Origin: Linnemannia elongata
Lineage: Eukaryota; Mortierellomycota; Mortierellomycetes; Mortierellales; Mortierellaceae
Direction of reading: 5' to 3'
NCBI GenBank assembly: GCA_036320915.1
Contig: JAXBDG010000016.1
Coordinates: 744,001 to 808,000 of the forward strand
Length of the DNA: 64,000 nt
Part shown: positions 1 to 64,000 of the stretch, piece after piece
Numbering within the stretch: position 1 is the first letter of the stretch
Layout: the number at the start of each line of letters is the position of its first letter
Position numbers and translations under genes: made by a program
The notes under the pieces: generated by a model
The model's input: only the letters and a program-made list of their open reading frames with translations
What the model was told of the DNA's origin: nothing
The model's database searches: none

Positions 1-200
1 CCAATGTATCCGTTGGAGACGTAGGGCTCGGCCTGGAAGGACGTAGTGTTCATACTGGTTGTGCGGAAGATCCATTCGTCGTCGGAGGACGAGGAGGGCA
101 TCGCACCTGTGGCGATGGGGGATCCAGACGAAAAGATAGGTATAACCGCCACAATGACGGCGGTAAGGCTCACGACGAGCCGCATTGGGTTCGAACGCAT
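1..200 (-). CDS. Acid trehalase-like (GH65), N-terminal part
   Basis: The reverse strand opens with ATG at 200-198 and stays open to the window edge. The peptide has a hydrophobic N-terminal segment (LVVSLTAVIVAVIPIF) that looks like a signal peptide or signal anchor, then a Ser/Asp-rich linker, then the motif AEPYVSNGYIG. In fungal acid trehalases (Ath1/TreA, glycoside hydrolase family 65) the sequence PYVSNGYIG marks the start of the N-terminal beta-sandwich domain. These enzymes cleave trehalose outside the plasma membrane or in the vacuole. Only about 66 codons are visible, so the catalytic Glu and the (alpha/alpha)6 barrel lie outside. A second ATG six codons in would shorten the N-terminus slightly. 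The family call rests on this one motif and the secretory start. Confidence 0.75.
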   Translation of the reverse strand, partial: MRSNPMRLVVSLTAVIVAVIPIFSSGSPIATGAMPSSSSDDEWIFRTTSMNTTSFQAEPYVSNGYI

Positions 201-1489
201 GGTACTTTGTCGTCTGTTCCCTGCGTATTATGAACGAAGGAGAAAGGGAGGGAGACAAATGTCAATGAATAGAAAAGAGATGAAAATTACGAAGGAGAAT
301 GAGGGAGCAAAGTGAGGAAAAGAGCGATCAATGGGGCGAGAAGTAACAGTAGAAAAAAGTGAGGGGAGGAAGAGGAACAATAAAAAAAAAAAAAAAGGGT
401 GGGCAAACAGGGTGAATCAAGATAAGTTGCCGGTATTTAAGCGTAAACGATTCTCGGTTTTATGAATGCAGGTACTTGCTAACGACTAGCAGAAACGCCT
501 TGCAACTGGGCCAGGACGAAACGTCATGTTGCGGTAATTTACCAATGGTCTTCTTGGGCTTTGGGTTTGGAGTGTGTATGCAAGGCTGCTACTGCGATAA
601 TCGGCTAGGTTAGCAGGGTATGAACGGTAGACCGGTTCCTGTTGAGTAAAGTTTGTTTTGGTGGGGTAAGAAAGACAATGCAAGGACGAGAGGTACGCGA
701 GAGAAGAAGGAAGGGTCATGGGCCAAAACGGCTATTCTCTTTGGGCGACCAAGGCCTGCATGACTCTAGTCCTCATTGGCGCTAGGAAGAAGGGAGAGGC
801 GACACAATCCACGGGTATGTGGAGTAAGCCCAAGAAAAAGTGACAAAGGGCCCAAAACGAGAGCAAGAAAAACCACCCCCGCTTTACCCCACAGCCTTAT
901 CTTTCTGTTTTTGGTCGTTAGGTCATCCGAAAACAAACAAGAAAAGCACGCAAGCTACCAAAAGATAGGGTACAATGGCTCTGATAGGATGCATATGGAC
1001 AACGATGCAGCCTGAATGGCTAGTTGCACCCAACGAGTAGCCTTTCGACTAGAATACAGATGAAAATATTAGCCCGACGCGCCGTTTATCCGCTCGCTTG
1101 ACTCGAAGGTGTACACGGATACTTTTTTTCATGTTACCCAACCGACAAGGTCTTATCTCTGGTACCTCTGTTGTGGTATCCACTCAAATTGCTGGTAGTG
1201 TGAGTTCCAGTCTGAGTTCTGAGTAACAAGACATGTACCTCTTTCTGATTGTTACCCCATCTGTCCCTGTTTACGGTTCATTCTGATTTCAAGATGATTC
1301 GTTGCATGGGAAAAGGAGGTCCTGATGGCAAGGTGAGGGGGACAGAAGAAGCGACGTCAACAAAGGGTGGACGGTAAGAGTGGCGTAAAAAAGAAGAGAA
1401 GAATGGAAAGAACAGCGCTAAAAATTGTTTGTATTCAAAATGATCTATGTGCCTTAAATAGTCTGAGAATGTGGTGCGAAAAAGGGATG
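201..1489. other. Intergenic, upstream of the trehalase gene
   Basis: About 1.3 kb without a supportable gene. The reverse strand has a TTAAATA element near 433-440 and an A/G-rich forward tract (340-400), which on the reverse strand is the T/C-rich leader common before fungal start codons. Short open frames here show no recognisable protein and no family motif. Confidence 0.6.
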
Positions 1490-2184
1490 TCACACCTCAT
1501 CGAGTGCCTCCTCATACGAGAACCCACTATCCGCATTCTTGACAACCTCGGGGTACAACCGCATCTTCGTATAAAACCGCCACAGCACAAAGTACAGGTA
1601 TCCATTCAACAGCCAATCCACTGCCATCCCCACAACCACCACCAGCACAAACGTATCCACCTTTGTCCCACAATAGAATGTCGGTGGTAATTTTATAGTC
1701 GAAGATCCATCCCCCTCGACGACAACAGTGGCATACGCAGAAGGGTCGAGACATGCACCTTGCATCCGGTCCTTGTTCAATGCCAGCTCATATGCTACTA
1801 GTCCAATCCTGGCCACGGATAAGAACATCACCAGCCATTGGACAAACACATACATCCTCGTCAACATGTACGACCACTAGGTACAAAACAAAAAAGAGAG
1901 GTACGTTAGCTGATTAATTTTATCTTGTTGCCAACAGACACTGTTCCTCTGACACACACCACCCAATTTACATTGAATTGCGCGATAAACGCGATGGCAG
2001 CAGTGACAGCTTGAACGACAGAGAATCCTGCAACGATTGCACAAATAGCCGAGGAGGAAAAGAAGAAAGTGCCCCAAAGAAATAGACATATCGAACCAGC
2101 TGCGTTGATGACGAGAACGAATCCTGAGAGCCACATCCCTCCGCCTCGTATCGGTAGACACAGGCAGCAATTGTTGCAGTACAT
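1490..2184 (-). CDS. Small four-helix membrane protein, two exons
   Basis: Two exons join in frame: 2184-1972 and 1876-1490 (199 aa). The intron (1971-1877) has GTAAAT, a GCTAAC branch-like site and CTAG at its 3' end. The protein starts with a cysteine-rich head (YCNNCCLCLPIRGGG) followed directly by a hydrophobic helix, then two more close hydrophobic segments in exon 1. Exon 2 begins with another (VFVQWLVMFLSVARIGLVAY), then an exposed loop with two cysteines, then a last helix (VLVVVVGMAVDWLLNGYLY), and ends in an acidic tail. The short N-terminal CC..C head before the first helix recalls LAPTM4/tetraspan-like proteins, but I cannot assign a family. It probably sits in the plasma or an endomembrane. 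A TATA element lies about 165 bp upstream. Confidence 0.75.
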
Positions 2185-3242
2185 TTTGTTTATCGATAGA
2201 TGGGAAAGGAGTCAAGGAGAGTGGATGGAATGAAGTAGGCTAAGGGTATGAGTAGGTGTACAGTCTCTCTATCAGAGTGAAGACAGAGGATGATGACACC
2301 AGGAGAAAAGAAGATTTAGCAGTAAAAAATGAAAGAGACAACGACACTTTATATACTTGTACCTGAGGACACTTCTACCCATGGAGAGCAACAACTACTT
2401 CGAAAGAGAAGTTTGGGTCATACGATAGACGAAAAGAAAAGATAATTGCCTCGGGGTAAAAGAAGAAGAAATCAAGGATCACACTCATGGTCAATTCATG
2501 ACCATGTAAAGTTGGCAAGGAAAAAAAACGAATAGAGAGAAATAGATACAATGCCAGGGGTAACTCGAAAACAGTCAAACGTGTTCTGGAAGTACGTCCT
2601 GTAGTGGAGAGCAAGGTATAGAACTAAGGCCTTACCTAGCCGAATGACCTTGCGAGAGAACAAGGAAATGCATGCACTGAGGACACAAAGAGCATCATCA
2701 TCACCCCTCTTTATATCCCTGCAGCTCACGCGTCAAGAAATAAATCGCGCATAGCTCACCCCTATTTCATTGTAAATCCCTCAACGGTGTATCTGCCTCG
2801 ACTCCCTGCCGTGCTTGTTTTTCTACCATTTACCACGACAACAGGTATAATTCAACCCATCACACTACCCTTTACAACTCAGCGGACCCCTTGCCTGCTT
2901 CTTTCTTGCACTCAGCAAACCGCATACCCTACTACGCGGGGTTTGAGACTATTATTTATCATTCGCCTTTTTTAAGCGCCTAAAGGGAAAGAAGTAATTG
3001 TGGTGCAAATTCTGTATATTAAAATCATGTAACTGCTTCGCGAGAGAGGCTAGTAGTCTTGCCGGCAACCCTCCTTTGGGAATGAAACACAAGAATGACA
3101 TGAAGAAAAGACGCGTTTATCGATACTGTGTGTGTATGTGCAATGTTGAGATGTCTCTTTAATTCAATCGCAAAATCCAAAGTGTAACAATTGCCGAAAG
3201 GAAAAAGTGAGAATGAAAAGGGACGAGGAACATGTTGATTCA
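2185..3242. other. Intergenic, promoter and 3' flank
   Basis: Holds the promoter of the membrane-protein gene (TATA at 2348) and the 3' side of the Cys-motif gene at 3243. I see no coding exon, RNA gene or repeat that I can support. Confidence 0.55.
2348..2355 (-). promoter_or_regulatory. TATA element of the four-helix membrane protein gene
   Basis: The reverse strand reads TATATAAA about 165 bp upstream of the ATG at 2184. Position and sequence fit a core promoter; no experimental support. Confidence 0.45.
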
Positions 3243-4266
3243 TCAGCAGTGTAAGTCATGTCCCCTCTTGACAAGCAAACGGTGCATGCTACAGTATCCA
3301 TCATATCGACCAAGGTTAGTGCAGCGCTTTCCTGTCGTATTGGCGAATCGCATTACAAACCCCATCGCTCTCTTCCTGCTGCTAGGTCTTTTCGGTTGTA
3401 GTAACTGCAGCACCTGTCGCCGACGAGACTGAATGCTCAAAAGTGGCGGTGGGTGCAGTTGGTTGGTCAACGGTGCTGGCGACCGGAAGTTTGATACGTA
3501 CAGCCTTTTTGGGTTCCATATTCTTTTTGGATCGGAACAAGCGGACATTGGCATCGTCAGGTGTGGTGGCAGTAGCAGTGGCACTGGTAGTGTTACTGAC
3601 CGCCTTCCGATGTACCAAGCGAAGGCGTGAAGGACTTATAACAACACAGTCGGACGGTGGTGATGAGTTTATCGCCACTGATGCTGATGGAATCGACTTG
3701 CTAAGCGCAGCAAAGTTGTCCTTGGCCATTCGTACTTTCCTTCTCGGAATCGACAGTCCTGAGGTCGGGTTAGTGTTGTTGTTGGTAGTAGTCTTTGCAG
3801 TCATTCTTGCAATTGGATTCTTTTTGTCGTTGCTATTTTTGGCGTCATCATCCTGATGGAGGCGATTCGATGCCTGGTTCTTGGGCAGCGAGGGTTCAGG
3901 CTTAGTGGACAGACCTTGATGAGCATACTGAGGTTCCGGAGAGGTTGAGCGTAAGGACTCCCAACCCTCAGACAGGACATACTCTTCATCCTCCACATCA
4001 GCCCCTATCAGGTCGACAAAGCCGTCGTCGTCATCGTCATCCTCTTTGGTGCTGAGACCTCCACCTTCCTCCTTCCTTTCCGTGCCGTTAGCCTCGGCGT
4101 TGTTGTTGTTGTTGTCTGTAGCCTTGCTGTTCTTGCCAAGATCGCCATCGTCATCATCGCTGTAGGTCGTGGCCAAGACCAAGGACTCGATGTCCTTGTC
4201 TGAGGAGAGAGACGACAGGTCCTCGAAGGAGTCGGCAACGTCGCTTGCGTCATAGGTGGAAGTCAT
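3243..4266 (-). CDS. Acidic low-complexity protein with C-terminal Cys/His motif
   Basis: Read from ATG 4266 the frame is open to a TAG at 3382, giving 294 aa rich in Asp, Ser, Asn and Thr. A better model splices 3413-3332 (82 nt, CAG|GTGCTG to ACGACAG|G), joining exon 1 (4266-3414) to exon 2 (3331-3243) in frame for 313 aa. The spliced C-terminus reads TGKRCTNLGRYDGYCSMH, a C-x8-C-x2-H pattern like half of a small zinc knuckle. Other features: an acidic N-terminal third (DDDDG, poly-Asn, EDDDDDDG), a central basic patch (SIPRRKVRMAKD), and S/T-rich stretches, suggesting a nuclear or disordered protein. The GTGCTG donor is weak, so the 294 aa form may also exist. No family recognised. Confidence 0.6.
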
Positions 4267-4565
4267 TTTTGTTGATTGCTTGGGTCTTGGTAGTGTTTGA
4301 GTAATTCAGCTTGGAGGAGGAGTGTTAGAGGGAAGAGAAGAAAAGGATGAAATGATTTTGAAAAAACCCACCTTTTTATGTTGGCAAGAAATGTTGATCT
4401 GGTTTGTCAAATGTGACGAACAGTTCAGCACAGTGATTTATTAGAGGATAGGGGTTCGAGCATACAATATCGACAATAAGAAGCCTTGGCAAAGGGCGCC
4501 TGGTACATATCGTGAAGCTGTCAAGATTGAGGTAGAGGATAAGGTTGAGGTTGTGGTGAACCAAA

Positions 4566-5990
4566 ATCTGAAGGTGGAGTGGGACGACGCTGCCTTAAGG
4601 CCATGAAAAGCCTGTTATCCATAGTAATGCTGCACGAGCCCGTTGTAGTCACGGTCTCTGGCTTGGTTGCATTGTGTGAATTGGATGGAGCGACGGCCCA
4701 TGATGTTACGGCCCTCGCTGTTGGTGTGGCATTGACAGAAAGGCTTGAAGGCGAAGTACTCTTCAGCCGACACGCTCACAATCCCCAAGGTGTGCAACTG
4801 TTCAAGACAAGATAAACAGCAAGCATTAAGTTTAAAATGTCGTAATCGTTGGTCTTGACTTCTTGGAGTAACAGTCGGATGAGCCGACCGGGCTTGGATT
4901 TTGAGGTTGCCGTCGCCAGCAACAAACAACGGGTGCACCCTATTTCCCCCCCTCTCTCCACTTGCCCTTGTTTCCACACGAGCGGGCGATTGCGCCAACA
5001 GCGTTATTTACGAGATAACTCAAAATAAACTAGTAGAAAAAAAAAGGGCGACTTCTCAACGGACATAGGCCTAGTCAGGCTGTCACGAGCAGTGGCCACT
5101 GTGCTCCAAAGCAACTACTTCTTTCCCTTTCTGATCTCCAAACACAAGAAGGAAAGCACTGTTTTTCATCCTTGGAAAACAACTCGTTCCCTGTACACGT
5201 ACAGTATAAAGTAAAGGAAAAGTATGGGATGCGACGTTGTGGGTGGTAAGGGACAATTAAACAAATAAAAAAAGTCTCGCCTTGTCATTCTCTATTGCAG
5301 TCGCCACTTTCTTTTGTTTCTTTCTTTTCATCCTTAGAAAACAGCTTATGCCCTGTGCATGCACAATAGAAACAAAAAGAAAGCATCAGGTGCAACATTG
5401 TCATGGGGTAAACAGCAATCAAAAAAAAGGGAGCAGTTATTACCGGAACCCTGAAACAAAGCAACCACTAGCAAAGAATATAATAAACATCATGGGATAA
5501 ACAATGGTGATAGAGAGATAGACTTTATTTAGGGGATCAAGGATCAATTGATAACAATGCCACGACAATCTCTCTGGCAAGTATATGTCGAGCCGATGGT
5601 GCAATGTGCTTCTCTTGACAACCTTTTGAACTTTTCCACTTTCACTCAGCACCCTACCGTACCCAAAAAGTCCCATAACATGCTCAACCCTGCACTTACT
5701 CTCAACCACCAAGCAACCACACTTTCGCCCACATCCTCCTACACATAAAGCTGTCCAAGCATCACCTCTGTGGGACAACCCTGACTGGCAAACATCCTTT
5801 ATATCTCTTCTATCCTCTTGGTCCACCTCTAGCCCCATTAGCTTTGCATGTACCTCCAGGCTCAAGCATCTTCTAGTCTTGAAGGAAAAAAGTTTTGAGG
5901 CCTTGAATACCCTCCGAAGATTGTTTTTCATTGAGGGAGAAGAGATGTCGACGACTTTCTAAAGGCAGACCTTCCTGTTCGTCCCTTGAA
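4566..5990 (+). repeat. Left arm of a large eroded inverted duplication
   Basis: Segments 4566-4790 and 5548-5990 read forward match the reverse complement of 6815-6025. Anchors: GTGGGACGAC near 4581, AATGCTGCACGAGCC near 4626, GAAGTACTC.TCAGCCGAC near 4754, GTGCTTCTCTTGACAACC near 5607, and a long near-identical block 5757-5870. About 750 bp (4800-5545) are present only in this arm. Translation of either arm gives peptide pieces interrupted by stops and frameshifts, so a coding or transposon fragment was duplicated and then decayed. Element class unknown. Confidence 0.75.
5163..5432 (+). repeat. Diverged tandem pair of about 110 bp units
   Basis: Unit 1 (about 5163-5275) and unit 2 (about 5326-5432) share the same order of blocks: TTTTCATCCTT.GAAAACA, CCCTGT.CA.G, an A-rich stretch, GCGACGTTGT/GCAACATTGT, GGTAAG..ACAA/GGTAAACAGCAA and a terminal A-run. 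Divergence is substantial. They lie in the part of the left arm missing from the right arm and may be an insertion that duplicated locally. Confidence 0.55.
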
Positions 5991-6024
5991 CTTGCTCTTC
6001 CAGAGCCATTCTTGGCAAAACTCG

Positions 6025-6815
6025 TACCAGAGTATCAAGATCAAAGAATGAACGGAAAGATCTGCTTCGAGAAAGTCATCGACATCTTCTTACTTATCTC
6101 CCCCAATTTCAAGAACTCGTTGGAGGGTATTCAGTGCCTCAAAACGTATGTCCTTCGATGGACTTTTGGTCAAGGCCAGAAGATGCTTGAGCCTGGAGGT
6201 ACATGCAAAGCTAATGGGACTAGAGGTGGACCAAGAGGATAGAAGAGGTATAAAGGATGTTTGCCAGTCAGGGTTGTCCCACAGAGGTGATGCTTAGACA
6301 GCTTCATGTGTAGGTGGAAGTGGGAGAAAGTGTGGTTGCTTGGTCTTGGTGGTTGAGAATAAGTGTGGGGTCGAGCGTGTTATGGGACTTTCTGAGTGTG
6401 GTAGGAGGTTGAGTGAGAGCAGAAAAGTCCAAAAGGTTGTCAAGAGAAGCACATCGCACCATGACATATATTTGCTGGAGGAATTGTTTTTTGTTTGTTT
6501 CAATAGCAGAGCAATAAAAAGACATATCAAAACTAATGCTTGCTTTTCTCTTGCCTTGTTTCGTTGGACGCGTCAGGTTTGTGATCATGTCGGCTGACGA
6601 GTACTTAACCTCCAAGTTTTGCTGTTATGACCAGCAGCGAAAACTATATATCCATGGACAGAGGCTCCATCCAATGCAAACAATGCAACTGAGGCAGGGA
6701 CCGTGGCCATAACGGTGTGTACAGTACGGCTCGTGCAGCATTACAATGGACGACAGACTTTTCTTGGCCCTAAGTGTTGTGTCGTCCCACCCCACCTCCA
6801 GATCTTGGACCACCA
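6025..6815 (-). repeat. Right arm of the inverted duplication
   Basis: The reverse complement matches the left arm block by block. The arms nearly meet around 6000-6025, so the locus is close to a palindrome. This arm keeps one short coding-like run on its reverse strand (FEALNTLQRVLEIGGDK, then a stop, then EDVDDFLEADLSVHS), the best trace of an ancestral protein. No complete frame survives. Confidence 0.75.
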
Positions 6816-7180
6816 TAACGTCAGCCTTATCTAGCACCTCAACCTTGACAGATTCACACTACGCGCCAGGTGCTACTCGCTAGGTGCCCATTGCTAGGGC
6901 TGCTCATTGTTCATATTGGATGTTCAACTACGTTTCCTCGAAAATACTATGGCTCAAAGGTAGGAGGATCCTTAAATAAAAAGAAAAAGCGAATGAAATA
7001 TGGTGGATGCATTGTCTATGCCGATCAGAACGCGGTTTGATTCTACTTTGAATTAGTAAATACAGCTCACTGTCTTCCGTGACGTGAAATTGGCTGAAGA
7101 ACACCTTGGTGTTCATGGCCTTTGTTCGTTTCGAATATTGCAAAGCGTTCTTCGTCCACCTCCCTACTCACTTACACACA
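6816..7180. other. Intergenic, upstream of the OSCP gene
   Basis: Contains the promoter and leader of the OSCP gene. The last 30 bases are C/T-rich with CACTTACACACA just before the ATG. No other gene seen. Confidence 0.5.
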
Positions 7181-8496
7181 ATGGCCTCCATCGCTAACGT
7201 TCGCGCCTTCCAGGTACTTGCCTCACTCAACAACAGTTTCACACATACACCTTCTACAAAACCAGCCCTCTCATCTGGATGTGGCAACTGCCAGAACTAC
7301 GATGTTTTCACACCTTCTGTTGAAGATCACCTTCGACTGACGAGCCGACCGCGTGAAGAGGAATGCAATGGAACTACTTCAGCAAAAGAACCCCACGTTA
7401 ACACTTTGTTTCTTTATCTGTGCCTTTCATTTTTAGGCTGTTCGCGGCTACTCCACTGCCTCCAGCGTCAAGGTAGCGATACAGAACAGCACACAGCAGG
7501 AGCGAACATACAGACGTTTACAGAGATGACATCTCTTTGTACATGGAACAGGGGACTCTAGGGGGCGGAATCGAACGGAAGCACGGGACACTGTAAAGCG
7601 GCGAGATCAGGATACAATTACATCATTACCCTTCGTTCTTGTTCAGCATGGAGGAGTCCAAAGAACTGCTTCCTTGGGTAATGGTTTTTGTGGAAGCGCG
7701 ACAGAACAGGGCGATCCTTTCGAATTCTTATAAGCTACAGAGCAACTATAAGAGGTGCAACTGAGATATCACTTCAGGCCCCAGTCAATTGGGGATTTAT
7801 AAACCAGCAGCAGCTGCTAGTTCAGGACGCCAACTCAGAGAACCTCTCGCCATGACAGCCTTAGGATCCTCCCTCATTGTATGAACATTTTTGTTTAACA
7901 CCCGACCATTGTCGTTTTGCGCCTATGTGTAGATCCCCCTTGTCCTGCACGGCATTGAGGGTCGTTATGCCACTGCCTTGTACACCTCGGCTGCCAAGAA
8001 GTCTGCCTTGGATGCCGTCGATGCCGACTTGAAGCAGGTCAAGCGCGTTGTCGAGAAGGATGATAAGCTCCGCGAGTTCTTGGAGAACCCCACTATCAAC
8101 AGGATCGAGAAGAAGAAGGGCGTCCAGCAAATGTTGTCTGCTGGCAAGTACAACGAGTTGACCAAGAACTTTTTCGACACCTTGGCTGAGAACGGACGTC
8201 TCTACGATACCGTCAAGATCATCAACTCGTACGGTTCCTTGATGAGCGCCGGTCGCGGTGAGGTCCAGGTCACCATCACCTCTGCCAAGCCCTTGGAGAA
8301 CAAGGATGTCGAGAAGGTTAAGGGTTACTTGCAGAAGTCCTCCTTCGTTGACGCCAAGCAGACCCTCATCGTCTCCAACAAGGTCAACCCCGCCATCCTC
8401 GGAGGTTTGGTTGTCGAGTTCGGTGACAAGACCATCGATCTCTCGGTCTCGTCCAAGGTCAACAAGCTCAACCACCTCCTCACCGAGGCCATCTAA
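7181..8496 (+). CDS. ATP5: Mitochondrial ATP synthase subunit 5 (OSCP)
   Basis: Three exons join in phase 0: 7181-7213, 7437-7472 and 7933-8496 (210 aa). The protein is the oligomycin-sensitivity-conferring subunit of the F1Fo ATP synthase, which ties the F1 head to the peripheral stalk in the mitochondrial inner membrane. Exons 1 and 2 encode a basic, Ser/Ala-containing presequence (VRAFQAVRGYSTASS). Exon 3 holds the whole OSCP/delta domain: GIEGRYATALYTSA at the start, then FLENPTINRIEKK, and near the end the conserved NPAILGGLVVEFGDKTIDLS block. Length fits yeast Atp5. Codon use is strongly C-ending, as for a highly expressed gene. Intron 2 is unusually long at 460 nt and rich in perfect short hairpins. 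Confidence in the product is very high. Confidence 0.96.
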
Positions 8497-9012
8497 GGCT
8501 TCTAACCCACTCAACTCTGCCGCTCCACCTGCAACCTCGCCCACCCACCACCCAGCCTTCAACCCATCGCTCAACAAACAGCATAGAGGTCGACTGACAC
8601 GTCCCAATATGTCAAATAAATAACTAACAGTGTCAACCATCTCAACTTATCTTGACCTAACTCAAAGAAACGAACTAACCTGCGGATCTAACGATTCTCG
8701 ATAACGAAGGAAGGGCCTGGCATTCATCGTTAGGTTTTGAAAAAGAGAACAGTGGGCTTGAGTTCCAGTTTCCCAATCTGCAAAGTGTGGGTTAGATCAT
8801 CCTTTTCCCGTGCATGGAATATCATGAGTTGGTACTGGAATGTGTAAGAAAGAAAGGGCCTTTCATTTTCCCGCATCCTGCACGCGGAATGGAAGGGGGG
8901 CAATTACAAAAAGCGTCGATCTTTCTTGCAAGTTGCCGATACATTCACCTCTTTTCCTTCCACCCCACTTTTCAACTCATTTACCCCTCTTATCACTCCT
9001 TTCATAAAAACA
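8497..9012. other. Intergenic between OSCP and CAP genes
   Basis: Holds the OSCP 3' end (an AATAAATAAC signal near 8615) and the C/T-rich leader of the CAP gene. Nothing else recognised. Confidence 0.55.
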
Positions 9013-9798
9013 ATGATCGCCAAAAACATACTCCTTCGTGCCAGGCTCTCGACCCTCCTCCTTGTCATCGGATCGGCGCTCTTCCTCGCATCTCCCACTT
9101 TCGCCGACGAAGCCGTCTCTGTTCCTGCCAACACAGTCGACTTTCAAGCACCCGTCGAAGACGCGCCTCTAGCAGTCGCCGCCACCTCAATTGCTGACCT
9201 CGGAATCACACCCCTGACAGACGCACAGATCGAAGAGATCCTGAACGAGCATAACATGTATCGTGCTCGACATCAGGCCCCCGCCTTGGAGTGGGACGCA
9301 TTCTTGGCACGCGATGCTGAGCGTGCGCTGGGCAATTGTCGCCCCTTCAGTTCTCGTTCTCGCGTATGTATCTATCGTTTTTTTTTTGGGTGTTCATTCT
9401 CTAGTAGCACCCTGGTGTGCCTTTTACTTACATTTTTTTTTTTCTTTTACTTGGATGTTAAAAAAAAATCGCAATAGTACGGGAGGAACGAGTTCACGAG
9501 TGTAGAGACAGACTTCTACCTGGCCGTCGAGACATGGTACGCCCAAATCAAAGGATACCATTTCGAAGACCCCTCTCAATCCACACGGGACTCTGGTACA
9601 TTCTCTCAACTAGTTTGGAAGAACTCGAAACGAATTGGATGTGCAGTCAAGGAGTGTTTGTCGAATGAGGAAGGGGAGGGGGGGAATGGTGGTGAGAGCT
9701 CGTTTGTGCATTTGTGCGAGTACGATCCTCCTGGTAATACTGTTACTAGGCTTTACACTTTGTACAAGAAGAACGTCCTTCCAGCCAGGAAGATCTAG
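9013..9798 (+). CDS. Secreted CAP/SCP/PR-1 family protein
   Basis: Two exons, 9013-9363 and 9478-9798, join in phase 0 (223 aa); the intron has GTATGT and ends AATAG. Residues 1-31 form a clear signal peptide (RLSTLLLVIGSALFLASPTFA). A short Ala/Val-rich stretch follows, then the CAP domain from about residue 62: EEILNEHNMYRARH with the family's first His, ALEWDAFLARDAER, TDFYLAVETWYAQI, SGTFSQLVWKNSKRIGCAV with the second His position replaced by Gln (family GHFTQ.VW), and HLCEYDPPGN. Related fungal proteins (Pry1, SCP-like) bind sterols or lipids outside the cell. The spliced N-terminal core is slightly shorter than usual around the splice site. It converges with EMC1, with 178 bp between the stop codons. 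Confidence 0.92.
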
Positions 9799-9976
9799 TA
9801 GGGATGGACAAAAAAAAGCAACAACAACACCATACTTGCACGAATAAACCAAAAAAAAAAAAAAAAAACCATTTACATATGGAAAGTGTTTCTTATTTCT
9901 ATAATTTTGCGATACAATCATGTCTCAACACGATAACCTAGGACCCAATCCCTCGAAATATCCTCTCTTTCTCTCC

Positions 9977-12900
9977 TTAGTACCACAACTCCTTGAGCTG
10001 CTTATTGACGACCATAGGCTTGGTGACAAAGAGAACAACGACCAGCGCAACAATAGTGAGCATCAACTGGGATTTCGAAAAGTCCTCGTTCAGGATATCA
10101 AAAGTCTTGGAGGGTGCATGGCGGGTCACAAACACATCCTGTCCAAACGCAACAACAACCGTCGTCGACTCCAAGAGTGTTGGCGAAGTGACAATCTTCT
10201 TGACGTTGGCAACCTCCAAGTTGTAGGAGAGGTACAAACGTGCGTCATCGGGGATGGGGCTGTAAGGGATCAACATCTCCTCCTTCTCCATCGCGGTGGG
10301 TGCGCCGGTGGGGCGACGAGGGTCCAAGTAGCGCTGGTTGATCGCCATAATTGAGTGGCGAGAGAGTCCAAAGAGGATGTCCTTGGCAGAGATTCCGGCC
10401 TTAGTCGTCGTCACACCAATGGCGCTAGCGGCCTGCGAGAAGGGGAAAGACTGGGCAATCACATGAGGTTTTTCAGCAGTGAACGACGAGAAGGTGTCGC
10501 TGTAGGAGGTAAAAGAATAGATAATGACAGTTAGTCTTCAGTTCTTGTATAGAAGGTTGCTGACGAAAAGTAAAAAGAATACCAAAAGTCTTACCTCTTG
10601 GTGCGCTGGTTGCGGAGGTTGCTCTCGTACAACTCCAGGGAAACAGCCTGGAAGCCCTTGGCAGAGGTCGAAGTCTCACCCTCAGACCAGAAGGTGTAGA
10701 CGACGTTGTTCTCGAACTGGGTAGCCAAAACTTTGTGCTCAGCACCAACGTTCTCGTGCGTGGCCTGGTAGAGGATGCTACCCTTGACAGTGTCGATCAA
10801 GTAGACAGTGATGTAAGGAGCCATACCGTTCTTAGGGGTCTTGTTGGCAGTGACGACAGTGGCATAGTTGGGGTTCTGGTACTTGTAGAGGACACCACGG
10901 TCACCGAGGACACGACCCAAGGATGCCATGACCTCGTACGAGGGTTTCTCGGCAAGAGCAACAATCTCCTCGCCATCAGGGAAAGGAACAGTCCAGGTGG
11001 GCTCGACATCCATGCGGTCAGTTTCGGCAGAGACGATGGCCTTGTATCCGCTGACCTTTTTGCCTCCGATCTTGTTCTCCAAAGTAAAGTACAGGTCCTC
11101 TGACAGGGCCTTGAACGCCTGCTCGACAGGTTCAGTAGTGGGGAAGGTGGTGATGTGCATACGGTCATCGACCAAGCACAAGACCTGAGTCTTCTCATCG
11201 GGATCCTCGATGGGAAGTTTGAAGGCGCTCAAGTATCCAGCAGGAATCCAGGAGGCGGAGGGGAAGAAAAAGTTTCCTGACTCGTGATCCTTTCCAGTCA
11301 AAGCGTTGATGCGGTACATGCGAACAACCTTGTTGTGCTAGAGGATGGTGGAAATATTTCGAAGCAGCGCCATGTTAGTATTCTGTGTGGTTGCTGTTAA
11401 ATGCTTCCTGAAAAAAAGAAACGAGGCAAAGTCATTGAACTTACACCGCCATCTTCGGTCTGGGCAATGACAGCGAGAACGGGAGGGAGACGGACGTTGG
11501 CGTGGCGGATGATGACCAAGTTCTTGATATCGTGACCCATGGAGAAGAATCGGCTCCAGATGATCTGGCCCTTGTTGGCAGAGTCGACAGCAACAATCTT
11601 GCCCTTCTCAGTGCTGAAAATCAAGATCTTGCGAAGACCAAACTGGTCACGGTAAAGGGGCTGAATGGTGTTGTTGACACCGATCTGGACTTCGGAGTAA
11701 GGGACGGCGACGGGGGCCTTAGTGAACAGCGACGAGGGGTTGGCATAGGACAAGATGAAGGCGGGAAGATCCTTCAGCTGATGGACGTGGGAGGTCAAAC
11801 GCTCCATGTAGTGGGCGACAATCGACTCGTTCTTGGCCGACTTAACATGTCCAGCCTCGTTGACGTCCTGAGTCCAGAGCTTGCGCTCAGGGAGATCGAC
11901 AATTTCAACATCCTTAGCATAGGCCAAGGACTCCTCACGATACCAGCTTTCAGACTCGACATCGGAAAAGGCGTGGAAGGAACCGTCCATGGTTGAGAAA
12001 TAGATACGGGTCTGGACACCCTGACCCTTGGTGTACTGTTCAAGAGAGGCAAAGGTAAAGTGCGCAAACTTGTCAAAATCCAGAGGAATTACCTGCTCGA
12101 GGGTAACCTTGCGCTCCTTGGCATTGACTACCTCCAGAACAGCAAAATCGGGATCGTTTCTGTAAGCTCTCAAGACAGCGACCTCCTCTGTCCCTGGAAT
12201 GATTGTGGCAGACCAGGAGGAGAATCCAGTGCGCTCGCCAAAGTCGTAAACAATCTCCGCCTTTCCGTTCGACTGGTCAATCTCCAAAAGAACGGCCGCC
12301 TTGGCGTCGTTGTACTCTCCCACAGTACCAGCAAGCAAGAACTGAGTGTGACCTTCGGGCAAGCTGAGGTCAACAAAGCTCAAAGGAGCCTGCAACTGCT
12401 CAAAGGCTGGAACATGAGAGATAAGAACCTATGTGAATGATGCGTGCATGAAATATCGAGTGACCTGGGTAAGTAACATCGTGGAGTGCACCTTTTAAAG
12501 GCTATTCCAAAGTCAAAAATAATGAACAACAACTAACCTTCAAAGTAGTCTGAGTGGTCTTGTCAGTTCCGAGGTGGAGGATCTTCAAGTAGTCCTGCTC
12601 CAACCAGGCAACATAGCCATTCTTGAGGGGCGATCCGCCTCCAAGAGTCAAAACATCCTCAACCTTGTCGATCTTGGATTTGATGTTGAAAGTCTTGATG
12701 TGCTTGCCGGTGGCAGATTCCAATGCGACAACCTCGAGGGAGAAGGCAGCGATCCCGCGCTGAAGACCCAAAACATAGACAACATCCTCAGCGCCAGTGA
12801 ATCCGTTAGCCTCCACGACCGAGAAGTAGGTGGTAGGAGAGCCAGCCTCAGTCTTCCACTGCCAAATCTGGGCTCCAGTCTTGCTGTTCAACTTGCGGAC

Positions 12901-13720
12901 ATTAGCGCCCTCGTTCAGAATGATCAAGTTTCCATCCTCCTTGGTCGAAGTCACAGCCTGGCCAAACTCCGACGAGCCTTCGCCTGCGGGGGAAAAGTCC
13001 CAGTGAGGCTGTCCAGTCTTGGAGTCCAGAAGGCGAACATGGAAATCCTTGGTTCCTGTCAATGAAATGACATCTATTGCAGAGAAGGGTAGAAGGCATG
13101 TTGGTTAGTTATACAATTGTACTGATCAGGGCTTCAATTGACTATCGTAACTAAGATAGATGGCTTACTTCCGGCAAGAGCACGAATGGCATGGACGGGC
13201 TCGTCCTCGCGGAGCACCTGGCGCCAGACTAGTGTTACAAGTTAAGGATGAGCAGCAAAGTGTCAGTAAAGGTATATTCCTGCAACAAGTGAGTCTGATC
13301 AATTTTAGGATGTTCGCGTTCATCGATCCAGAAGTCAGTCGCGGCCCTTACGGAGTTCTCCTGACTTTGTCTTGATCGAAGCAACAACGTTCTTATCGGT
13401 TGCAACATAGATTGAGTTCGATCCGCGCACGGTACGGGCGTTTGCAGCCATATGTGGGGTTCCAATCCATCTGTGGTGCCTGCGTTGACGGACAAAAGTT
13501 GCGAAAAAGTTGTTGCGTTAGATGATGAGAGAAGGGTTGCCAACCCACTTTGGTCAGAGTTGGTTCATCGCGACAAGAGGAAGAGAGGTGACAAGTACCA
13601 GTCGATGACGCCGGCTTGGGACTCAACGAGGGCCGAGACGGTTGTAGCAGTGAGGGCGAGCAAGATGGTCCAGAGGGCGACCGACCAGATGGCGAGTCCC
13701 CTTGGTGGTGATGGGGCCAT
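9977..13720 (-). CDS. EMC1: ER membrane protein complex subunit 1
   Basis: Seven exons join in frame: 13720-13599, 13479-13352, 13228-13169, 13073-12538, 12428-11445, 11337-10595 and 10499-9977, giving about 1031 aa. EMC1 is the large luminal subunit of the ER membrane complex, which inserts tail-anchored and multi-span proteins. Seen here: an N-terminal signal peptide (IWSVALWTILLALTATTVSA), a first beta-propeller with PQQ-like repeats (IYVATDKNVVASIKTKSGEL, VISLTGTKDFHVRLLDSKTG), a central region with RVLGDRGVLYKYQNPNYATV typical of the family, the DUF1620 end (ILFGLSRHSIMAINQRYLDP, EEMLIPYSPIPDD, LESTTVVVAFGQDVF), and one C-terminal transmembrane helix (LMLTIVALVVVLFVT) with a short cytosolic tail. 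Length and domain order match the family. Introns are 107-120 nt except where exon 3 is flanked by slightly shorter or longer ones. Confidence 0.95.
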
Positions 13721-14514
13721 GGTCCTGTGAGTTGAGTAGCGTGTTACTTTTTTTGTGAAATGATGCTTATCCGCTGTCTGTCGTCGTTCCTGGAGTGTCC
13801 CGTTTTGTGTGTCCTGATGGGCGAGTGTGCTTTTAAACAGACACTTGTGTTTGCTCGAGAAGAGTCGCGTTGAGCAGAGGACGTGATGAAATAAGAGAAA
13901 GGATGATGATGAAGTACAAAAAGTATTGTTCCTTGAACAGGCCAACCAGAGGTGTGAGAGACTTGCAAGTCCCCCGCGGTTACTTGACGCCCTAATCACG
14001 TCACCGAAGTGTGCAATAGTAGCGCCCCCTATAACCACAATTACTAAAATAGGAAAAAACTATGCCTACTATGCTCTTTTTGTTTGACTCACATCCTCCC
14101 CCTTGTCTGTTACCTTTCATTTGACCCCCTTCTGCCTACCATACCCAGTTGATCTGCGGAGCGCGGTATGTTGGACACCGTTTCTGCAAATTTTAGTCGA
14201 TGGCAAAGTGGTGGGTAGGGCGAGAACGTGGGAATGGGTGTAGTGCCTGCGGTGCTAATATTAAGTACAATTATAGGCGGCGTCAGTGTAGTTATCGTCG
14301 GGTATGGCGGGTTCGTTAGGAGAGGCGATCTTATTGTAGCTTACGTGGTTGACTGTTCAGTCGGGCTCTATGTCTGATAAACTGGCAGCATTATCTCTTC
14401 TGTGGTTGTTGTGGGGAAAAATGGAGTCTTCGGGTTATGCATTAGCGGCGTTGTGATAGGAAATGTTGGAGGTAGAGTCTTGACTGCATGTGTGAGCGTG
14501 ACTGAAAAGTGAAA
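13721..14514. other. Intergenic upstream of EMC1
   Basis: Promoter and leader of EMC1 on the reverse strand, then AT-mixed sequence. No gene, RNA or repeat that I can support. Confidence 0.5.
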
Positions 14515-15540
14515 TTAAACCAGCGATAGACGATACACGGTGTTTATGTAGGGCACGAAAGAAGAGGCAAGGAGCACTAAGCCTGCATAAAGTGATGGTG
14601 ACTCTTCGGTAGCGACACTTGTAGGGCATAGCTTGAGGGGTGAGCTTGATTGATCGGGAGCATCAATTGAGGGAGAGACCATAGGAATAGATGGTGACCA
14701 TTTAGTGGAGGCTAATGGAAGAGTGTCAAAAGCAAGCACCGTTGGCCAGATAAGTCGAGCAAATGCATAAGAATGGCATTGGAGTGTGAGCCTACAAATA
14801 TTACTACCCTGCGACGAGATACTGTGCAAGAAGATGAACGGGCTGTTCCTGACTGCTCTTGGATGTCCAGATGAGTATTGAAGGCTCAAGAGCATTTTGA
14901 AAGGCAGTAATTGCAACATTCCCATATTATCAGATAGTTTAAGAATATCATACCGCCGAGTTGGTTATCGGTCGTCTTTCCGCCAAGGTTTTAATCGAAA
15001 GTGTGAGGAAATTCTTGAGTTTAGTGATTCTGGGTGGGGGCATTACAATGTCGAAAGATTTCCAAAGAGAAACTCGGAGCGCTGCAAAGAATGTCTGGTG
15101 GTCGGGCTCGCAGATATAGAGGGAGCTGATCATAGTGACCAGGCACGTTGTAAGCGAAGTACTCATCGCAGTTTTACTCGTTCTCACAGCCGCTGTCTTC
15201 GCTCAACAGCTGCCCTAGCCATCTTTGAGTCTTCGACCTCCATAGGGAAAATGCCCAATGTGTTGGTGAGAGATTTGACGTCGAAGTTGCAGTTGTACTT
15301 GCAGTCTGAGTGATCATCGTTGGTGGTTGCAAAATAATGAGGTCAACAAAAACGATGAAAATGTTGCTACTAGAGATGTACATACGGTTGAGCGCATCGA
15401 GACATGTTGGAGGTGACCAATATCAAGCCAGCGTTTATTAGCAAAACAGAAAGTAGCCAGTATGGACATGTGAGTCGATGGCAATTTAGGGGTCAGGCAG
15501 GTATGAATGTTGTTGAGTTCGTCCAAGGTTTGCGTAGCTA
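14515..15540 (-). pseudogene. Eroded remnant of an unidentified gene
   Basis: The reverse strand carries coding-like pieces in different frames. Examples: a short stretch with ATQTLDELNNIHTCLTPK near 15530, DCKYNCNFDVKSLTNTLG near 15300, and NCDEYFAYNVPGHYDQLP near 15160. A Ser/Pro-rich piece ends in a hydrophobic tail (SLYAGLVLLASSFVPYI) near 14560 and resembles a GPI-anchor signal. Stops (TGA near 15190, TAA near 15175) separate the pieces and I could not find introns that repair them. The cysteines and hydrophobic end suggest a former secreted, cell-surface protein. The link between the pieces is an inference. Confidence 0.3.
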
Positions 15541-15780
15541 AGGTTGAGTGACGCTAGTGTAGAATCCAAAAGCTGAGTGATGCTTGTGTATAATCGTGAC
15601 GGCCCACCTGAGATTCTCATTGATCTGCTCTGATGTTCACTCGGATGCTGTGGATCTTGTCAAGGAGCTGGTGGATAGGGCAAGGCAGTGGCAGAGTTAC
15701 TATACTGTAAGTGTGGTAATTGTTTATTTCGAATAGTTCTTGGAGGCATTGCACAAAGGTTATCTCTCTCCCTTGATGCA

Positions 15781-15831
15781 GATGTTGATACAGAATTTGA
15801 TACAGATGTTGATACAGATGTTGATACAGAG
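15781..15831 (+). repeat. Tandem 12 bp repeat
   Basis: Imperfect copies of GATGTTGATACA in a row; on the forward strand they translate as repeated DVDT. It lies in a short open frame (15688-15876) with no recognisable domain and no supported start. Confidence 0.6.
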
Positions 15832-15950
15832 TTACTACAGATGCTATTGGAGATATTGAGAGTTGTTACAGATTAATTTGTTGTTGATGCTGTATCACCA
15901 TTTCTTGTGATAGATGTCGATGATGGTATTAAGCGTTCACGGAGCGACCA

Positions 15951-18900
15951 TCACTCGGAGGAGAGTCGTGGAGACCCGTCGAGAGTATCTCCATCAAGAT
16001 TCCAGAGAAGAATGTGTCGAGATCCAACAACCACGACAAGAACTGGCGTGATCGTATAGCCATCCTTTTTCCACCTCGAGATCTCCGGGCTTTGCACGTA
16101 TTCGCGAAGCTGTTCTTGAGGAGAAGGTCCATTGCCACCTTTCGGTCCAGACAAAACCCATTCCTTGATGGTCTGACCAGCTCGAAACTTGTCATTCCTG
16201 AACTTCAGATCCAAGACCCCTGCGGCATCGGGAACTTCTGCGAGGACATTGGCCCTTTGCAGTCGCGATCCAGATCCAATCCTGATGTAGTCGATTTGGA
16301 TGGACTTCCATTCAAGAACGAGCAGCTGCTTTCGCAACGGAACCGATACCAACATGTCAATTTGACCTGGCGTCCCCGATGGCTATGGTAAAAATTTAGA
16401 GAGCAAATTACTAATCACTTTAAACAACGCTCGTTCATGACAAGGTAATAATCTATCTTTGCATACCTTGGTGATAGTCGTTTCGACGTCAACTTTCCGA
16501 AGGGATGGGTGAACATTGGCCAGGAGAGTGAAACGCAACGAGTTACAGTGATCCTCCTCCTTCTTTTTGAAATCATGTGCCCCAACATCGTGTTGTTGCA
16601 TGCCGCGGGCATACAACCCAAGGATTCTGTCGATGCTTCCGTCCTCGATAAGCGCCTTAAATCCACCTTCCACATCCTCCAGGTTTGCGTGATGTCTTTG
16701 AAGAATGGCACTCCCAAATCGTTCAGCAGCCACCAAGTTTGGAATCCGTAGTGCTTTCTTACCGAGACAAAATGTTAATCCACCAAAGTGCACCATGTAC
16801 GACAACCACGCCGCCTTGCTTCGGGCAAGTTCGCCAGCCTGGAAGTAGAAGAGCAAAAGGAGAGCTGTGTTAACTACCGATTTGAAGCACGGAAGACACC
16901 AGCTGCAATGACAACCTTTGGGTTATTTCCAACATTACCAGGCTGGCGAGAGTGAATGTCTGCCCAATGTTATCAAAAGGAATCGTTCTCTCTTCCACAT
17001 TCTTGCCTTGCTCGCCTCTGCTGAAGAGTCCCTCTTCAAGCAATCGTGCCGCCACTGGCGATGCTGCGAGAAGTCGCAGTGATGCTTCCGATACCTCGGA
17101 GTTGGTGACTGAGAGAGGATTTTCCATTGGCTTCCCCACGACTAGACGCTATAAACACAGATAAGGGGTAGCGTGTAGGTGAGCACACACAAGTGTCGAG
17201 CACAGATTCCATCCCAACATTAGCTTGTCAAGAAGACCCACCTGTAAGTACTTGAGGCATGTGTTGGTGTTATACGTCAAAGGTCCTTGTCCACTTGGAG
17301 CAAAGTTGAAGCCATTATAGTGATCCCTCATGATCTTCAAATGCTTCTTGGCTTCGGAGGCTGTCCCGCAGACTTTTTCTAGTGCCAGCGCAGCAGTGAC
17401 ATCTGCTTCCGTCAAGCCACAGAATCCAGCAAGCTCTGGTTCCCAGGACACGTACCGAGCCACGTTAAATCCAGACGTGTTGTCCACTAAAGATTGAGGT
17501 GAGACACCTGTGATGTAGCACTTTGAGATGCCACGGCCGAGACCACTCTTCACTGAAGCCCAAAATCCCTTCAACAAGCTGTCCGGGTCGGCCCCTCGCG
17601 GTGGTTTCCAGTGAACGCTGTCGACGGGGACGAGGTACTCATTGGTGTAGCTGTCATACTCGTCCGCCATGAGATAAATCTAATCGTAAGAAGAGAGACA
17701 GTTAGTTGCCATTCGAAGCCTACACGCACAAAAAAGCAAGGATGCCATTTAAACGTACTCCCTTGATCCTTGAGAGGGGGTCTTCGGGACTCTTGACACT
17801 GGCGAGTGTGTTGTGGACAACATTCACGCATGCTGTCAAACTTGCCGCGGCATTGTCCTTGATAAAATTCCCAATCAGATATTCAGTCGACATTCTGAGA
17901 TATGGTTCATAGGTCCTGTAGAACTGCATGATCGACTCGTTCAGCATCAGGTTCAGGTTGTGCTTAGCCTCACTCCTGTCCATGGATCGATCGAAAGCAG
18001 AAAAATCAAACTGCAAGACAAAGAATTGCCCTGGTGATACACGATTGTTTGTCACATGCTCATCGATAGCCAGGCCCTGCAAGTGAAACAAGAGGAGCTC
18101 GATAAGCATGCGAGAAGACATTTTGAGCAAGTGGAAAAGATTATTAAAGAGCAGAAATCACTTACCTCAAAGAGAGGTTTGTAGTCTGGAAGATGTTCAC
18201 GACCATGGAAATGCGCCAAGGTACTTAATGCAAGCGACTTGCCTGACCTGCGGGGACGAAGGAAGACAAGGGCTGGCTCGTCGAAAGACGCGAGGACCCT
18301 GATGAAGGCAGTCTTGTCAAAGAAACAATATTCAGGGCGTTGCCGCAATTCCTTGAAGTTGCTTACACCATGAGCAGGAAAGCTTTTGAACGCATCCTCC
18401 TTCCAGACAAGGTCCCCAGAGCGACGATTGTATTGAACGACATTCGGAGGGCTGCGCATGTAGCCTAGAGCAATGATGTAGTCAGTTGGCAAGCAGAGGC
18501 TACATATCGTTTTCAAGAATAAAGCAAGGACAACTATGATCACAAAGGCTTACTCGGAGGCCGGACAATCACTTGAGCCGTGTCCTTTTCGGCAAACCTG
18601 CCATGTAGAGAGCTCGTGGCACGAATTTCATCCCTCGCTCCGACAGTGACACCAGGCTCTGTGAATCCAACCCCTTCAGGCGCTCTGTATAGAGAGAGGG
18701 TGTCCGCGTCCTGCGGGAGGCGGCTAGGTTTTGCGAGCTTGATCTTCGTCTGGAGATCTGAAACTGTGTCGTTCTCCTCAATATCCACCTGAAAAGGGTC
18801 TCTGGTGCCATCGATCGCGCAAAGAACTTTGAGAGGGCGCGACTGAAGCTATTGGGTCCAAGCCAAAGAGAAATTAGTTCAATCTACTTGTGCATGAAAA

Positions 18901-19018
18901 GCGATGCCTGGATGAAATTGAGGGGAGAGGTGCCTACCTGAGGAAATCGAGGAGCTCTGAAGCGAGGTCCAGAGAGGGTACGGACGCCTCGCGCACGAAG
19001 TAGCCTAGCAGACAGCAT
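15951..19018 (-). CDS. Crinkler-type protein: CRN header, AAA-ATPase-like, PD-(D/E)XK nuclease
   Basis: Eight exons join in frame: 19018-18938, 18848-18554, 18464-18166, 18076-17759, 17679-17242, 17148-16939, 16838-16467 and 16382-15951 (814 aa). Exon 1 (27 aa) is Arg-rich without acidic residues (LSARLLRARGVRTLSGPRF) and looks like a mitochondrial presequence. Exon 2 is a ubiquitin-like CRN header: LKVLCAIDGTRDPFQVDI, ENDTVSDLQTKIK and DADTLSLYRAP. Exons 3-6 match the AAA-ATPase-like domain often followed by DUF1703: FFDKTAFIRVLASF, the P-loop variant LRPRRSGKSLALSTLA, and a Walker B-like FVLQFDFSAFD. The last exon has PD-(D/E)XK features, GQIDMLVSVP then LVLEWKSIQID (D...ExK). CRN proteins were first known from oomycetes and chytrids and are thought to act in host cells or in inter-microbial conflict. 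No secretion signal is seen. Confidence 0.85.
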
Positions 19019-19592
19019 TGGTGAATGTGTGAGCAAGGAAGAGATGGAGCGAGTGCAACACATTATCACATTATGTAAGTCTCGGCATTGCGCGAATGGC
19101 GTCCTCCGCCCTATTGTGTCGGATACGTCACAGAGAACACTTCGCATCGCAAATATAATCAACTTGCAACCTTTAAAGGAAAAGGGGACCCGGAACAATG
19201 GTTGCAAACGAGAACTGGTTTGTGCACGATCACATTATTGAACGGTCGACAAAAAAAACTTGTTGTCTTGTTCTTTGTTGACGTTGACGTTGATGATGTC
19301 GTTGTCGCCGTGACCATAGTTCTCAGGGGTGAGAGCTGTTAATGTGGGCAAGGCATCCTGTGCATGTTTCAGACTCAAAAAGAAGGGTCGATTTATCATC
19401 AACAACGTCCGCTTTTGTGCACACCTTTTCGGTGTATGGACCTTTCATCCTACGATTGTTCACAGCTTTTAGTCTTTGTTGTTTATACTCAGAATCAATT
19501 GTCGATTGCTGTTAAAAGTCGCCGGATTAAACATCTATCGACGTACATGATGATAAATGCTGCTCGCCCTTTCTCGAGTGAAGCGAGGGCAG

Positions 19593-19667
<75 letters not shown>

Positions 19668-20689
19668 GCAACAAACGCGACTCGATTCAGTCGACGTGCA
19701 TGAAACCAAAGGCACAAGGACAAACCAGGTCCAGATGCAAAATGCGGAAGCAGGCAATTAACAAAAGGGGAAGGGGAACCACGCATGTGTTGTCGAGCGC
19801 ACAGAAGGCGATTCAACAAAGGCATGCAGGAAGAAGATGCCTCATTTTTTCATTTTTATATTATTCTCTTAGCCCGTGAGGCATTGGGTCCCTCTGGGTT
19901 TGGTTTATTCCTTCTTTCCTTTTGAGAAGTATTTTTCTTTGGTATGGGTGCATTTGGTATGCGGGCTTGTTTATGCAGTAGCATTGGAGCGGTGAGGTAC
20001 AAAATCCAAGGCGTACAAGGGATGGTTACTTAGCCTTGTGAAGTGGGAAGGGAAAAGGTAAATAATTATGAAAATTCAGGGGGCACCGCATGTGAAGTGA
20101 GATGGCACTTGGCAGGTGGCAGGGATGGGAAGGAAGGAGGGAGGGAGGAAACAAGAAGAACAATCGACAGAAAGGCCTTTTGCGCATTGCCTTTTTGTCG
20201 CGAGTGTGATGAGTGAAAGATAGGGATAGCAGGTGAGGATGGACAAGTAAGCAATGGTTCGTTGAATAAATCAACAAAATAGAAAAGGAGAGCGAATAAA
20301 GATCATAAATCAATTATCCAGCCAGGGGATTAGAATTAATTCATTGGTCAGTATGTGAGAGATGGATTAGTAGCAGCAGAACAACAGGACGATCGATCAT
20401 GGACGGAACAAGAGACAAGAGAGACGAGGTACTCTGCAGCAGTAACAACGCGGGACAAAGGAAATGTGTGTGATTGTCCAAAATATGGAGGAAGGAAGGC
20501 AAGGGAGGTGGATTTGGACCTCATGGCACCCGTTTCTTCTTTTTCTTCTTCTAGAACAAGACAGTGTGAATGCTAACATGCATATACATCCTATGCATAC
20601 ACACAAACAAACCTCTTTTAGCTTGTTTGAGTGTAGTATGTAGTTTACACACACACGCACAGTGCGTGAACATGGTACCCCTTGTTTTC
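19019..20689. other. Intergenic region with an AAC microsatellite
   Basis: Upstream of the Crinkler gene. Holds the microsatellite at 19594-19668 and otherwise mixed sequence with A/G-rich stretches. Open frames are simple-sequence artefacts. Confidence 0.5.
19594..19668. repeat. (AAC)n microsatellite
   Basis: About 25 perfect units of AAC, interrupted by one AGC near the end. It is a likely length-variable marker. The poly-Asn (forward) and poly-Cys/Val (reverse) frames over it are not genes. Confidence 0.95.
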
Positions 20690-22792
20690 CCTCGTTTTTC
20701 CTTTTCCCTTTGTCTGTCACTCCCCTCCTCCTCCTCCTCCCCCCTCCACTTTTTTTTAAATTCTCCTTCCTCCCTTGTCCGCCTCGTTCGTTGTTTATTT
20801 CCTTTTTCTTTTTTTCATTTTTCTTTTTACTTTCCTGCTTCTTTCTCCTTTCACCGCTTCTTTTCGCCTTTGGAATATCCCTTGCTGTTGATCCTTCTTC
20901 CATCAACTACTCGCTCCACTCTTTCTCTCTCCCCTCAGTCTCTCCCTCCCAATTCCTGCCAACAGCAACACTCATTTCCTCTCATTCACAAACATACACT
21001 TCTCCCACTCATCTCTCAGTTCTCCCTTCAACATCCTCATTCGCGTCCTTCTTCACACTTACTGCCGGCTGTTCTCTCAACTCAACACGCTCTCTACTAC
21101 TCTGCTCCCTCCTCAGCAATTGAGAGCCATATCGAAGCACGCTCAATCACCCCTCTTTCATCGGTAGGTTCGTTATATCCAGCTGCTCTCAGGGGCGGAC
21201 AGGTACACATATATATATTCGTGCCAGGACAGAACCGGCAGCAGGGACATTCTCAACTCTCGTCTTTCACTTTCACACTATCTCTCCTACTTTGCTCGGC
21301 CATCGCAACCGTCCTCATCTTTTATCCTCAGATTACAATTGGTGAGAAATTAAGCAGCGAGAGTATCGGCGTGTACGTAAAAAGGTGTACTTGTAAGTGG
21401 GCGTGCTTGAGTAAGTGAGTGGCAGCAGAAAGAGGGGAGAGGAGGAAATAACACTGTTGCGAACAATTGACAGTAGATTATGGGGGGCGTGGGCATGTGT
21501 GTATGTGTGTAATGTGTATCTCGGCACTGCGTTGTAAGGATTCTACCCTCGGGAGTTAGGACAAACAGGAAGCCATGAATGCGACCACAAACAAATTGAC
21601 CGACAAGCAAACAAACAAACAAACAAACATTCACCCACACATGCACACACAAACACACTCCACCACATCAACAGACACCAGCAACCACTGAAGCTACTGC
21701 CTCCTCAATGCCTTCCTCCCACCCATGTTCACTTCACCTTCCATCTTAGTTATATATATTTATATGTGTGTAATGTATGCGCGAACGCGCTTGTGTGTCC
21801 AGTGCTCCCTTCTTCTCCAGCTCTTTGCCATCTGTCGATGGAATCGCACTTTTTTTCTTCTTCTTATTGTTCGATATTATCTGTATCATGTCCTGCTGTG
21901 CTCCGCAAGGCACAATGCAAGGATAAATTGCTGCGCGAACCCTTCTTTTGCTCATCAAGTCATGCATCTACATCCCGAGAGAAACAGAGGCAGGAGAATA
22001 TGAAAACGATAGACTGCTACCATATGCTCTCTTCCCTTGGCCATTGTCCTGCCTATCTTCTGGTTCATTCCAGCTATCATCTTACAACCCCCTTCCTATT
22101 TATGTGTATTGGTTTGTAGCACATCTCGCCCACTCTACTCGCCTCCACCTTTTTCCGCCATTTCTTCCTTTTATCGGGTTGACACCTCCCCTTTGCTGAC
22201 TGACTCCTGGATCCTTTAATGATTAAGAATGATATGGAAAGGGTCTAAACGAACGAGAATGAAGTGAGGACAAACAAGGACATTCGCGGTGAACGACACG
22301 ACCGAGGACTAACCAACGTGTATTCTCCTTTCTCTCTCATCCTCGTCTTTCCTCCTCCTCCACCTCTTCCTCTTCCTTGTATTAATCGTCCTCTGTTCAT
22401 TTCCTTCTTTCATTCCTCATTGTATTTCCTGCTCTCCCTCGTCTTCTTCCTCATTTCCTACGGAATCTGTGTGTCTATCTTTTTTGTTGCTCTCGTCCCT
22501 GCAATGCCTTAGATATTTGAACAGCTATCCTTAAACGTCTAAGGAGTAAAAACTGAAATCATCCTTTTATAGCACCTTTCCGGGAGCAAACAGGTCGTCT
22601 TTGTTCATTTCCCTTGACTCCTTGCCGAGGACCTACAGCACGTTGGGTTCATTTTCTGCCAGTTCTACCTTTTCAACTACACTCCTCTTTCATTCCTTGT
22701 CCCGCCCAAAACATTTAATTTCAGCCAACAACCAGTAGCGTCGCTTTTGTCTCCGCTCGAACCCAATAATCGTCCACCGTTGACCACAATCA
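20690..22792 (+). promoter_or_regulatory. Long pyrimidine-rich leader and promoter region of the RGS gene
   Basis: From about 20690 to 21165 the forward strand is almost pure C/T with scattered A, the usual look of a transcribed fungal leader. It ends in CATCG|GTAGGT, a possible donor of a leader intron. A second C/T-rich block lies at 22325-22500, and a TTTCAG acceptor-like site lies at 22720-22724 just before the RGS start codon at 22793. In-frame stops exclude coding use of the last part in the RGS frame (TGA at 22781). A long leader with an intron would be consistent with regulated translation, but this is inferred. Confidence 0.35.
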
Positions 22793-25308
22793 ATGGCAGC
22801 AATGAAAACAACTACTTCTGGTCGGGCGTTCGCCAAGGTAAGGACACCCCCTGTACTGTTGGCTTTAGTGTTCTGAAAGATGATTTGCGCGGAAAGGTCT
22901 TCCTGGATCATGGATCAAGTCTTGCAGGCTAATATGTCACCACAGATCCGCGGAAAGTCGAAAGCAATAGTGAAGGACTTGGCAACAAAGATGACCAGAG
23001 CAAGGCCTAGGCCTGGATCTCATGGGACGAAACTTTATCTGACTCAGGGCCTTCTCGCATCAGTCAACTAAGCAATTGATCAATATCAAACCCTGAGTGA
23101 CACGTTTCTATGCGACTAATAACTAAAGTCATTCTGTTCTTTTTGCACGGACACATATATAGAACATCTTTGATCTCTTCTCAACATTAATGATCTCACT
23201 CCCCATCATCAACCACAAGACACTCTTCAAGAGTTACCCCAACAGCTTCACAGCAGAGGACGCCATCTCCCAACTCGCAGGACTCCACTTCATCCAATCC
23301 AACCATGACGCCGATCCCAACGATCCCACCCGCATCATCACCCGCACAGTCAGGACTCACTTCTCCTTGCCCCGCGACATGGCAAAAAATCTCTGCCAGA
23401 CATTCATGGACGCCGGTCTCTTCGAGAGTGCATCAGACCCAGGCAAGCGAGAGTTTCAAAACAGAGGCATCTACCAGGTCACAGGAAAGGGAGCGCACAT
23501 CGTGGAGAAATTTGTTCATAGGAACGGACTCCCCGTCGAGGCCACCCGTCACATCACATCCAATGCAACCCCAAGGATCATGGTCCTGGAGCGTGCTGAA
23601 GATGAAGATGCCATTGTACTGAACCAAAAGGCGGTCGATGCGATCTTCAAGCGGTTTGCAGGACTGAGACCCAATGTCGTGTCGGATGGATCGATTGATG
23701 GCGCGTCAAGCCCTGGTCGGGAACGAGATCGTGTTCAGGCCAACATTGATCGATGCAACGGAATCGAGGTCAAGGACCAGCAACACAACTACGACTTGTA
23801 CAAGAACACGTTCTACGGCAAGGCAGCAGTTGACTGGCTCCTGGACTATACGACAGTCATCGGCAAGGAAGAGGCAGTCTGCATTGCACAGGAGATGGTC
23901 ACCTCCAGATACATCGAGCAAGTGGGAGAGGAGCACAGAGGCGGACCTGCATTGTTTCGTACCGGAAACGGAGCCCTTTACCAGTTCACAGAGGCAGGAA
24001 AAGCTGTGCTTGGCTGGGAAACACATGCCCGCAGTCGTGGCAGCAGTGTCAACACCGACTGGATGGAAGGTATTTACCTCGACTCCGTTTAATTTAGTTT
24101 GCTGTGCGTTGTCCAAGGCAGGCTCATATTATGCCCGATTTCTTAACTTTGACATCATATGTTTGTGTTTAGAGCGAGGAGTACTAGGAGCTTCCAAGAC
24201 GGACAGAGTATTACCATCAGAGATGCTCCTTTCAACCCAGTTCAAGCTCACATCTCACAACATTCGCCGCCTACCCATCTCAGTCGCTAGCGAAAGGCGT
24301 CGTTCTGTAGACGAATCAAGTCTTGGAGGATCGACAACATACAATGACGACACGACGCTTGTCAATGGATCTGTCCGTCGTATGTCCCAAATCCTGAACG
24401 ACCCATCGTTCCAAATCACACTCTCAGAATCAGGCGGTCCCATGTCCTCTTACGCCGCTTCGTCTTCAGGTCGAGAATCAGTGGGTCAGCGTGAAGGAGG
24501 TTCGACAGGCAGCAGCGGGGGTTCAGTTGCCGGTCTCGGTTCGTCTGTTCAATCCAACACGTCAAACGTCAAGCGACTCGAGCTCATTCTGGATGACTCT
24601 GAACTCCATGAGCTGTTCAGGAACTTTTTGCGGGCCAATATTTGCGAAGAGAACCTGACTTTCCATCTGGAGGTCCTGAGCTACAAGAAGCGGTTTGAGG
24701 CCCTGGTGCATTCAACTCGAGTCTATGCGCAGTCTCTGGCATCGCAAGATCCGTCGAAGATCCCAGGACCTAATCCACATCCAGCAGCATTGCGCGAACT
24801 GGAGAAGCAGATCTGCACACAGGCTTTTGCAATCTATGAGACCTACTTGACTGCAGGCGCCCCTCGCGAGTTAAACTTGCCTCATCAGATGCGACTGGAT
24901 CTCGCCGCATACATGCAGGCCGTCGTCCGGAACATGGAAACACCCTCGGCAACTGACGGCAACCCCGGCACGCCAACATTACAATCAACACAGCAGGAGG
25001 CAGGCTTGATCGGATCAGCGACTGGAGATCGTGCCAAAGTGCCGACCAGGGAGCTTATCCATATTGGCTTGTTTGACCAAGCAGATGAACACATCAAGAG
25101 GCTGATGTCGACCGACTCGGTACCCAAGTTTACAAAGTCAGAGATTTACCTCGGTGTGATTGTGAGCCGAATGAAGCTTCGGAACGGGAACAGCGGAGGA
25201 TCTGGAGGCGCTGGCGGCAATGGGTCTTTGAATGTTATGCACGCAAAGTCACTTCGGTCATCTCAGAGGGGCGAACGTATGGAACGCAGTGTCAGTCAAG
25301 GACTCTAA
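22793..25308 (+). CDS. RGS protein of the Sst2/FlbA type (DEP-DEP-RGS)
   Basis: Three exons join in frame: 22793-22837, 23163-24069 and 24173-25308 (695 aa). The protein is a GTPase-activating regulator of G-alpha, which in fungi desensitises pheromone signalling (Sst2) or releases conidiation from growth signalling (FlbA). Exon 1 into exon 2 gives SGRAFAKNIFDLFSTLMISL, the standard start of the fungal DEP region. The first DEP-like domain covers about residues 20-115 (YPNSFTAEDAISQLAGLHF). The second covers about 205-295 (TFYGKAAVDWLLDYTTVI). A Ser/Gly-rich linker follows. The RGS box covers about 450-660 (ELHELFRNFLRANICEENL, FAIYETYLTAGAPRELNL, DQADEHIKRLMSTDSVPKF) with an unusual insert of about 70 residues before the last helices. 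Start chosen because TGA precedes it in frame. The N-terminus is short for the family. Confidence 0.93.
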
Positions 25309-25688
25309 ACTAAAGGTGGACAATGCGGGACTATTGCGAGTCAAACATAATACCCGACCCTTACATGCCAAAAAATAAATAAAAGTAACTTTAACCTACA
25401 CGACGTCGCGACGCGTCATTGTCGCGCGACTTTTTGAAGCTTTGATAAAAAAAAAAAAGTCTGTCCGACTGGTGTTTGAAGGCGAACCCGTGCTCTTTAT
25501 TTCACTGATCAGTTGAAAACTTCGTTCTCGCTGTCCATCTCACTCCTTGCCCATTTCTCCAGTAATCTCACTCTCTTTACCTCTCTTTCTTTTCTTACCA
25601 ACCACTCCCTCTACCACTATACCATACGAACAAAACAAACCCTTCAACTCCTACATCCACGCACACACATCCATCCATCCACCCAGTC
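25309..25688. other. Intergenic, RGS 3' end and Ub-RING leader
   Basis: Contains AAATAAATAAAAG near 25372 (RGS poly(A) signal) and a C/T-rich leader before the ATG at 25689. No gene. Confidence 0.55.
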
Positions 25689-26797
25689 ATGGCATCACCC
25701 AAAACCATCGAGGTCAACTTGGCCAACAAGCCCGGCGAGTGTGTTTCGGTTCTATACACCGCTGACGAACCAATCTACAACATTATTCAGCGCATCGCCA
25801 TGGAGCTCCAAGAGACCAAGGCCAACTACAATTACCAGGAGCTTTACCTCGAAGGCTTCCATCTCGAGTACCCTCAGCTCCCCCTCGCCCACTACCGTGT
25901 CCTCGGAGGAACCCTGACCTACCAGTCGATCAAGAAGGGTGACATGTCAATTTTTGTCAAGTCCCTCTCCGGCAGCAAGCCGCACTGTATCCGTTGCAAC
26001 CCTTCGGACACCATCTTGGATATCAAAAAAAAATCCTCGTCAAGCGTGAGGGTATTCCCTTGGCCCAGCAGCTGTTGTGGCATCGTAGTAGTTCTCTCAA
26101 TGATGACGACGCCACGTTGGAGTCGTCGGGCATTCGTGGCATGTCGACTTTGACGATATCGACCCGTGTCCGAGGCGGCCTCGGCGCGAGTCTTTCTTTG
26201 CCCATCCAGTTTGCAGATGTGTCCAGCCGCGATAATGTGAAGAACATCAAGCTTGCTACCTATGCACCTCCTGGACGCGTCGTCTACCCAGGAACCAACT
26301 TCGAGGCGTACTGTTCCTGCACCCCGAAATACAGAGTCATCTCCCCCGTTCACTTTGGAACCATCGAAATCTCGCAAGAGAAGGTTCCCTGCCCTAACTG
26401 CGAGTCGTCTCACAGGACGGTCCCAGTCAGTGTCGGATTTCGGATGTGCAAGTACCGCTTCCATGGTCTCAAGGCTGATAGCACCCAATTCACGACTAAT
26501 TGGAGCAACACTGTCAAGTCTAATGACTACCAGCTGTTTGATCCCAAGAAACAGATTGGATGGACTCGTTTAGTGATCGAGTCTGCTCCTCTTGACGGAG
26601 AGGATGATTGCCCACTTTGTCTGCAGCGAATGGACGAATACGACGAAGTGTAGACATTGGAATGTGGCCACCGGTTCCACGAATACTGTCAGACCCTTCG
26701 AAAATCGGACACCTGCTCTAGCTGCGATTTCCAGCACGTCCTTCTCAACAACAGGAAGAACTTCCTTGGAGGCTTGCGTCTTCGCCTGTCGCAGTAA
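25689..26797 (+). pseudogene. Ubiquitin-like x2 plus RING-H2 protein with two lesions
   Basis: ATG 25689 opens a frame with a first ubiquitin-like unit (about residues 5-85) and a second that begins MSIFVKSLSGSKPHCIRC, NPSDTILDIK. In a run of nine A (26024-26032) the frame breaks. The other frame continues the same domain (ILVKREGIPLAQQLLWH to TISTRVRGG, like ubiquitin's end), then a middle region with CSC..KY and VPCPNCESSHRTV cysteines, then a RING: CPLC, a TAG at 26651, then LECGHRFHEYC and CSSC, ending at TAA 26795-26797. All eight metal-ligand positions of a RING-H2 (C-C-C-H-H-C-C-C) are present across the TAG. If intact this would be a ubiquitin ligase carrying its own ubiquitin-like units. 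One base-run error is possible; two lesions suggest a young pseudogene. Confidence 0.8.
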
Positions 26798-27522
26798 TGC
26801 AACCAGGCTCGACTGAGGCAGCCTACCCCTCTGCCAGCTTGAACTCTCACAGGTCATGTTACCTTTTTTTTTTGCTTCATCAGATTTAATCATTGTGCAT
26901 TCAAAAGTCTCGGCTCATTCCGTACATCTTTTTCGCGCACACTTTTTTGGTCTCTCACTTTACATCACCCCACCCGTCCTTCCTCGCAGTACGATAGTTG
27001 ACATGTTCATTTTTCATCCTGCGCATAACATAGTTCTCATTAGCAAAAGAAGACGCCTCCTACATGATAAATGAGGTGGTGCCTGAAGTAAAGGAAAGAG
27101 GTGTGAAGAAAAATAAACGTGCATCTCACTTTTTGCAAAAAATGATAGTATTTCACGCGCGTCGTTGACAGCGCTAATATTTGACGCGTGTGAGTGAGCA
27201 ACTCTTCTCGCCTGATTGTTTGAAATGAACGCTCTTTTTATTTATTTTTCTCGCCCAACCCACAGCACTACTCCTCCACCCTTTCTTCATTTCCCGACTC
27301 ACATCAACCCATTCACCTCCTTCTCTCACACAACTTCGTCCTTAAGCATCCACCTTCAAGCATCCATCCAACTACACATCTATCGTGCCTTATGCTTACC
27401 CACCTCGACAACATAGTTTTGACTCTCTCATATCTGCAGACTTGTAGTGACAACACAAAAAGGGCCTTGCACAACAAAAAACAAAAAACAAAACGCTACA
27501 ATTCTTTATATGTGAGAACGGA
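26798..27522. other. Intergenic, between converging genes
   Basis: Downstream of the Ub-RING gene and of the F-box gene on the other strand. AT-rich with AATAAACG near 27112. A C/T-rich tract at 27240-27400 looks like a leader but no frame follows it. Nothing else seen. Confidence 0.5.
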
Positions 27523-30402
27523 TTACAATGCAAAGTAGTAGGGGTCGAAATTAGAACGAACCTTGGGCTCACTGGTATCCTCCTTGACGATGACAAGCTT
27601 GGGACACTGACGTTTCAGCCACGCAATATTGCCATGTGCACGAATCTCAGACCTTGCCCCTCCTTGTTCCTTGTTCCACACACCGATCCCAATCAGTTCC
27701 TTAAACGCGGCAGCTGGAAGTAGAGGATCCTCCCATGATCCCCATGGCATCTCTTGAATCATCTCTAGAGGTGACTGAAGTGGCTTACCCTTGGCGGCCT
27801 TCCAATTCCGGTAACCCTCCTGCCAACGCCCATTAGCGTAGTTGACCCAATTCTGGGCGATCCATTCCACCTCTGCTCGGCCACATAGCTCCTCGTCCAG
27901 TTGGTAAACCACCAGCTTCTCGAGGTTCTTTCGCAGCGGGCGTAAATAATCTAAGCCGGTCGCCAGGGTGAGGTGGAGACAGTCGATGAATATGTCGCCT
28001 TTATCGCTATGTTCGCTTTGGTAGCCCTCCAATGTCAACTCTTTCAGCTTGACCAAACGTCCGAGTTGTTCGCAGATCTGTCGTTGGACCTGGGTGCTGT
28101 ATGCCGTGGTCGCCTCGATCCTCTTGTCCTCCTTGGCTCGCCAGCTCAGATATGCCTCATCTTCCTCCTTCGCCTTCCCAGCAACGTCTCTTTGATCAGA
28201 GTCGGAATCCTCGCTATCGCTGTAATCAAAATGGCTGCCCTTGACGCGCTCCTGTTCTTGTTGATCTTCCTCTTCAATATCAATGTCCTCCACTCCTTGT
28301 TCCTCACCCGTCGACAAACTGGTAATCGCCTCCCCCTCGCTCGTGAGCAAATACGAAAGATTCACGTGGCCATCGTCAGGATCCGGCAAGACATCCCATC
28401 CATCTCTTTCCAGGTTCCAGATCCATGTAATCTTGGGCTGGAAGGTCGCCATCGGAATAAAAATGTTGATCGAGAGTAACTCCAAGTCTGCGCAGACCCA
28501 ATTGTACCCCACCAATCGTGATCCATTGACGGGCACGCCCAGCGCGCGAAGAATTCTGAGTGTTGGGACGTATTTGAGGAACATAGGCACCGCACTGCCC
28601 AGTTTGGGGTTAGCGCTAATATCCAGCTCCTGTAATCCGACCCAAGACTGATAACGATGGTCGTTCCCAAAAGTGTTGGTGATGGCGGGGCTAGGCGGTA
28701 CCAGATGTAGCAACTCTCTCGGTCCAAGGTCATCCACGTCCCAGGCGACCACTGACTCCAACTGGTGACCAAGACTTCCCAGCAGCGCTTCCCAGTCGCG
28801 TCTTGGGATCTCCCGATGGTGACTGAGATCGATAGACTTGAGGTTTGGGCAGAAGCGTGCGATGTCATCGCCAACATCCCCGCTCTCTGGGATCAAAACA
28901 TGACCGCCACTGTTCAAGTCCGGATAGGTATCTCTGATTCGTTTGCGGATCGGCTCCGACAAGGGCTCTCGAATCTTGGCAGGGTCCGGTGACACGCATA
29001 GATGCTCCAGTTTGTGGAATCGCTGACCGAGATGGACTAGGATAGACTGGTCGACCGGTAGGTTCCCATCCTCCAAGTCGGCATCCCATTGTTGAGACCG
29101 GATGTTATACAGGTAATGGCGCAGGTCGAAATTCAGGAGGGTCAGCCTTCGAAGGGTCGTCTGTTCACATTCAAGTCCGTTTTCGAGGTAACAGTGTCGC
29201 AGAAACATGTCGAAAAGGTGTCTGGTGGCGTTGGCGGGTCCAATGTTCCTGATCACGAGTTCCTCCAAATCCAGGCTGGGAAAGATTTCCAGTCGCTTCC
29301 TTGTATCCGCATCCAGTCTATTATACTGCCTTTCCAACCATAGACCTTGATACCCCGGTCCAAGGCTACTCGACGCCTCCATGAGCAACATCTCCTCTTC
29401 CGAATACTCTGTAGCCTCTGGTATCGCAAACCCCCCTTCATCCCCCTCCTGCAGCTGAGCTAGTAGCTCATCCGACAAAGTATATGTCGTTGGTTCCTGC
29501 TCTTGTTCGGATTCTGAGTCTGATCCTGACTCTGACCCTGGTTCCGACTCTGCCTCTGCCTGCGGCTCTATCTGCGGTTCTGCCTGTGGTTCCGTCTGCG
29601 GCTCTGGTTCCTTGGGCAATGATCCAGCTGCAGCTGATGACGCCACTCTCCTTTGCAACATCTGACGTCGATCCCGCAAAATCAACGCAACAAACAGCTC
29701 CCCAAACCCTTCGGTCGTTACCCGACTCTGGATATCCAACCGTTTAAGATGCCGAAGTGGGTGTTTTAACAGCAAATCAACCAACGTCGAAAATCCAGGG
29801 GCCCTATATGTCGAGTACTCCAGACTGCGGATCCGAGGGTTCTGTTCAAGAAGATCGTCCATGACAAGCGTCCGTAAGTGTGTGTCCGCCCAGAACTGTT
29901 CGGGGCTGTACAGGCGGAAGCCGATGTGGTCCAGGTTGGTGAGGTGGGGTGGGATGACGCTTGACCACTGGAATGCGGATGAGTCCGGTCTCATGCGTGG
30001 TTTCCCCCCGTTCCAGCGATCGCCAATGGTGAGCGACCGGACTTCGGTGCCTCGTTGTAGCAGCTCCTGGAGGCACAAGGGCTGTGGGTTGTTTGTTGCA
30101 ACTGGCTTGTTGAATTGAGATCCTGACGGCTGCATCTGGCCCTCAGTGGTTGTGTCCTTAGTTTTTTCTTCCTCTGAATCCTTCTCTTCGTCGCTGCTGT
30201 CGTCCTGAACTACTCGTCGGGCGAAGGTGTTAAGGATATCGCTACTGGGAACGAATGCCGATGCTGAGCGGTGATGTAAACTCCATCGTCTCCAAAAGTG
30301 CGAGACTCGTGCACATGTGTTGAGGGCGGGGTCATCAAGGTAGGAGTAAACATGCAGGAGGATCTCTGGAAGCAAGAGCGGGCTGGATTCCTGTGACAAC
30401 AT
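27523..30402 (-). CDS. F-box/leucine-rich repeat-type protein, paralogue 1
   Basis: One uninterrupted frame of 959 aa from ATG 30402. Residues about 9-46 are an F-box-like motif (LLLPEILLHVYSYLDDPAL, then CARVSHFWRRWS), the Skp1-binding part of SCF ubiquitin ligases. The long remainder has irregular leucine-rich repeats (LRHLKRLDIQSRV, LKSIDLSHHREIPRRDWEAL, VGLQELDISANPKL) expected to bind substrate. Two acidic low-complexity inserts stand out: EEKDSEEEKTKD near residue 75 and a PEPQTEPQAEPQ/SESGSDSESEQ stretch near 280-310. A C-terminal block (LVKLKELTLEG, RPLRKNLEKLVVYQLDEEL, EVEWIAQNWV) is shared with the next two genes. Substrate unknown. The TTG/ATG context and the paralogues' starts agree on this ATG. 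Confidence 0.88.
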   Translation of the reverse strand: MLSQESSPLLLPEILLHVYSYLDDPALNTCARVSHFWRRWSLHHRSASAFVPSSDILNTFARRVVQDDSSDEEKDSEEEKTKDTTTEGQMQPSGSQFNKPVATNNPQPLCLQELLQRGTEVRSLTIGDRWNGGKPRMRPDSSAFQWSSVIPPHLTNLDHIGFRLYSPEQFWADTHLRTLVMDDLLEQNPRIRSLEYSTYRAPGFSTLVDLLLKHPLRHLKRLDIQSRVTTEGFGELFVALILRDRRQMLQRRVASSAAAGSLPKEPEPQTEPQAEPQIEPQAEAESEPGSESGSDSESEQEQEPTTYTLSDELLAQLQEGDEGGFAIPEATEYSEEEMLLMEASSSLGPGYQGLWLERQYNRLDADTRKRLEIFPSLDLEELVIRNIGPANATRHLFDMFLRHCYLENGLECEQTTLRRLTLLNFDLRHYLYNIRSQQWDADLEDGNLPVDQSILVHLGQRFHKLEHLCVSPDPAKIREPLSEPIRKRIRDTYPDLNSGGHVLIPESGDVGDDIARFCPNLKSIDLSHHREIPRRDWEALLGSLGHQLESVVAWDVDDLGPRELLHLVPPSPAITNTFGNDHRYQSWVGLQELDISANPKLGSAVPMFLKYVPTLRILRALGVPVNGSRLVGYNWVCADLELLSINIFIPMATFQPKITWIWNLERDGWDVLPDPDDGHVNLSYLLTSEGEAITSLSTGEEQGVEDIDIEEEDQQEQERVKGSHFDYSDSEDSDSDQRDVAGKAKEEDEAYLSWRAKEDKRIEATTAYSTQVQRQICEQLGRLVKLKELTLEGYQSEHSDKGDIFIDCLHLTLATGLDYLRPLRKNLEKLVVYQLDEELCGRAEVEWIAQNWVNYANGRWQEGYRNWKAAKGKPLQSPLEMIQEMPWGSWEDPLLPAAAFKELIGIGVWNKEQGGARSEIRAHGNIAWLKRQCPKLVIVKEDTSEPKVRSNFDPYYFAL

Positions 30403-30663
30403 GGCTTTTTTGTGGTATTGATCCTTTTTGTCCTGCTGTTGTTCCGCTGCTTGGGTGGAGTTTCAAGAGTAGAAACATTTGCATATGGATTTTTTATGTT
30501 GTTATGAAAAATAAATGTTCCGGTCACATAGATTTGCATTGCCACCGAGGGACATACTTCAGCCCCCCCATGGCTATCGCTGCATATTTATTTCTTTTGT
30601 ATTCGAAAACACAAGGAAGGCGTAGAAGGAAACTCTATTTGTTTATTTTCCAAGGGAAGGTGC

Positions 30664-33156
30664 TCAGTAGTCCTGGTATTGTCCGTAGAAAAAGGATTCA
30701 CGCTCCCGAGTAACATCCTTCTCGACTGTCAATTGCCGGTACTGTCCTTCCAGCCAGGCAACGTTCACGTTTGCCTCCAGCGCTGACACTTGTCTCTTCC
30801 CGTAAACACTGACACCAAGCAGCTCTCGAAACTTGGGGCACAATAGAACAGGTTTCCCTTCCCCTCCTGCATCCAGAGACGTAACAGAATTGGAAGCCAA
30901 TCCTCGTGGCGTGGAACTTGAACCACCGCACGCCTCAAACGCTCGTTGCCAGGCGGCGTTATCTTGATGCACCCAGTTCTGTGCGATCCATTCCATCTCT
31001 GCTCGCCCACAGAGCTCCTCGTCCAATTGGTATACGACCAACTTCCTCAAGTTCGCTTGCAGAGGTCGCAGGTGGTTGAGCCCAGTCTCCAGGGTCAGGC
31101 GGAGGCAGTCCCACTCCTTGTTGTCGTATCGGTAATCTTGGCGTCCTTCAAGCGTCAACTCCTTCAATCTTGTCAGTCGTCCCAGCTGCTGGCATATTGC
31201 AATCTGGATCTGCGCGCTATGTGTCACGCGCTTCTTGGGCAGAGCCTTGCTGGGTGCTCCTGTAGGCTCTGATCCTGCTGCGGCTGATGCAGAACTCTCG
31301 TCTCCACTATCATCCATGTTCGAGCTGGAGTCAGCATCCGATTCTGAATCGGAAGAGTCCGAGCTGGAGTCCGAGCTGGAGTCATTATCTGAATCTGAAT
31401 CCGAAGAGTCCGACTCTGAAGAGGGGCCCGAGCTAGAGTCGCTAGAGCTCACGTAGCTATCCAAGCAGCTGTCTTCCTGCTTGCCACCATCACCCGATCT
31501 TTGCAGGGTAGGGAGCACTAGCACCTCAATATCCATGGCATGGTACTCGCCCTCGTCGTTCTCCAAGAATTCTTCCCCCTCACCAACCATTCGCCACTTG
31601 TCCTTGCCAACGTCCCAGCGCCAGATCTCACACTCTGGCCAAGCCTGCGTCGGTATAAGGATATGTATCGCAAGAGTTTCCATGCCAGTACACACCCAGT
31701 CGAACCCAAGCAGCTGATTCGCCTCCACAGGAACGCCCAAGGCCTTGAAGCGCCGTAGTGTCGGGACATACCTGAGGAACATGTGGATCGCCGGTGCCAG
31801 TGAGCCGTTGGCACTGATGTCAAGTTCCTGTAAGCCGACCCATTTTTGGGAGGTGTGTCCTCCAAATTGATCGACGAGCGCTGGTGAAGGCGGGACGAGC
31901 CGTATCAGTTCTTGAGGCTGCAATTGGTCGACATTCCATGCAGCCAAGGATTCCAGTTGAGGCGCGTAGTGTTGTAAGAGTAAGTCCCAATCCTCAGGGT
32001 GGAGTTCACGGTGGTGGCTCAGATCGATCTCCGTCAGCTTTGGGCAGGCCTTGATCATCGCCCTCGCAAGCTCCTCCGATGGCCAGAACACAAAAGTCTC
32101 GAATTTATCCAGATCATGGAAAAGATTGTAAATCTGATTTTCAAAGGACACCGGCGAGGGCTTGTAGTCGGTCGAGATGTCGGACGAAACTTGCAGCCGC
32201 TGTAGCACCGGGAATCGTCGACAGAGATGATAGAGGAGCGACCAATCAACTGGAAACCTCTCATTATCGTCTTCCTCCATCTCGTCCAAGTATACCGTCG
32301 GAGAGAAATTGAACAGGGTCAACTTCCGAACAGCGATTGGGCGTGGAGAGATCGTGCCGTTGTGGGAGTTTCTCACAAACTGCTTCCAAGAACTGTTGAG
32401 CCTGTACCGAATGATGAGCTCCTCCAGGTCCCAGCCCAGTGTCGTAGGTTCCAGCGAACGTTCCTGCTCCTGCTCCAGAGGCTCGAATTTGCTCCGCACA
32501 GCCAACAGATCCAACAGGTCCGAGAATCCATTTCTCTCCATATGACAACTGAGCTCTAATCGTCTCAATTGCTGCAGCGGATTACTCCTTAGGGCGGCGA
32601 ATAGGTCACGACACGACGATTGTAAGAGCGACAAGAACTCGAGGTGCTGGAGGTTTGGGTTCTGGGAAATGAGGCCGGCCACGATATCCGAAGGTAAGCT
32701 CGGGCCTGAGTAGAGTCCAAAGCGGAGGTGCACCAAGTTCGTCAGGCTAGTCGGAGGAACACATTCCCACCTTGAAAAGTCGCCCGAATCAAAGGTTCTC
32801 GCCTCTACCATCTCGCTCTGACCATCACTCCCGACTGTCAAGGACTGAATCCGAAAGCACTGCTTCTTGAACTCTTGGACGAAACGAGCCTTCTTTCTCT
32901 GAATGAGCAAGCCCCCTTTCATGTCTGCTTCCTTGGCGCCACCGCTGACACTCGTTTCCTGCGCTTGCTGCTGGACCAGGAAGTCGATGATATCTTGGCT
33001 TGGGATTTGGTAGATCAACCAGGCGACGTGAACACTCCAGGAACGCCAGAGACGAGACACTCGAGCACAGGCATGGAGGGATGGACGATCGAGATGGAGA
33101 AGGACGTTTTGGAGGATCTCTGGGATGGCGATGGCTTCAGGGCTGGAGGATCTCAT
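30664..33156 (-). CDS. F-box/leucine-rich repeat-type protein, paralogue 2
   Basis: Frame is open upstream to 33372, but the ATG at 33156 puts the F-box at residues 9-45 (AIPEILQNVLLHLDRPSL, then CARVSRLWRSWS), as in both neighbours, so I chose it (830 aa). Leucine-rich repeats follow (LTEIDLSHHRELHPEDWDLL, GLQELDISANGSL). A Ser/Asp run of about 60 residues (SSDSDSDNDSSSDSSSDSS) separates them from the shared C-terminal block (LTRLKELTLEG, LRKLVVYQLDEELCGRAE). The Ser/Asp run is a candidate casein-kinase target and is absent from paralogue 1 at the same place. The intergenic space to paralogue 1 is only 261 bp and to paralogue 3 is 246 bp. Confidence 0.87.
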   Translation of the reverse strand: MRSSSPEAIAIPEILQNVLLHLDRPSLHACARVSRLWRSWSVHVAWLIYQIPSQDIIDFLVQQQAQETSVSGGAKEADMKGGLLIQRKKARFVQEFKKQCFRIQSLTVGSDGQSEMVEARTFDSGDFSRWECVPPTSLTNLVHLRFGLYSGPSLPSDIVAGLISQNPNLQHLEFLSLLQSSCRDLFAALRSNPLQQLRRLELSCHMERNGFSDLLDLLAVRSKFEPLEQEQERSLEPTTLGWDLEELIIRYRLNSSWKQFVRNSHNGTISPRPIAVRKLTLFNFSPTVYLDEMEEDDNERFPVDWSLLYHLCRRFPVLQRLQVSSDISTDYKPSPVSFENQIYNLFHDLDKFETFVFWPSEELARAMIKACPKLTEIDLSHHRELHPEDWDLLLQHYAPQLESLAAWNVDQLQPQELIRLVPPSPALVDQFGGHTSQKWVGLQELDISANGSLAPAIHMFLRYVPTLRRFKALGVPVEANQLLGFDWVCTGMETLAIHILIPTQAWPECEIWRWDVGKDKWRMVGEGEEFLENDEGEYHAMDIEVLVLPTLQRSGDGGKQEDSCLDSYVSSSDSSSGPSSESDSSDSDSDNDSSSDSSSDSSDSESDADSSSNMDDSGDESSASAAAGSEPTGAPSKALPKKRVTHSAQIQIAICQQLGRLTRLKELTLEGRQDYRYDNKEWDCLRLTLETGLNHLRPLQANLRKLVVYQLDEELCGRAEMEWIAQNWVHQDNAAWQRAFEACGGSSSTPRGLASNSVTSLDAGGEGKPVLLCPKFRELLGVSVYGKRQVSALEANVNVAWLEGQYRQLTVEKDVTRERESFFYGQYQDY

Positions 33157-33402
33157 GGCGGCTGTCCCTGTCCTTATCCCGTTCCTTGTCAGTTGTTGTC
33201 CTGTAGTCGGTGATGCTTTGATGGTGGTGTTGGTGTTGGAGTAAAAAGGAGCAACTCGTTGTTTGAACAAACAGAAACTAAAAAGAAAAAAGCCTTTGTT
33301 TACTATGCCACGATTTCCTATTTTGGTCAAATGCCACATCTTAGCGCAGAAAATCGTTTCTTTGTGCTGCATAGCGGCCGATATACAAGGTCAGATAATT
33401 CT

Positions 33403-36024
33403 TTAATAGTCCGAGTGGTCAGAATCCGAGTGTTCAGAGCTCGAGTCATAAAAGTCCGAGTAGTCAGAGCTCGAGTCATAAGAGTCCGAGTTGTCCAACT
33501 CTTTGGCCGTCGGTGCCTTGGTTTTGTCCCTCACAACTACCAACTCTGGGCAATAGTACTCCAACCAGGCAATGTTCCCGGCCGCACTCGCAGCATCCAG
33601 CCCCTCTCGTTTTTGCGTATGGACACCAATCAGCTGCCGGAACTTGGAAGGCGGATTTCGCACCCTGTTGCCACCTTCATCCTCATCGGGGATCTCCAAG
33701 TAAGACTGCCGATCCCAAGTATCAAACGTGTGCTGCCAGACCGGATCTCTATGATGAACCCAGTTCTTGGCAATCCATTCCACTTCTGCACCACCGCTCA
33801 GTCCCTCTCCCAATCGATAAACAACCAGCTTCTCGAGATTCGCCTGCAATGGTCGGAGGTAGTCGAGTCCTGTCTCCAGCGTCAAATGGAGGCAGTCAAA
33901 CTTGGCAGATTTCTTGCGTGCCCCTCCAGGATAATAAGGGCCCTCTAACGTCAACTCCTTCAATTTGACCAACCGCCCGAGTTGCTGGCACAGTTGTTGT
34001 TGAGTTTGGGTGTTGTACTCCTTATTCCTCCTGTCCTTCTCCGCCTTGATGCCATTTTTCCGACGTCTCCATTGTGCCATTGCCTCAGAATGCGCCTCTT
34101 CTTCCAGAGTATCCTGCTGCTCGCACCATCTCAAAAATTTCTCATCCTCAAGCGTAACATGGTTGGAATCCCAGATTCTCTCTCTCTTTCTCTCCCTCGC
34201 CTTGATTGCATCCGATGAGACTCGCATCTCCCACAGCTCCGCCGAGTAACAATATTCATCCTCACTCTCCTCACTCTCCGCATCCACATAACGGCCCATC
34301 CTTGGCTGATCCGAAGATTCGAGTTTCTTAGATACACCAAGGATCGACTTGCCACCACCCGTCAGCCACTTGCGAAGATCCGCCTTGGACTTGCCTTTCA
34401 CCTGGGGCGTACTATCCCATTCATGACTCGAATTGTTCCAGCACCATGGATTCAAAACTCTGGCTCGGACTCGTGTCGGCACCATGATATTGATTGCTAA
34501 AACCTCCATGTCTTTGCACGCCCAGTCGGATCCCAGCAGACCAGCACCATCTACAGGAACGCCCAAGGCTCTCAGGATCCTCAGCGTCGGGACATACTTG
34601 AGGAACAAGTGGACCACGCTGGCACACTTCCGATTGGCGCTGATATCCAACTCCTGAAGACCGGCCCATTTTTGTGATGGATGAGGGCCTTTCTTGAGAA
34701 CGACTCCGGGACTCGCGGGAACTAGATGTCGTAGGGCACTGCAGTCCATGCGACTAACACTCCAACAGACCAGGGACTCCAACTGAGGTGCATAACGCTT
34801 CAAAAGATCCTCCCAGTGTATATCGTCGAGTTCCCGCTGGTGGCTCAGATCGATTGCTCGAAGGTGCGGACAAAATAGCTTGAGTTTTTGGGAAAGCCTC
34901 CACGGCGGCGAGAGCCATCCTTGATGACTCAGCTGGAAACATGTCGCTCTTATAATCTCCCGGACTGGCAGCGGCGAGGGCTCCCGGATCTTGGTATGGT
35001 CTGGAGAAATGCGCACACGTTCGAGGAGAGGTAGCCTTTGGAAAAGGTGGTAGAGGACGGACTTGATCTCACCTGGCTCGTCGTCCCATGCCGCGTACTG
35101 GCGCATGTCGAAACCTTCAAGAGTAAGAGACCGAAGGGAGAGCTTGTAAATAGGAGCCGACTCATCAAAGAGGACATTACGCAGAAATCCATGGAAGGGG
35201 ATATCGTTCTTTGTTGGATTGGCGTTCTTGATTGTCAACTCCTCCAGGTTCCAGTTTGGCATCATCCTCAGGACTGCCGCTCTTTCTTCTTGTATATGTG
35301 GGACGGTATCTCTGAGCGACGCAAGGACCAAGGGGCTCTCCTTCCGGAGCCGCTCCTGCAACTTGTCTCTCTGAACCAACAAGATCCAAAACTCCAGAAA
35401 TCCCCATGCGTGATCCGTCAATTGGAGGTTGAGGCGACGGAGATGCTGAAGGGGGCAAGAGATTAGCGCCCGGAGTCCTCGGTAACCTGGATGATGTTTT
35501 CCGGAAGCGTAATGAAGTTCCTCAATCATAGGGTTCTGGGCGAGGATGTCCCGGAAGACTTTGTTGGGTAGTGAATCCCACCAGTCGTAGTGTTGTGAAG
35601 CACACAAAAGGCGGACGTTAAGGCGGATGAGGTTCGTTAGACCTGCTGGCACGGCGCTCTCCCACTGGACGACCTTGCCGATATCAAAAGCCTCCCCATA
35701 CTCCTTCTTGCCGCTCCAGGCATTTCCAATTGTCAATGACCGGAGCCCGGCGCAACGTCCACGAAACTCCTGCACGGCCTGAATACTAGCAACTGATTGA
35801 CCCTGAGGCCCACCGGGTTCGCCCTCTTTGCGCCGAGCCAAGTACTCGAGAATGTCTTTGCTTTGAATGAATGAGTGTGCAGCGACATCCAATGAGAGTG
35901 CCCTCCAGAACCGCGAGACCTGTGCACAGATGTCGAGGGAGGGTCGATCGAGATGGAGGAGGATGTGGTGAAGAATCTCCGGGATATCGATGGGATTTGC
36001 GCGTGGGTTGAGTATAGTCTCCAT
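33403..36024 (-). CDS. F-box/leucine-rich repeat-type protein, paralogue 3
   Basis: Single frame of 873 aa from ATG 36024. The F-box is at about residues 13-48 (DIPEILHHILLHLDRPSLD, then CAQVSRFWRALS). Repeats include LRAIDLSHQRELDDIHWEDL and GLQELDISANRKC, aligned with the other two copies. The C-terminal block is conserved (LVKLKELTLEG, LEKLVVYRLGEGLSGGAE). It ends in a Ser/Asp/Tyr tail (SDYDSSSDYSDFYDSSSEH) with no counterpart at the ends of the other two copies. The central part has a charged coiled segment (RERKRERIWDSN, KAEKDRRNKEYNT). Tandem, same strand, intronless: local duplication followed by divergence of acidic inserts. Confidence 0.87.
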   Translation of the reverse strand: METILNPRANPIDIPEILHHILLHLDRPSLDICAQVSRFWRALSLDVAAHSFIQSKDILEYLARRKEGEPGGPQGQSVASIQAVQEFRGRCAGLRSLTIGNAWSGKKEYGEAFDIGKVVQWESAVPAGLTNLIRLNVRLLCASQHYDWWDSLPNKVFRDILAQNPMIEELHYASGKHHPGYRGLRALISCPLQHLRRLNLQLTDHAWGFLEFWILLVQRDKLQERLRKESPLVLASLRDTVPHIQEERAAVLRMMPNWNLEELTIKNANPTKNDIPFHGFLRNVLFDESAPIYKLSLRSLTLEGFDMRQYAAWDDEPGEIKSVLYHLFQRLPLLERVRISPDHTKIREPSPLPVREIIRATCFQLSHQGWLSPPWRLSQKLKLFCPHLRAIDLSHQRELDDIHWEDLLKRYAPQLESLVCWSVSRMDCSALRHLVPASPGVVLKKGPHPSQKWAGLQELDISANRKCASVVHLFLKYVPTLRILRALGVPVDGAGLLGSDWACKDMEVLAINIMVPTRVRARVLNPWCWNNSSHEWDSTPQVKGKSKADLRKWLTGGGKSILGVSKKLESSDQPRMGRYVDAESEESEDEYCYSAELWEMRVSSDAIKARERKRERIWDSNHVTLEDEKFLRWCEQQDTLEEEAHSEAMAQWRRRKNGIKAEKDRRNKEYNTQTQQQLCQQLGRLVKLKELTLEGPYYPGGARKKSAKFDCLHLTLETGLDYLRPLQANLEKLVVYRLGEGLSGGAEVEWIAKNWVHHRDPVWQHTFDTWDRQSYLEIPDEDEGGNRVRNPPSKFRQLIGVHTQKREGLDAASAAGNIAWLEYYCPELVVVRDKTKAPTAKELDNSDSYDSSSDYSDFYDSSSEHSDSDHSDY

Positions 36025-36540
36025 GACACGATGACGCGTAGTGTTGGGCTATTTGATTTTGAAGCTGGACCTGGTGACAGCCAGAGAAGGTGCGAAAAGA
36101 CACTTTTGAAAAATCAAAAAAAAAAAAAAAAAAAAAAAAGGACCCGTCAGTGTGGGAAAATCTTATTTTTTTTATCGATTCACATCTTATTTGTGTTGGT
36201 TGTGCCTGAAACTGATTTTCATACTGAACAATCAATCAATTGGCCCAATCAATTGGCCCCACCGTCAAAAACTATTGGAACACTCGCTATGAACAACACA
36301 ACTATGGGTTGTCGAAGGTCGTTGCCCTTCTATCGTTTCCCACATACTGATGCTCTAAGCAAGGTAAGAGTAGCAAATGTTGGCCCACAAACGACTTGAA
36401 GAAAACTGTGATCAAATTTAGGTTTATTCAATCTGGTTTCCACGCCAAACATGTCTATGCTCTTGAGTAACTCTCAACCAAACGACCTATACAAAAAGAA
36501 ACTTTCAGTAAAAGACTTCTTCGTCTCGCAGATTCGTCGC
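36025..36540. other. Intergenic with A-run and a small coding-like fragment
   Basis: Holds an A-run at about 36117-36139, a direct repeat of AATCAATTGGCCC near 36233-36257, and a short forward frame 36290-36364 (GCRRSLPFYRFPHTDALSK) followed by GTAAGA. The peptide looks like the middle of a THAP-type zinc finger (FYRFP) but is too short to call; probably a transposon or gene scrap. Confidence 0.4.
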
Positions 36541-36750
36541 TCAGGGGATGCAGTAGCAAGTCATGAATAAAAACACCCCACAATAGCCACCAGAACGACC
36601 AATATCGTGACAGTGAGGGATACAATATGCCTTGGCGTTAGGACAACCGTTACTCGCCGCCACTGGTTCTGCAACCAAAGTCATGGTCGCGACAACTACG
36701 ACGACAGCGACGGCAAGACTTGACCAAAGAGGTAACGGCGAGAAGAGCAT
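36541..36750 (-). CDS. Small secreted defensin-like protein (CS-alpha-beta type)
   Basis: 69 aa from ATG 36750. Residues 1-32 are a signal peptide (LWSSLAVAVVVVVATMTLVA, then EPVAA). The mature part has six cysteines spaced C-x6-C-x3-C-x9-C-x7-C-x-C, with GRSGGYCG before and after the fourth. This is the cysteine-stabilised alpha-beta pattern of plectasin-type fungal defensins, antibacterial peptides that bind lipid II in the cases studied. It is the diverged, oppositely oriented partner of the gene at 38494. The open frame runs further upstream through a C-run (reverse strand of the G-run at 36765-36777), so either this ATG is the start or an intron ending CTCTAG precedes it. Antibacterial activity is inferred from family only. 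Confidence 0.8.
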   Translation of the reverse strand: MLFSPLPLWSSLAVAVVVVVATMTLVAEPVAASNGCPNAKAYCIPHCHDIGRSGGYCGVFLFMTCYCIP

Positions 36751-36862
36751 AATCCTAGAGACTGGGGGGGGGGGGGGAAACGCAATATGGGCGGTGGTTG
36801 GGTAAATTGAAGAAATGTGTGGCAAATCGAGTGGATGCGGAGGACCCTCCGATGATAGTGGC

Positions 36863-36875
36863 TAGACGCGGCGTG
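36863..36875. promoter_or_regulatory. 13 bp direct repeat, copy 1, candidate regulatory site
   Basis: TAGACGCGGCGTG, 113 bp upstream of the reverse-strand defensin ATG. An identical copy is at 37141. GC-rich and exact in an AT-rich background. Function is inferred. Confidence 0.4.
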
Positions 36876-37140
36876 TCTGTTGAGGGATGTTTTTTATTAA
36901 TCGGTTGGAGTAACGAAGAATATGATATGTGTAGATGGCAATAGTCTTTGAGTGGCAATGGCAATGTGATCAGTGAGAACGGTGGTCTGAGGAGACAGTG
37001 TGGTGGTGAGTGATGATGAAAAGATTGCAAAATATGAATAAATGGCAGCGACGGCTGGGAGGATGAGGGTACTTATGGATTCATACGTTCATGTGTCGTA
37101 TATAAGGTCGAGAGAGGAAATTGAGAAAATGAATAGGAAT

Positions 37141-37153
37141 TAGACGCGGCGTG
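37141..37153. promoter_or_regulatory. 13 bp direct repeat, copy 2, candidate regulatory site
   Basis: Identical to 36863-36875, 278 bp away, also upstream of the reverse-strand defensin gene. Confidence 0.4.
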
Positions 37154-38349
37154 CGATGTCTAAGGAGCGAAGTGGTGTTACAGTGCACCAAGGAGACTCT
37201 TTCTCAATAACAATGGGCTTATGAAATACTTGAGCGACATCCTTGCAGGAGCATCGAGGCTAAGCGCAATTAGCGCACACGCTTGGACAAAAGACCCTTC
37301 TTAAACTCTCTTCAAGCTTGAACCAGTTCAAAACGTGTACTCGCGTCTCTTCCCATCTTTGCCACCCCCAAATTTAGAACGGAAAAGTAAACAACGCGTC
37401 CATGTGTGATCCAAGTACCCTTTCCTTGGAGAGATGAAATAAAACAATATATCATTGCCATTAGGAACCATCCATGGCAAAGGCACATGCATCAGGTAGT
37501 GCTTTCGAAGAAAGAAAAGGTCGAGACTTTCAACTCATGCAAAAACCGACTAGCAAAAGAAACGACGACATCAGAGGGTGAAGTACATTGTCTTCCAACG
37601 TCAAGGAGTTTTCTCATTTCTTTTTGACGACTCTGAACTCGGGAACAAAATGGGCTGATTACCAGCCTTGGTTCATGATCCTCTACTGATTTCTACGTTC
37701 AAGCCTTTTGAACGAGGGGGGGGGGGGGGGGCTATTTATTAGTTACATGATACTACTCTTCGCACAGCCCAATCCAGTAAGCCGTTGAGAAGATGAAAGA
37801 CTGTAAGAAAATCAACATAGTCACCGCGCCAAGAGGACGCAGTTGTGTCTAATAACCAAAAGATTGAAGCAGTAAACCATCGATAAGGAGAGTCAGCAAC
37901 TGGCGTCAGAGTCGATGGATACTTCAACGCAAAGGAAACGTGACGCTAGACTGGCGACTAGCAAACAGATAGTGCACGGTAGTCATTGTTAAATCAATCA
38001 AGCAGACAGCATGAACGGGTATCCAATGCACGACCGTCACCTTGGAGAATGATAGGATGAGCGCGGACTCGTCAAAAGTCGACAACCTAGGGGTGAGGGA
38101 TACCTCTGTGGCGACATTCAAATGTACCATTCTGTCAAATGTAATAAGACCGCTAAAAATCTACGATTCTCATTCAAAAAAAGCGGCGCGCCTTCATCCG
38201 TGGGTGTCATCTCCTATGAGTTACTAAGGGTTCTTCCCGTCAAAAAACTAACATGAACCGGGTCTATCACCGATGATGAAAAACTCATTACCACCGTTCA
38301 TATACATAACATTGGCACCTGCCCGTGTCACTATGGGTGCTTTTATTCC

Positions 38350-38356
38350 TATAAAA
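38350..38356 (+). promoter_or_regulatory. TATA box of forward defensin gene
   Basis: TATAAAA 144 bp before the ATG at 38494, followed by a C/T/A-rich leader (CACCTTCTCTCCAACAAACC). Confidence 0.6.
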
Positions 38357-38493
38357 CCCCTCAGGATCTCCTACCCTTTCTCATATTCATCATCAAACAC
38401 CTTCTCTCCAACAAACCAACAAGCACAAGCGACTCTCCTACTCACAACCCACATCAACTACACTCCAAGCACTAACCGAAAAAAACTTTAACC

Positions 38494-38724
38494 ATGTCTG
38501 CCACTGCCGCCTCCACCCCTATCCAGAAGCACTCCAAGCTCTCCAAGAAGTTCCTCCTCGGTGTCTTTGCCGTTGTCGCGGTCGCCACTTTGGCCACCCC
38601 TGTTGCTGCCGGTTTCGGATGCCCCGATTCCCAGGCGTGCAGCAACTACTGCAAGACCATCGGCCGCAACGGCGGCTACTGCGGTGGTTTCCTCTACCAC
38701 ACCTGCAAGTGCAACCAGTCCTAA
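38494..38724 (+). CDS. Small secreted plectasin-like defensin
   Basis: 76 aa, single exon. After a polar start comes a hydrophobic signal segment (FLLGVFAVVAVATLATPVAA) and a 37-residue mature part beginning GFGCP, the same first residues as plectasin. Six cysteines are spaced C-x5-C-x3-C-x9-C-x7-C-x-C, with GRNGGYCGG around the fourth and CKC at the end. This fits CS-alpha-beta defensins. Codons are almost all C-ending, unlike the flanks, which together with the TATA box suggests strong expression. The N-terminal 20 residues before the hydrophobic core are longer than in its partner at 36541. Lipid II binding and antibacterial action are family knowledge, not shown here. Confidence 0.88.
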   Translation: MSATAASTPIQKHSKLSKKFLLGVFAVVAVATLATPVAAGFGCPDSQACSNYCKTIGRNGGYCGGFLYHTCKCNQS

Positions 38725-39186
38725 GCGCGTCCATCAACTCCCTCTCACACTTCAAGAACGTCTACGATTCCACTGTTCTTTGCTTCCTATTCCTTGAAGT
38801 CTCCAGTTGCCTTCCTTAACCATGTATTCAAGTCTAGAAGAAGCCATGCCTGTCCACAAACTCTTTCCATGGTCGTTTTTGTCTTTAAGTTTTCAGCCTG
38901 TTTTCGATTTTTATTACCAAAAGTTTTTATTAAAGAAACAGCTATTATGCATTTGTTTGAAGTTGAGTTCATAGTTGTGTTACAATGAACTTTGTATTGC
39001 CTTTCATACATGAGGTGCTAGGCATGTTCATGACTACATCTAATTTCGTCATTTTATAGTGCTGAGTTGTGGGATATTTCAGAACTACTTTTTAGGTCAG
39101 TGAGGCTTTATACCTGAAGGTTGTGTGCTCGCGCATTAAATAAAGGCTACCCCTGAGTCAATTAAGGACTTTTCATTATGAGCAAC
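38725..39186. other. 3' flank of the defensin gene
   Basis: AT-rich downstream sequence with TATTAAAG and TTAAATAAAGG (39137) signals. No gene. Confidence 0.5.
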
Positions 39187-40126
39187 TAGCCAGTCGAGCT
39201 GGTCTTGAGTGCTTCAGGCAGTGCCAAAGCTCAGTTGTCCTCGAATGACCCTCCGATCGACTTGTACTGAAAATTTTGAATGGTCAGAGTTGGTCTTGAG
39301 TGCTTCAGCCAGCACCTGAACTCCATTTTCTCCGACTGAGGTGCCATACAGGACCAAAGTGGTCAGAGTTGAGTTGCTCTTGAGTGCCTCGGCCATTGCC
39401 TGGGCTCCATTGTCTCCAATCAAGTTTCCTTACAAGTTCAAAGTGGTCAGAGTTGAGTTGGTCTTGAGTGCCTCAGCTAGTGCATGGGCTCTGTTTATTC
39501 CAATCGAGTTGACATGCAGGTCCAGAGTGGTTAGAGTTGAGTTGGTTTTGAGTGCCTCAGCCATTGAATGCGTTTGTTTTATTTCTTTCTTATCTGCATC
39601 GGGTCCTTGATGGAGTTCTTCCCACCACAGCAAGATATCGCTCAGAGGTTCCAAATGTTGGAAATGACCGAGAGTCAAGCGAATTCTCCCTACGATCCAG
39701 AGTCTTATTTGACGACCATGACCAATGAGCGCTCTTGAATGTGGGTATGGAAAAACCTCATCATGAACGTTAAGTTGACTCAATTGAGATGGTAGGGTAA
39801 TGGTGCTCAACTTGGAATGAACAATCACATTGCCAACTTTGGCTCCTATGTAAAACATCCCAACTCCATCAATGGCCTGAAAGGAAACCACCAGTGGAGG
39901 ACTGGCGAGCTTTCGATCCAGCTGATCAAGAGAGTCTTTCGTGAAAATTGCAATCCTAAGACGGTCGGTATTGCTGTCTTCGATCCGTGGAATCTTGGGC
40001 TTGAGTTCGCCATAATACAACACGAAGGGAGGCACGCACTTGCCAATAATATCTGGCTGTCTTGTATGGCCGTCCTGGTTCAAGCTGGCCTTTCGTTCCT
40101 GACTTGCAAGTGTCGTCGAGTTTGTG
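39187..40126 (-). pseudogene. Broken PD-(D/E)XK-like plus leucine-rich repeat gene
   Basis: A reverse-strand frame begins after a TTTAG acceptor-like site at 40127. It reads QPDIIGKCVPP then VLYYGELKPK, which has the P-D...E-x-K spacing of PD-(D/E)XK nucleases. After about 170 residues comes a set of ribonuclease-inhibitor/NLR-type leucine-rich repeats (MAEALKTNSTLTTLDL and variants, 28-residue period). A TAA at 39432-39430 interrupts the repeats (LNL, stop, GNLIGDNGAQ), where other units have a residue. After 39300 the frame slips (the repeat continues as ALPEALKTSSTG in another frame). No 5' exon with an ATG is visible. It is a decayed fragment of a larger innate-immunity-like or Crinkler-like protein. 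Confidence 0.65.
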
Positions 40127-40522
40127 CTAAATAAAAATAGATGCTATTTGATAGCTATGCAAAACTCAAAACTGAATAATATGCAACACTCTAAGCCAGG
40201 GAACATGCAATACAAAAAACGAGAACTTATTATGCAAATGCAACATTATGTTGAATCCAGATAGGATCTGAGAAGGAGGCATTGCCTCTCGGCTACGCCA
40301 CTCATCTCTACTATCCAACTGATCGCACGTGACTGAACCTCTAAAATTGATCCGTTGCAGGAACCCCAGCCCAGAGTCCATGCCTTGACTTGACCAAGGG
40401 GGAACGAAGGGAAAGAAAAGACTGTTGTGTGCGCGTATCTTTTCTTCTTTCCTTTTTCTTGTTCTCTCCACACTCAAGCCCTCACTCACATACCCATACC
40501 AACCCTCCACCCTCACACATCG
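40127..40522. other. Promoter of the sulfurtransferase gene
   Basis: Contains a C/T-rich leader from 40440 to the ATG at 40523. The first half is AT-rich and may be the lost 5' part of the broken LRR gene. No gene seen. Confidence 0.5.
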
Positions 40523-41952
40523 ATGACCTCCCGCATCCTCGCATCAACATCGGCCCGCATCCTCTCTCGTCCCTCATCCCTCCTTCGCGCTCAATCCACT
40601 CGAGGTTACTATTCTTCTCCCTCACCTTGTTGCTTTCCGCCAACACACGCTTTGTTCTTGTATTTATCTCTTCCGCGTTGACTCACATTGGTTGTGACAT
40701 CTTTTTGTCCAATTATGCTTATGAACATAGCCATGACCGTTCCCACGCTCCTCTCCGTCACAGAGCTTAAGAAGCAGCTCGGCGGTCCTGTCATCCTCGA
40801 CGGCAGCTGGCATATGCCCGCCGAAAAGAGGGATCCCGTCCAAGAGTTCAAGAACGAGCACCTTCCTGGAGGTTCGTGATTTTGTCGCGCCAACTCTCAT
40901 TGACTCACAATAAAAGGCAAACGTGAAGAAACTTGATCGATAAAAAGAGAGGAATGTGTTTGAACTAACAAAACTAACCTCTCGCGTCGAAAACATGATG
41001 TTTTCTAGCCCGTTATTTTGACATCGAGTCTATCAAGGACAAAACCAGCAAGTTCCCTCATATGATGCCAACAGCCACTCAATTTGCACAGCAGGTCGGC
41101 GAACTCGGCATCACTAACAACGACCACATTGTCGTCTACGACACTGCCGGCTTCTTCTCAGCCCCTCGCGTTTACTGGATGTTCAAGGTGATAATAAGGA
41201 GTGCTATAAGCTAATGCTGGATCAGCTTCGCAACCTTCAAAAACAATTAACTCACGCATGCCTTGCTATCTGCGTTTTTTAACATGTAGGCATTTGGACA
41301 TGAGAAGGTCTCTGTTTTGGACGGAGGACTCAAGGCTTGGAAGGCTGCCGGGTACCCTATCGAGTCTGGTGATGCCAAAGTCCAGGTACGCTAGTCATTG
41401 ATACTAACGGCGACAAATAACAAGTGACACTTGCCTCAATAAGCGCAGCAGGAAAGCAGCCGATACTAACTTGAACATTCTCACTTTCGACAATTTTAAA
41501 ACTAGGCCAAGGAATACAAGGTGCCCAAGTTGGATACGGATGTGATCCGTTACCACGATCAGATTCTTCAATTGGTGCGGGACAAGGACTCGAAGACAAC
41601 CATTATTGACGCTCGAAGTGCGGATCGTTTCAGTGGACAAGCACCAGAGCCTCGCGCAGGTCTCTCGTCTGGACATATGCCCGGTGCCAAGAATGTTTCC
41701 TTCAAGCAGCTGTTTGATGACAAAACAGGAGAACTTCACGAAAATGACCAGCTGGCGAGTGTTTTCCAGAAGGCAGGAGTGGATGTGTCAAAGCTGAAGG
41801 ATGAGCCTGTGGTGTTGTCGTGTGGAAGCGGTGTGACGGCGAGTGTGTTGTATTTTGCGCTTGAGCGTTTGGGTCTGAAGAAGTTGGCTGTCTATGACGG
41901 TAGCTGGACCGAGTATGCCTCGTTGAATGAGGGCCCCATCGTCAAGGATTGA
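40523..41952 (+). CDS. Thiosulfate / 3-mercaptopyruvate sulfurtransferase (rhodanese)
   Basis: Five exons join in frame: 40523-40604, 40731-40871, 41009-41187, 41290-41385 and 41506-41952 (314 aa). The enzyme moves sulfane sulfur from mercaptopyruvate or thiosulfate to cyanide or thiols. Residues 1-28 are a typical mitochondrial presequence (SRILASTSARILSRPSSLLR). Domain 1 (about 35-165) has VILDGSWHMP and HIVVYDTAGFFSAPRVYWMF, and DGGLKAW. Domain 2 (about 180-300) has IIDARSADRFSG, SGHMPGAKNVSF and the active loop SCGSGVTASV. CGSGVTA is the mercaptopyruvate-type loop rather than the CRKGVTA of rhodanese proper, so I favour that substrate. The length and tandem domains match the family. The catalytic Cys is present only in domain 2, as expected. 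Confidence 0.93.
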
Positions 41953-42270
41953 GTCGTAGGTTTACACCGTAGTTCATTGTTAAAAGCGACTTGAATTTTT
42001 TTTTTGTTATTCACTTTTCCTCTCCTCTACCTCTTTGGCCGTTTCGAAATGCATTATTATTCGTTTGTGTATGTTTTTTGAATGTCCGTCGCTGTTGTTC
42101 CCCTTGGTGGTTATTCCACTTCTTCTGAAGGATCCATGATGATTAGACGCCCGGGGGCACCCTTTCTTTACTTTCAGAAGGAGTTACAATTTCACTGAGC
42201 ATTCATTCAACCACAACAGGGGCTCGGAGATATTCTCGTCGTCGATGTGACTGCCACTCATTGTTTCCTC

Positions 42271-42277
42271 TGAGTCA
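42271..42277. promoter_or_regulatory. Gcn4/CPC1-type site upstream of HIS4
   Basis: TGAGTCA, the perfect palindromic bZIP site for amino-acid-starvation control in fungi, 186 bp before the HIS4 ATG. A half-site-like TGACTA follows 14 bp on. Established in yeast HIS4; applied here by analogy. Confidence 0.6.
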
Positions 42278-42462
42278 ATGCGACTGACTATGTAGAAGAA
42301 CTTGTCCGCTCCGTCATAGCAAAAAATGAAAAGAGTGATAAGAATAAAGGAAGAAAACGTTCACACACCCTTTTTATCCTTTCTCTTCTTTCCTCCTTCC
42401 CCTCAACACTTCACCCTTCTCCATCCTCCCTCCCGTTTGATCTGATCAACAAAAAGTCGACC

Positions 42463-45427
42463 ATGATCATCCCCCGCATCAACATCGCGGCTGACTCCTA
42501 CAAGGACCACCTCACCGCTTTCAGCGCCCTGCCCAACCAGGTCCTCGTCGTCCCCACCCCTGATAACGACCGTCTCACCGACATCCTCAACAACCAGCAC
42601 AAGGACGCCTACTGGATCCAACCTCTCGCCTTTGACCCCCAGGACCCCCTCGCGCAGATTCACACCCTCCTCGACGCCGGCGCCGACAAGGTCGTCCTCC
42701 CCTACGCTGCCTTTGCCAACACCGACCTTGAATCATCCTTCTCCCACATCCCTCAGGAACGCCTTGCTGTCACCCTCACCCCCGCCGAGTTTGCTCACCT
42801 CGACCGTCTCCTAGCCACCGTCTCGGTCTTCATCCTCGAATTGGCCGATACCTCGGCTGAGAGTCTCGAGGCCATCAAGGCTGCTGCTCAATTGGCCCAG
42901 AAGGGTCTCTTGCCCCGCGGAGGTGTCAAGCGCGTTGTTGCCTCTTTCGCTTCGTCGACTGCAACCCCTGGATTGCTTGCTATCTCTGAACTCGGTCGTC
43001 TTGGTGTCGATACTCAGTTGTCGACCAACGTTCTCTCGACCGGACACGAGGACGGCAAACTCAACTTGGGCGAGGCGTTCATGGCTACTATCGTCTCTGA
43101 TCGCCCTGACGGTCTCTTCCCTACTATTGTTGTTGACGAGCAAGGAATCTCTCTTGGCTTGGTCTACTCTTCTCTTGAGAGCGTTGTTGAGTCGTTCAGA
43201 ACCCGCAAGGGAGTTTACTTTTCGAGGACTCGCGGTCTTTGGCACAAGGGTGCTTCGTCTGGATCTACTCAGGATTTGATCAAGGTCCACGTTGACTGCG
43301 ACAGCGATGCTCTCCAGTTCACTGTTCACCAGCACGGCACTGGTACGTTGTTTATTTACTTTTCGAGTGCGGAAATCAATGAACCCAAAATTGGACTATT
43401 AAGACAAGATCATCAGGGATGAGGGGAAGGACAATAGCTGAATCACAGGGGTGGTCAACAAGGTCAAAGAGTAGAGAGCGTAGAGGAGGTTTTCAGCTAC
43501 AATTGATTATCTAACACAACTTTACTCATCAACTTTTTTCTTAATCAACGTGACAGGTTTCTGCCACAACAACATTCGCGGATGCTTTGGCCCTTCGTCT
43601 GGACTGGCCCATCTCGATCAGACCCTGAAGAGCCGCAAGATCTCTGCTCCCGCCGGATCCTACACCCAGCGTCTCTTCAAGGATAGCAACTTGGTCCAGT
43701 CCAAGATCATGGAAGAGGCCGAGGAGCTTTGCGAGGCCAAGACCCCCCAGGATATTGCCTGGGAGACTGCTGACCTGTTCTACTTTGCCCTTGTCAAGTG
43801 TGTCGCCAACGGTGTCAGCCTCCGTGATGTTGAGCAGCAGCTCGAGAACCGCTCCCGCAAGATCACTCGTCGCCCTGGTCACGCCAAACCCAAGTGGGAT
43901 GTCTCTGCCAAGGAGGCTGCTGCCGCCGCTGCTGCTGCCAAGGAGTCCGCTCCTACTGCTGCCGCTCCTGCTGCCTCCGCCGCTGCTAACCAGAATGGCA
44001 AGTCGGGGCGTATCTCTATGAAGTCTTACAAGATGAACGTCCTTTCTGCCGAGCAGCAGAGCAAGCTGTTGCTTCGCCCCATTATCCAGTCGAACGATAT
44101 CATGGCCCGTGTCAAGCCCATTGTTGAGGGTGTCCGTGAGCGTGGTGATGCTGCTCTGATCGAGCTCACTGCCAAGTTTGATGGCGTTCAGTTGGAAAGC
44201 ACTGTGATTTCTGCACCATTCTCGCCCGAGTCCATGGTTCTGGATGAGAAGACTCGCGCTGCTATCGATCAGGCATACGACAACATTCACAAGTTCCACG
44301 CCGCACAGTTACAGGACAAGGCCCTTGTGGTCGAGACCATGCCCGGAGTTGTTTGCACACGGTTTGCTCGCCCTATTGAGCGTGTTGGATTGTATGTTCC
44401 TGGAGGCACTGCAGTATTGCCCTCGACAGCGTTGATGTTGGGTATCCCTGCTGCTGTTGCTGGATGCAGTGAGATTGTGATTGCGACCCCACCCCGCAAG
44501 GACGGAAGCATTGTCCCTGAGGTGATGTATGTTGCCCACAAGGTCGGCGCCTCCAAGGTTCTGATGGCCGGTGGTGCTCAAGCTGTCGCTGCGATGGCCT
44601 ACGGAACTGAGACCTGTCCCAAGGTCGATAAGATCTGCGGACCCGGAAACCAATACGTTACTGCCGCTAAGATGTTGACCCAGGTAAGCCGAGGACCTAT
44701 CTTCTCTATTGCCGCTTTATCATTCGTGACCATCAAAAGATCACAGGTTTCTAACATTCATTTTCACCTTCAAAACAAATAGATTGATAGCTCATCGTTG
44801 GTGTCGATTGATATGCCTGCAGGACCTTCTGAGCTGCTGGTAATTGCCGATATGACTTCGATTCCCGCTTATGTGGCCTCGGACTTGTTGTCGCAGGCCG
44901 AGCACGGTACAGATTCACAGGTGGTGTTGATCGCAGTTGGATTGACGGCGGAGCACTTGGCAGCAATCGAGGATGAGGTTCACGAGCAGGCCAGCCGGTT
45001 GCCCCGTGTCGACATTGTGCGCGAATCGATCCCCAAGTCGTACATCATCGAGGTCGAGTCGATGGAGGAGGCCATGAAGTTCTCGAACGCCTATGCGCCC
45101 GAGCACTTGATCTTGCACCTGGAGGAGGCTGAGAAGCATGTGGACCAGGTCATGAATGCTGGAAGTGTCTTTGTTGGTCACTGGTCGCCTGAGAGCTGTG
45201 GAGACTATGCTTCTGGAACCAACCACACCTTGCCTACCTATGGGTATGCCCGTATGTACTCTGGTGTCAATACCGATACCTTCCTGAAGCATATTACCTC
45301 GCAGCAGTTGACCCGCGAAGGATTAGATGCCATTGGTGATACTGTCATGCGTCTCGCTGAGATTGAGGGATTGGAGGCTCACCGCAACGCTGTCGGTGTC
45401 CGCATCCGTGACATCCGTGGTCTTTAA
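42463..45427 (+). CDS. HIS4: Trifunctional histidine biosynthesis protein
   Basis: Three exons join in frame: 42463-43342, 43557-44683 and 44783-45427 (883 aa). The enzyme carries out steps 2, 3 and 10 of histidine synthesis in the cytosol: phosphoribosyl-ATP pyrophosphohydrolase, phosphoribosyl-AMP cyclohydrolase and histidinol dehydrogenase. The N-terminal region is the HIS4-specific segment, with the cyclohydrolase motif HQHGTGFCHNN...CFG spanning the first splice site at residue 294. The pyrophosphohydrolase domain (about 317-400) has SYTQRLFKDSNLVQSKIMEE and AWETADLFYFALVKC. An Ala-rich linker follows, then the dehydrogenase (about 440-875) with LYVPGGTAVLPSTALMLGIP, CGPGNQYVTAAK, MPAGPSELLVIAD, SQAEHGTDSQ, and SGTNHTLPTYGYARMYSG. 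All family landmarks are present, and length is as expected plus a longer linker. Confidence 0.97.
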
Positions 45428-45627
45428 ATCTTGTTGACATGTTTTCGGTAAAAATAAACCATGAAGAGTTCACACAGATCTTTGTGGTATTGCGAGTTTC
45501 AAGTCGATAAATGAACAAAAGTCCGGTATCAAATGAAGCAAATGGCAGATCCTCTACAAGTTGTGTACATGCAAATGCAAATTGTTTGTATTTCATTCAT
45601 GAGCAAACGGATAAGGTATAGTAGCAT

Positions 45628-47316
45628 CTATAGCAGGAGGTTGTATGCAGCCATGGCACAGTCCTTGGGCATCCTCCAGGGCAACGACTGCGTCGACACT
45701 TCCTTCCAATCCAACCCCTGCTCATAGTACTCAGCCCATGTAACTGGGCCAAATCCGGGTCGTGCGCTCACACCTACTTGATCGCGACTGTAAGACCATT
45801 TCGATGCCTTCTCCCTAACGTCCTTGACCGCCTCCTTAAGAACCTTGATCTCCTCCTCTTCCCACTTTCCGACCTCCCTGAATCGTGCGTTATCCATCCT
45901 GAGGCGCTCTATGACTGAAGGAAACGGTAGCAGTCGGTTGAACCAGTGCTGCCCAGATCTTGGTGTCGCTGGTACTGCCCTGGTGTCAATCGTAAAGGCT
46001 CAAATCCGCCACGAAGATCCATCTGGCATTGGTACCACAGCACCCACATCGCTCGACAACGATCGGCCGTATACCTCGAATCCTTGACCTGACGTAGCTC
46101 TTGAATCTCTGCTGCGATACGATCCCAGTCAACCCTATCGGTGTCCTGAATCACCATTACTGGAAACTCCTTGTCTCTTAAGATATCACCTTCATACTCA
46201 ACGCCACCTTCTACTACGACCTGTTGAAGAGTTGGATGACGACGAGGCCCCATGGCTGGGTTGGTACCCTTGTAAAACTGTGCCAGAAGGTACCGCTGCT
46301 CCCACCGGTCCCAATCTTGTCCAGATTCGACCATAGCAGGCTTGACCACTTGGACAAACTGTCGCTCGACCAGCTCGACCAGCAAGTCGATCACTCCTGT
46401 CTGATCTGTCAAAAGCGGGGCTTTCTCCTCGAGAGATCCATGGACATCTTCCATTGTATCTCTCATATGCAGATCGAGTTCTCTCAGTTGTTCAATACTA
46501 GGTGGAGTCGGTGCTCGAGGAGCCGGCACAGATTGATACACGGTTGATTGAGGAGGAGGAGGAAGATGCCAATTCTGACCTGCAGACAATTCTCGGGGTG
46601 CGTTCCAGGAAGAGTCTCTAGTCACGTAGTCTACGCCGGGCCGCTGAAATGCAGCATTGTAACTGCCTTGGTTGTAATTGATAAGAGGAGGCAAGGTGAT
46701 GAGACAATAGCCGGAGCACATACATGGCTGTCCGTCGTCGTCGGGTCCGGGGCACCAGTATTGGTGTGAAAACTCAGTAAGTTGACTGTCATTCTCCTTG
46801 GAGGTTGAGGTGTAGCATGGCGATGGAGCGACTGGCGCGTGCATGGGCAAAGTGGGCGAAGAGGCTGTTGCGAAGGTGGATCCGGCGGTCGTGAAAGTAA
46901 CGGTCTGTGATGCGAAACGAGTGTCCGGATCTGGAGACCATATCGAATAATAAGCAACAGGGTTTGATGTTAGTTAACATCTGTGATACAGCTCATGCTC
47001 GAGAAATGAAAAAAAAAAATAGGGTATAGGAGAAAACAATATGAAGAGATAAGTCTTGTTTGCCCAGCGTCCCCAAAAACTCCTACAAACCCCAGAAATC
47101 AACACGAGCCGCTCGTCGTTTGAGAAAGTTCCCAGCCCACAGGTGGCCTTCTTGCTCGAGGGTCTGCAGTGCATGGATGAGCAGTGTCTCCAAACCTTCA
47201 CAAGTCCCAAGATCCTGCTGGATAGAACTGTTGGTAGAAGAGCTCTGAGCATTTCGCGACACCAGATGGGTGGTCTCGCGCAGAAATGTGGATGCTTGCT
47301 GGGCGATGTTCTCCAT
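45628..47316 (-). pseudogene. Myb/SANT-like protein gene with one-base frameshift
   Basis: Exon 1 is 47316-47091 (IAQQASTFLRETTHLVSR...). A GTTTGT intron with a CTAAC branch site ends CTCCAG|AT, and exon 2 runs from 46930. The spliced frame has a Pro/Ser-rich middle, a WCPGPDDDGQPCMCSGYC cysteine cluster, and a Myb-like helix set (VDWDRIAAEIQELRQ, YTADRCRAMWVLWYQCQ). Near 45950 the frame must move by one base: LTPGQYQRHQDLG stays in the first frame, while HWFNRLLPFPSVIERL and the second Myb-like unit (KWEEEEIKVLKEAVKDV to DWKEVS..LPWRMPKDC) are in another. One extra G in the GGG at 45950-45955 would restore it. So this is either a young pseudogene or a sequence error. Likely a nuclear DNA-binding protein. 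No family name recognised. Confidence 0.65.
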
Positions 47317-47781
47317 CTTACTGTTTTAAAATTGTACTGTACTTGAGGGTCAAGAGTGATGTGCTGAACAAAGGGGAGTTTTCGTGTGTAATTGTCTCTG
47401 TGCTTCTAGGAGATAGATGGTTCTTGGGTTGTGAAGTGTGTCGGTGGAGGGAATGAAAAATGGCAACGAAAGTTGCGTGAAGATGGTGAAAGCGAAGGAG
47501 TCAAGAAGTAAATGGAAAGAAAGGAAGTGAATGGGAGGAAAGGAGGTGACAAAGAGGATAATACTATCATGTATGAAGTGATCAAAGGAGAGTTTCATCA
47601 GATCGAAGCATAATACTCTACCACATACCACTCCTCGCACTAGGGAATATCCACAGCATTGCATAAGGACACCCACTGCTCAACTGCACATGTGGCTACT
47701 TTGTTGTTGAATATGCTTTTTAAAAGAATGATGCCGAATATGTCTAAAGGGTCGTTCTATGACCAAGCGAAGTATGTAAAA
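47317..47781. other. Intergenic
   Basis: Promoter of the Myb-like gene (reverse strand C/T-rich near 47400-47560) and 3' end of the mitochondrial protein gene. No further gene. Confidence 0.5.
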
Positions 47782-48803
47782 TTACAGATAGCTCTTTTCA
47801 CTCTTGGGAGGAGCTGGTTTCCTAGGAACAACTGGCACCTCAGGAACAGGTGCAGGGGCAGCTGTAGGTGTAGGTGCAACAGCATCAACCTCTTTGTCTT
47901 TGCTGAAAATGAAGTCCTGCTTTTCCGCCGATACCAGCACTATTTAACACATAAAACAAGACGCAAATCAGAAATTAGTGGCGTTGCTTCGAGACGATCC
48001 AATAAAAACAACAAAAATAATGCAGGAGATTTGATGAGGGGCTTACAGTCTTCAAAGTACTTTTCATCGACCTGCTCCTCGCGTTTTGAACGATCATGTC
48101 CAATAGTCAAAAGAGCCTCCTCTTCTTCGACCGACTCGCCTCTCCGGAGTTTGTCCCGCATATCCGTCAACACCGAAATCTTCCATTCCTGACGCGCCTT
48201 CAAATCCTTGGCCTCGCCCTTTGTCATCAACAGGTGGACGGGGATTGAGCCCAGTGCAGACCAGTACAGGATATGGTACATGTAGATCCAGAACCGGGAG
48301 GGTTTCTTGGGAGGTCGTGGTGGTGGCACTCCTCCTGGTCCTGAGGATGAAGACTCGTATGCATTGGTATTGGCATCAGCGTATTCTGAAGATTGTTGGT
48401 GTTGGTGTCCATCCTGGTATTTTGAATCAGTCTCGGATGCAGCCCCAGTTCCTGCCCTTGATGCTTCTACGGGATCCGAGATGTTGGAGTACTGGGAATT
48501 GGCTTGTGCAGCTTTGAGCTCGGCCTCCCGCTGGATCTCCCGCATGACCTGATCGATCGACTTGATACTATCTTCGCTCTGGGGGACGACTGGTGGTGCC
48601 TCTAGGTTGAGGTTGAGCGAGTTTATCCTTGTTGAGGGTTGATCAATGGGGCGGTCATTCTTGTTCCAAGCGGTCGTTGAGAGGGTTAATTGGCGACGGG
48701 GGTGATGTGCGAAGGCCTTGGTGGCAGTGGCAGTGGGTCGTGTTGAGGCCAGGAGGTGGCGACTGATCCTTACGATCTGCCGAGTAGAAGTTGATGTTGC
48801 CAT
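47782..48803 (-). CDS. Mitochondrial single-span membrane protein
   Basis: Two exons, 48803-48047 and 47939-47782, join in frame (304 aa); the intron is GTAAGC to AATAG. The N-terminus is a classic mitochondrial presequence (QIVRISRHLLASTRPTATAT, then Arg/His-rich), with Arg-2 type cleavage likely near residue 37. A polar, Gln/Ser-rich middle leads to PPPRPPKKPSRFWIYMYHIL, one transmembrane helix (about 172-192, YWSALGSIPVHLLM), then an amphipathic, charged helix (KARQEWKISVLTDMRDKLRR) and an Ala/Pro tail (PTPTAAPAPVPEVPVVP). The PSRFW..YH..YWS..GS.P.HLL core recalls an uncharacterised fungal inner-membrane family, but I cannot name it. Probably an inner-membrane protein with most mass in the matrix or intermembrane space. 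Confidence 0.75.
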
Positions 48804-49353
48804 GTAGGTTTCTTTTGGTTTGACCGGAGAGGTGGGGGTAGTGTGGTTGTTGTTGTTCCTGAACGTCCTTTTGGTATCCGCGCGGGTGCTTCTTGTCGTG
48901 TTTAGGCTTGTGATTCCCTGGTATGATGTCCCTTGTGGGTGATGGCAGACGGTTGATCAGGTATAGAGCGAAGACGAAGGCTCTTGTCGGGTCTGTTTCT
49001 ATGATTGAACAAGAAAGGAAAGAAATCGGATCACTTAAGGGGAAGTGAACCATGATCCATCTGTCTGTCAGGGAAGTGTCAGCTGGAAGAGAAAAAAGGG
49101 GCGAAAGCAAAGTAGAAGAGGGAAGGGCGACTTGGAATCAAATGTGGATAGTTTGGATAGTGTGAATAGTGCGAGAGGAGGGAGTATGAAGGAAAGGACA
49201 ATAAAAAGGAGCACGCAAGTGGGAATGAAAGAAGCAGCCCATCTCTCTTTCCCTTTCTTTCCTTCCTTCCTTTGTTCATTCCACCCCCACCACCTTCACC
49301 ACAACCCACTTTTCTCCCTTTACACTCGCCCAAATACACCACACAGCACCACC
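48804..49353. other. Bidirectional promoter region
   Basis: 550 bp between two divergent start codons (48803 minus, 49354 plus). A C/T-rich leader precedes the forward ATG. No gene of its own. Confidence 0.55.
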
Positions 49354-50237
49354 ATGGTAAGACAACCACTATGGCTGAGATGCAGATACGCAGTCCCATC
49401 CTATTCCTATGATGAACTGCTCACTCACCTTCTCGCTCTTCTTCTCTTTGTCTCTCCTCTATGACCTTCTTTCTCTTGGACAACCACACCAACCAACGAA
49501 CAACCACGCCGAACATGATAGTCCGTCCGCAGACAGAAAAAGGCAAAACGCGCCATCCGCCAAAACTCGAACGTATTCGCCATGTTTGACCAAAAACAAA
49601 TCGTCGAGCTCAAAGAAGCCTTCTCGCTGATCGACCACGATACCGACGGCTTCATCGACCGCGAAGACCTTAACGACATGCTCGCCTCCCTCGGCCAGTC
49701 GCCCACAGAGGAATATATCGAGGACATGATCTCAGAGGCACCCGGCAGTATCAACTTTACAATGTTTCTAACACTTATGGGTGAAAAACTGTCGGGGACT
49801 GATCCGGAACATGAGATCTTGCAGGCTTTTGAGTGCTTTGATGAATCCGGGACTGGCCTCTGTAATGCGGAAGAGTTACGAGAATGGATGACCACCATGG
49901 GCGACCGCTTCACCGACGACGAGGTAGGACTTTTGTTCAATTCGCACATCTGTCAGTGTCTGTAGGTGGGAAACTAAGAGAGCGAAAGAAGAAGCAGAAG
50001 AAGGGGGACCATGATCAGAGTATTCACACCTGACAGATATGAGGCGCATGCAGGATGACATATGGTGTTGGAGATAATTGGAACGAACAAAGACAACATA
50101 GTTTTCTGACGCACTTTGCACTTCACTCCCGTTGACAACCATTGTAGGTTGACATCATGTTCAAGGGCGCAACCATTGACAGGGACGGCAACTTCAACTA
50201 TCGGGAATTCGCCAGAGTACTGAAGCACGGGGAGTAA
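49354..50237 (+). CDS. Myosin regulatory light chain
   Basis: Three coding exons: 49354-49356 (the ATG alone), 49522-49923 and 50148-50237, giving 164 aa. It binds the neck of type II (and perhaps V) myosin and tunes contraction of the cytokinetic ring. The basic N-terminus reads [20 protein letters not shown], with Ser in the place of the phosphorylated Ser of animal light chains. EF-hand 1 ([12 protein letters not shown]) keeps Ca/Mg-binding residues. Other hands are degenerate, as usual for the family: [51 protein letters not shown] and [19 protein letters not shown]. The single-codon first exon explains why the frame from the internal ATG at 49582 lacks the N-terminal 21 residues. Length matches animal and fungal Rlc1 proteins. 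Confidence 0.92.
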
Positions 50238-50482
50238 TGGAGAGGCACACAACAAGCGACCGCATGACATCATTCCTTCACGTCGCCCCTTTTTAAAGTC
50301 CCCCCCCCCGCTGAGGCCAAAAAGATATGCAAAATGGAGTACACTAATAATAAAAACACAGCAACAGTCAACCACGAATATCCACCGAGGAAAGAGAAAA
50401 GTGGTTGTTGTTATTTGTCAATGGTAGGATCAGTTGCTAATGTCGAGTGTTGTCCTGAAGGCAGATTCGAGTGGAGGCTGCT

Positions 50483-52339
50483 TTAGATGCCCTTTCCACC
50501 AGTAACTTCCAAGGTGTGTCCGGTAATGTATGATGCAAATGGACTGCAAAGCATCAAGACCGAACCAGCAGCCTCCTCGACTTGACCGGCACGCTTCAGG
50601 GGAGTATCAGCAAAGACAACTGCTGGTGGGGGAGCCTCCTTCTTGGGGCCCATGGGAATTCCAAGAGCAATCTTTTGACCGCCAACAACCATGGTCTCTC
50701 CGTTCTCCTTGGCACGGGTCAGGCGGGTGTCGACATATCCAAAAGCGACGGTATTGCAACGGACACCGAATGCGCCCCACTCTTTGGCAATGGTCTTTGT
50801 GAAGCCGACAATACCGGCCTTAGCGGTAGCATAGTTGGCCTGACCGACGTTTCCATGAAGACCTGAGGTAGAGGAGATCTATATGAACAATGGTAGAAAT
50901 GTCATATTAGAACACCAGCGTGTCCGATCGCAAAATCAAAGAACGACGAACGAAGAATACATGCAAAAGACGTACGTTAACGATTGAGCGGGGCTCGTTG
51001 TCCTTGAGACGCATGTGGGCGGAGGCAGCGCGGAGGATTCGGAAGGGAGCGAGGTTGTGTACGTCGAGCATCATCTGGAACTGCTTGTCGGTGGTCTTGT
51101 GAAGCATGCCGTCAAAGGTGTATCCGGCGTTGTTGACAATGATGTTGATCTTGCCAAAGGCCTTGATGGTCTCGTTGATAAGGCGATCAGGGAAGGCGAG
51201 GTCCGTCACGTCTCCTGAGACAGCAATGGCCTTTCCGCCCTCCTGGATGATCTGCTGAGCAATAGCCTTGCCCTTGACTACAAATGTGCAGGAGTAGAGG
51301 GACAACGGTTAGGTGAAATGTGATGTGACCTAGGAGCGCATAGGTAATGGCGACTATAGTAGAAGACAATCGTTACCATCGTCAAGGTCGCTGACGACGA
51401 CAGAGGCGCCCTCCTTGCCGAAGAGAAGAGCGGTGGCTCCTCCGATACCTTGGCTAAATCGAGTGAGCAAGAGTGAGGTGTAAAAAGGTTAGGTTGGGTT
51501 GCATGAATGATCGGAGACGGAGTGGGTAGAGCCGAACAAGGGGGATAGATGGTGCGTGCATATAAAAGGTATTCCAGCACACAAACACAAACATATAGAT
51601 ATACAAATAAAACGAAAAAGACACACAACCGGTACGATCGGGTTCTCAGGTCCGATGGGCGATCGATTGGTTCTTTATATTTGGTGTAGGTGAGAGATGA
51701 TACGGAACCGAGGGAGGATAAAGGCGTGTTCTTTGGTATGTATGCTTTGGTGGTTGTGGAGACAAAAGGGAAGGTTGGGCTGGGGCTGTGGAGGAGTTTC
51801 TTTGTTGGTTCGTTCGTTGTTCGTTCGTTGGAGGGAAGAAGGACGACTAAGGTTCGGTAGCGCTCTATTTTATCCAACAGAGATTATTCTCGGCTCGGTG
51901 CACACTCACACTCAATGTTATTCTTGACACTGTCCTTCTCACGCCCTCTGTCACTCTCTCACTCTCTCACTCTCACACATACACTCTCTGCTCCTTCACC
52001 CATCACTTTTCTCATTCTCTCGCATTCCTATACTCCTTCACTCACTCTCTTTGTCCCGTTCATCAGCCGTCCTCCCCCGCCCGTCGTTGTCATTATGTGT
52101 GCTGAATGCAACGAAGCCCACGTCGAAAAATGAAATGCTAGCCAAATGGAGAGTATGAAAGGAAGTGGCAGCGACAAAGAAATAGGAAAGAAGAAAGAGA
52201 AAAAAGAGTAGAGAGATATGGATTACCCAGCACCGGTGATGATGGCAACTTGTCCGGCGAGGAGACCAGCGGGGTGAGTGGCGGAGGCCGAGAGGTGGTT
52301 GACGAGGACAGCAACACGGTTGGCAGCAACAGAGGACAT
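50483..52339 (-). CDS. Short-chain dehydrogenase/reductase (FabG-like)
   Basis: Four exons join in frame: 52339-52227, 51453-51377, 51277-50976 and 50878-50483 (295 aa). It is a classical NAD(P)-dependent SDR: Rossmann motif VAIITGAGQGIGGATALLF (residues about 30-48, across splice 1), then VVVSDLDD, the NNAGYTFDGML loop, a serine in ISSTSG and the catalytic Tyr-Lys in NYATAKAGIVGF. The C-terminal half has VRCNTVAFGYVDTRLT and a long insert with PKKEAPPPAVVF before the conserved SPFASYITGHTLEVTGG. The family includes 3-oxoacyl-ACP reductases. The insert and the lack of an organelle signal leave substrate open. Intron 1 is very long (773 nt) with CT/CACT repeats. The Asp after the second strand (SDLDD) favours NAD. 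Confidence 0.9.
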
Positions 52340-52663
52340 GTTTGGTGTATTGTAATGCTAGGATTGAAGGTGAGTTAAGGGAGTGAGTGTGTGAGTGTGT
52401 GAGAAGTGAGAAAAGCAAAAGGAAGAAGAAACAGGAGCACCTTCCAACGACGCCCACATGAAAAAGACACCCCCCTGTCTCTCCACAACCACCCACATGT
52501 CACGTGGAGATCAAAAAAAGGAGCGCGTTGAAAAAATCACAGACCGCGTTTCGCGTTTCGTTTCTTCGTGTACTTCTTTCGCGCCTAAAGAAACTGAAGA
52601 ATGAAAGATCTGAATATCTGTACATCGATCAACCCGTTCGCTCTCACAAATTCAAGCAAAATG
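52340..52663. other. Divergent intergenic region
   Basis: Between the dehydrogenase start and the first array gene's promoter. No gene seen. Confidence 0.5.
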
Positions 52664-52705
52664 AGGCCTCTATTTTCAGTAAGCCGCAATCTGGCTTTAT
52701 AAAAA
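52664..52705 (+). promoter_or_regulatory. Array promoter module, copy 1
   Basis: GGCCTCTATTTTCAGTAAGCC then TATAAAA at 52698, 151 bp before the ATG of the broken first copy. Same order as in the other array genes: GCCTTT-like box, TTTC, then TATA. Confidence 0.6.
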
Positions 52706-52848
52706 CGCACTCGCTAACTTCGTCCACGAGGTATCTCATCCCCCTCACTTCTTTTTTCTCTCTACTAGCCTTTTTACCCCATCAACGTCACTCTCCCCGC
52801 AATTATTTGTCTCTACTGTCTTTTACCCACATACCGTCACCATCAACA

Positions 52849-53279
52849 ATGGACAGGAACGAACTTGTAGCCCGGATCAAGCTCATCGCCGGCAAAATTG
52901 AGCTCCTCCAGCAAACAGAAAACCTACTGCTCCAAAACCTGTTCACTGGTCTTGAGGGTGCCAACGCTTTCTCCATCGCCTTCGAACCGCAATCTCATCA
53001 CTATAACCTCTCTTCCGTCCGCGAAAATATCTACGATCTTGGGGTCAACACTGCGACGTCATCGCTTCTCTTTGAAAGGTCGACTTTGACTTGGCGTTAG
53101 AATTGAACAGTGCGTTCTTTCACAGCATGCCGATGCGGCTGAAACAGATCCGAGTTTGAACTCCTCTTATACGATGCCAAGGAATATACGGTTAAAGAAA
53201 GGAACGCGGCCCACGCCAACTACAACCGCGAGTTGGTCACAAAGATCAAACGATTCTTTGACTATTACCCTGGTTGCTA
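52849..53279 (+). pseudogene. Array paralogue 1, broken copy
   Basis: ATG 52849 begins like the family (RNELVARIKLIAGKIELLQQ) and reaches VRENIYDLG. The frame then slips: HCDVIASL, a TGA, and KVDFDLALELNSAFFHSMPM follow in a second frame, and FELLLYDAKEYTVKERNAA then ANYNRELVTKIKRFFDYY in a third, ending at TAA 53279. At least two frameshifts and one stop. The promoter module and an AATAAA at 53361 remain, so loss is recent. Confidence 0.8.
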
Positions 53280-53360
53280 AGCAGTACGACCGAGGGTCAA
53301 GCCTAGGAACAGCTCGCGGCCAGTGCCAGTCAAGAACTTGACTCAGATTCTACACTTTAG

Positions 53361-53366
53361 AATAAA
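53361..53366 (+). terminator. Poly(A) signal of array copy 1
   Basis: AATAAA after CTACACTTTAG, resembling the array's ACATCTGAATAAA motif, about 82 bp past the stop. Confidence 0.5.
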
Positions 53367-53751
53367 GAACGCCTTCCCCCGTCATCTAACAGAAGTTTCA
53401 AAAAAAAGAATGACTCGAACATTCAGTTATTTATGATCACCCAAGTAGCAGAGGCCCTCAAATGTTTGCTATCATTGATATTGGTAGGAAAACCGAAATG
53501 GCGATGAGAAACAACAAAAATAAGAGCAAAGAAAAGAATAATGTAAAAAGAGTCTCGATCAATAGAACGCAGAATGAAGGAGAGACTGTGGGTGAAAGGA
53601 AAGGGTGTAATGATAACTAACCAGAGCATGTCAATCTACTGTTTGCGTCATTAACAATCATTTCCGCACGCGTGCGTAAGAAGAATAGGGTGAGAGTGAC
53701 CCCACCCGTACTTAGCACATCTGACAACTTGTCAGCGTCGAAAACCAGCAC
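53367..53751. other. Array spacer 1-2
   Basis: A/G-rich stretch resembling the spacer before copy 6 (GATCAATAGA.CGCAGAAT.AAG and TAGCACATCTGACAACTTGTC blocks). No gene. Confidence 0.55.
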
Positions 53752-53800
53752 AAAAAAAAGGCTTTGCTTTTACCATGTCACCCTCCTTCGTATATAAAAG
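53752..53800 (+). promoter_or_regulatory. Array promoter module, copy 2
   Basis: A-run, GGCTTTGCTTTTACCATGTC, CCTCCTTCG, then TATATAAAAG (53791). TATA is 85 bp before the ATG. Confidence 0.7.
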
Positions 53801-53877
53801 TTGCCCTCTTCTTTCTCACTTTTCTCTTTAACTATCATTCTCTTTCATTCCTCTCCTTCACTTTCACTCAAACACAT

Positions 53878-54342
53878 ATGTCCGCCTCCGAAGTGGCTAG
53901 ATGTCAAAGACTCCAAAAGCGAATTATTGGTCTCTCCAGGCACATCGCAAGTCTCGAGGAGACAGAACATGTCTGCCTCAGCCTGATTCAAACCCAAACC
54001 GCCAATGGCGTCCGCGTCTTTAACACCAACCTCGCGATGCAACAGGCGAGGGACAATCTCTACATTATCCGTCAACAGATCTGCGGTTCTGCTCTCGAAC
54101 ATTATGAACTGATTCAAACCCTCCGTCAAATGGATATCAATCTGGGGACGTTGCATAGCGTTGCTGTGTCAAATAAGATGGTGGAGCGACTGGAGCAACT
54201 CCGCTTTGAAGAGAGGGCTTACCAAGCGGATACTAATGCACTTAAAGCGGGGAATCAACAACACCTGCAAAACACCAGTTATTTGATCAAGAAAGTCGCC
54301 GACTACTTCGCAAATGACCCATACAAGTACAAATACTTCTAA
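53878..54342 (+). CDS. Array paralogue 2: small all-alpha protein of unknown function
   Basis: 154 aa, single exon. I chose ATG 53878 because the upstream frame is C/T-rich leader and TATA lies 85 bp before it. Two N-terminal amphipathic helices (RLQKRIIGLSRHIASLEETE, then CLSLIQTQ) are followed by the family core: FNTNLAMQQARDNLYIIRQQ, ALEHYELIQTLRQMD, MVERLEQLRFEERAYQ and LIKKVADYF, ending NDPYKYKYF. No signal peptide, membrane helix, cysteine pattern or catalytic motif. Hydrophobic residues recur every three to four positions, so a helical bundle is likely. Its closest relative is copy 6, which also ends DPYKY. No known family recognised. Confidence 0.82.
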   Translation: MSASEVARCQRLQKRIIGLSRHIASLEETEHVCLSLIQTQTANGVRVFNTNLAMQQARDNLYIIRQQICGSALEHYELIQTLRQMDINLGTLHSVAVSNKMVERLEQLRFEERAYQADTNALKAGNQQHLQNTSYLIKKVADYFANDPYKYKYF

Positions 54343-54393
54343 GACCTTCCAGCAGGACAGATACAAGAACTACTCGCGAGCATTACATTGCTG

Positions 54394-54399
54394 AATAAA
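54394..54399 (+). terminator. Poly(A) signal of array copy 2
   Basis: AATAAA in CATTGCTGAATAAAA, 52 bp past the stop. Confidence 0.6.
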
Positions 54400-55296
54400 A
54401 AAATAGCTTTCGCTTTTTGTATTCCTTCTTTCGCTACATTCATAAACCAATGAAACGAAGAACAAAACCCCAAAATAGGTTCTTGGCTATTCAAGTGCTG
54501 TAGATAACATAAGAAGTGGGAGATAGCCGAATGTTTTCGGCTTGTGTGGTTTGTATCTCGTCATGAATTGATCCACCAGATGGAAGAGGCGACCGATCTC
54601 CTTGGGAACGAAAACATGGAACTACGACACAAGAGATATGAAAAGATGGTGTTTTCTGTCTCGGAAAGAAAAGAAAACGAGAAGAGCGACCAAATGTGGT
54701 CAAAACAAGCTGCAAATTTGAGACGGGCTGCTGCCTTTTGCCAGACAATGTAGCTTTCTTCCGCTGAATGGCTCAAGGGTTTCAAGGAAACTGTGTCGAT
54801 ACCCTACAAGCTCAGCTCCTCAGGTTGCCCAGGGCATTATAGAATGAGTAGCTGAGGTGGTCCTGGGCGACTCTTCACGCCCTTCGTACCTTGCAAACTC
54901 CGCTAGGTATACTCAGGCCTCAAAAATAAAAGTACTTCACTCTCCTTTCTTTAAGCAAGTAGAATGCCGGACATATGAGTGACCCTCGGTTTCGCAATAT
55001 CGATCAACTCGCCCGTCATAGAATAAAGAAAAAAAAGAGCTCTCAGCGTTCCCGTCTTCTTATATATAATCTCTCATAAAAAAGAGGAAAGGCCGTTGGA
55101 GGTAAAAAAAAACACGTTTTCCATCAACTGAAATAGAACACAAATAAAACCGTGTAAAATAGTAGACTGTGTGATCCACTGCTTTTGTTTTGTCACACTT
55201 CATCCTTTATATGTGTATAGAAAAACCCAGAGAATGAACGACCTATGCGTGCCCTGCAACTTATGCTCCCTTCACTTTGACCTCAAACCGTACAAG
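54400..55296. other. Array spacer 2-3
   Basis: About 900 bp. A short forward frame (54544-54753, IHQMEEATDLLGNENMELR) is coding-like but has no promoter module or family match. Otherwise A-rich. No other gene. Confidence 0.45.
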
Positions 55297-55339
55297 AAGC
55301 CTTTATTTTCAGCATGCTCCTTTCATTCTCTAATAAAAT
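55297..55339 (+). promoter_or_regulatory. Array promoter module, copy 3
   Basis: AAGCCTTTATTTTCAGCATG, then CTCCTTTCATTCTC, then TAATAAAA (55331) in the TATA place; 155 bp before the ATG. A (CT)n leader follows at 55392-55429. Confidence 0.65.
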
Positions 55340-55392
55340 CCCACCACACTTCCATTTTTTCTCTGCTTTCTTTTCTTCTCTCCTCACCCAAG

Positions 55393-55432
<40 letters not shown>

Positions 55433-55485
55433 AACTCTTAGTCCATACTACATTATCTACACCTTCATTTATAACTACTCCACCC

Positions 55486-55929
55486 ATGACTCAATTACAA
55501 GCTCTCCGAGGCCAGATCAACTTCGCCTACCACAGGATCTTGGATCTCGAGCGGATTGAAGCGAACTACCTCAGGACATTCCAAATCCAACTCGACGAAC
55601 CCAACGGCGAGGTCTTATTTGACGCCAGTCCTTCCAACCAGGACGATCGAGACAGACTGTATAATGTCCGCAATCAAATCTACGATGTCGCATTCAAGCA
55701 CGCCCGCCTGATCGAGTCCCTCCAAGAGATCGACGCCATCTTGGCCGATAAACTGCGGTCCTCCGTGGCTCGCAGCATGCTACAGCGATTTCATCAACTT
55801 CGTCGTGAGGTCCGCGCGTACCTTGCTCAGCAAGGCGCGGCTATGCAGGCGGGCCTAAACAATGCCAACAAGAACCACTTGTTGATGGCCAAGATTGCAC
55901 AGTCCTTCAACTTTGCCACAGGCCACTAA
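55486..55929 (+). CDS. Array paralogue 3: small all-alpha protein of unknown function
   Basis: 147 aa, single exon, ATG 55486 in CCACCCATGA. Starts with a helix (LRGQINFAYHRILDLERIEA) and NYLRTFQ. The core is FDASPSNQDDRDRLYNVRNQ, VAFKHARLIESLQEIDAILA, MLQRFHQLRREVRAYLAQQG and NHLLMAKIAQSFNF. It belongs to the larger subgroup (copies 1, 3, 4, 5, 7), most like copy 5 in its ends (LMAKI..SFN.A.G). Codons are mostly C/G-ending in an AT-rich setting, which argues for selection on the protein. The pogo-type transposon lies 106 bp downstream, just past its poly(A) signal, so the gene itself is uncut. Confidence 0.84.
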   Translation: MTQLQALRGQINFAYHRILDLERIEANYLRTFQIQLDEPNGEVLFDASPSNQDDRDRLYNVRNQIYDVAFKHARLIESLQEIDAILADKLRSSVARSMLQRFHQLRREVRAYLAQQGAAMQAGLNNANKNHLLMAKIAQSFNFATGH

Positions 55930-56009
55930 ACAGGTCCAAAAGGACGATGATAGGGTCTGTTCAGGAACCAGGTCAAGGCGTCCTCTTAGACATGGCACTT
56001 ACACATCTG

Positions 56010-56015
56010 AATAAA
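56010..56015 (+). terminator. Poly(A) signal of array copy 3
   Basis: ACACATCTGAATAAAAAAAA, 81 bp past the stop and 20 bp before the transposon's TA. Confidence 0.65.
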
Positions 56016-56035
56016 AAAAAGAAGTTGCTATTGTA

Positions 56036-56060
56036 CAGTCAAACCTCTCCTATAGCATAC
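56036..56060 (+). repeat. Left terminal inverted repeat
   Basis: CAGTCAAACCTCTCCTATAG then CATAC, next to TA at 56034. Confidence 0.95.
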
Positions 56061-56168
56061 GCTTTTGCCGCAAGGGTTGATATGCTATAGGAGAGGATAT
56101 GCTACAGGGCTAAGCCGCAGTCACATAGCCCTTAATAAATTTGAATACGCCCCTTAACAACTTTGCAA

Positions 56169-58129
56169 ATGAGGTACGCTCGCACCACCTGTACGGAGAT
56201 GACATCGCCTCATTCTACCATGGAGTCGCCTGATGAGTTGTTTTCGAGGAGCATCGCTTCCTCTCCCATTTCTGCTGCTTCGTCGTCAGAGTCCTCATCT
56301 GATGCAGAAGAGTCTACGCCTACGCAAGGGATAACAGCTGCAAAACACACTTCCGCAAAAAGGGTAAGCGATGCCAGATATTTCTCAAACGTTGCTTGAT
56401 GAATCACAAGCAAATTCTAATATGTCTGTAACATAACTTTTTGTGTAGTGTGCGAAAAGTTCTCTTACCAACGAGCAGAGAAAACGACTTTGTGAGAGGT
56501 TTGAAGGGGGAGGAATATCACAGAAGGCTTTAGGTGTATGGGGTATGCAAGAATTCAAATTATCAAGACCCATCCAGCAACCGGCACTTAGTCGTATTCT
56601 CCAAAAAAAAAAAACGCTCAACAACTTGACCCCATCCCAATTGGATTCAAAGCGAGTAAACGAGGTCACCAACAAGCAACTGGACGATGAGCTTGCCGCC
56701 TGGGTTTTGAATTGTCAGAGGATAGGGGTGGCTGTCACCGGCAATATTATCATTGAAAAGGGCAAGCAACTCAGTGAGACTAGGACACCCTGCCCGACCT
56801 TTTCTACAGGATGGCTTCAAAAGTTCATCAAGCGACACAACCTCCAGTCTATCAAGTTGCATGGAGAGTCAGGATCTGTGGACCAAGCAGCCTTACAAGC
56901 AGCCTTACCGATGCTACAACAAACGATCGCTCAGTTCGCCCCCGTAGATGTTTACAACATGGACGAGACTGGACACTACTATTGTCTTGCACCCACTCGC
57001 ACGATTGCATCCGGCAAAGTCGCCGGGTTCAAAAAGTCCAAGTCAAGAATCTCTATTGCATTGACGTCGAACGCGACTGGAACAGATAAGAGACCGCTAC
57101 TTTTTATCGGAACCGCAGTAAACCCCAAGTGCTTTGGCCGCAAGACTGCCAGTCAGCTTGGGCTTCAATACTACCACAACAGCAAGGCTTAGATGACAGG
57201 TAATACAGATATTATAGACAAGGACGGAGCAATCATTCATTATTATGTTCTAGATTGATTTATTGATATATGATAAAGGTGTCATTTTTCGGTCCTGGTT
57301 GAAGAAGTTTGATAGGGCAATGCAGGTCGAGAACCGAAATATCCTTTTGATTCTTGACAATGCTTCTTCCCACAACTACACAGGATTGACCCTCAACAAT
57401 ATCACCATATTGATGCTTCCGCCAAATATGACGTCGGAAATTCAACCCATGGATGCAGGGATTATTGCTGCTTTTAAATGTCATTATCGTCGTCGCCACT
57501 CCCAGGCCGCTGTCAACAAAGCAGATCGAGGTGAACGCAACATCTACAAGGTCCATGTTTTGCAAGCGATGGCTTGGAGCAGACGAGCATGGGCTTCTAT
57601 TGAGTCGGCCAAGATCAGGAACTGCTTCAACCACACCAATTTGATGGGTTCCAGCAACGAGATCCCTTCAATCGACCAACATTTGCAGGAGGCCCTTGAT
57701 GATATCGATCATAACCTAAGCCTACTTCCAAAGGACCTGCGGATTCCTCGAGAGGCGTTCATTGATCCAGTGGGCGAGAACGGGAGCATACATATCCAAC
57801 TGAGTGACACTGAGTTGTTGGCCTTGCCTGTTGACGGAACTGACGGGATGGATAAGGACAACGGAGAGGACAAGGGGCAAGAGGAGGAAGAGGAGGACGA
57901 GGAGCAAGATGATGAACCCCCATTGCCAAGCAGGGCAGAGATTCTTGCTGCCATCGATCTCACTATGCAGTACATCGATGGAGATCTTGGCCCGATTGAA
58001 TACCCTGAAGAAGGAGACACCTTTGCAGTTACACTCAAGAAATTGAAGGGTTGGCGTGAAGCCCTGCACAAGAGCATCCTTTCGAGCATGACTCAACCCA
58101 CCCTCCATTCGTTCTTTCGGCCCCAGTAG
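56169..58129 (+). pseudogene. pogo-type transposase with internal amber codon
   Basis: Three exons, 56169-56363, 56449-57199 and 57279-58129, give 598 codons plus stop, with one TAG at 57190-57192. Order: a Ser-rich N-terminus; a CENP-B-N/psq-type helix-turn-helix (LTNEQRKRLCERFEGGGISQ, KALGVWG); a Tc5-type DNA-binding domain (LAAWVLNCQRIGVAVTG, TGWLQKFIKRHNLQS); and a DDE_1 catalytic core with the three Asp in VYNMDETGHYYC, NILLILDNASSHN and IQPMDAGIIAAFK. An acidic tail (EEEEEDEEQDDE) follows. The TAG falls in HNSKA-stop-MTG, where relatives have Trp, so TGG to TAG is the simple reading. Splicing MTG to VIFRSWLKKF restores the family's usual order. The other codons are open. Confidence 0.9.
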
Positions 58130-58212
58130 GATATAGGTCAACAGAGCTGGAATAAATATGTGAATACTCAGTACCCTACTCTATTGCTTATAGCATATTG
58201 CAACAAGGTCGA

Positions 58213-58323
58213 CATGCTATAGGAGAGGTCGATAGCATACCCACATGGTATGCTATAAGCCCAGTCTAAATTTCATTTTTCAACAAAAAAATATGCTATA
58301 GGGGAGGTTTATGCTATATGAGA
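58213..58323. repeat. Right subterminal repeats of the transposon
   Basis: Copies of (T/C)ATGCTATAGG(A/G)GAGG and shorter TATGCTATA forms at about 58213, 58248, 58290, 58311. The left end has one at about 56083. These are probable transposase-binding sites. Confidence 0.7.
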
Positions 58324-58348
58324 GTATGCTATAGGGGAGGTTTGACTG
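58324..58348 (-). repeat. Right terminal inverted repeat
   Basis: Reverse complement CAGTCAAACCTCCCCTATAG then CATAC; one mismatch to the left end; TA follows. Confidence 0.95.
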
Positions 58349-58611
58349 TACCAAAAAAATGTGATATTGTGTCAAGCACAGGATGAGAATGCAATCGTAG
58401 GAAGTGAGGAAGGAAGCCTGAAAAAAGTAAATTGCCATTACCGAGCTGAATGACTATTAAAGACTGAGAGGTACTTGAACGTTTTCTTCGTGTGTTCTTT
58501 ATCTCATTGATAGTGGTATGAGAACACCATTGAAATAGAACTATGCATGGAACACTTTTATCAATCAAACAACATTCGTCTCATAACCCATAATTCCACC
58601 CTGAAAGCATA
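58349..58611. other. Array spacer 3-4, right of the transposon
   Basis: Original spacer sequence resumed after the element. No gene. Confidence 0.5.
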
Positions 58612-58666
58612 AAAAAATCATAACGCCTTTGTTTTCTGCGTGGCTCCCTTCTTCTGGTATAAAACC
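58612..58666 (+). promoter_or_regulatory. Array promoter module, copy 4
   Basis: AAAAAAATC, ACGCCTTTGTTTTCTGCGTG, GCTCCCTTCTTCTGG, TATAAAA (58659); 134 bp before the ATG. A (CT)n leader follows at 58710-58743. Confidence 0.7.
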
Positions 58667-58710
58667 TTTTGCCGCCTTCACGCCTTCTTACTGTTCTCAT
58701 TCTTTTTCTC

Positions 58711-58746
<36 letters not shown>

Positions 58747-58792
58747 CAAACGTTTTTCAACACCTCTTACACCTAAATCCACCGTCCCTACC

Positions 58793-59233
58793 ATGAACGA
58801 GCAGATTCTAGCAGCCCACATTCACCTTGTCACCTCCAAGATCGCAACACTAGAACTTGCAGAAGTGCATTATGTCCGTGCACTCCACGTCCCATCGAAT
58901 GATCCTAGAGGGCAATACGACTTCAACGCCACGCTCGCCATGCAAGCCGAGCGCCAAAGGCTCTTCGCCGTTCGGACAGAGATCTACGATCTCTCAATCC
59001 TGCACAGCAACCTAATGACATCTCTCCGAGCTATTGACGCGCCCCTAGCGACGCGACTTGGGTTTTCCATCTACCAGTCAATGCAGCTGCGATTGAATCA
59101 TCTCCGCCGTGAAGAGTTTGGGTATAAGACTCAACAAGGCGCTATTCTGGAGGGGAACAAGCATCACGCCGATAACAACCGCAGCTTGATCGCCAGGATC
59201 ACGGCTTCCTTTGATCCTGCAGAAGGATACTAA
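58793..59233 (+). CDS. Array paralogue 4: small all-alpha protein of unknown function
   Basis: 146 aa, single exon, ATG 58793. The N-terminal helix (AAHIHLVTSKIATLELAEVH) leads to YVRALHVPSNDP. The family core reads FNATLAMQAERQRLFAVRTE, LMTSLRAIDAPLATRLG, MQLRLNHLRREEFGYKTQQG and HADNNRSLIARITASFDPA. Shares APLA with copy 5 and HAD.NR.LIA.I with copy 7. The frame is open further upstream through the (CT)n leader, but that part is simple sequence and lies after the TATA box, so I do not count it. No secretion signal or enzyme motif. It is the first array gene to the right of the transposon. Confidence 0.84.
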   Translation: MNEQILAAHIHLVTSKIATLELAEVHYVRALHVPSNDPRGQYDFNATLAMQAERQRLFAVRTEIYDLSILHSNLMTSLRAIDAPLATRLGFSIYQSMQLRLNHLRREEFGYKTQQGAILEGNKHHADNNRSLIARITASFDPAEGY

Positions 59234-59319
59234 AACCGCGCGGCCCGAATAACAAGCCTGTAAACTCTCCGTAGCCAACGCCGTTCAATAACATAGGATT
59301 ATGACCCTTCACATCTATG

Positions 59320-59325
59320 AATAAA
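59320..59325 (+). terminator. Poly(A) signal of array copy 4
   Basis: CACATCTATGAATAAAAATA, 87 bp past the stop. Confidence 0.6.
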
Positions 59326-59703
59326 AATAATTGGTTTGCTTTTGTGCAACATTCTTGAGAAGAAAGGAGTGTCACGCAATCATCAAAAAAAAATGAGAAT
59401 CAGAGCCAAAAGAAAAAAAAATGTGAACGCTTCATCACCGATAAGCTGTGCGAAAGCTCATAGACTGAGAGAAGAGACACTGACTATCTCATTATGTTTG
59501 GTTCCTTTTCTCGATCTCTGATATAGTCATGTCATTGTGAAATGTATGATAAAGTTGTCGGACAAGCAGGCTGGCATCCCCAAAATGCAAAAGAAAAAGA
59601 AAAAAGCAAAAAAATCTTTCTGTCAGCTGGCAAAGAATCTAAAAAGTCATAGAAATAGAACACGCAGAAAATGAACAACCAACACACATTCTACGTCAAT
59701 TAA
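59326..59703. other. Array spacer 4-5
   Basis: A-rich, no gene. Confidence 0.5.
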
Positions 59704-59764
59704 CCCGCCTTTCTCAAAGAAGAAAAAAACAATTAAAATGCAGGTAGGCCCCCTAGTATAAATC
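59704..59764 (+). promoter_or_regulatory. Array promoter module, copy 5 (degenerate)
   Basis: CCGCCTTTCTC, an A-run, CAGGTAGGCCCCCTAG, then TATAAAT (59757), 120 bp before the ATG. The CATG part is missing; the weakest match in the array. Confidence 0.45.
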
Positions 59765-59876
59765 CCACAGAAGGCCCGTGGTGATGTCCACCTTCTCTAT
59801 TTCTTTCACCTCTCTCTCTCTCTCATAAGCACGACATCACTTTTCTCTCTATTCACAATCGGCGCACAAATATACA

Positions 59877-60368
59877 ATGTCTCGCCTTCCCAATAAACCC
59901 GCTTCTCCACCCATTACCCCTCCCACGACTCAAAAGGAAGCCATTCTGGGCCAAATTAACGTCTGCTCCCGCGCAATCATGGACCTTGAGCGATTAGGGG
60001 AGCGCTACGCCGGCGAACTCCAGATCCGATCCAATGACTCCAGCAGTCAGCGAGTCTTTGACTCTACCCTCAACAACCAAGCCAGTCGGGCTGAACTCTA
60101 TCAAGTCCGCACGCAGATCTGTGAACATGCACTCACCCACGGCAGACTGATCGCGGCCTTGTCCAAGATCGACGCCCCCCTGGCAGCTCAACTCAACCTC
60201 GCCTTATTCCAGAAAATGATGCGGCTCTTCGACCAGCTGCGTCGCGAAGTCGACGCTTATCTTGCAGAGCGCGGCGCAGGTCTTCAGAAGAACATGGTCC
60301 ACGTTGACAACAATGGTGCCTTGATGGCCAAGATCACCACATCGTTCAACTTGGCCGCTGGCCCCTAG
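59877..60368 (+). CDS. Array paralogue 5: small all-alpha protein of unknown function
   Basis: 163 aa, the longest member, single exon. It has an extra Pro-rich N-terminus (LPNKPASPPITPPTTQ) before the usual first helix (ILGQINVCSRAIMDLERLGE). The core is FDSTLNNQASRAELYQVRTQ, ALTHGRLIAALSKIDAPLAA, MMRLFDQLRREVDAYLAERG and NGALMAKITTSFNLAAGP. Closest to copy 3 over the last third. The Pro-rich extension could come from leader sequence turned coding. No targeting signal. Family and function unknown. Confidence 0.84.
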   Translation: MSRLPNKPASPPITPPTTQKEAILGQINVCSRAIMDLERLGERYAGELQIRSNDSSSQRVFDSTLNNQASRAELYQVRTQICEHALTHGRLIAALSKIDAPLAAQLNLALFQKMMRLFDQLRREVDAYLAERGAGLQKNMVHVDNNGALMAKITTSFNLAAGP

Positions 60369-60453
60369 ACCGCATGATCAAGCAAGAAGCCTACAAAGCA
60401 CCTCATAACCAGGGCAATACAAGAACCTGAGCTCTGGCTCCACACATCTTTGA

Positions 60454-60459
60454 AATAAA
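60454..60459 (+). terminator. Poly(A) signal of array copy 5
   Basis: CACACATCTTTGAAATAAAA, 86 bp past the stop. Confidence 0.6.
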
Positions 60460-61043
60460 AACAATGGTTTTAGTTTTGTGTAAACTCACTGAACAGAAGA
60501 TGCAGATAAAAATGAAAAAAGAAAATAAAATGTCTTGACAATTTTAAAAAGTATTATGATCACCGAGGACCTACAGACTTGGAATGTTTTTCTATCTGTT
60601 TTGCTTTGATAATGGCATAGGAATGCCGACGAATTGACAACTAAGGAAGGAACAAAGCACAAAGAACAAAGAAAAAAAAGGATCGGTTTGTGGGTGCGGG
60701 TGTCGGTGTGTCATTGGAAAGTATGAGAAGGCCGACAAAGTGACGAAGGGACTGGAAAGAAAACAAAGAAATGTAACTTCAATCAATAGAGGTACGCAGA
60801 ATAAAGAATAGACGTGAGTGAAAGAAAGGATCAATGGCTACAAATCAGAGTACCACAAAATATACGTTTGACCCACTACCTTTCGCGCTTCTTTCAGCAT
60901 AATTGAACAAAGACAATGGGGTCAGCCCACTACCTATGCCTTTCGCGCTCCTTTCTTTATAGGTGATTAATTTACAAGGAGGTAAAAGAGTCTCACGAAC
61001 ACCTAGCACGTCTTACAGACTATCAGCGTCGAAGTGACAAGCA
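60460..61043. other. Array spacer 5-6
   Basis: Resembles spacer 1-2 (TCAATAGAGGTACGCAGAATA, ACTATCAGCGTCGAAGTGAC). Also a local direct repeat: CCCACTACCTTTCGCGCT at 60872 and CCCACTACCTATGCCTTTCG at 60926. No gene. Confidence 0.55.
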
Positions 61044-61097
61044 CAAAAAAATACATGCCTTTGTTCGCAACATGTCGCTCTCCTTCTCGTATAAAAG
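61044..61097 (+). promoter_or_regulatory. Array promoter module, copy 6
   Basis: AAAAAAATACATGCCTTTGT, TCGCAACATGTCGCTCTCC, TTCTCG, TATAAAA (61090); 98 bp before the ATG. Best match to copy 2. Confidence 0.7.
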
Positions 61098-61187
61098 CTG
61101 TCTCTTCCCTCCTCTTTTTTTTCTTTATCTCTCTCATTACTTTTCTTCACCAATTCAACATCACTCTTTCAAACACATTCGCAATAC

Positions 61188-61649
61188 ATGGTCACTCCTC
61201 TCGAAAAAGAACACCTCGTTAACGGGATTACCGCTCTCGCCCGCCATATCCAAGACCTTGAGTCAGAAGAATTGCGTCTCCTCAGCATCTTTCTGATACC
61301 GAAGGCTCCTGGCAAGTACTTCTTTGACGCCACCCTTAAGAGACAAAACGAGCGTGACATGCTCACCGCAGTCCGCCAGAAGATTTGCGACACGGCCGTC
61401 GAACACTCTAAGCTGAATATTATCCTCCGTCAATACGACGACCATCTGGGGACCACGCTTAACCAGGGCGTATGGAATACAATGCTGAAGCGACAGGTTC
61501 AACTCGATCATGAAGAGATCGCCTACTTGGATAGCTGCGATGCACTCCAGGCGGAACTCAAACACAACGTTGAGAACACTCGTCTTGTGCTCCGCATGGT
61601 CACAGCATTCTTGGAACATGACCCCTACAAATACCTGGTACGGAACTAA
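61188..61649 (+). CDS. Array paralogue 6: small all-alpha protein of unknown function
   Basis: 153 aa, single exon, ATG 61188 in GCAATACATGG. First helix LVNGITALARHIQDLESEEL, then RLLSIFLIP. The core is FDATLKRQNERDMLTAVRQK, AVEHSKLNIILRQYDDHLGT, MLKRQVQLDHEEIAYLDSCD and LVLRMVTAFLEHDPYKYLV. Pairs with copy 2 in sequence (ARHI..LE, LRQ.D..LGT.L, DPYKY), in promoter and in the upstream spacer, so the two come from a segmental duplication that jumped over three other members. It has the most acidic N-terminus. No secretion signal or catalytic motif. Confidence 0.83.
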   Translation: MVTPLEKEHLVNGITALARHIQDLESEELRLLSIFLIPKAPGKYFFDATLKRQNERDMLTAVRQKICDTAVEHSKLNIILRQYDDHLGTTLNQGVWNTMLKRQVQLDHEEIAYLDSCDALQAELKHNVENTRLVLRMVTAFLEHDPYKYLVRN

Positions 61650-61693
61650 GACAGTAGGATAGAAGAACGCGAGTCTAGTCCTCTACATATCTG

Positions 61694-61699
61694 AATAAA
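61694..61699 (+). terminator. Poly(A) signal of array copy 6
   Basis: CTACATATCTGAATAAAAAA, 45 bp past the stop. Confidence 0.65.
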
Positions 61700-62529
61700 A
61701 AAAAGGTTTTTATCTCCTGTACTGTACGCAGTAACTGAAATGAAAGGAAGGATGAGGCTTAATAAACAAAAAGGAGCTTAGCCACCCAAGAGCTTTAGAA
61801 AACATAATGAATATGAGATGGCTGAACGTGTTCTGCTGCCTGGTTTGTCTTTTGTCCCGGATGATAGCGTGAGAAAGCAAAGGATTCACACCTAAAAATA
61901 ATAAACAGATGTAGACCCCACAAGGAACTTAAAAAAGACAAAAAAAAAATGGCCGAATGCTTTGGCTGCAGGAGTGAGGTCCTCAAAAAAGGGAGACACT
62001 CGTGCTCATTGATATCAAGACCATAACGATACGAGCAATGGAGGGCGTGCGTTTTGGTGCAAGAGACAAAAAAAAAAAAAAAAGCGGAGTGTCGTTTTGA
62101 CCACAAAGAACAACGAATTTTGGTGGTTTGACAGAGACCGAGGTAAGGGTACAATCGCAGTCATTGGAGAGACCACAGGCTACTCCACCCAGCACAGGCT
62201 CCGAACTTTCGGTAGACCATCGCCTCATATCAGTTAATGTAGCTTGTATCCACCGCAGGGTTCAAGGTTATCACGATGACTCCCTCGTACTTAGCAATAT
62301 CATTTCGTTGGTCTGCCCGAAGCATCGAAAGACATGTTGCTGAAGGTAGTCTTGAGTGCGTTATTCACGCGTCTTGTTCCTTGTAAATTATCCTTTGCAT
62401 TCCTTATTTTGTACGCGTGAAGGGAAACTGGGGTACCTAAAGAGACCACTGAGATAGAATAGTTCACTGAGGTATAGGATACCATTGCGGATGCCACATC
62501 TGCTAGATCAACTGCCATGGAATCAAGTG
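61700..62529. other. Array spacer 6-7
   Basis: About 830 bp, A-rich, with an A-run at 62070-62084. No gene recognised. Confidence 0.5.
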
Positions 62530-62580
62530 CAAAAAAAACGCCTTTCATCGTCAGCATGCCAGTCCCTCTCCTGTATAAAA
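62530..62580 (+). promoter_or_regulatory. Array promoter module, copy 7
   Basis: CAAAAAAAACGCCTTTCATC, GTCAGCATGCCAGTCCCTCTC, CTG, TATAAAA (62574); 143 bp before the ATG. Confidence 0.7.
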
Positions 62581-62716
62581 CCCCATTACAACCATCTACC
62601 TTTGTTTCTATCTATCTCACCCTCTCTCTCCGTTTCTTTTCCATAATCCTTTTTTTTCTCTCCATTGTAACTCACACATCACCACCACCATCTACCTACG
62701 CATCGCTGCCTCAACA

Positions 62717-63184
62717 ATGCAGAAAAACGAAATCGTATCCCGAATCAAACTCGCCTGCCGTGACATCGAGGCCCTTGAGAAAAACGAAGAAATATACCTC
62801 GACTTACTCCAGCGCCCATCCAACAACCGCTCAGAAGAGACGGTCTTTAATGCCACCCTCGACATGCAACCACACCGCCGCGCCTTGTTTGAAGTCAGAA
62901 AGCGGATCTTCGAACACGCCCTCGAACACCACAACTTGATCAATTCTCTCCGCACGATCGACGAAGGCCTGGCAAAGTCGAGTAACTTTGTTTTCGCGCA
63001 CATGATGTTGAAGCGGATGGAACAACTCCAGCGTGAAGTTAATGAGTACGATTCTCAACAGGGTGCGGTTGTGGAGAGGAACAAGGACCACGCCGACAAG
63101 AACCGCGAGTTGATCGCTAAGATTAAAAGTATTTACGACGCTCCCGAGCCTCACCCAAAGTCTCGATTTTGGAAACGAAAGTAG
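62717..63184 (+). CDS. Array paralogue 7: small all-alpha protein of unknown function
   Basis: 155 aa, single exon, ATG 62717. The N-terminus (QKNEIVSRIKLACRDIEALE) closely matches the broken copy 1 (RNELVARIKLIAGKIELLQ). The core is FNATLDMQPHRRALFEVRKR, ALEHHNLINSLRTIDEGLAK, MLKRMEQLQREVNEYDSQQG and HADKNRELIAKIKSIYDA. It alone has a basic C-terminal tail (HPKSRFWKRK), which could aid nuclear localisation or binding to acidic partners. Last member seen; only a degenerate AATAAA-like signal (TTGAGTAAAATATAAA, 63258) follows. Function unknown. Confidence 0.84.
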   Translation: MQKNEIVSRIKLACRDIEALEKNEEIYLDLLQRPSNNRSEETVFNATLDMQPHRRALFEVRKRIFEHALEHHNLINSLRTIDEGLAKSSNFVFAHMMLKRMEQLQREVNEYDSQQGAVVERNKDHADKNRELIAKIKSIYDAPEPHPKSRFWKRK

Positions 63185-64000
63185 GAATCACCATTGGATC
63201 ACCTCCTGAATGGTAATTAGTGTTCTCATTCTATCCCCCTTGAACAAAACACGTTGATTGAGTAAAATATAAAAAAAAAACAATCTTCCTCAGCTGATAG
63301 AAATTCTACAAGTGATGTGAAGCATTAAAAAAGCGTTCATTCTGCTGGTTCAAAAAAAAAAAAAAAAAAAAAAAAAATAGAGTGGGTCCTTTGGTCGCAT
63401 GTGACAAAAGAGTGTTAAGAAAAAGAAAACGGAAAGCATTCCCTTAATCAGGAAAAAAAAAATCCCCTCTCCAAGGAGCGGGAACGGACTGACCATTGCT
63501 CCAGTGTGTAAAAACATGAAAAAAAGGTGGACCAGGAATAACAAGGCAGCTCTAATTGGTCCTAATTGAACGCCACCAATAACCCAGGAACAAAAAGCAG
63601 TGTTCCAACTAGGCAACTAGGCGTGCTAGCCTTAGCTCGCAAAAGAGAGAGTGGGAAGGGACTTGACATGGGATAAGAAGATTCAGACTCTGTCATCTAC
63701 TTTGGTGTATGACAGTGAATGAATGGGAATATAATCCGGGACAGGTTGGCGCTGTTGACGATGTTGCCCATGGTGACTGGATCAAGCGTGTAGTCGAGTG
63801 AACGAATGTCGGTGACCAAGATGTGAGAATGAGAGTATGTTGATGAGAGAAGGGATGGAAGGAAGCGAAGGGTAAGAGTAATAGTCATGCAGAGCAAGGA
63901 ATGGTATGCAAGGTCAAATAGAGAATAGGAGAGGAAAAGAAAAGGACGGGGAGGGTGATTGTGTAAGAAAGAAGAAAATGTGCCATCCTTAAATCCAGGA
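63185..64000. other. Right flank of the array
   Basis: Contains an A-run at 63353-63377. On the reverse strand a short frame starts at 63769 with a good context (TCACCATGG) and reads GNIVNSANLSRIIFPFIH before a stop; a GTAGAT follows. It may be a first exon, but no partner exon was found. Nothing else supported. Confidence 0.4.

Follow-up and report, generated by a model that had tools for sequence, protein, structure and literature searches.

The window, a 64,000-nucleotide stretch of Linnemannia elongata DNA, carries a tandem array of one small gene family. Its seven loci lie within 10.4 kb, and searches of the 51.1-Mb genome (32 contigs) using copies c5, c2, c7 and c4 as queries, with an extra search using the L. 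schmuckeri protein P0023, reveal no further credible one. Copies c2 to c7 are six intact, intronless ORFs of 146 to 163 amino acids on a single strand, and c1 is broken.

52849..53280, + strand: c1, broken c7-type copy, middle third in a different frame (ORF scan, genome search)
53878..54342, + strand: c2, intact, 154 aa, subfamily II, tail DPYKY (ORF, genome search, AlphaFold2 model)
55486..55929, + strand: c3, intact, 147 aa, subfamily I, long branch (ORF, alignment, tree)
56033..58351, + strand: Tc5/pogo-type DNA transposon between c3 and c4, outside the family (inverted arms, domains)
58793..59233, + strand: c4, intact, 146 aa, subfamily I (ORF, genome search, tree)
59877..60368, + strand: c5, intact, 163 aa, subfamily I, Pro-rich N-terminal tail (ORF, genome search, tree, AlphaFold2 model)
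61188..61649, + strand: c6, intact, 153 aa, subfamily II (ORF, tree)
62717..63184, + strand: c7, intact, 155 aa, subfamily I, with orthologue P0022 in L. schmuckeri (ORF, genome search, tree)

The intact copies share 29-44% protein identity and retrieve one another in the whole-genome searches at E = 2.5e-33 to 2.2e-7; at the sequence level, chance does not account for these mutual matches. The P0023 search, aimed at more distant paralogues, returned the six intact copies plus a single place at chance level (C23, E = 0.59). The broken c1 is retrieved by c7 (1.0e-8) and c4 (9.4e-4), and not by c5 or c2. It has 83 open codons followed by stops, with two TGA and one TAG in frame in the genome search. 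When its outer pieces are searched separately, both find the L. schmuckeri c7-type protein as top match and c7 as the second. Copy c2 is 98% identical to the L. elongata protein P0011, and c6 carries the same C-terminal DPYKY. These data bear out the seven-copy, same-strand, intronless array described in the first-pass annotation, whose quoted motifs all appear in the alignment in the order it gave. Its statement that the proteins have no cysteines is wrong: c2 to c7 carry 3, 0, 0, 2, 2 and 1, respectively. The transposon, which that annotation does not mention, has inverted arms of 31 nt (94%, flanking TA included) and encodes HTH_Tnp_Tc5 and DDE_1 domains.

Promoters and polyadenylation signals

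A TATA-like box lies 85-155 nt upstream of the ATG in all seven copies (its form in c3 is TAATAAAA), and AATAAA follows the stop codon by about 45-87 nt in six of them, c7 having none within 200 nt. Directly upstream of the box, an element is common to c2, c3, c4 and c6, less clearly to c7, and is weak in c1.

52666..52704, + strand: c1 core promoter with TATAAAA at 52698, the element being weak here (0.19-0.39 ungapped identity to the other promoters, inside or close to the control range)
53760..53802, + strand: c2 core promoter element and TATA box (repeat family D4, control comparisons)
55299..55341, + strand: c3 core promoter element, box AATAAAA (repeat family D4, control comparisons)
58625..58667, + strand: c4 core promoter element and TATA box (repeat family D4, control comparisons)
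61001..61099, + strand: c6 extended promoter block (repeat families D4 and D11, control comparisons)
62540..62580, + strand: c7 core promoter element, with one additional base within, and TATA box (control comparisons)

Two measures were used to compare promoters: local scores relative to 77 control TATA sites, and ungapped identity relative to 140 control boxes. Some of the control sequence (L012-L038) was taken from genome-wide pattern matches. Over the 36 nt upstream of the box, ungapped identity is 0.58-0.67 in all six pairs of c2, c3, c4 and c6, against at most 0.47 over the 140 control boxes; at third codon positions these pairs show 0.38-0.53. The first 33 nt of the c6 block also match 53710-53742 upstream of c2 (79%). 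In the ungapped comparison with control boxes, the shared element is absent from c5. The dedicated regulation previously proposed is partly supported, by the element in c2, c3, c4 and c6 and, less clearly, in c7. Gapped global alignment of the promoters was uninformative, giving 71-87% for all pairs, including c5 pairs no better than shuffles. A genome-wide regulon was also considered and rejected: a 35-place pattern with up to three mismatches occurs at 132 places and its reversed control at 138, with no enrichment. Among the places listed, the one-mismatch place outside the array (L009) has three ORFs of at least 80 aa, none of them family-like. The c6 promoter, used as a DNA query, returned nothing but itself, so that even the similar c2 block was missed.

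Relatives, ancestry and constraint

Sixteen of the 22 database relatives used carry an organism name; all 16 belong to the Mortierellaceae (Haplosporangium and Linnemannia were checked in the taxonomy for this assignment) and all are annotated as "hypothetical protein." As far as the searches reach, the family was found only in the Mortierellaceae, in Linnemannia and its near kin. A 24-row profile search of proteins missed 8 of the 20 proteins of the preceding search; since it drops true members, the absence of relatives outside the Mortierellaceae is weak evidence. A viral or prokaryotic origin finds no support in tblastn scans, which reach close relatives only, of viral_contigs with c4 (11 pattern stretches, none confirmed) and of genome_contigs with c5 (73 pattern stretches, none confirmed), nor in a BFVD fold search with the c5 model, which reaches common folds only and gave no match at E ≤ 0.001. 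The best Pfam match across 28 members has E = 0.0079 and occurs in a single member, 20 families being listed at E ≤ 10 with HMMER filters on. NCBIfam yields chance matches only (best E = 0.037), and a six-copy profile finds nothing in the PDB below E = 0.33 by sequence. The earlier description of an unrecognized small family thus holds after both profile and structure searches, neither of which gave a significant family or fold match. No published account of the family was found among the papers listed in the literature searches.

The tree contains 22 database proteins and the six intact window copies; P0001 (the same as c5), P0008 (the same as c4) and the broken c1 were left out. The over-long N-termini of P0002, P0015 and P0019 were trimmed for the tree; full rows went into A3 and A4. 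Copies c2, c4, c5, c6 and c7 each group with orthologues from other species, so the array has not been homogenized; for c3 no orthologue was recovered in this tree. The grouping shows that tandem amplification, as read from these sequences, mostly predates the split of the sampled species, and the split between c2 and c6 may be later than it. Path lengths to the orthologue in the lgn14122 genome are 0.13 for c4, 0.29 for c5 and 0.48 for c2. In all 15 pairs of intact copies, dN/dS is 0.33-0.72 (rough values, since dS is high), pN is below pS, and identity at codon position 3 is lower than at positions 1 and 2; dN is 0.46-0.81. Sequence comparison thus shows copies retained as distinct under purifying constraint. 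A dN/dS near 1 across all copies, which together with an absence of transcripts would have told against the earlier note, is not seen. The birth and death that it proposed is supported by the broken copy, the orthologue groups shared across species and the failure to recover an orthologue of c3.

Predicted fold and conserved charged set

AlphaFold2 predicts the same fold with confidence for both subfamilies, with a pLDDT of 88.9 for c5 and 90.4 for c2. In both models helix 1 is followed by a β hairpin of two short strands and then by helices 2, 3 and 4, so that prediction shows a compact four-helix bundle with a hairpin. Given the hairpin in both models, the all-alpha description does not hold strictly. 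Both the existence of the family and its fold are well supported. The four-helix bundle is itself a common fold, and Foldseek against the PDB gives no match at E ≤ 0.001; in the fold searches, likeness to closed syntaxin, the STAT coiled coil and 14-3-3 is at the bundle level only. The STAT coiled-coil domain belongs to a large transcription factor that also contains DNA-binding and SH2 domains, whereas the array ORFs are the bundle alone, with neither domain in Pfam. The 14-3-3 proteins have a nine-helix dimeric fold; the array models show four main helices, and the proteins have no sequence match and no conserved Arg-Tyr in helix 4.

Nineteen columns are conserved in at least 90% of 28 rows, seven of them charged and one Gln. 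The near-invariant set (c5 numbering) is E38, E41, Q68, R71, R78, R117, E124 and Y128, and helix topology in the models would place seven of the eight conserved charged or Gln columns toward the hairpin end of the bundle. R71, R78, D99, M114, L121 and Y128 are present in 28 of 28 rows, a description only, as these rows themselves served to define the set. Exceptions occur: c5 of this genome has Gly at 41 and Leu at 117, P0005, P0019, P0023 and P0024 each lack one member, and P0020 is too short to show positions 38 and 41. At the spacings 71-74-78-81-85-88 and 114-117-121-124-128, charged residues share a heptad register with conserved Leu, Ile and Met. Permutation gives no significance for the hydrophobic moments of the helices (p 0.11-0.58), which leaves this spacing as the sole basis for reading the charged set as buried. 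Strongly conserved columns are lacking in the tails and in helix 4, where none reaches 90%; helix 1 is equally variable (mean entropy 1.84, against 1.74 for helix 4).

Proposed function and its rivals

What the family does we infer, and conflict, stress or self-recognition is not singled out. We put at about 0.45 the probability that this is a lineage-restricted, constrained family, mostly amplified before the species split, of soluble adaptor or binding bundles with a conserved polar site. The proteins would act inside the cell, the eight near-invariant residues toward the hairpin end would form a shared recognition site or a salt-bridge core, and helix 4 and the tails (the Pro-rich N-tail of c5, the DPYKY C-tail of c2 and c6) would direct each copy to a different partner. 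The element upstream of the TATA box would drive c2, c3, c4, c6 and probably c7 together. A narrower scheme, in which the cluster of three Arg, three Glu and Tyr at one end of the bundle recognizes a shared charged ligand or phosphorylated peptide and the tailed copies sort the signal to partners, mostly under one promoter element, is quite unlikely as it stands. Fungal genomes often contain lineage-restricted families, few of which have a functional handle; this array offers a fold predicted with confidence, a charged set that is nearly invariant, seven copies together and a promoter element. Should the conserved site bind a ligand, it would illustrate how recognition arose as a function in a young family.

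The closed form of Qa-SNAREs (yeast Sso1/Sso2) is the top VIA-align match for both models, with four antiparallel helices and 135-140 residues aligned. The copies might then be soluble syntaxin-like bundles, derived from or imitating it, that bind a Sec1/Munc18 or Sec3-type partner and tune exocytosis. This is distinctly unlikely, however: STAT coiled-coil domains score within 1 Z (12.5 and 13.4), the tool regards about 13-14 as ordinary for bundles of helices, and Foldseek is silent at its threshold. Neither Syntaxin (PF00804) nor SNARE is among the 20 Pfam families listed for the 28 members, and hhalign gives a probability of 0.1% when the target is 90 aa from a single syntaxin-like exon in this genome. 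The array proteins also differ in the hairpin between helices 1 and 2 and in a helix 4 of 19-25 residues; the modeled chains end 6 and 9 residues beyond it without a hydrophobic stretch, and the alignment has no long hydrophobic tail to match the Qa-SNARE membrane anchor. Copies diversifying under selection by partners or rivals, as in a conflict or self-recognition family, would fit the tandem array, the broken copy and the unequal rates of c4, c5 and c2. Yet no pair has dN/dS above 1 (paralogues only, with high dS), orthologues are retained across species, and no toxin- or effector-like partner was noticed in the nine neighboring ORFs scanned. PADLOC anti-phage models give no convincing full-length match, two of the six proteins having one partial hit each (E = 0.0026, 14-15 bits), and the role in conflict, stress or self-recognition suggested by the first-pass annotation is unsupported; we consider such a family unlikely.

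If the true starts lay upstream, the proteins could gain a signal peptide and be secreted. The database models P0002, P0015 and P0019 do begin upstream with a hydrophobic N-terminus, and reading c3 from an ATG farther upstream gives 231 aa, but c2, c4, c5, c6 and c7 as read here all start at the first ATG following an in-frame stop. The beginning of the P0015 extension, MSPSFLYK, resembles a translated promoter element and TATA box, and CT-rich leaders may stay open through composition, so that we give secretion little credence. That these are functionless orphan genes, decaying and open by chance, would agree with fast divergence and one broken copy in seven, but is very improbable: the frames remain open at the dN values seen, with pN below pS throughout, the charged columns are conserved over 28 rows, and the promoter element is conserved in at least four copies. 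In neutral simulations at 0.6 substitutions per site, indels not counted, about 1% of sequences keep an open frame.

The array and its copies

The array and its protein family are real. The seven-copy, same-strand tandem array described in the first-pass annotation is borne out as intronless ORFs, six intact (c2-c7) and one broken (c1), whose starts lie about 1.0-1.6 kb apart, leaving aside the transposon that separates c3 from c4. The array and its surroundings are as follows:

52849-63184, plus strand: the array
56033-58351: Tc5/pogo-type transposon inside the array, with inverted arms of 31 nt
27523-36048, minus strand: three long ORFs side by side, 881-979 aa in length, with an F-box close to the N-terminus of each
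18055-18549, minus strand: exon encoding an AAA-ATPase_like domain (PF09820; E = 9e-13)
L008:710-1744 and L008:5284-6081, downstream of the array: multicopper oxidase and phosphoesterase-family gene

When the whole genome (a 51.1 Mb assembly in 32 contigs, that of the window being 1.57 Mb) was searched with c5, c2, c7, and c4, there were 6, 6, 7, and 7 matches, every one inside the array, the seventh being c1. A query from another species found the six intact copies and one place at E = 0.59. Only the best candidates are scored in such a search, so a very remote copy may escape. The broken copy runs open for 83 codons, with the middle third read in a different frame and the end in the first frame once more. 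Searched alone, each outer piece best matches a c7-type protein from L. schmuckeri and then c7; the break may be genuine, or else an error of the assembly.

In all 15 pairs of intact copies, identity is lower at codon position 3 than at positions 1 and 2, and pN is smaller than pS. By Nei-Gojobori counting, dN is 0.46-0.81 and dS 0.96-1.98, giving ratios of 0.33-0.72 that are rough because dS is high. A ratio near 1 across all copies, which the first-pass annotation had named, together with a lack of transcripts, as speaking against its reading, was not seen. In a neutral simulation at 0.6 substitutions per site, about 1% of descendants had no stops, indels not being counted.

The C-terminal transposase ORF of the transposon occurs at six other places in the genome at 96-99% identity, which suggests recent activity. 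The F-box ORFs, which lie some 17 kb upstream of the array, make up another tandem family. The two downstream genes give no sign of a link to it.

Relatives and descent

A 5.8-billion-sequence set, searched three times at the protein level, returned 7, 20, and 16 proteins, in all 24 distinct ones (P0001-P0024), two of which are the window's own. For sixteen of the other 22 an organism is given (Linnemannia, Mortierella, or Haplosporangium), for six it is not; wherever a protein name is given, it is "hypothetical protein", and in the libraries searched the family has no name. A taxonomy look-up places Haplosporangium and Linnemannia in the Mortierellaceae, to which we take Mortierella to belong as well. 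At E <= 10 the third search added four members, none from outside this group, and did not return 8 of the second search's 20 proteins, so deeper or overlooked relatives may exist.

A tree of 28 rows (22 database proteins and the six intact copies) has two halves, c3+c4+c5+c7 and c2+c6, each with support of 100/99; long branches meet in it, and its root serves drawing only. Because c2, c4, c5, c6, and c7 join other species' proteins before joining each other, most duplications predate these species, and the array has not been homogenised by gene conversion. Because the L. schmuckeri protein 006634 and one from H. gracile fall outside both c2 and c6, at an open fork, c2 and c6 may have separated only after the split from L. 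schmuckeri. As for single copies, c2 is 98% identical to a Linnemannia elongata protein, and a second such protein is about 0.025 changes per column away from c6, which makes L. elongata the most likely source of the genome. The one c7 orthologue is from L. schmuckeri; c3, a long branch next to the c5 group, had no orthologue in the three protein searches. Between the window and lgn14122, another genome with orthologues, distance differs by copy (c4 0.13, c5 0.29, c2 0.48). In L. schmuckeri (BG015_006633, 006634, 006635: c7-, c2/c6-, and c5-type) and in L. hyalina (KI688_006657, 006658: c6- and c5-type) the locus tags run consecutively, which suggests, by tag number alone, that the array is conserved there.

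The conserved charged set

Over the 28 rows, nine columns are invariant and ten more reach at least 90%. Of these 19, seven are charged and one is Gln: E38, E41, Q68, R71, R78, D99, R117, and E124 (c5 numbering). Y128 never varies, and H88 reaches 89%.

Exceptions to the conserved residues
c5 of the window: Gly at 41, Leu at 117
P0005: Gln at 117, Gln at 88
P0006, P0007: Gln at 88
P0019: Gly at 124
P0023, P0024: Pro at 68
P0020: short; 38 and 41 absent

In helices 2 and 3 the charged residues share a 3-4 spacing with conserved Leu, Ile, and Met, and from this they appear to be placed on the packing face; helix hydrophobic moments showed no significance. Helix 1 carries E38 and E41 in its second half, helix 2 carries Q68, R71, and R78 in its first half, and helix 3 carries R117, E124, and Y128 in its second half. 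An up-down bundle would thus bring all of these, though not D99, toward the hairpin end, a placement given by topology and not by measured distance. No column of helix 4 or the tails reaches 90% in the 28 rows, though mean entropy is higher in helix 1 than in helix 4.

E41 and R117 are both lost only in the window's c5 (59877-60368); the other c5-group proteins retain both, except for R117 in P0005. The two might be a salt-bridge pair lost together.

The evidence supports a family of soluble helical proteins that share one conserved polar site and vary at their ends. Secretion is disfavoured, since no in-frame ATG lies upstream in five of the six intact copies, and a longer model in the database seemingly translates the promoter. 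Binding is common work for helical bundles, and an adaptor role is proposed for this reason, the partner being of low certainty. The fold itself is unremarkable; what makes the family interesting is the charged set and a compact, testable system, not a demonstrated function.

Promoters and leaders

In line with the promoter ascribed earlier to each copy, a TATA-like box lies 85-155 nt upstream of the ATG in all seven. An element resembling GCCTTTnTTTTCAGCATG has its end 15 nt upstream of the box in c2, c3, c4, and c6; the c7 version, ending at the same point, contains a single additional base. In the 36-nt stretch leading up to the box, all six pairs drawn from c2, c3, c4, and c6 have an ungapped identity of 0.58-0.67, matched by none of 140 control boxes. 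Between c7 and these four it is 0.44-0.50, which 0 to 3 of the 140 controls reach; pairs with c1 (0.19-0.39) and c5 (0.19-0.22) are inside the control range or near it. By local alignment over 90 nt, c2-c6, c4-c6, c6-c7, c2-c7, and c3-c4 score above all 77 controls. The element showed no genome-wide enrichment. Among c2, c3, c4, and c6, promoter identity exceeds that at codon position 3 (0.38-0.53) in six of six pairs, suggesting that the element is maintained.

Runs of CT dinucleotides occur in three 5' leaders:

55397-55433: c3
58712-58745: c4
59811-59825: c5

Reading frames can pass through such runs without a stop, which may prompt gene callers to extend the start.
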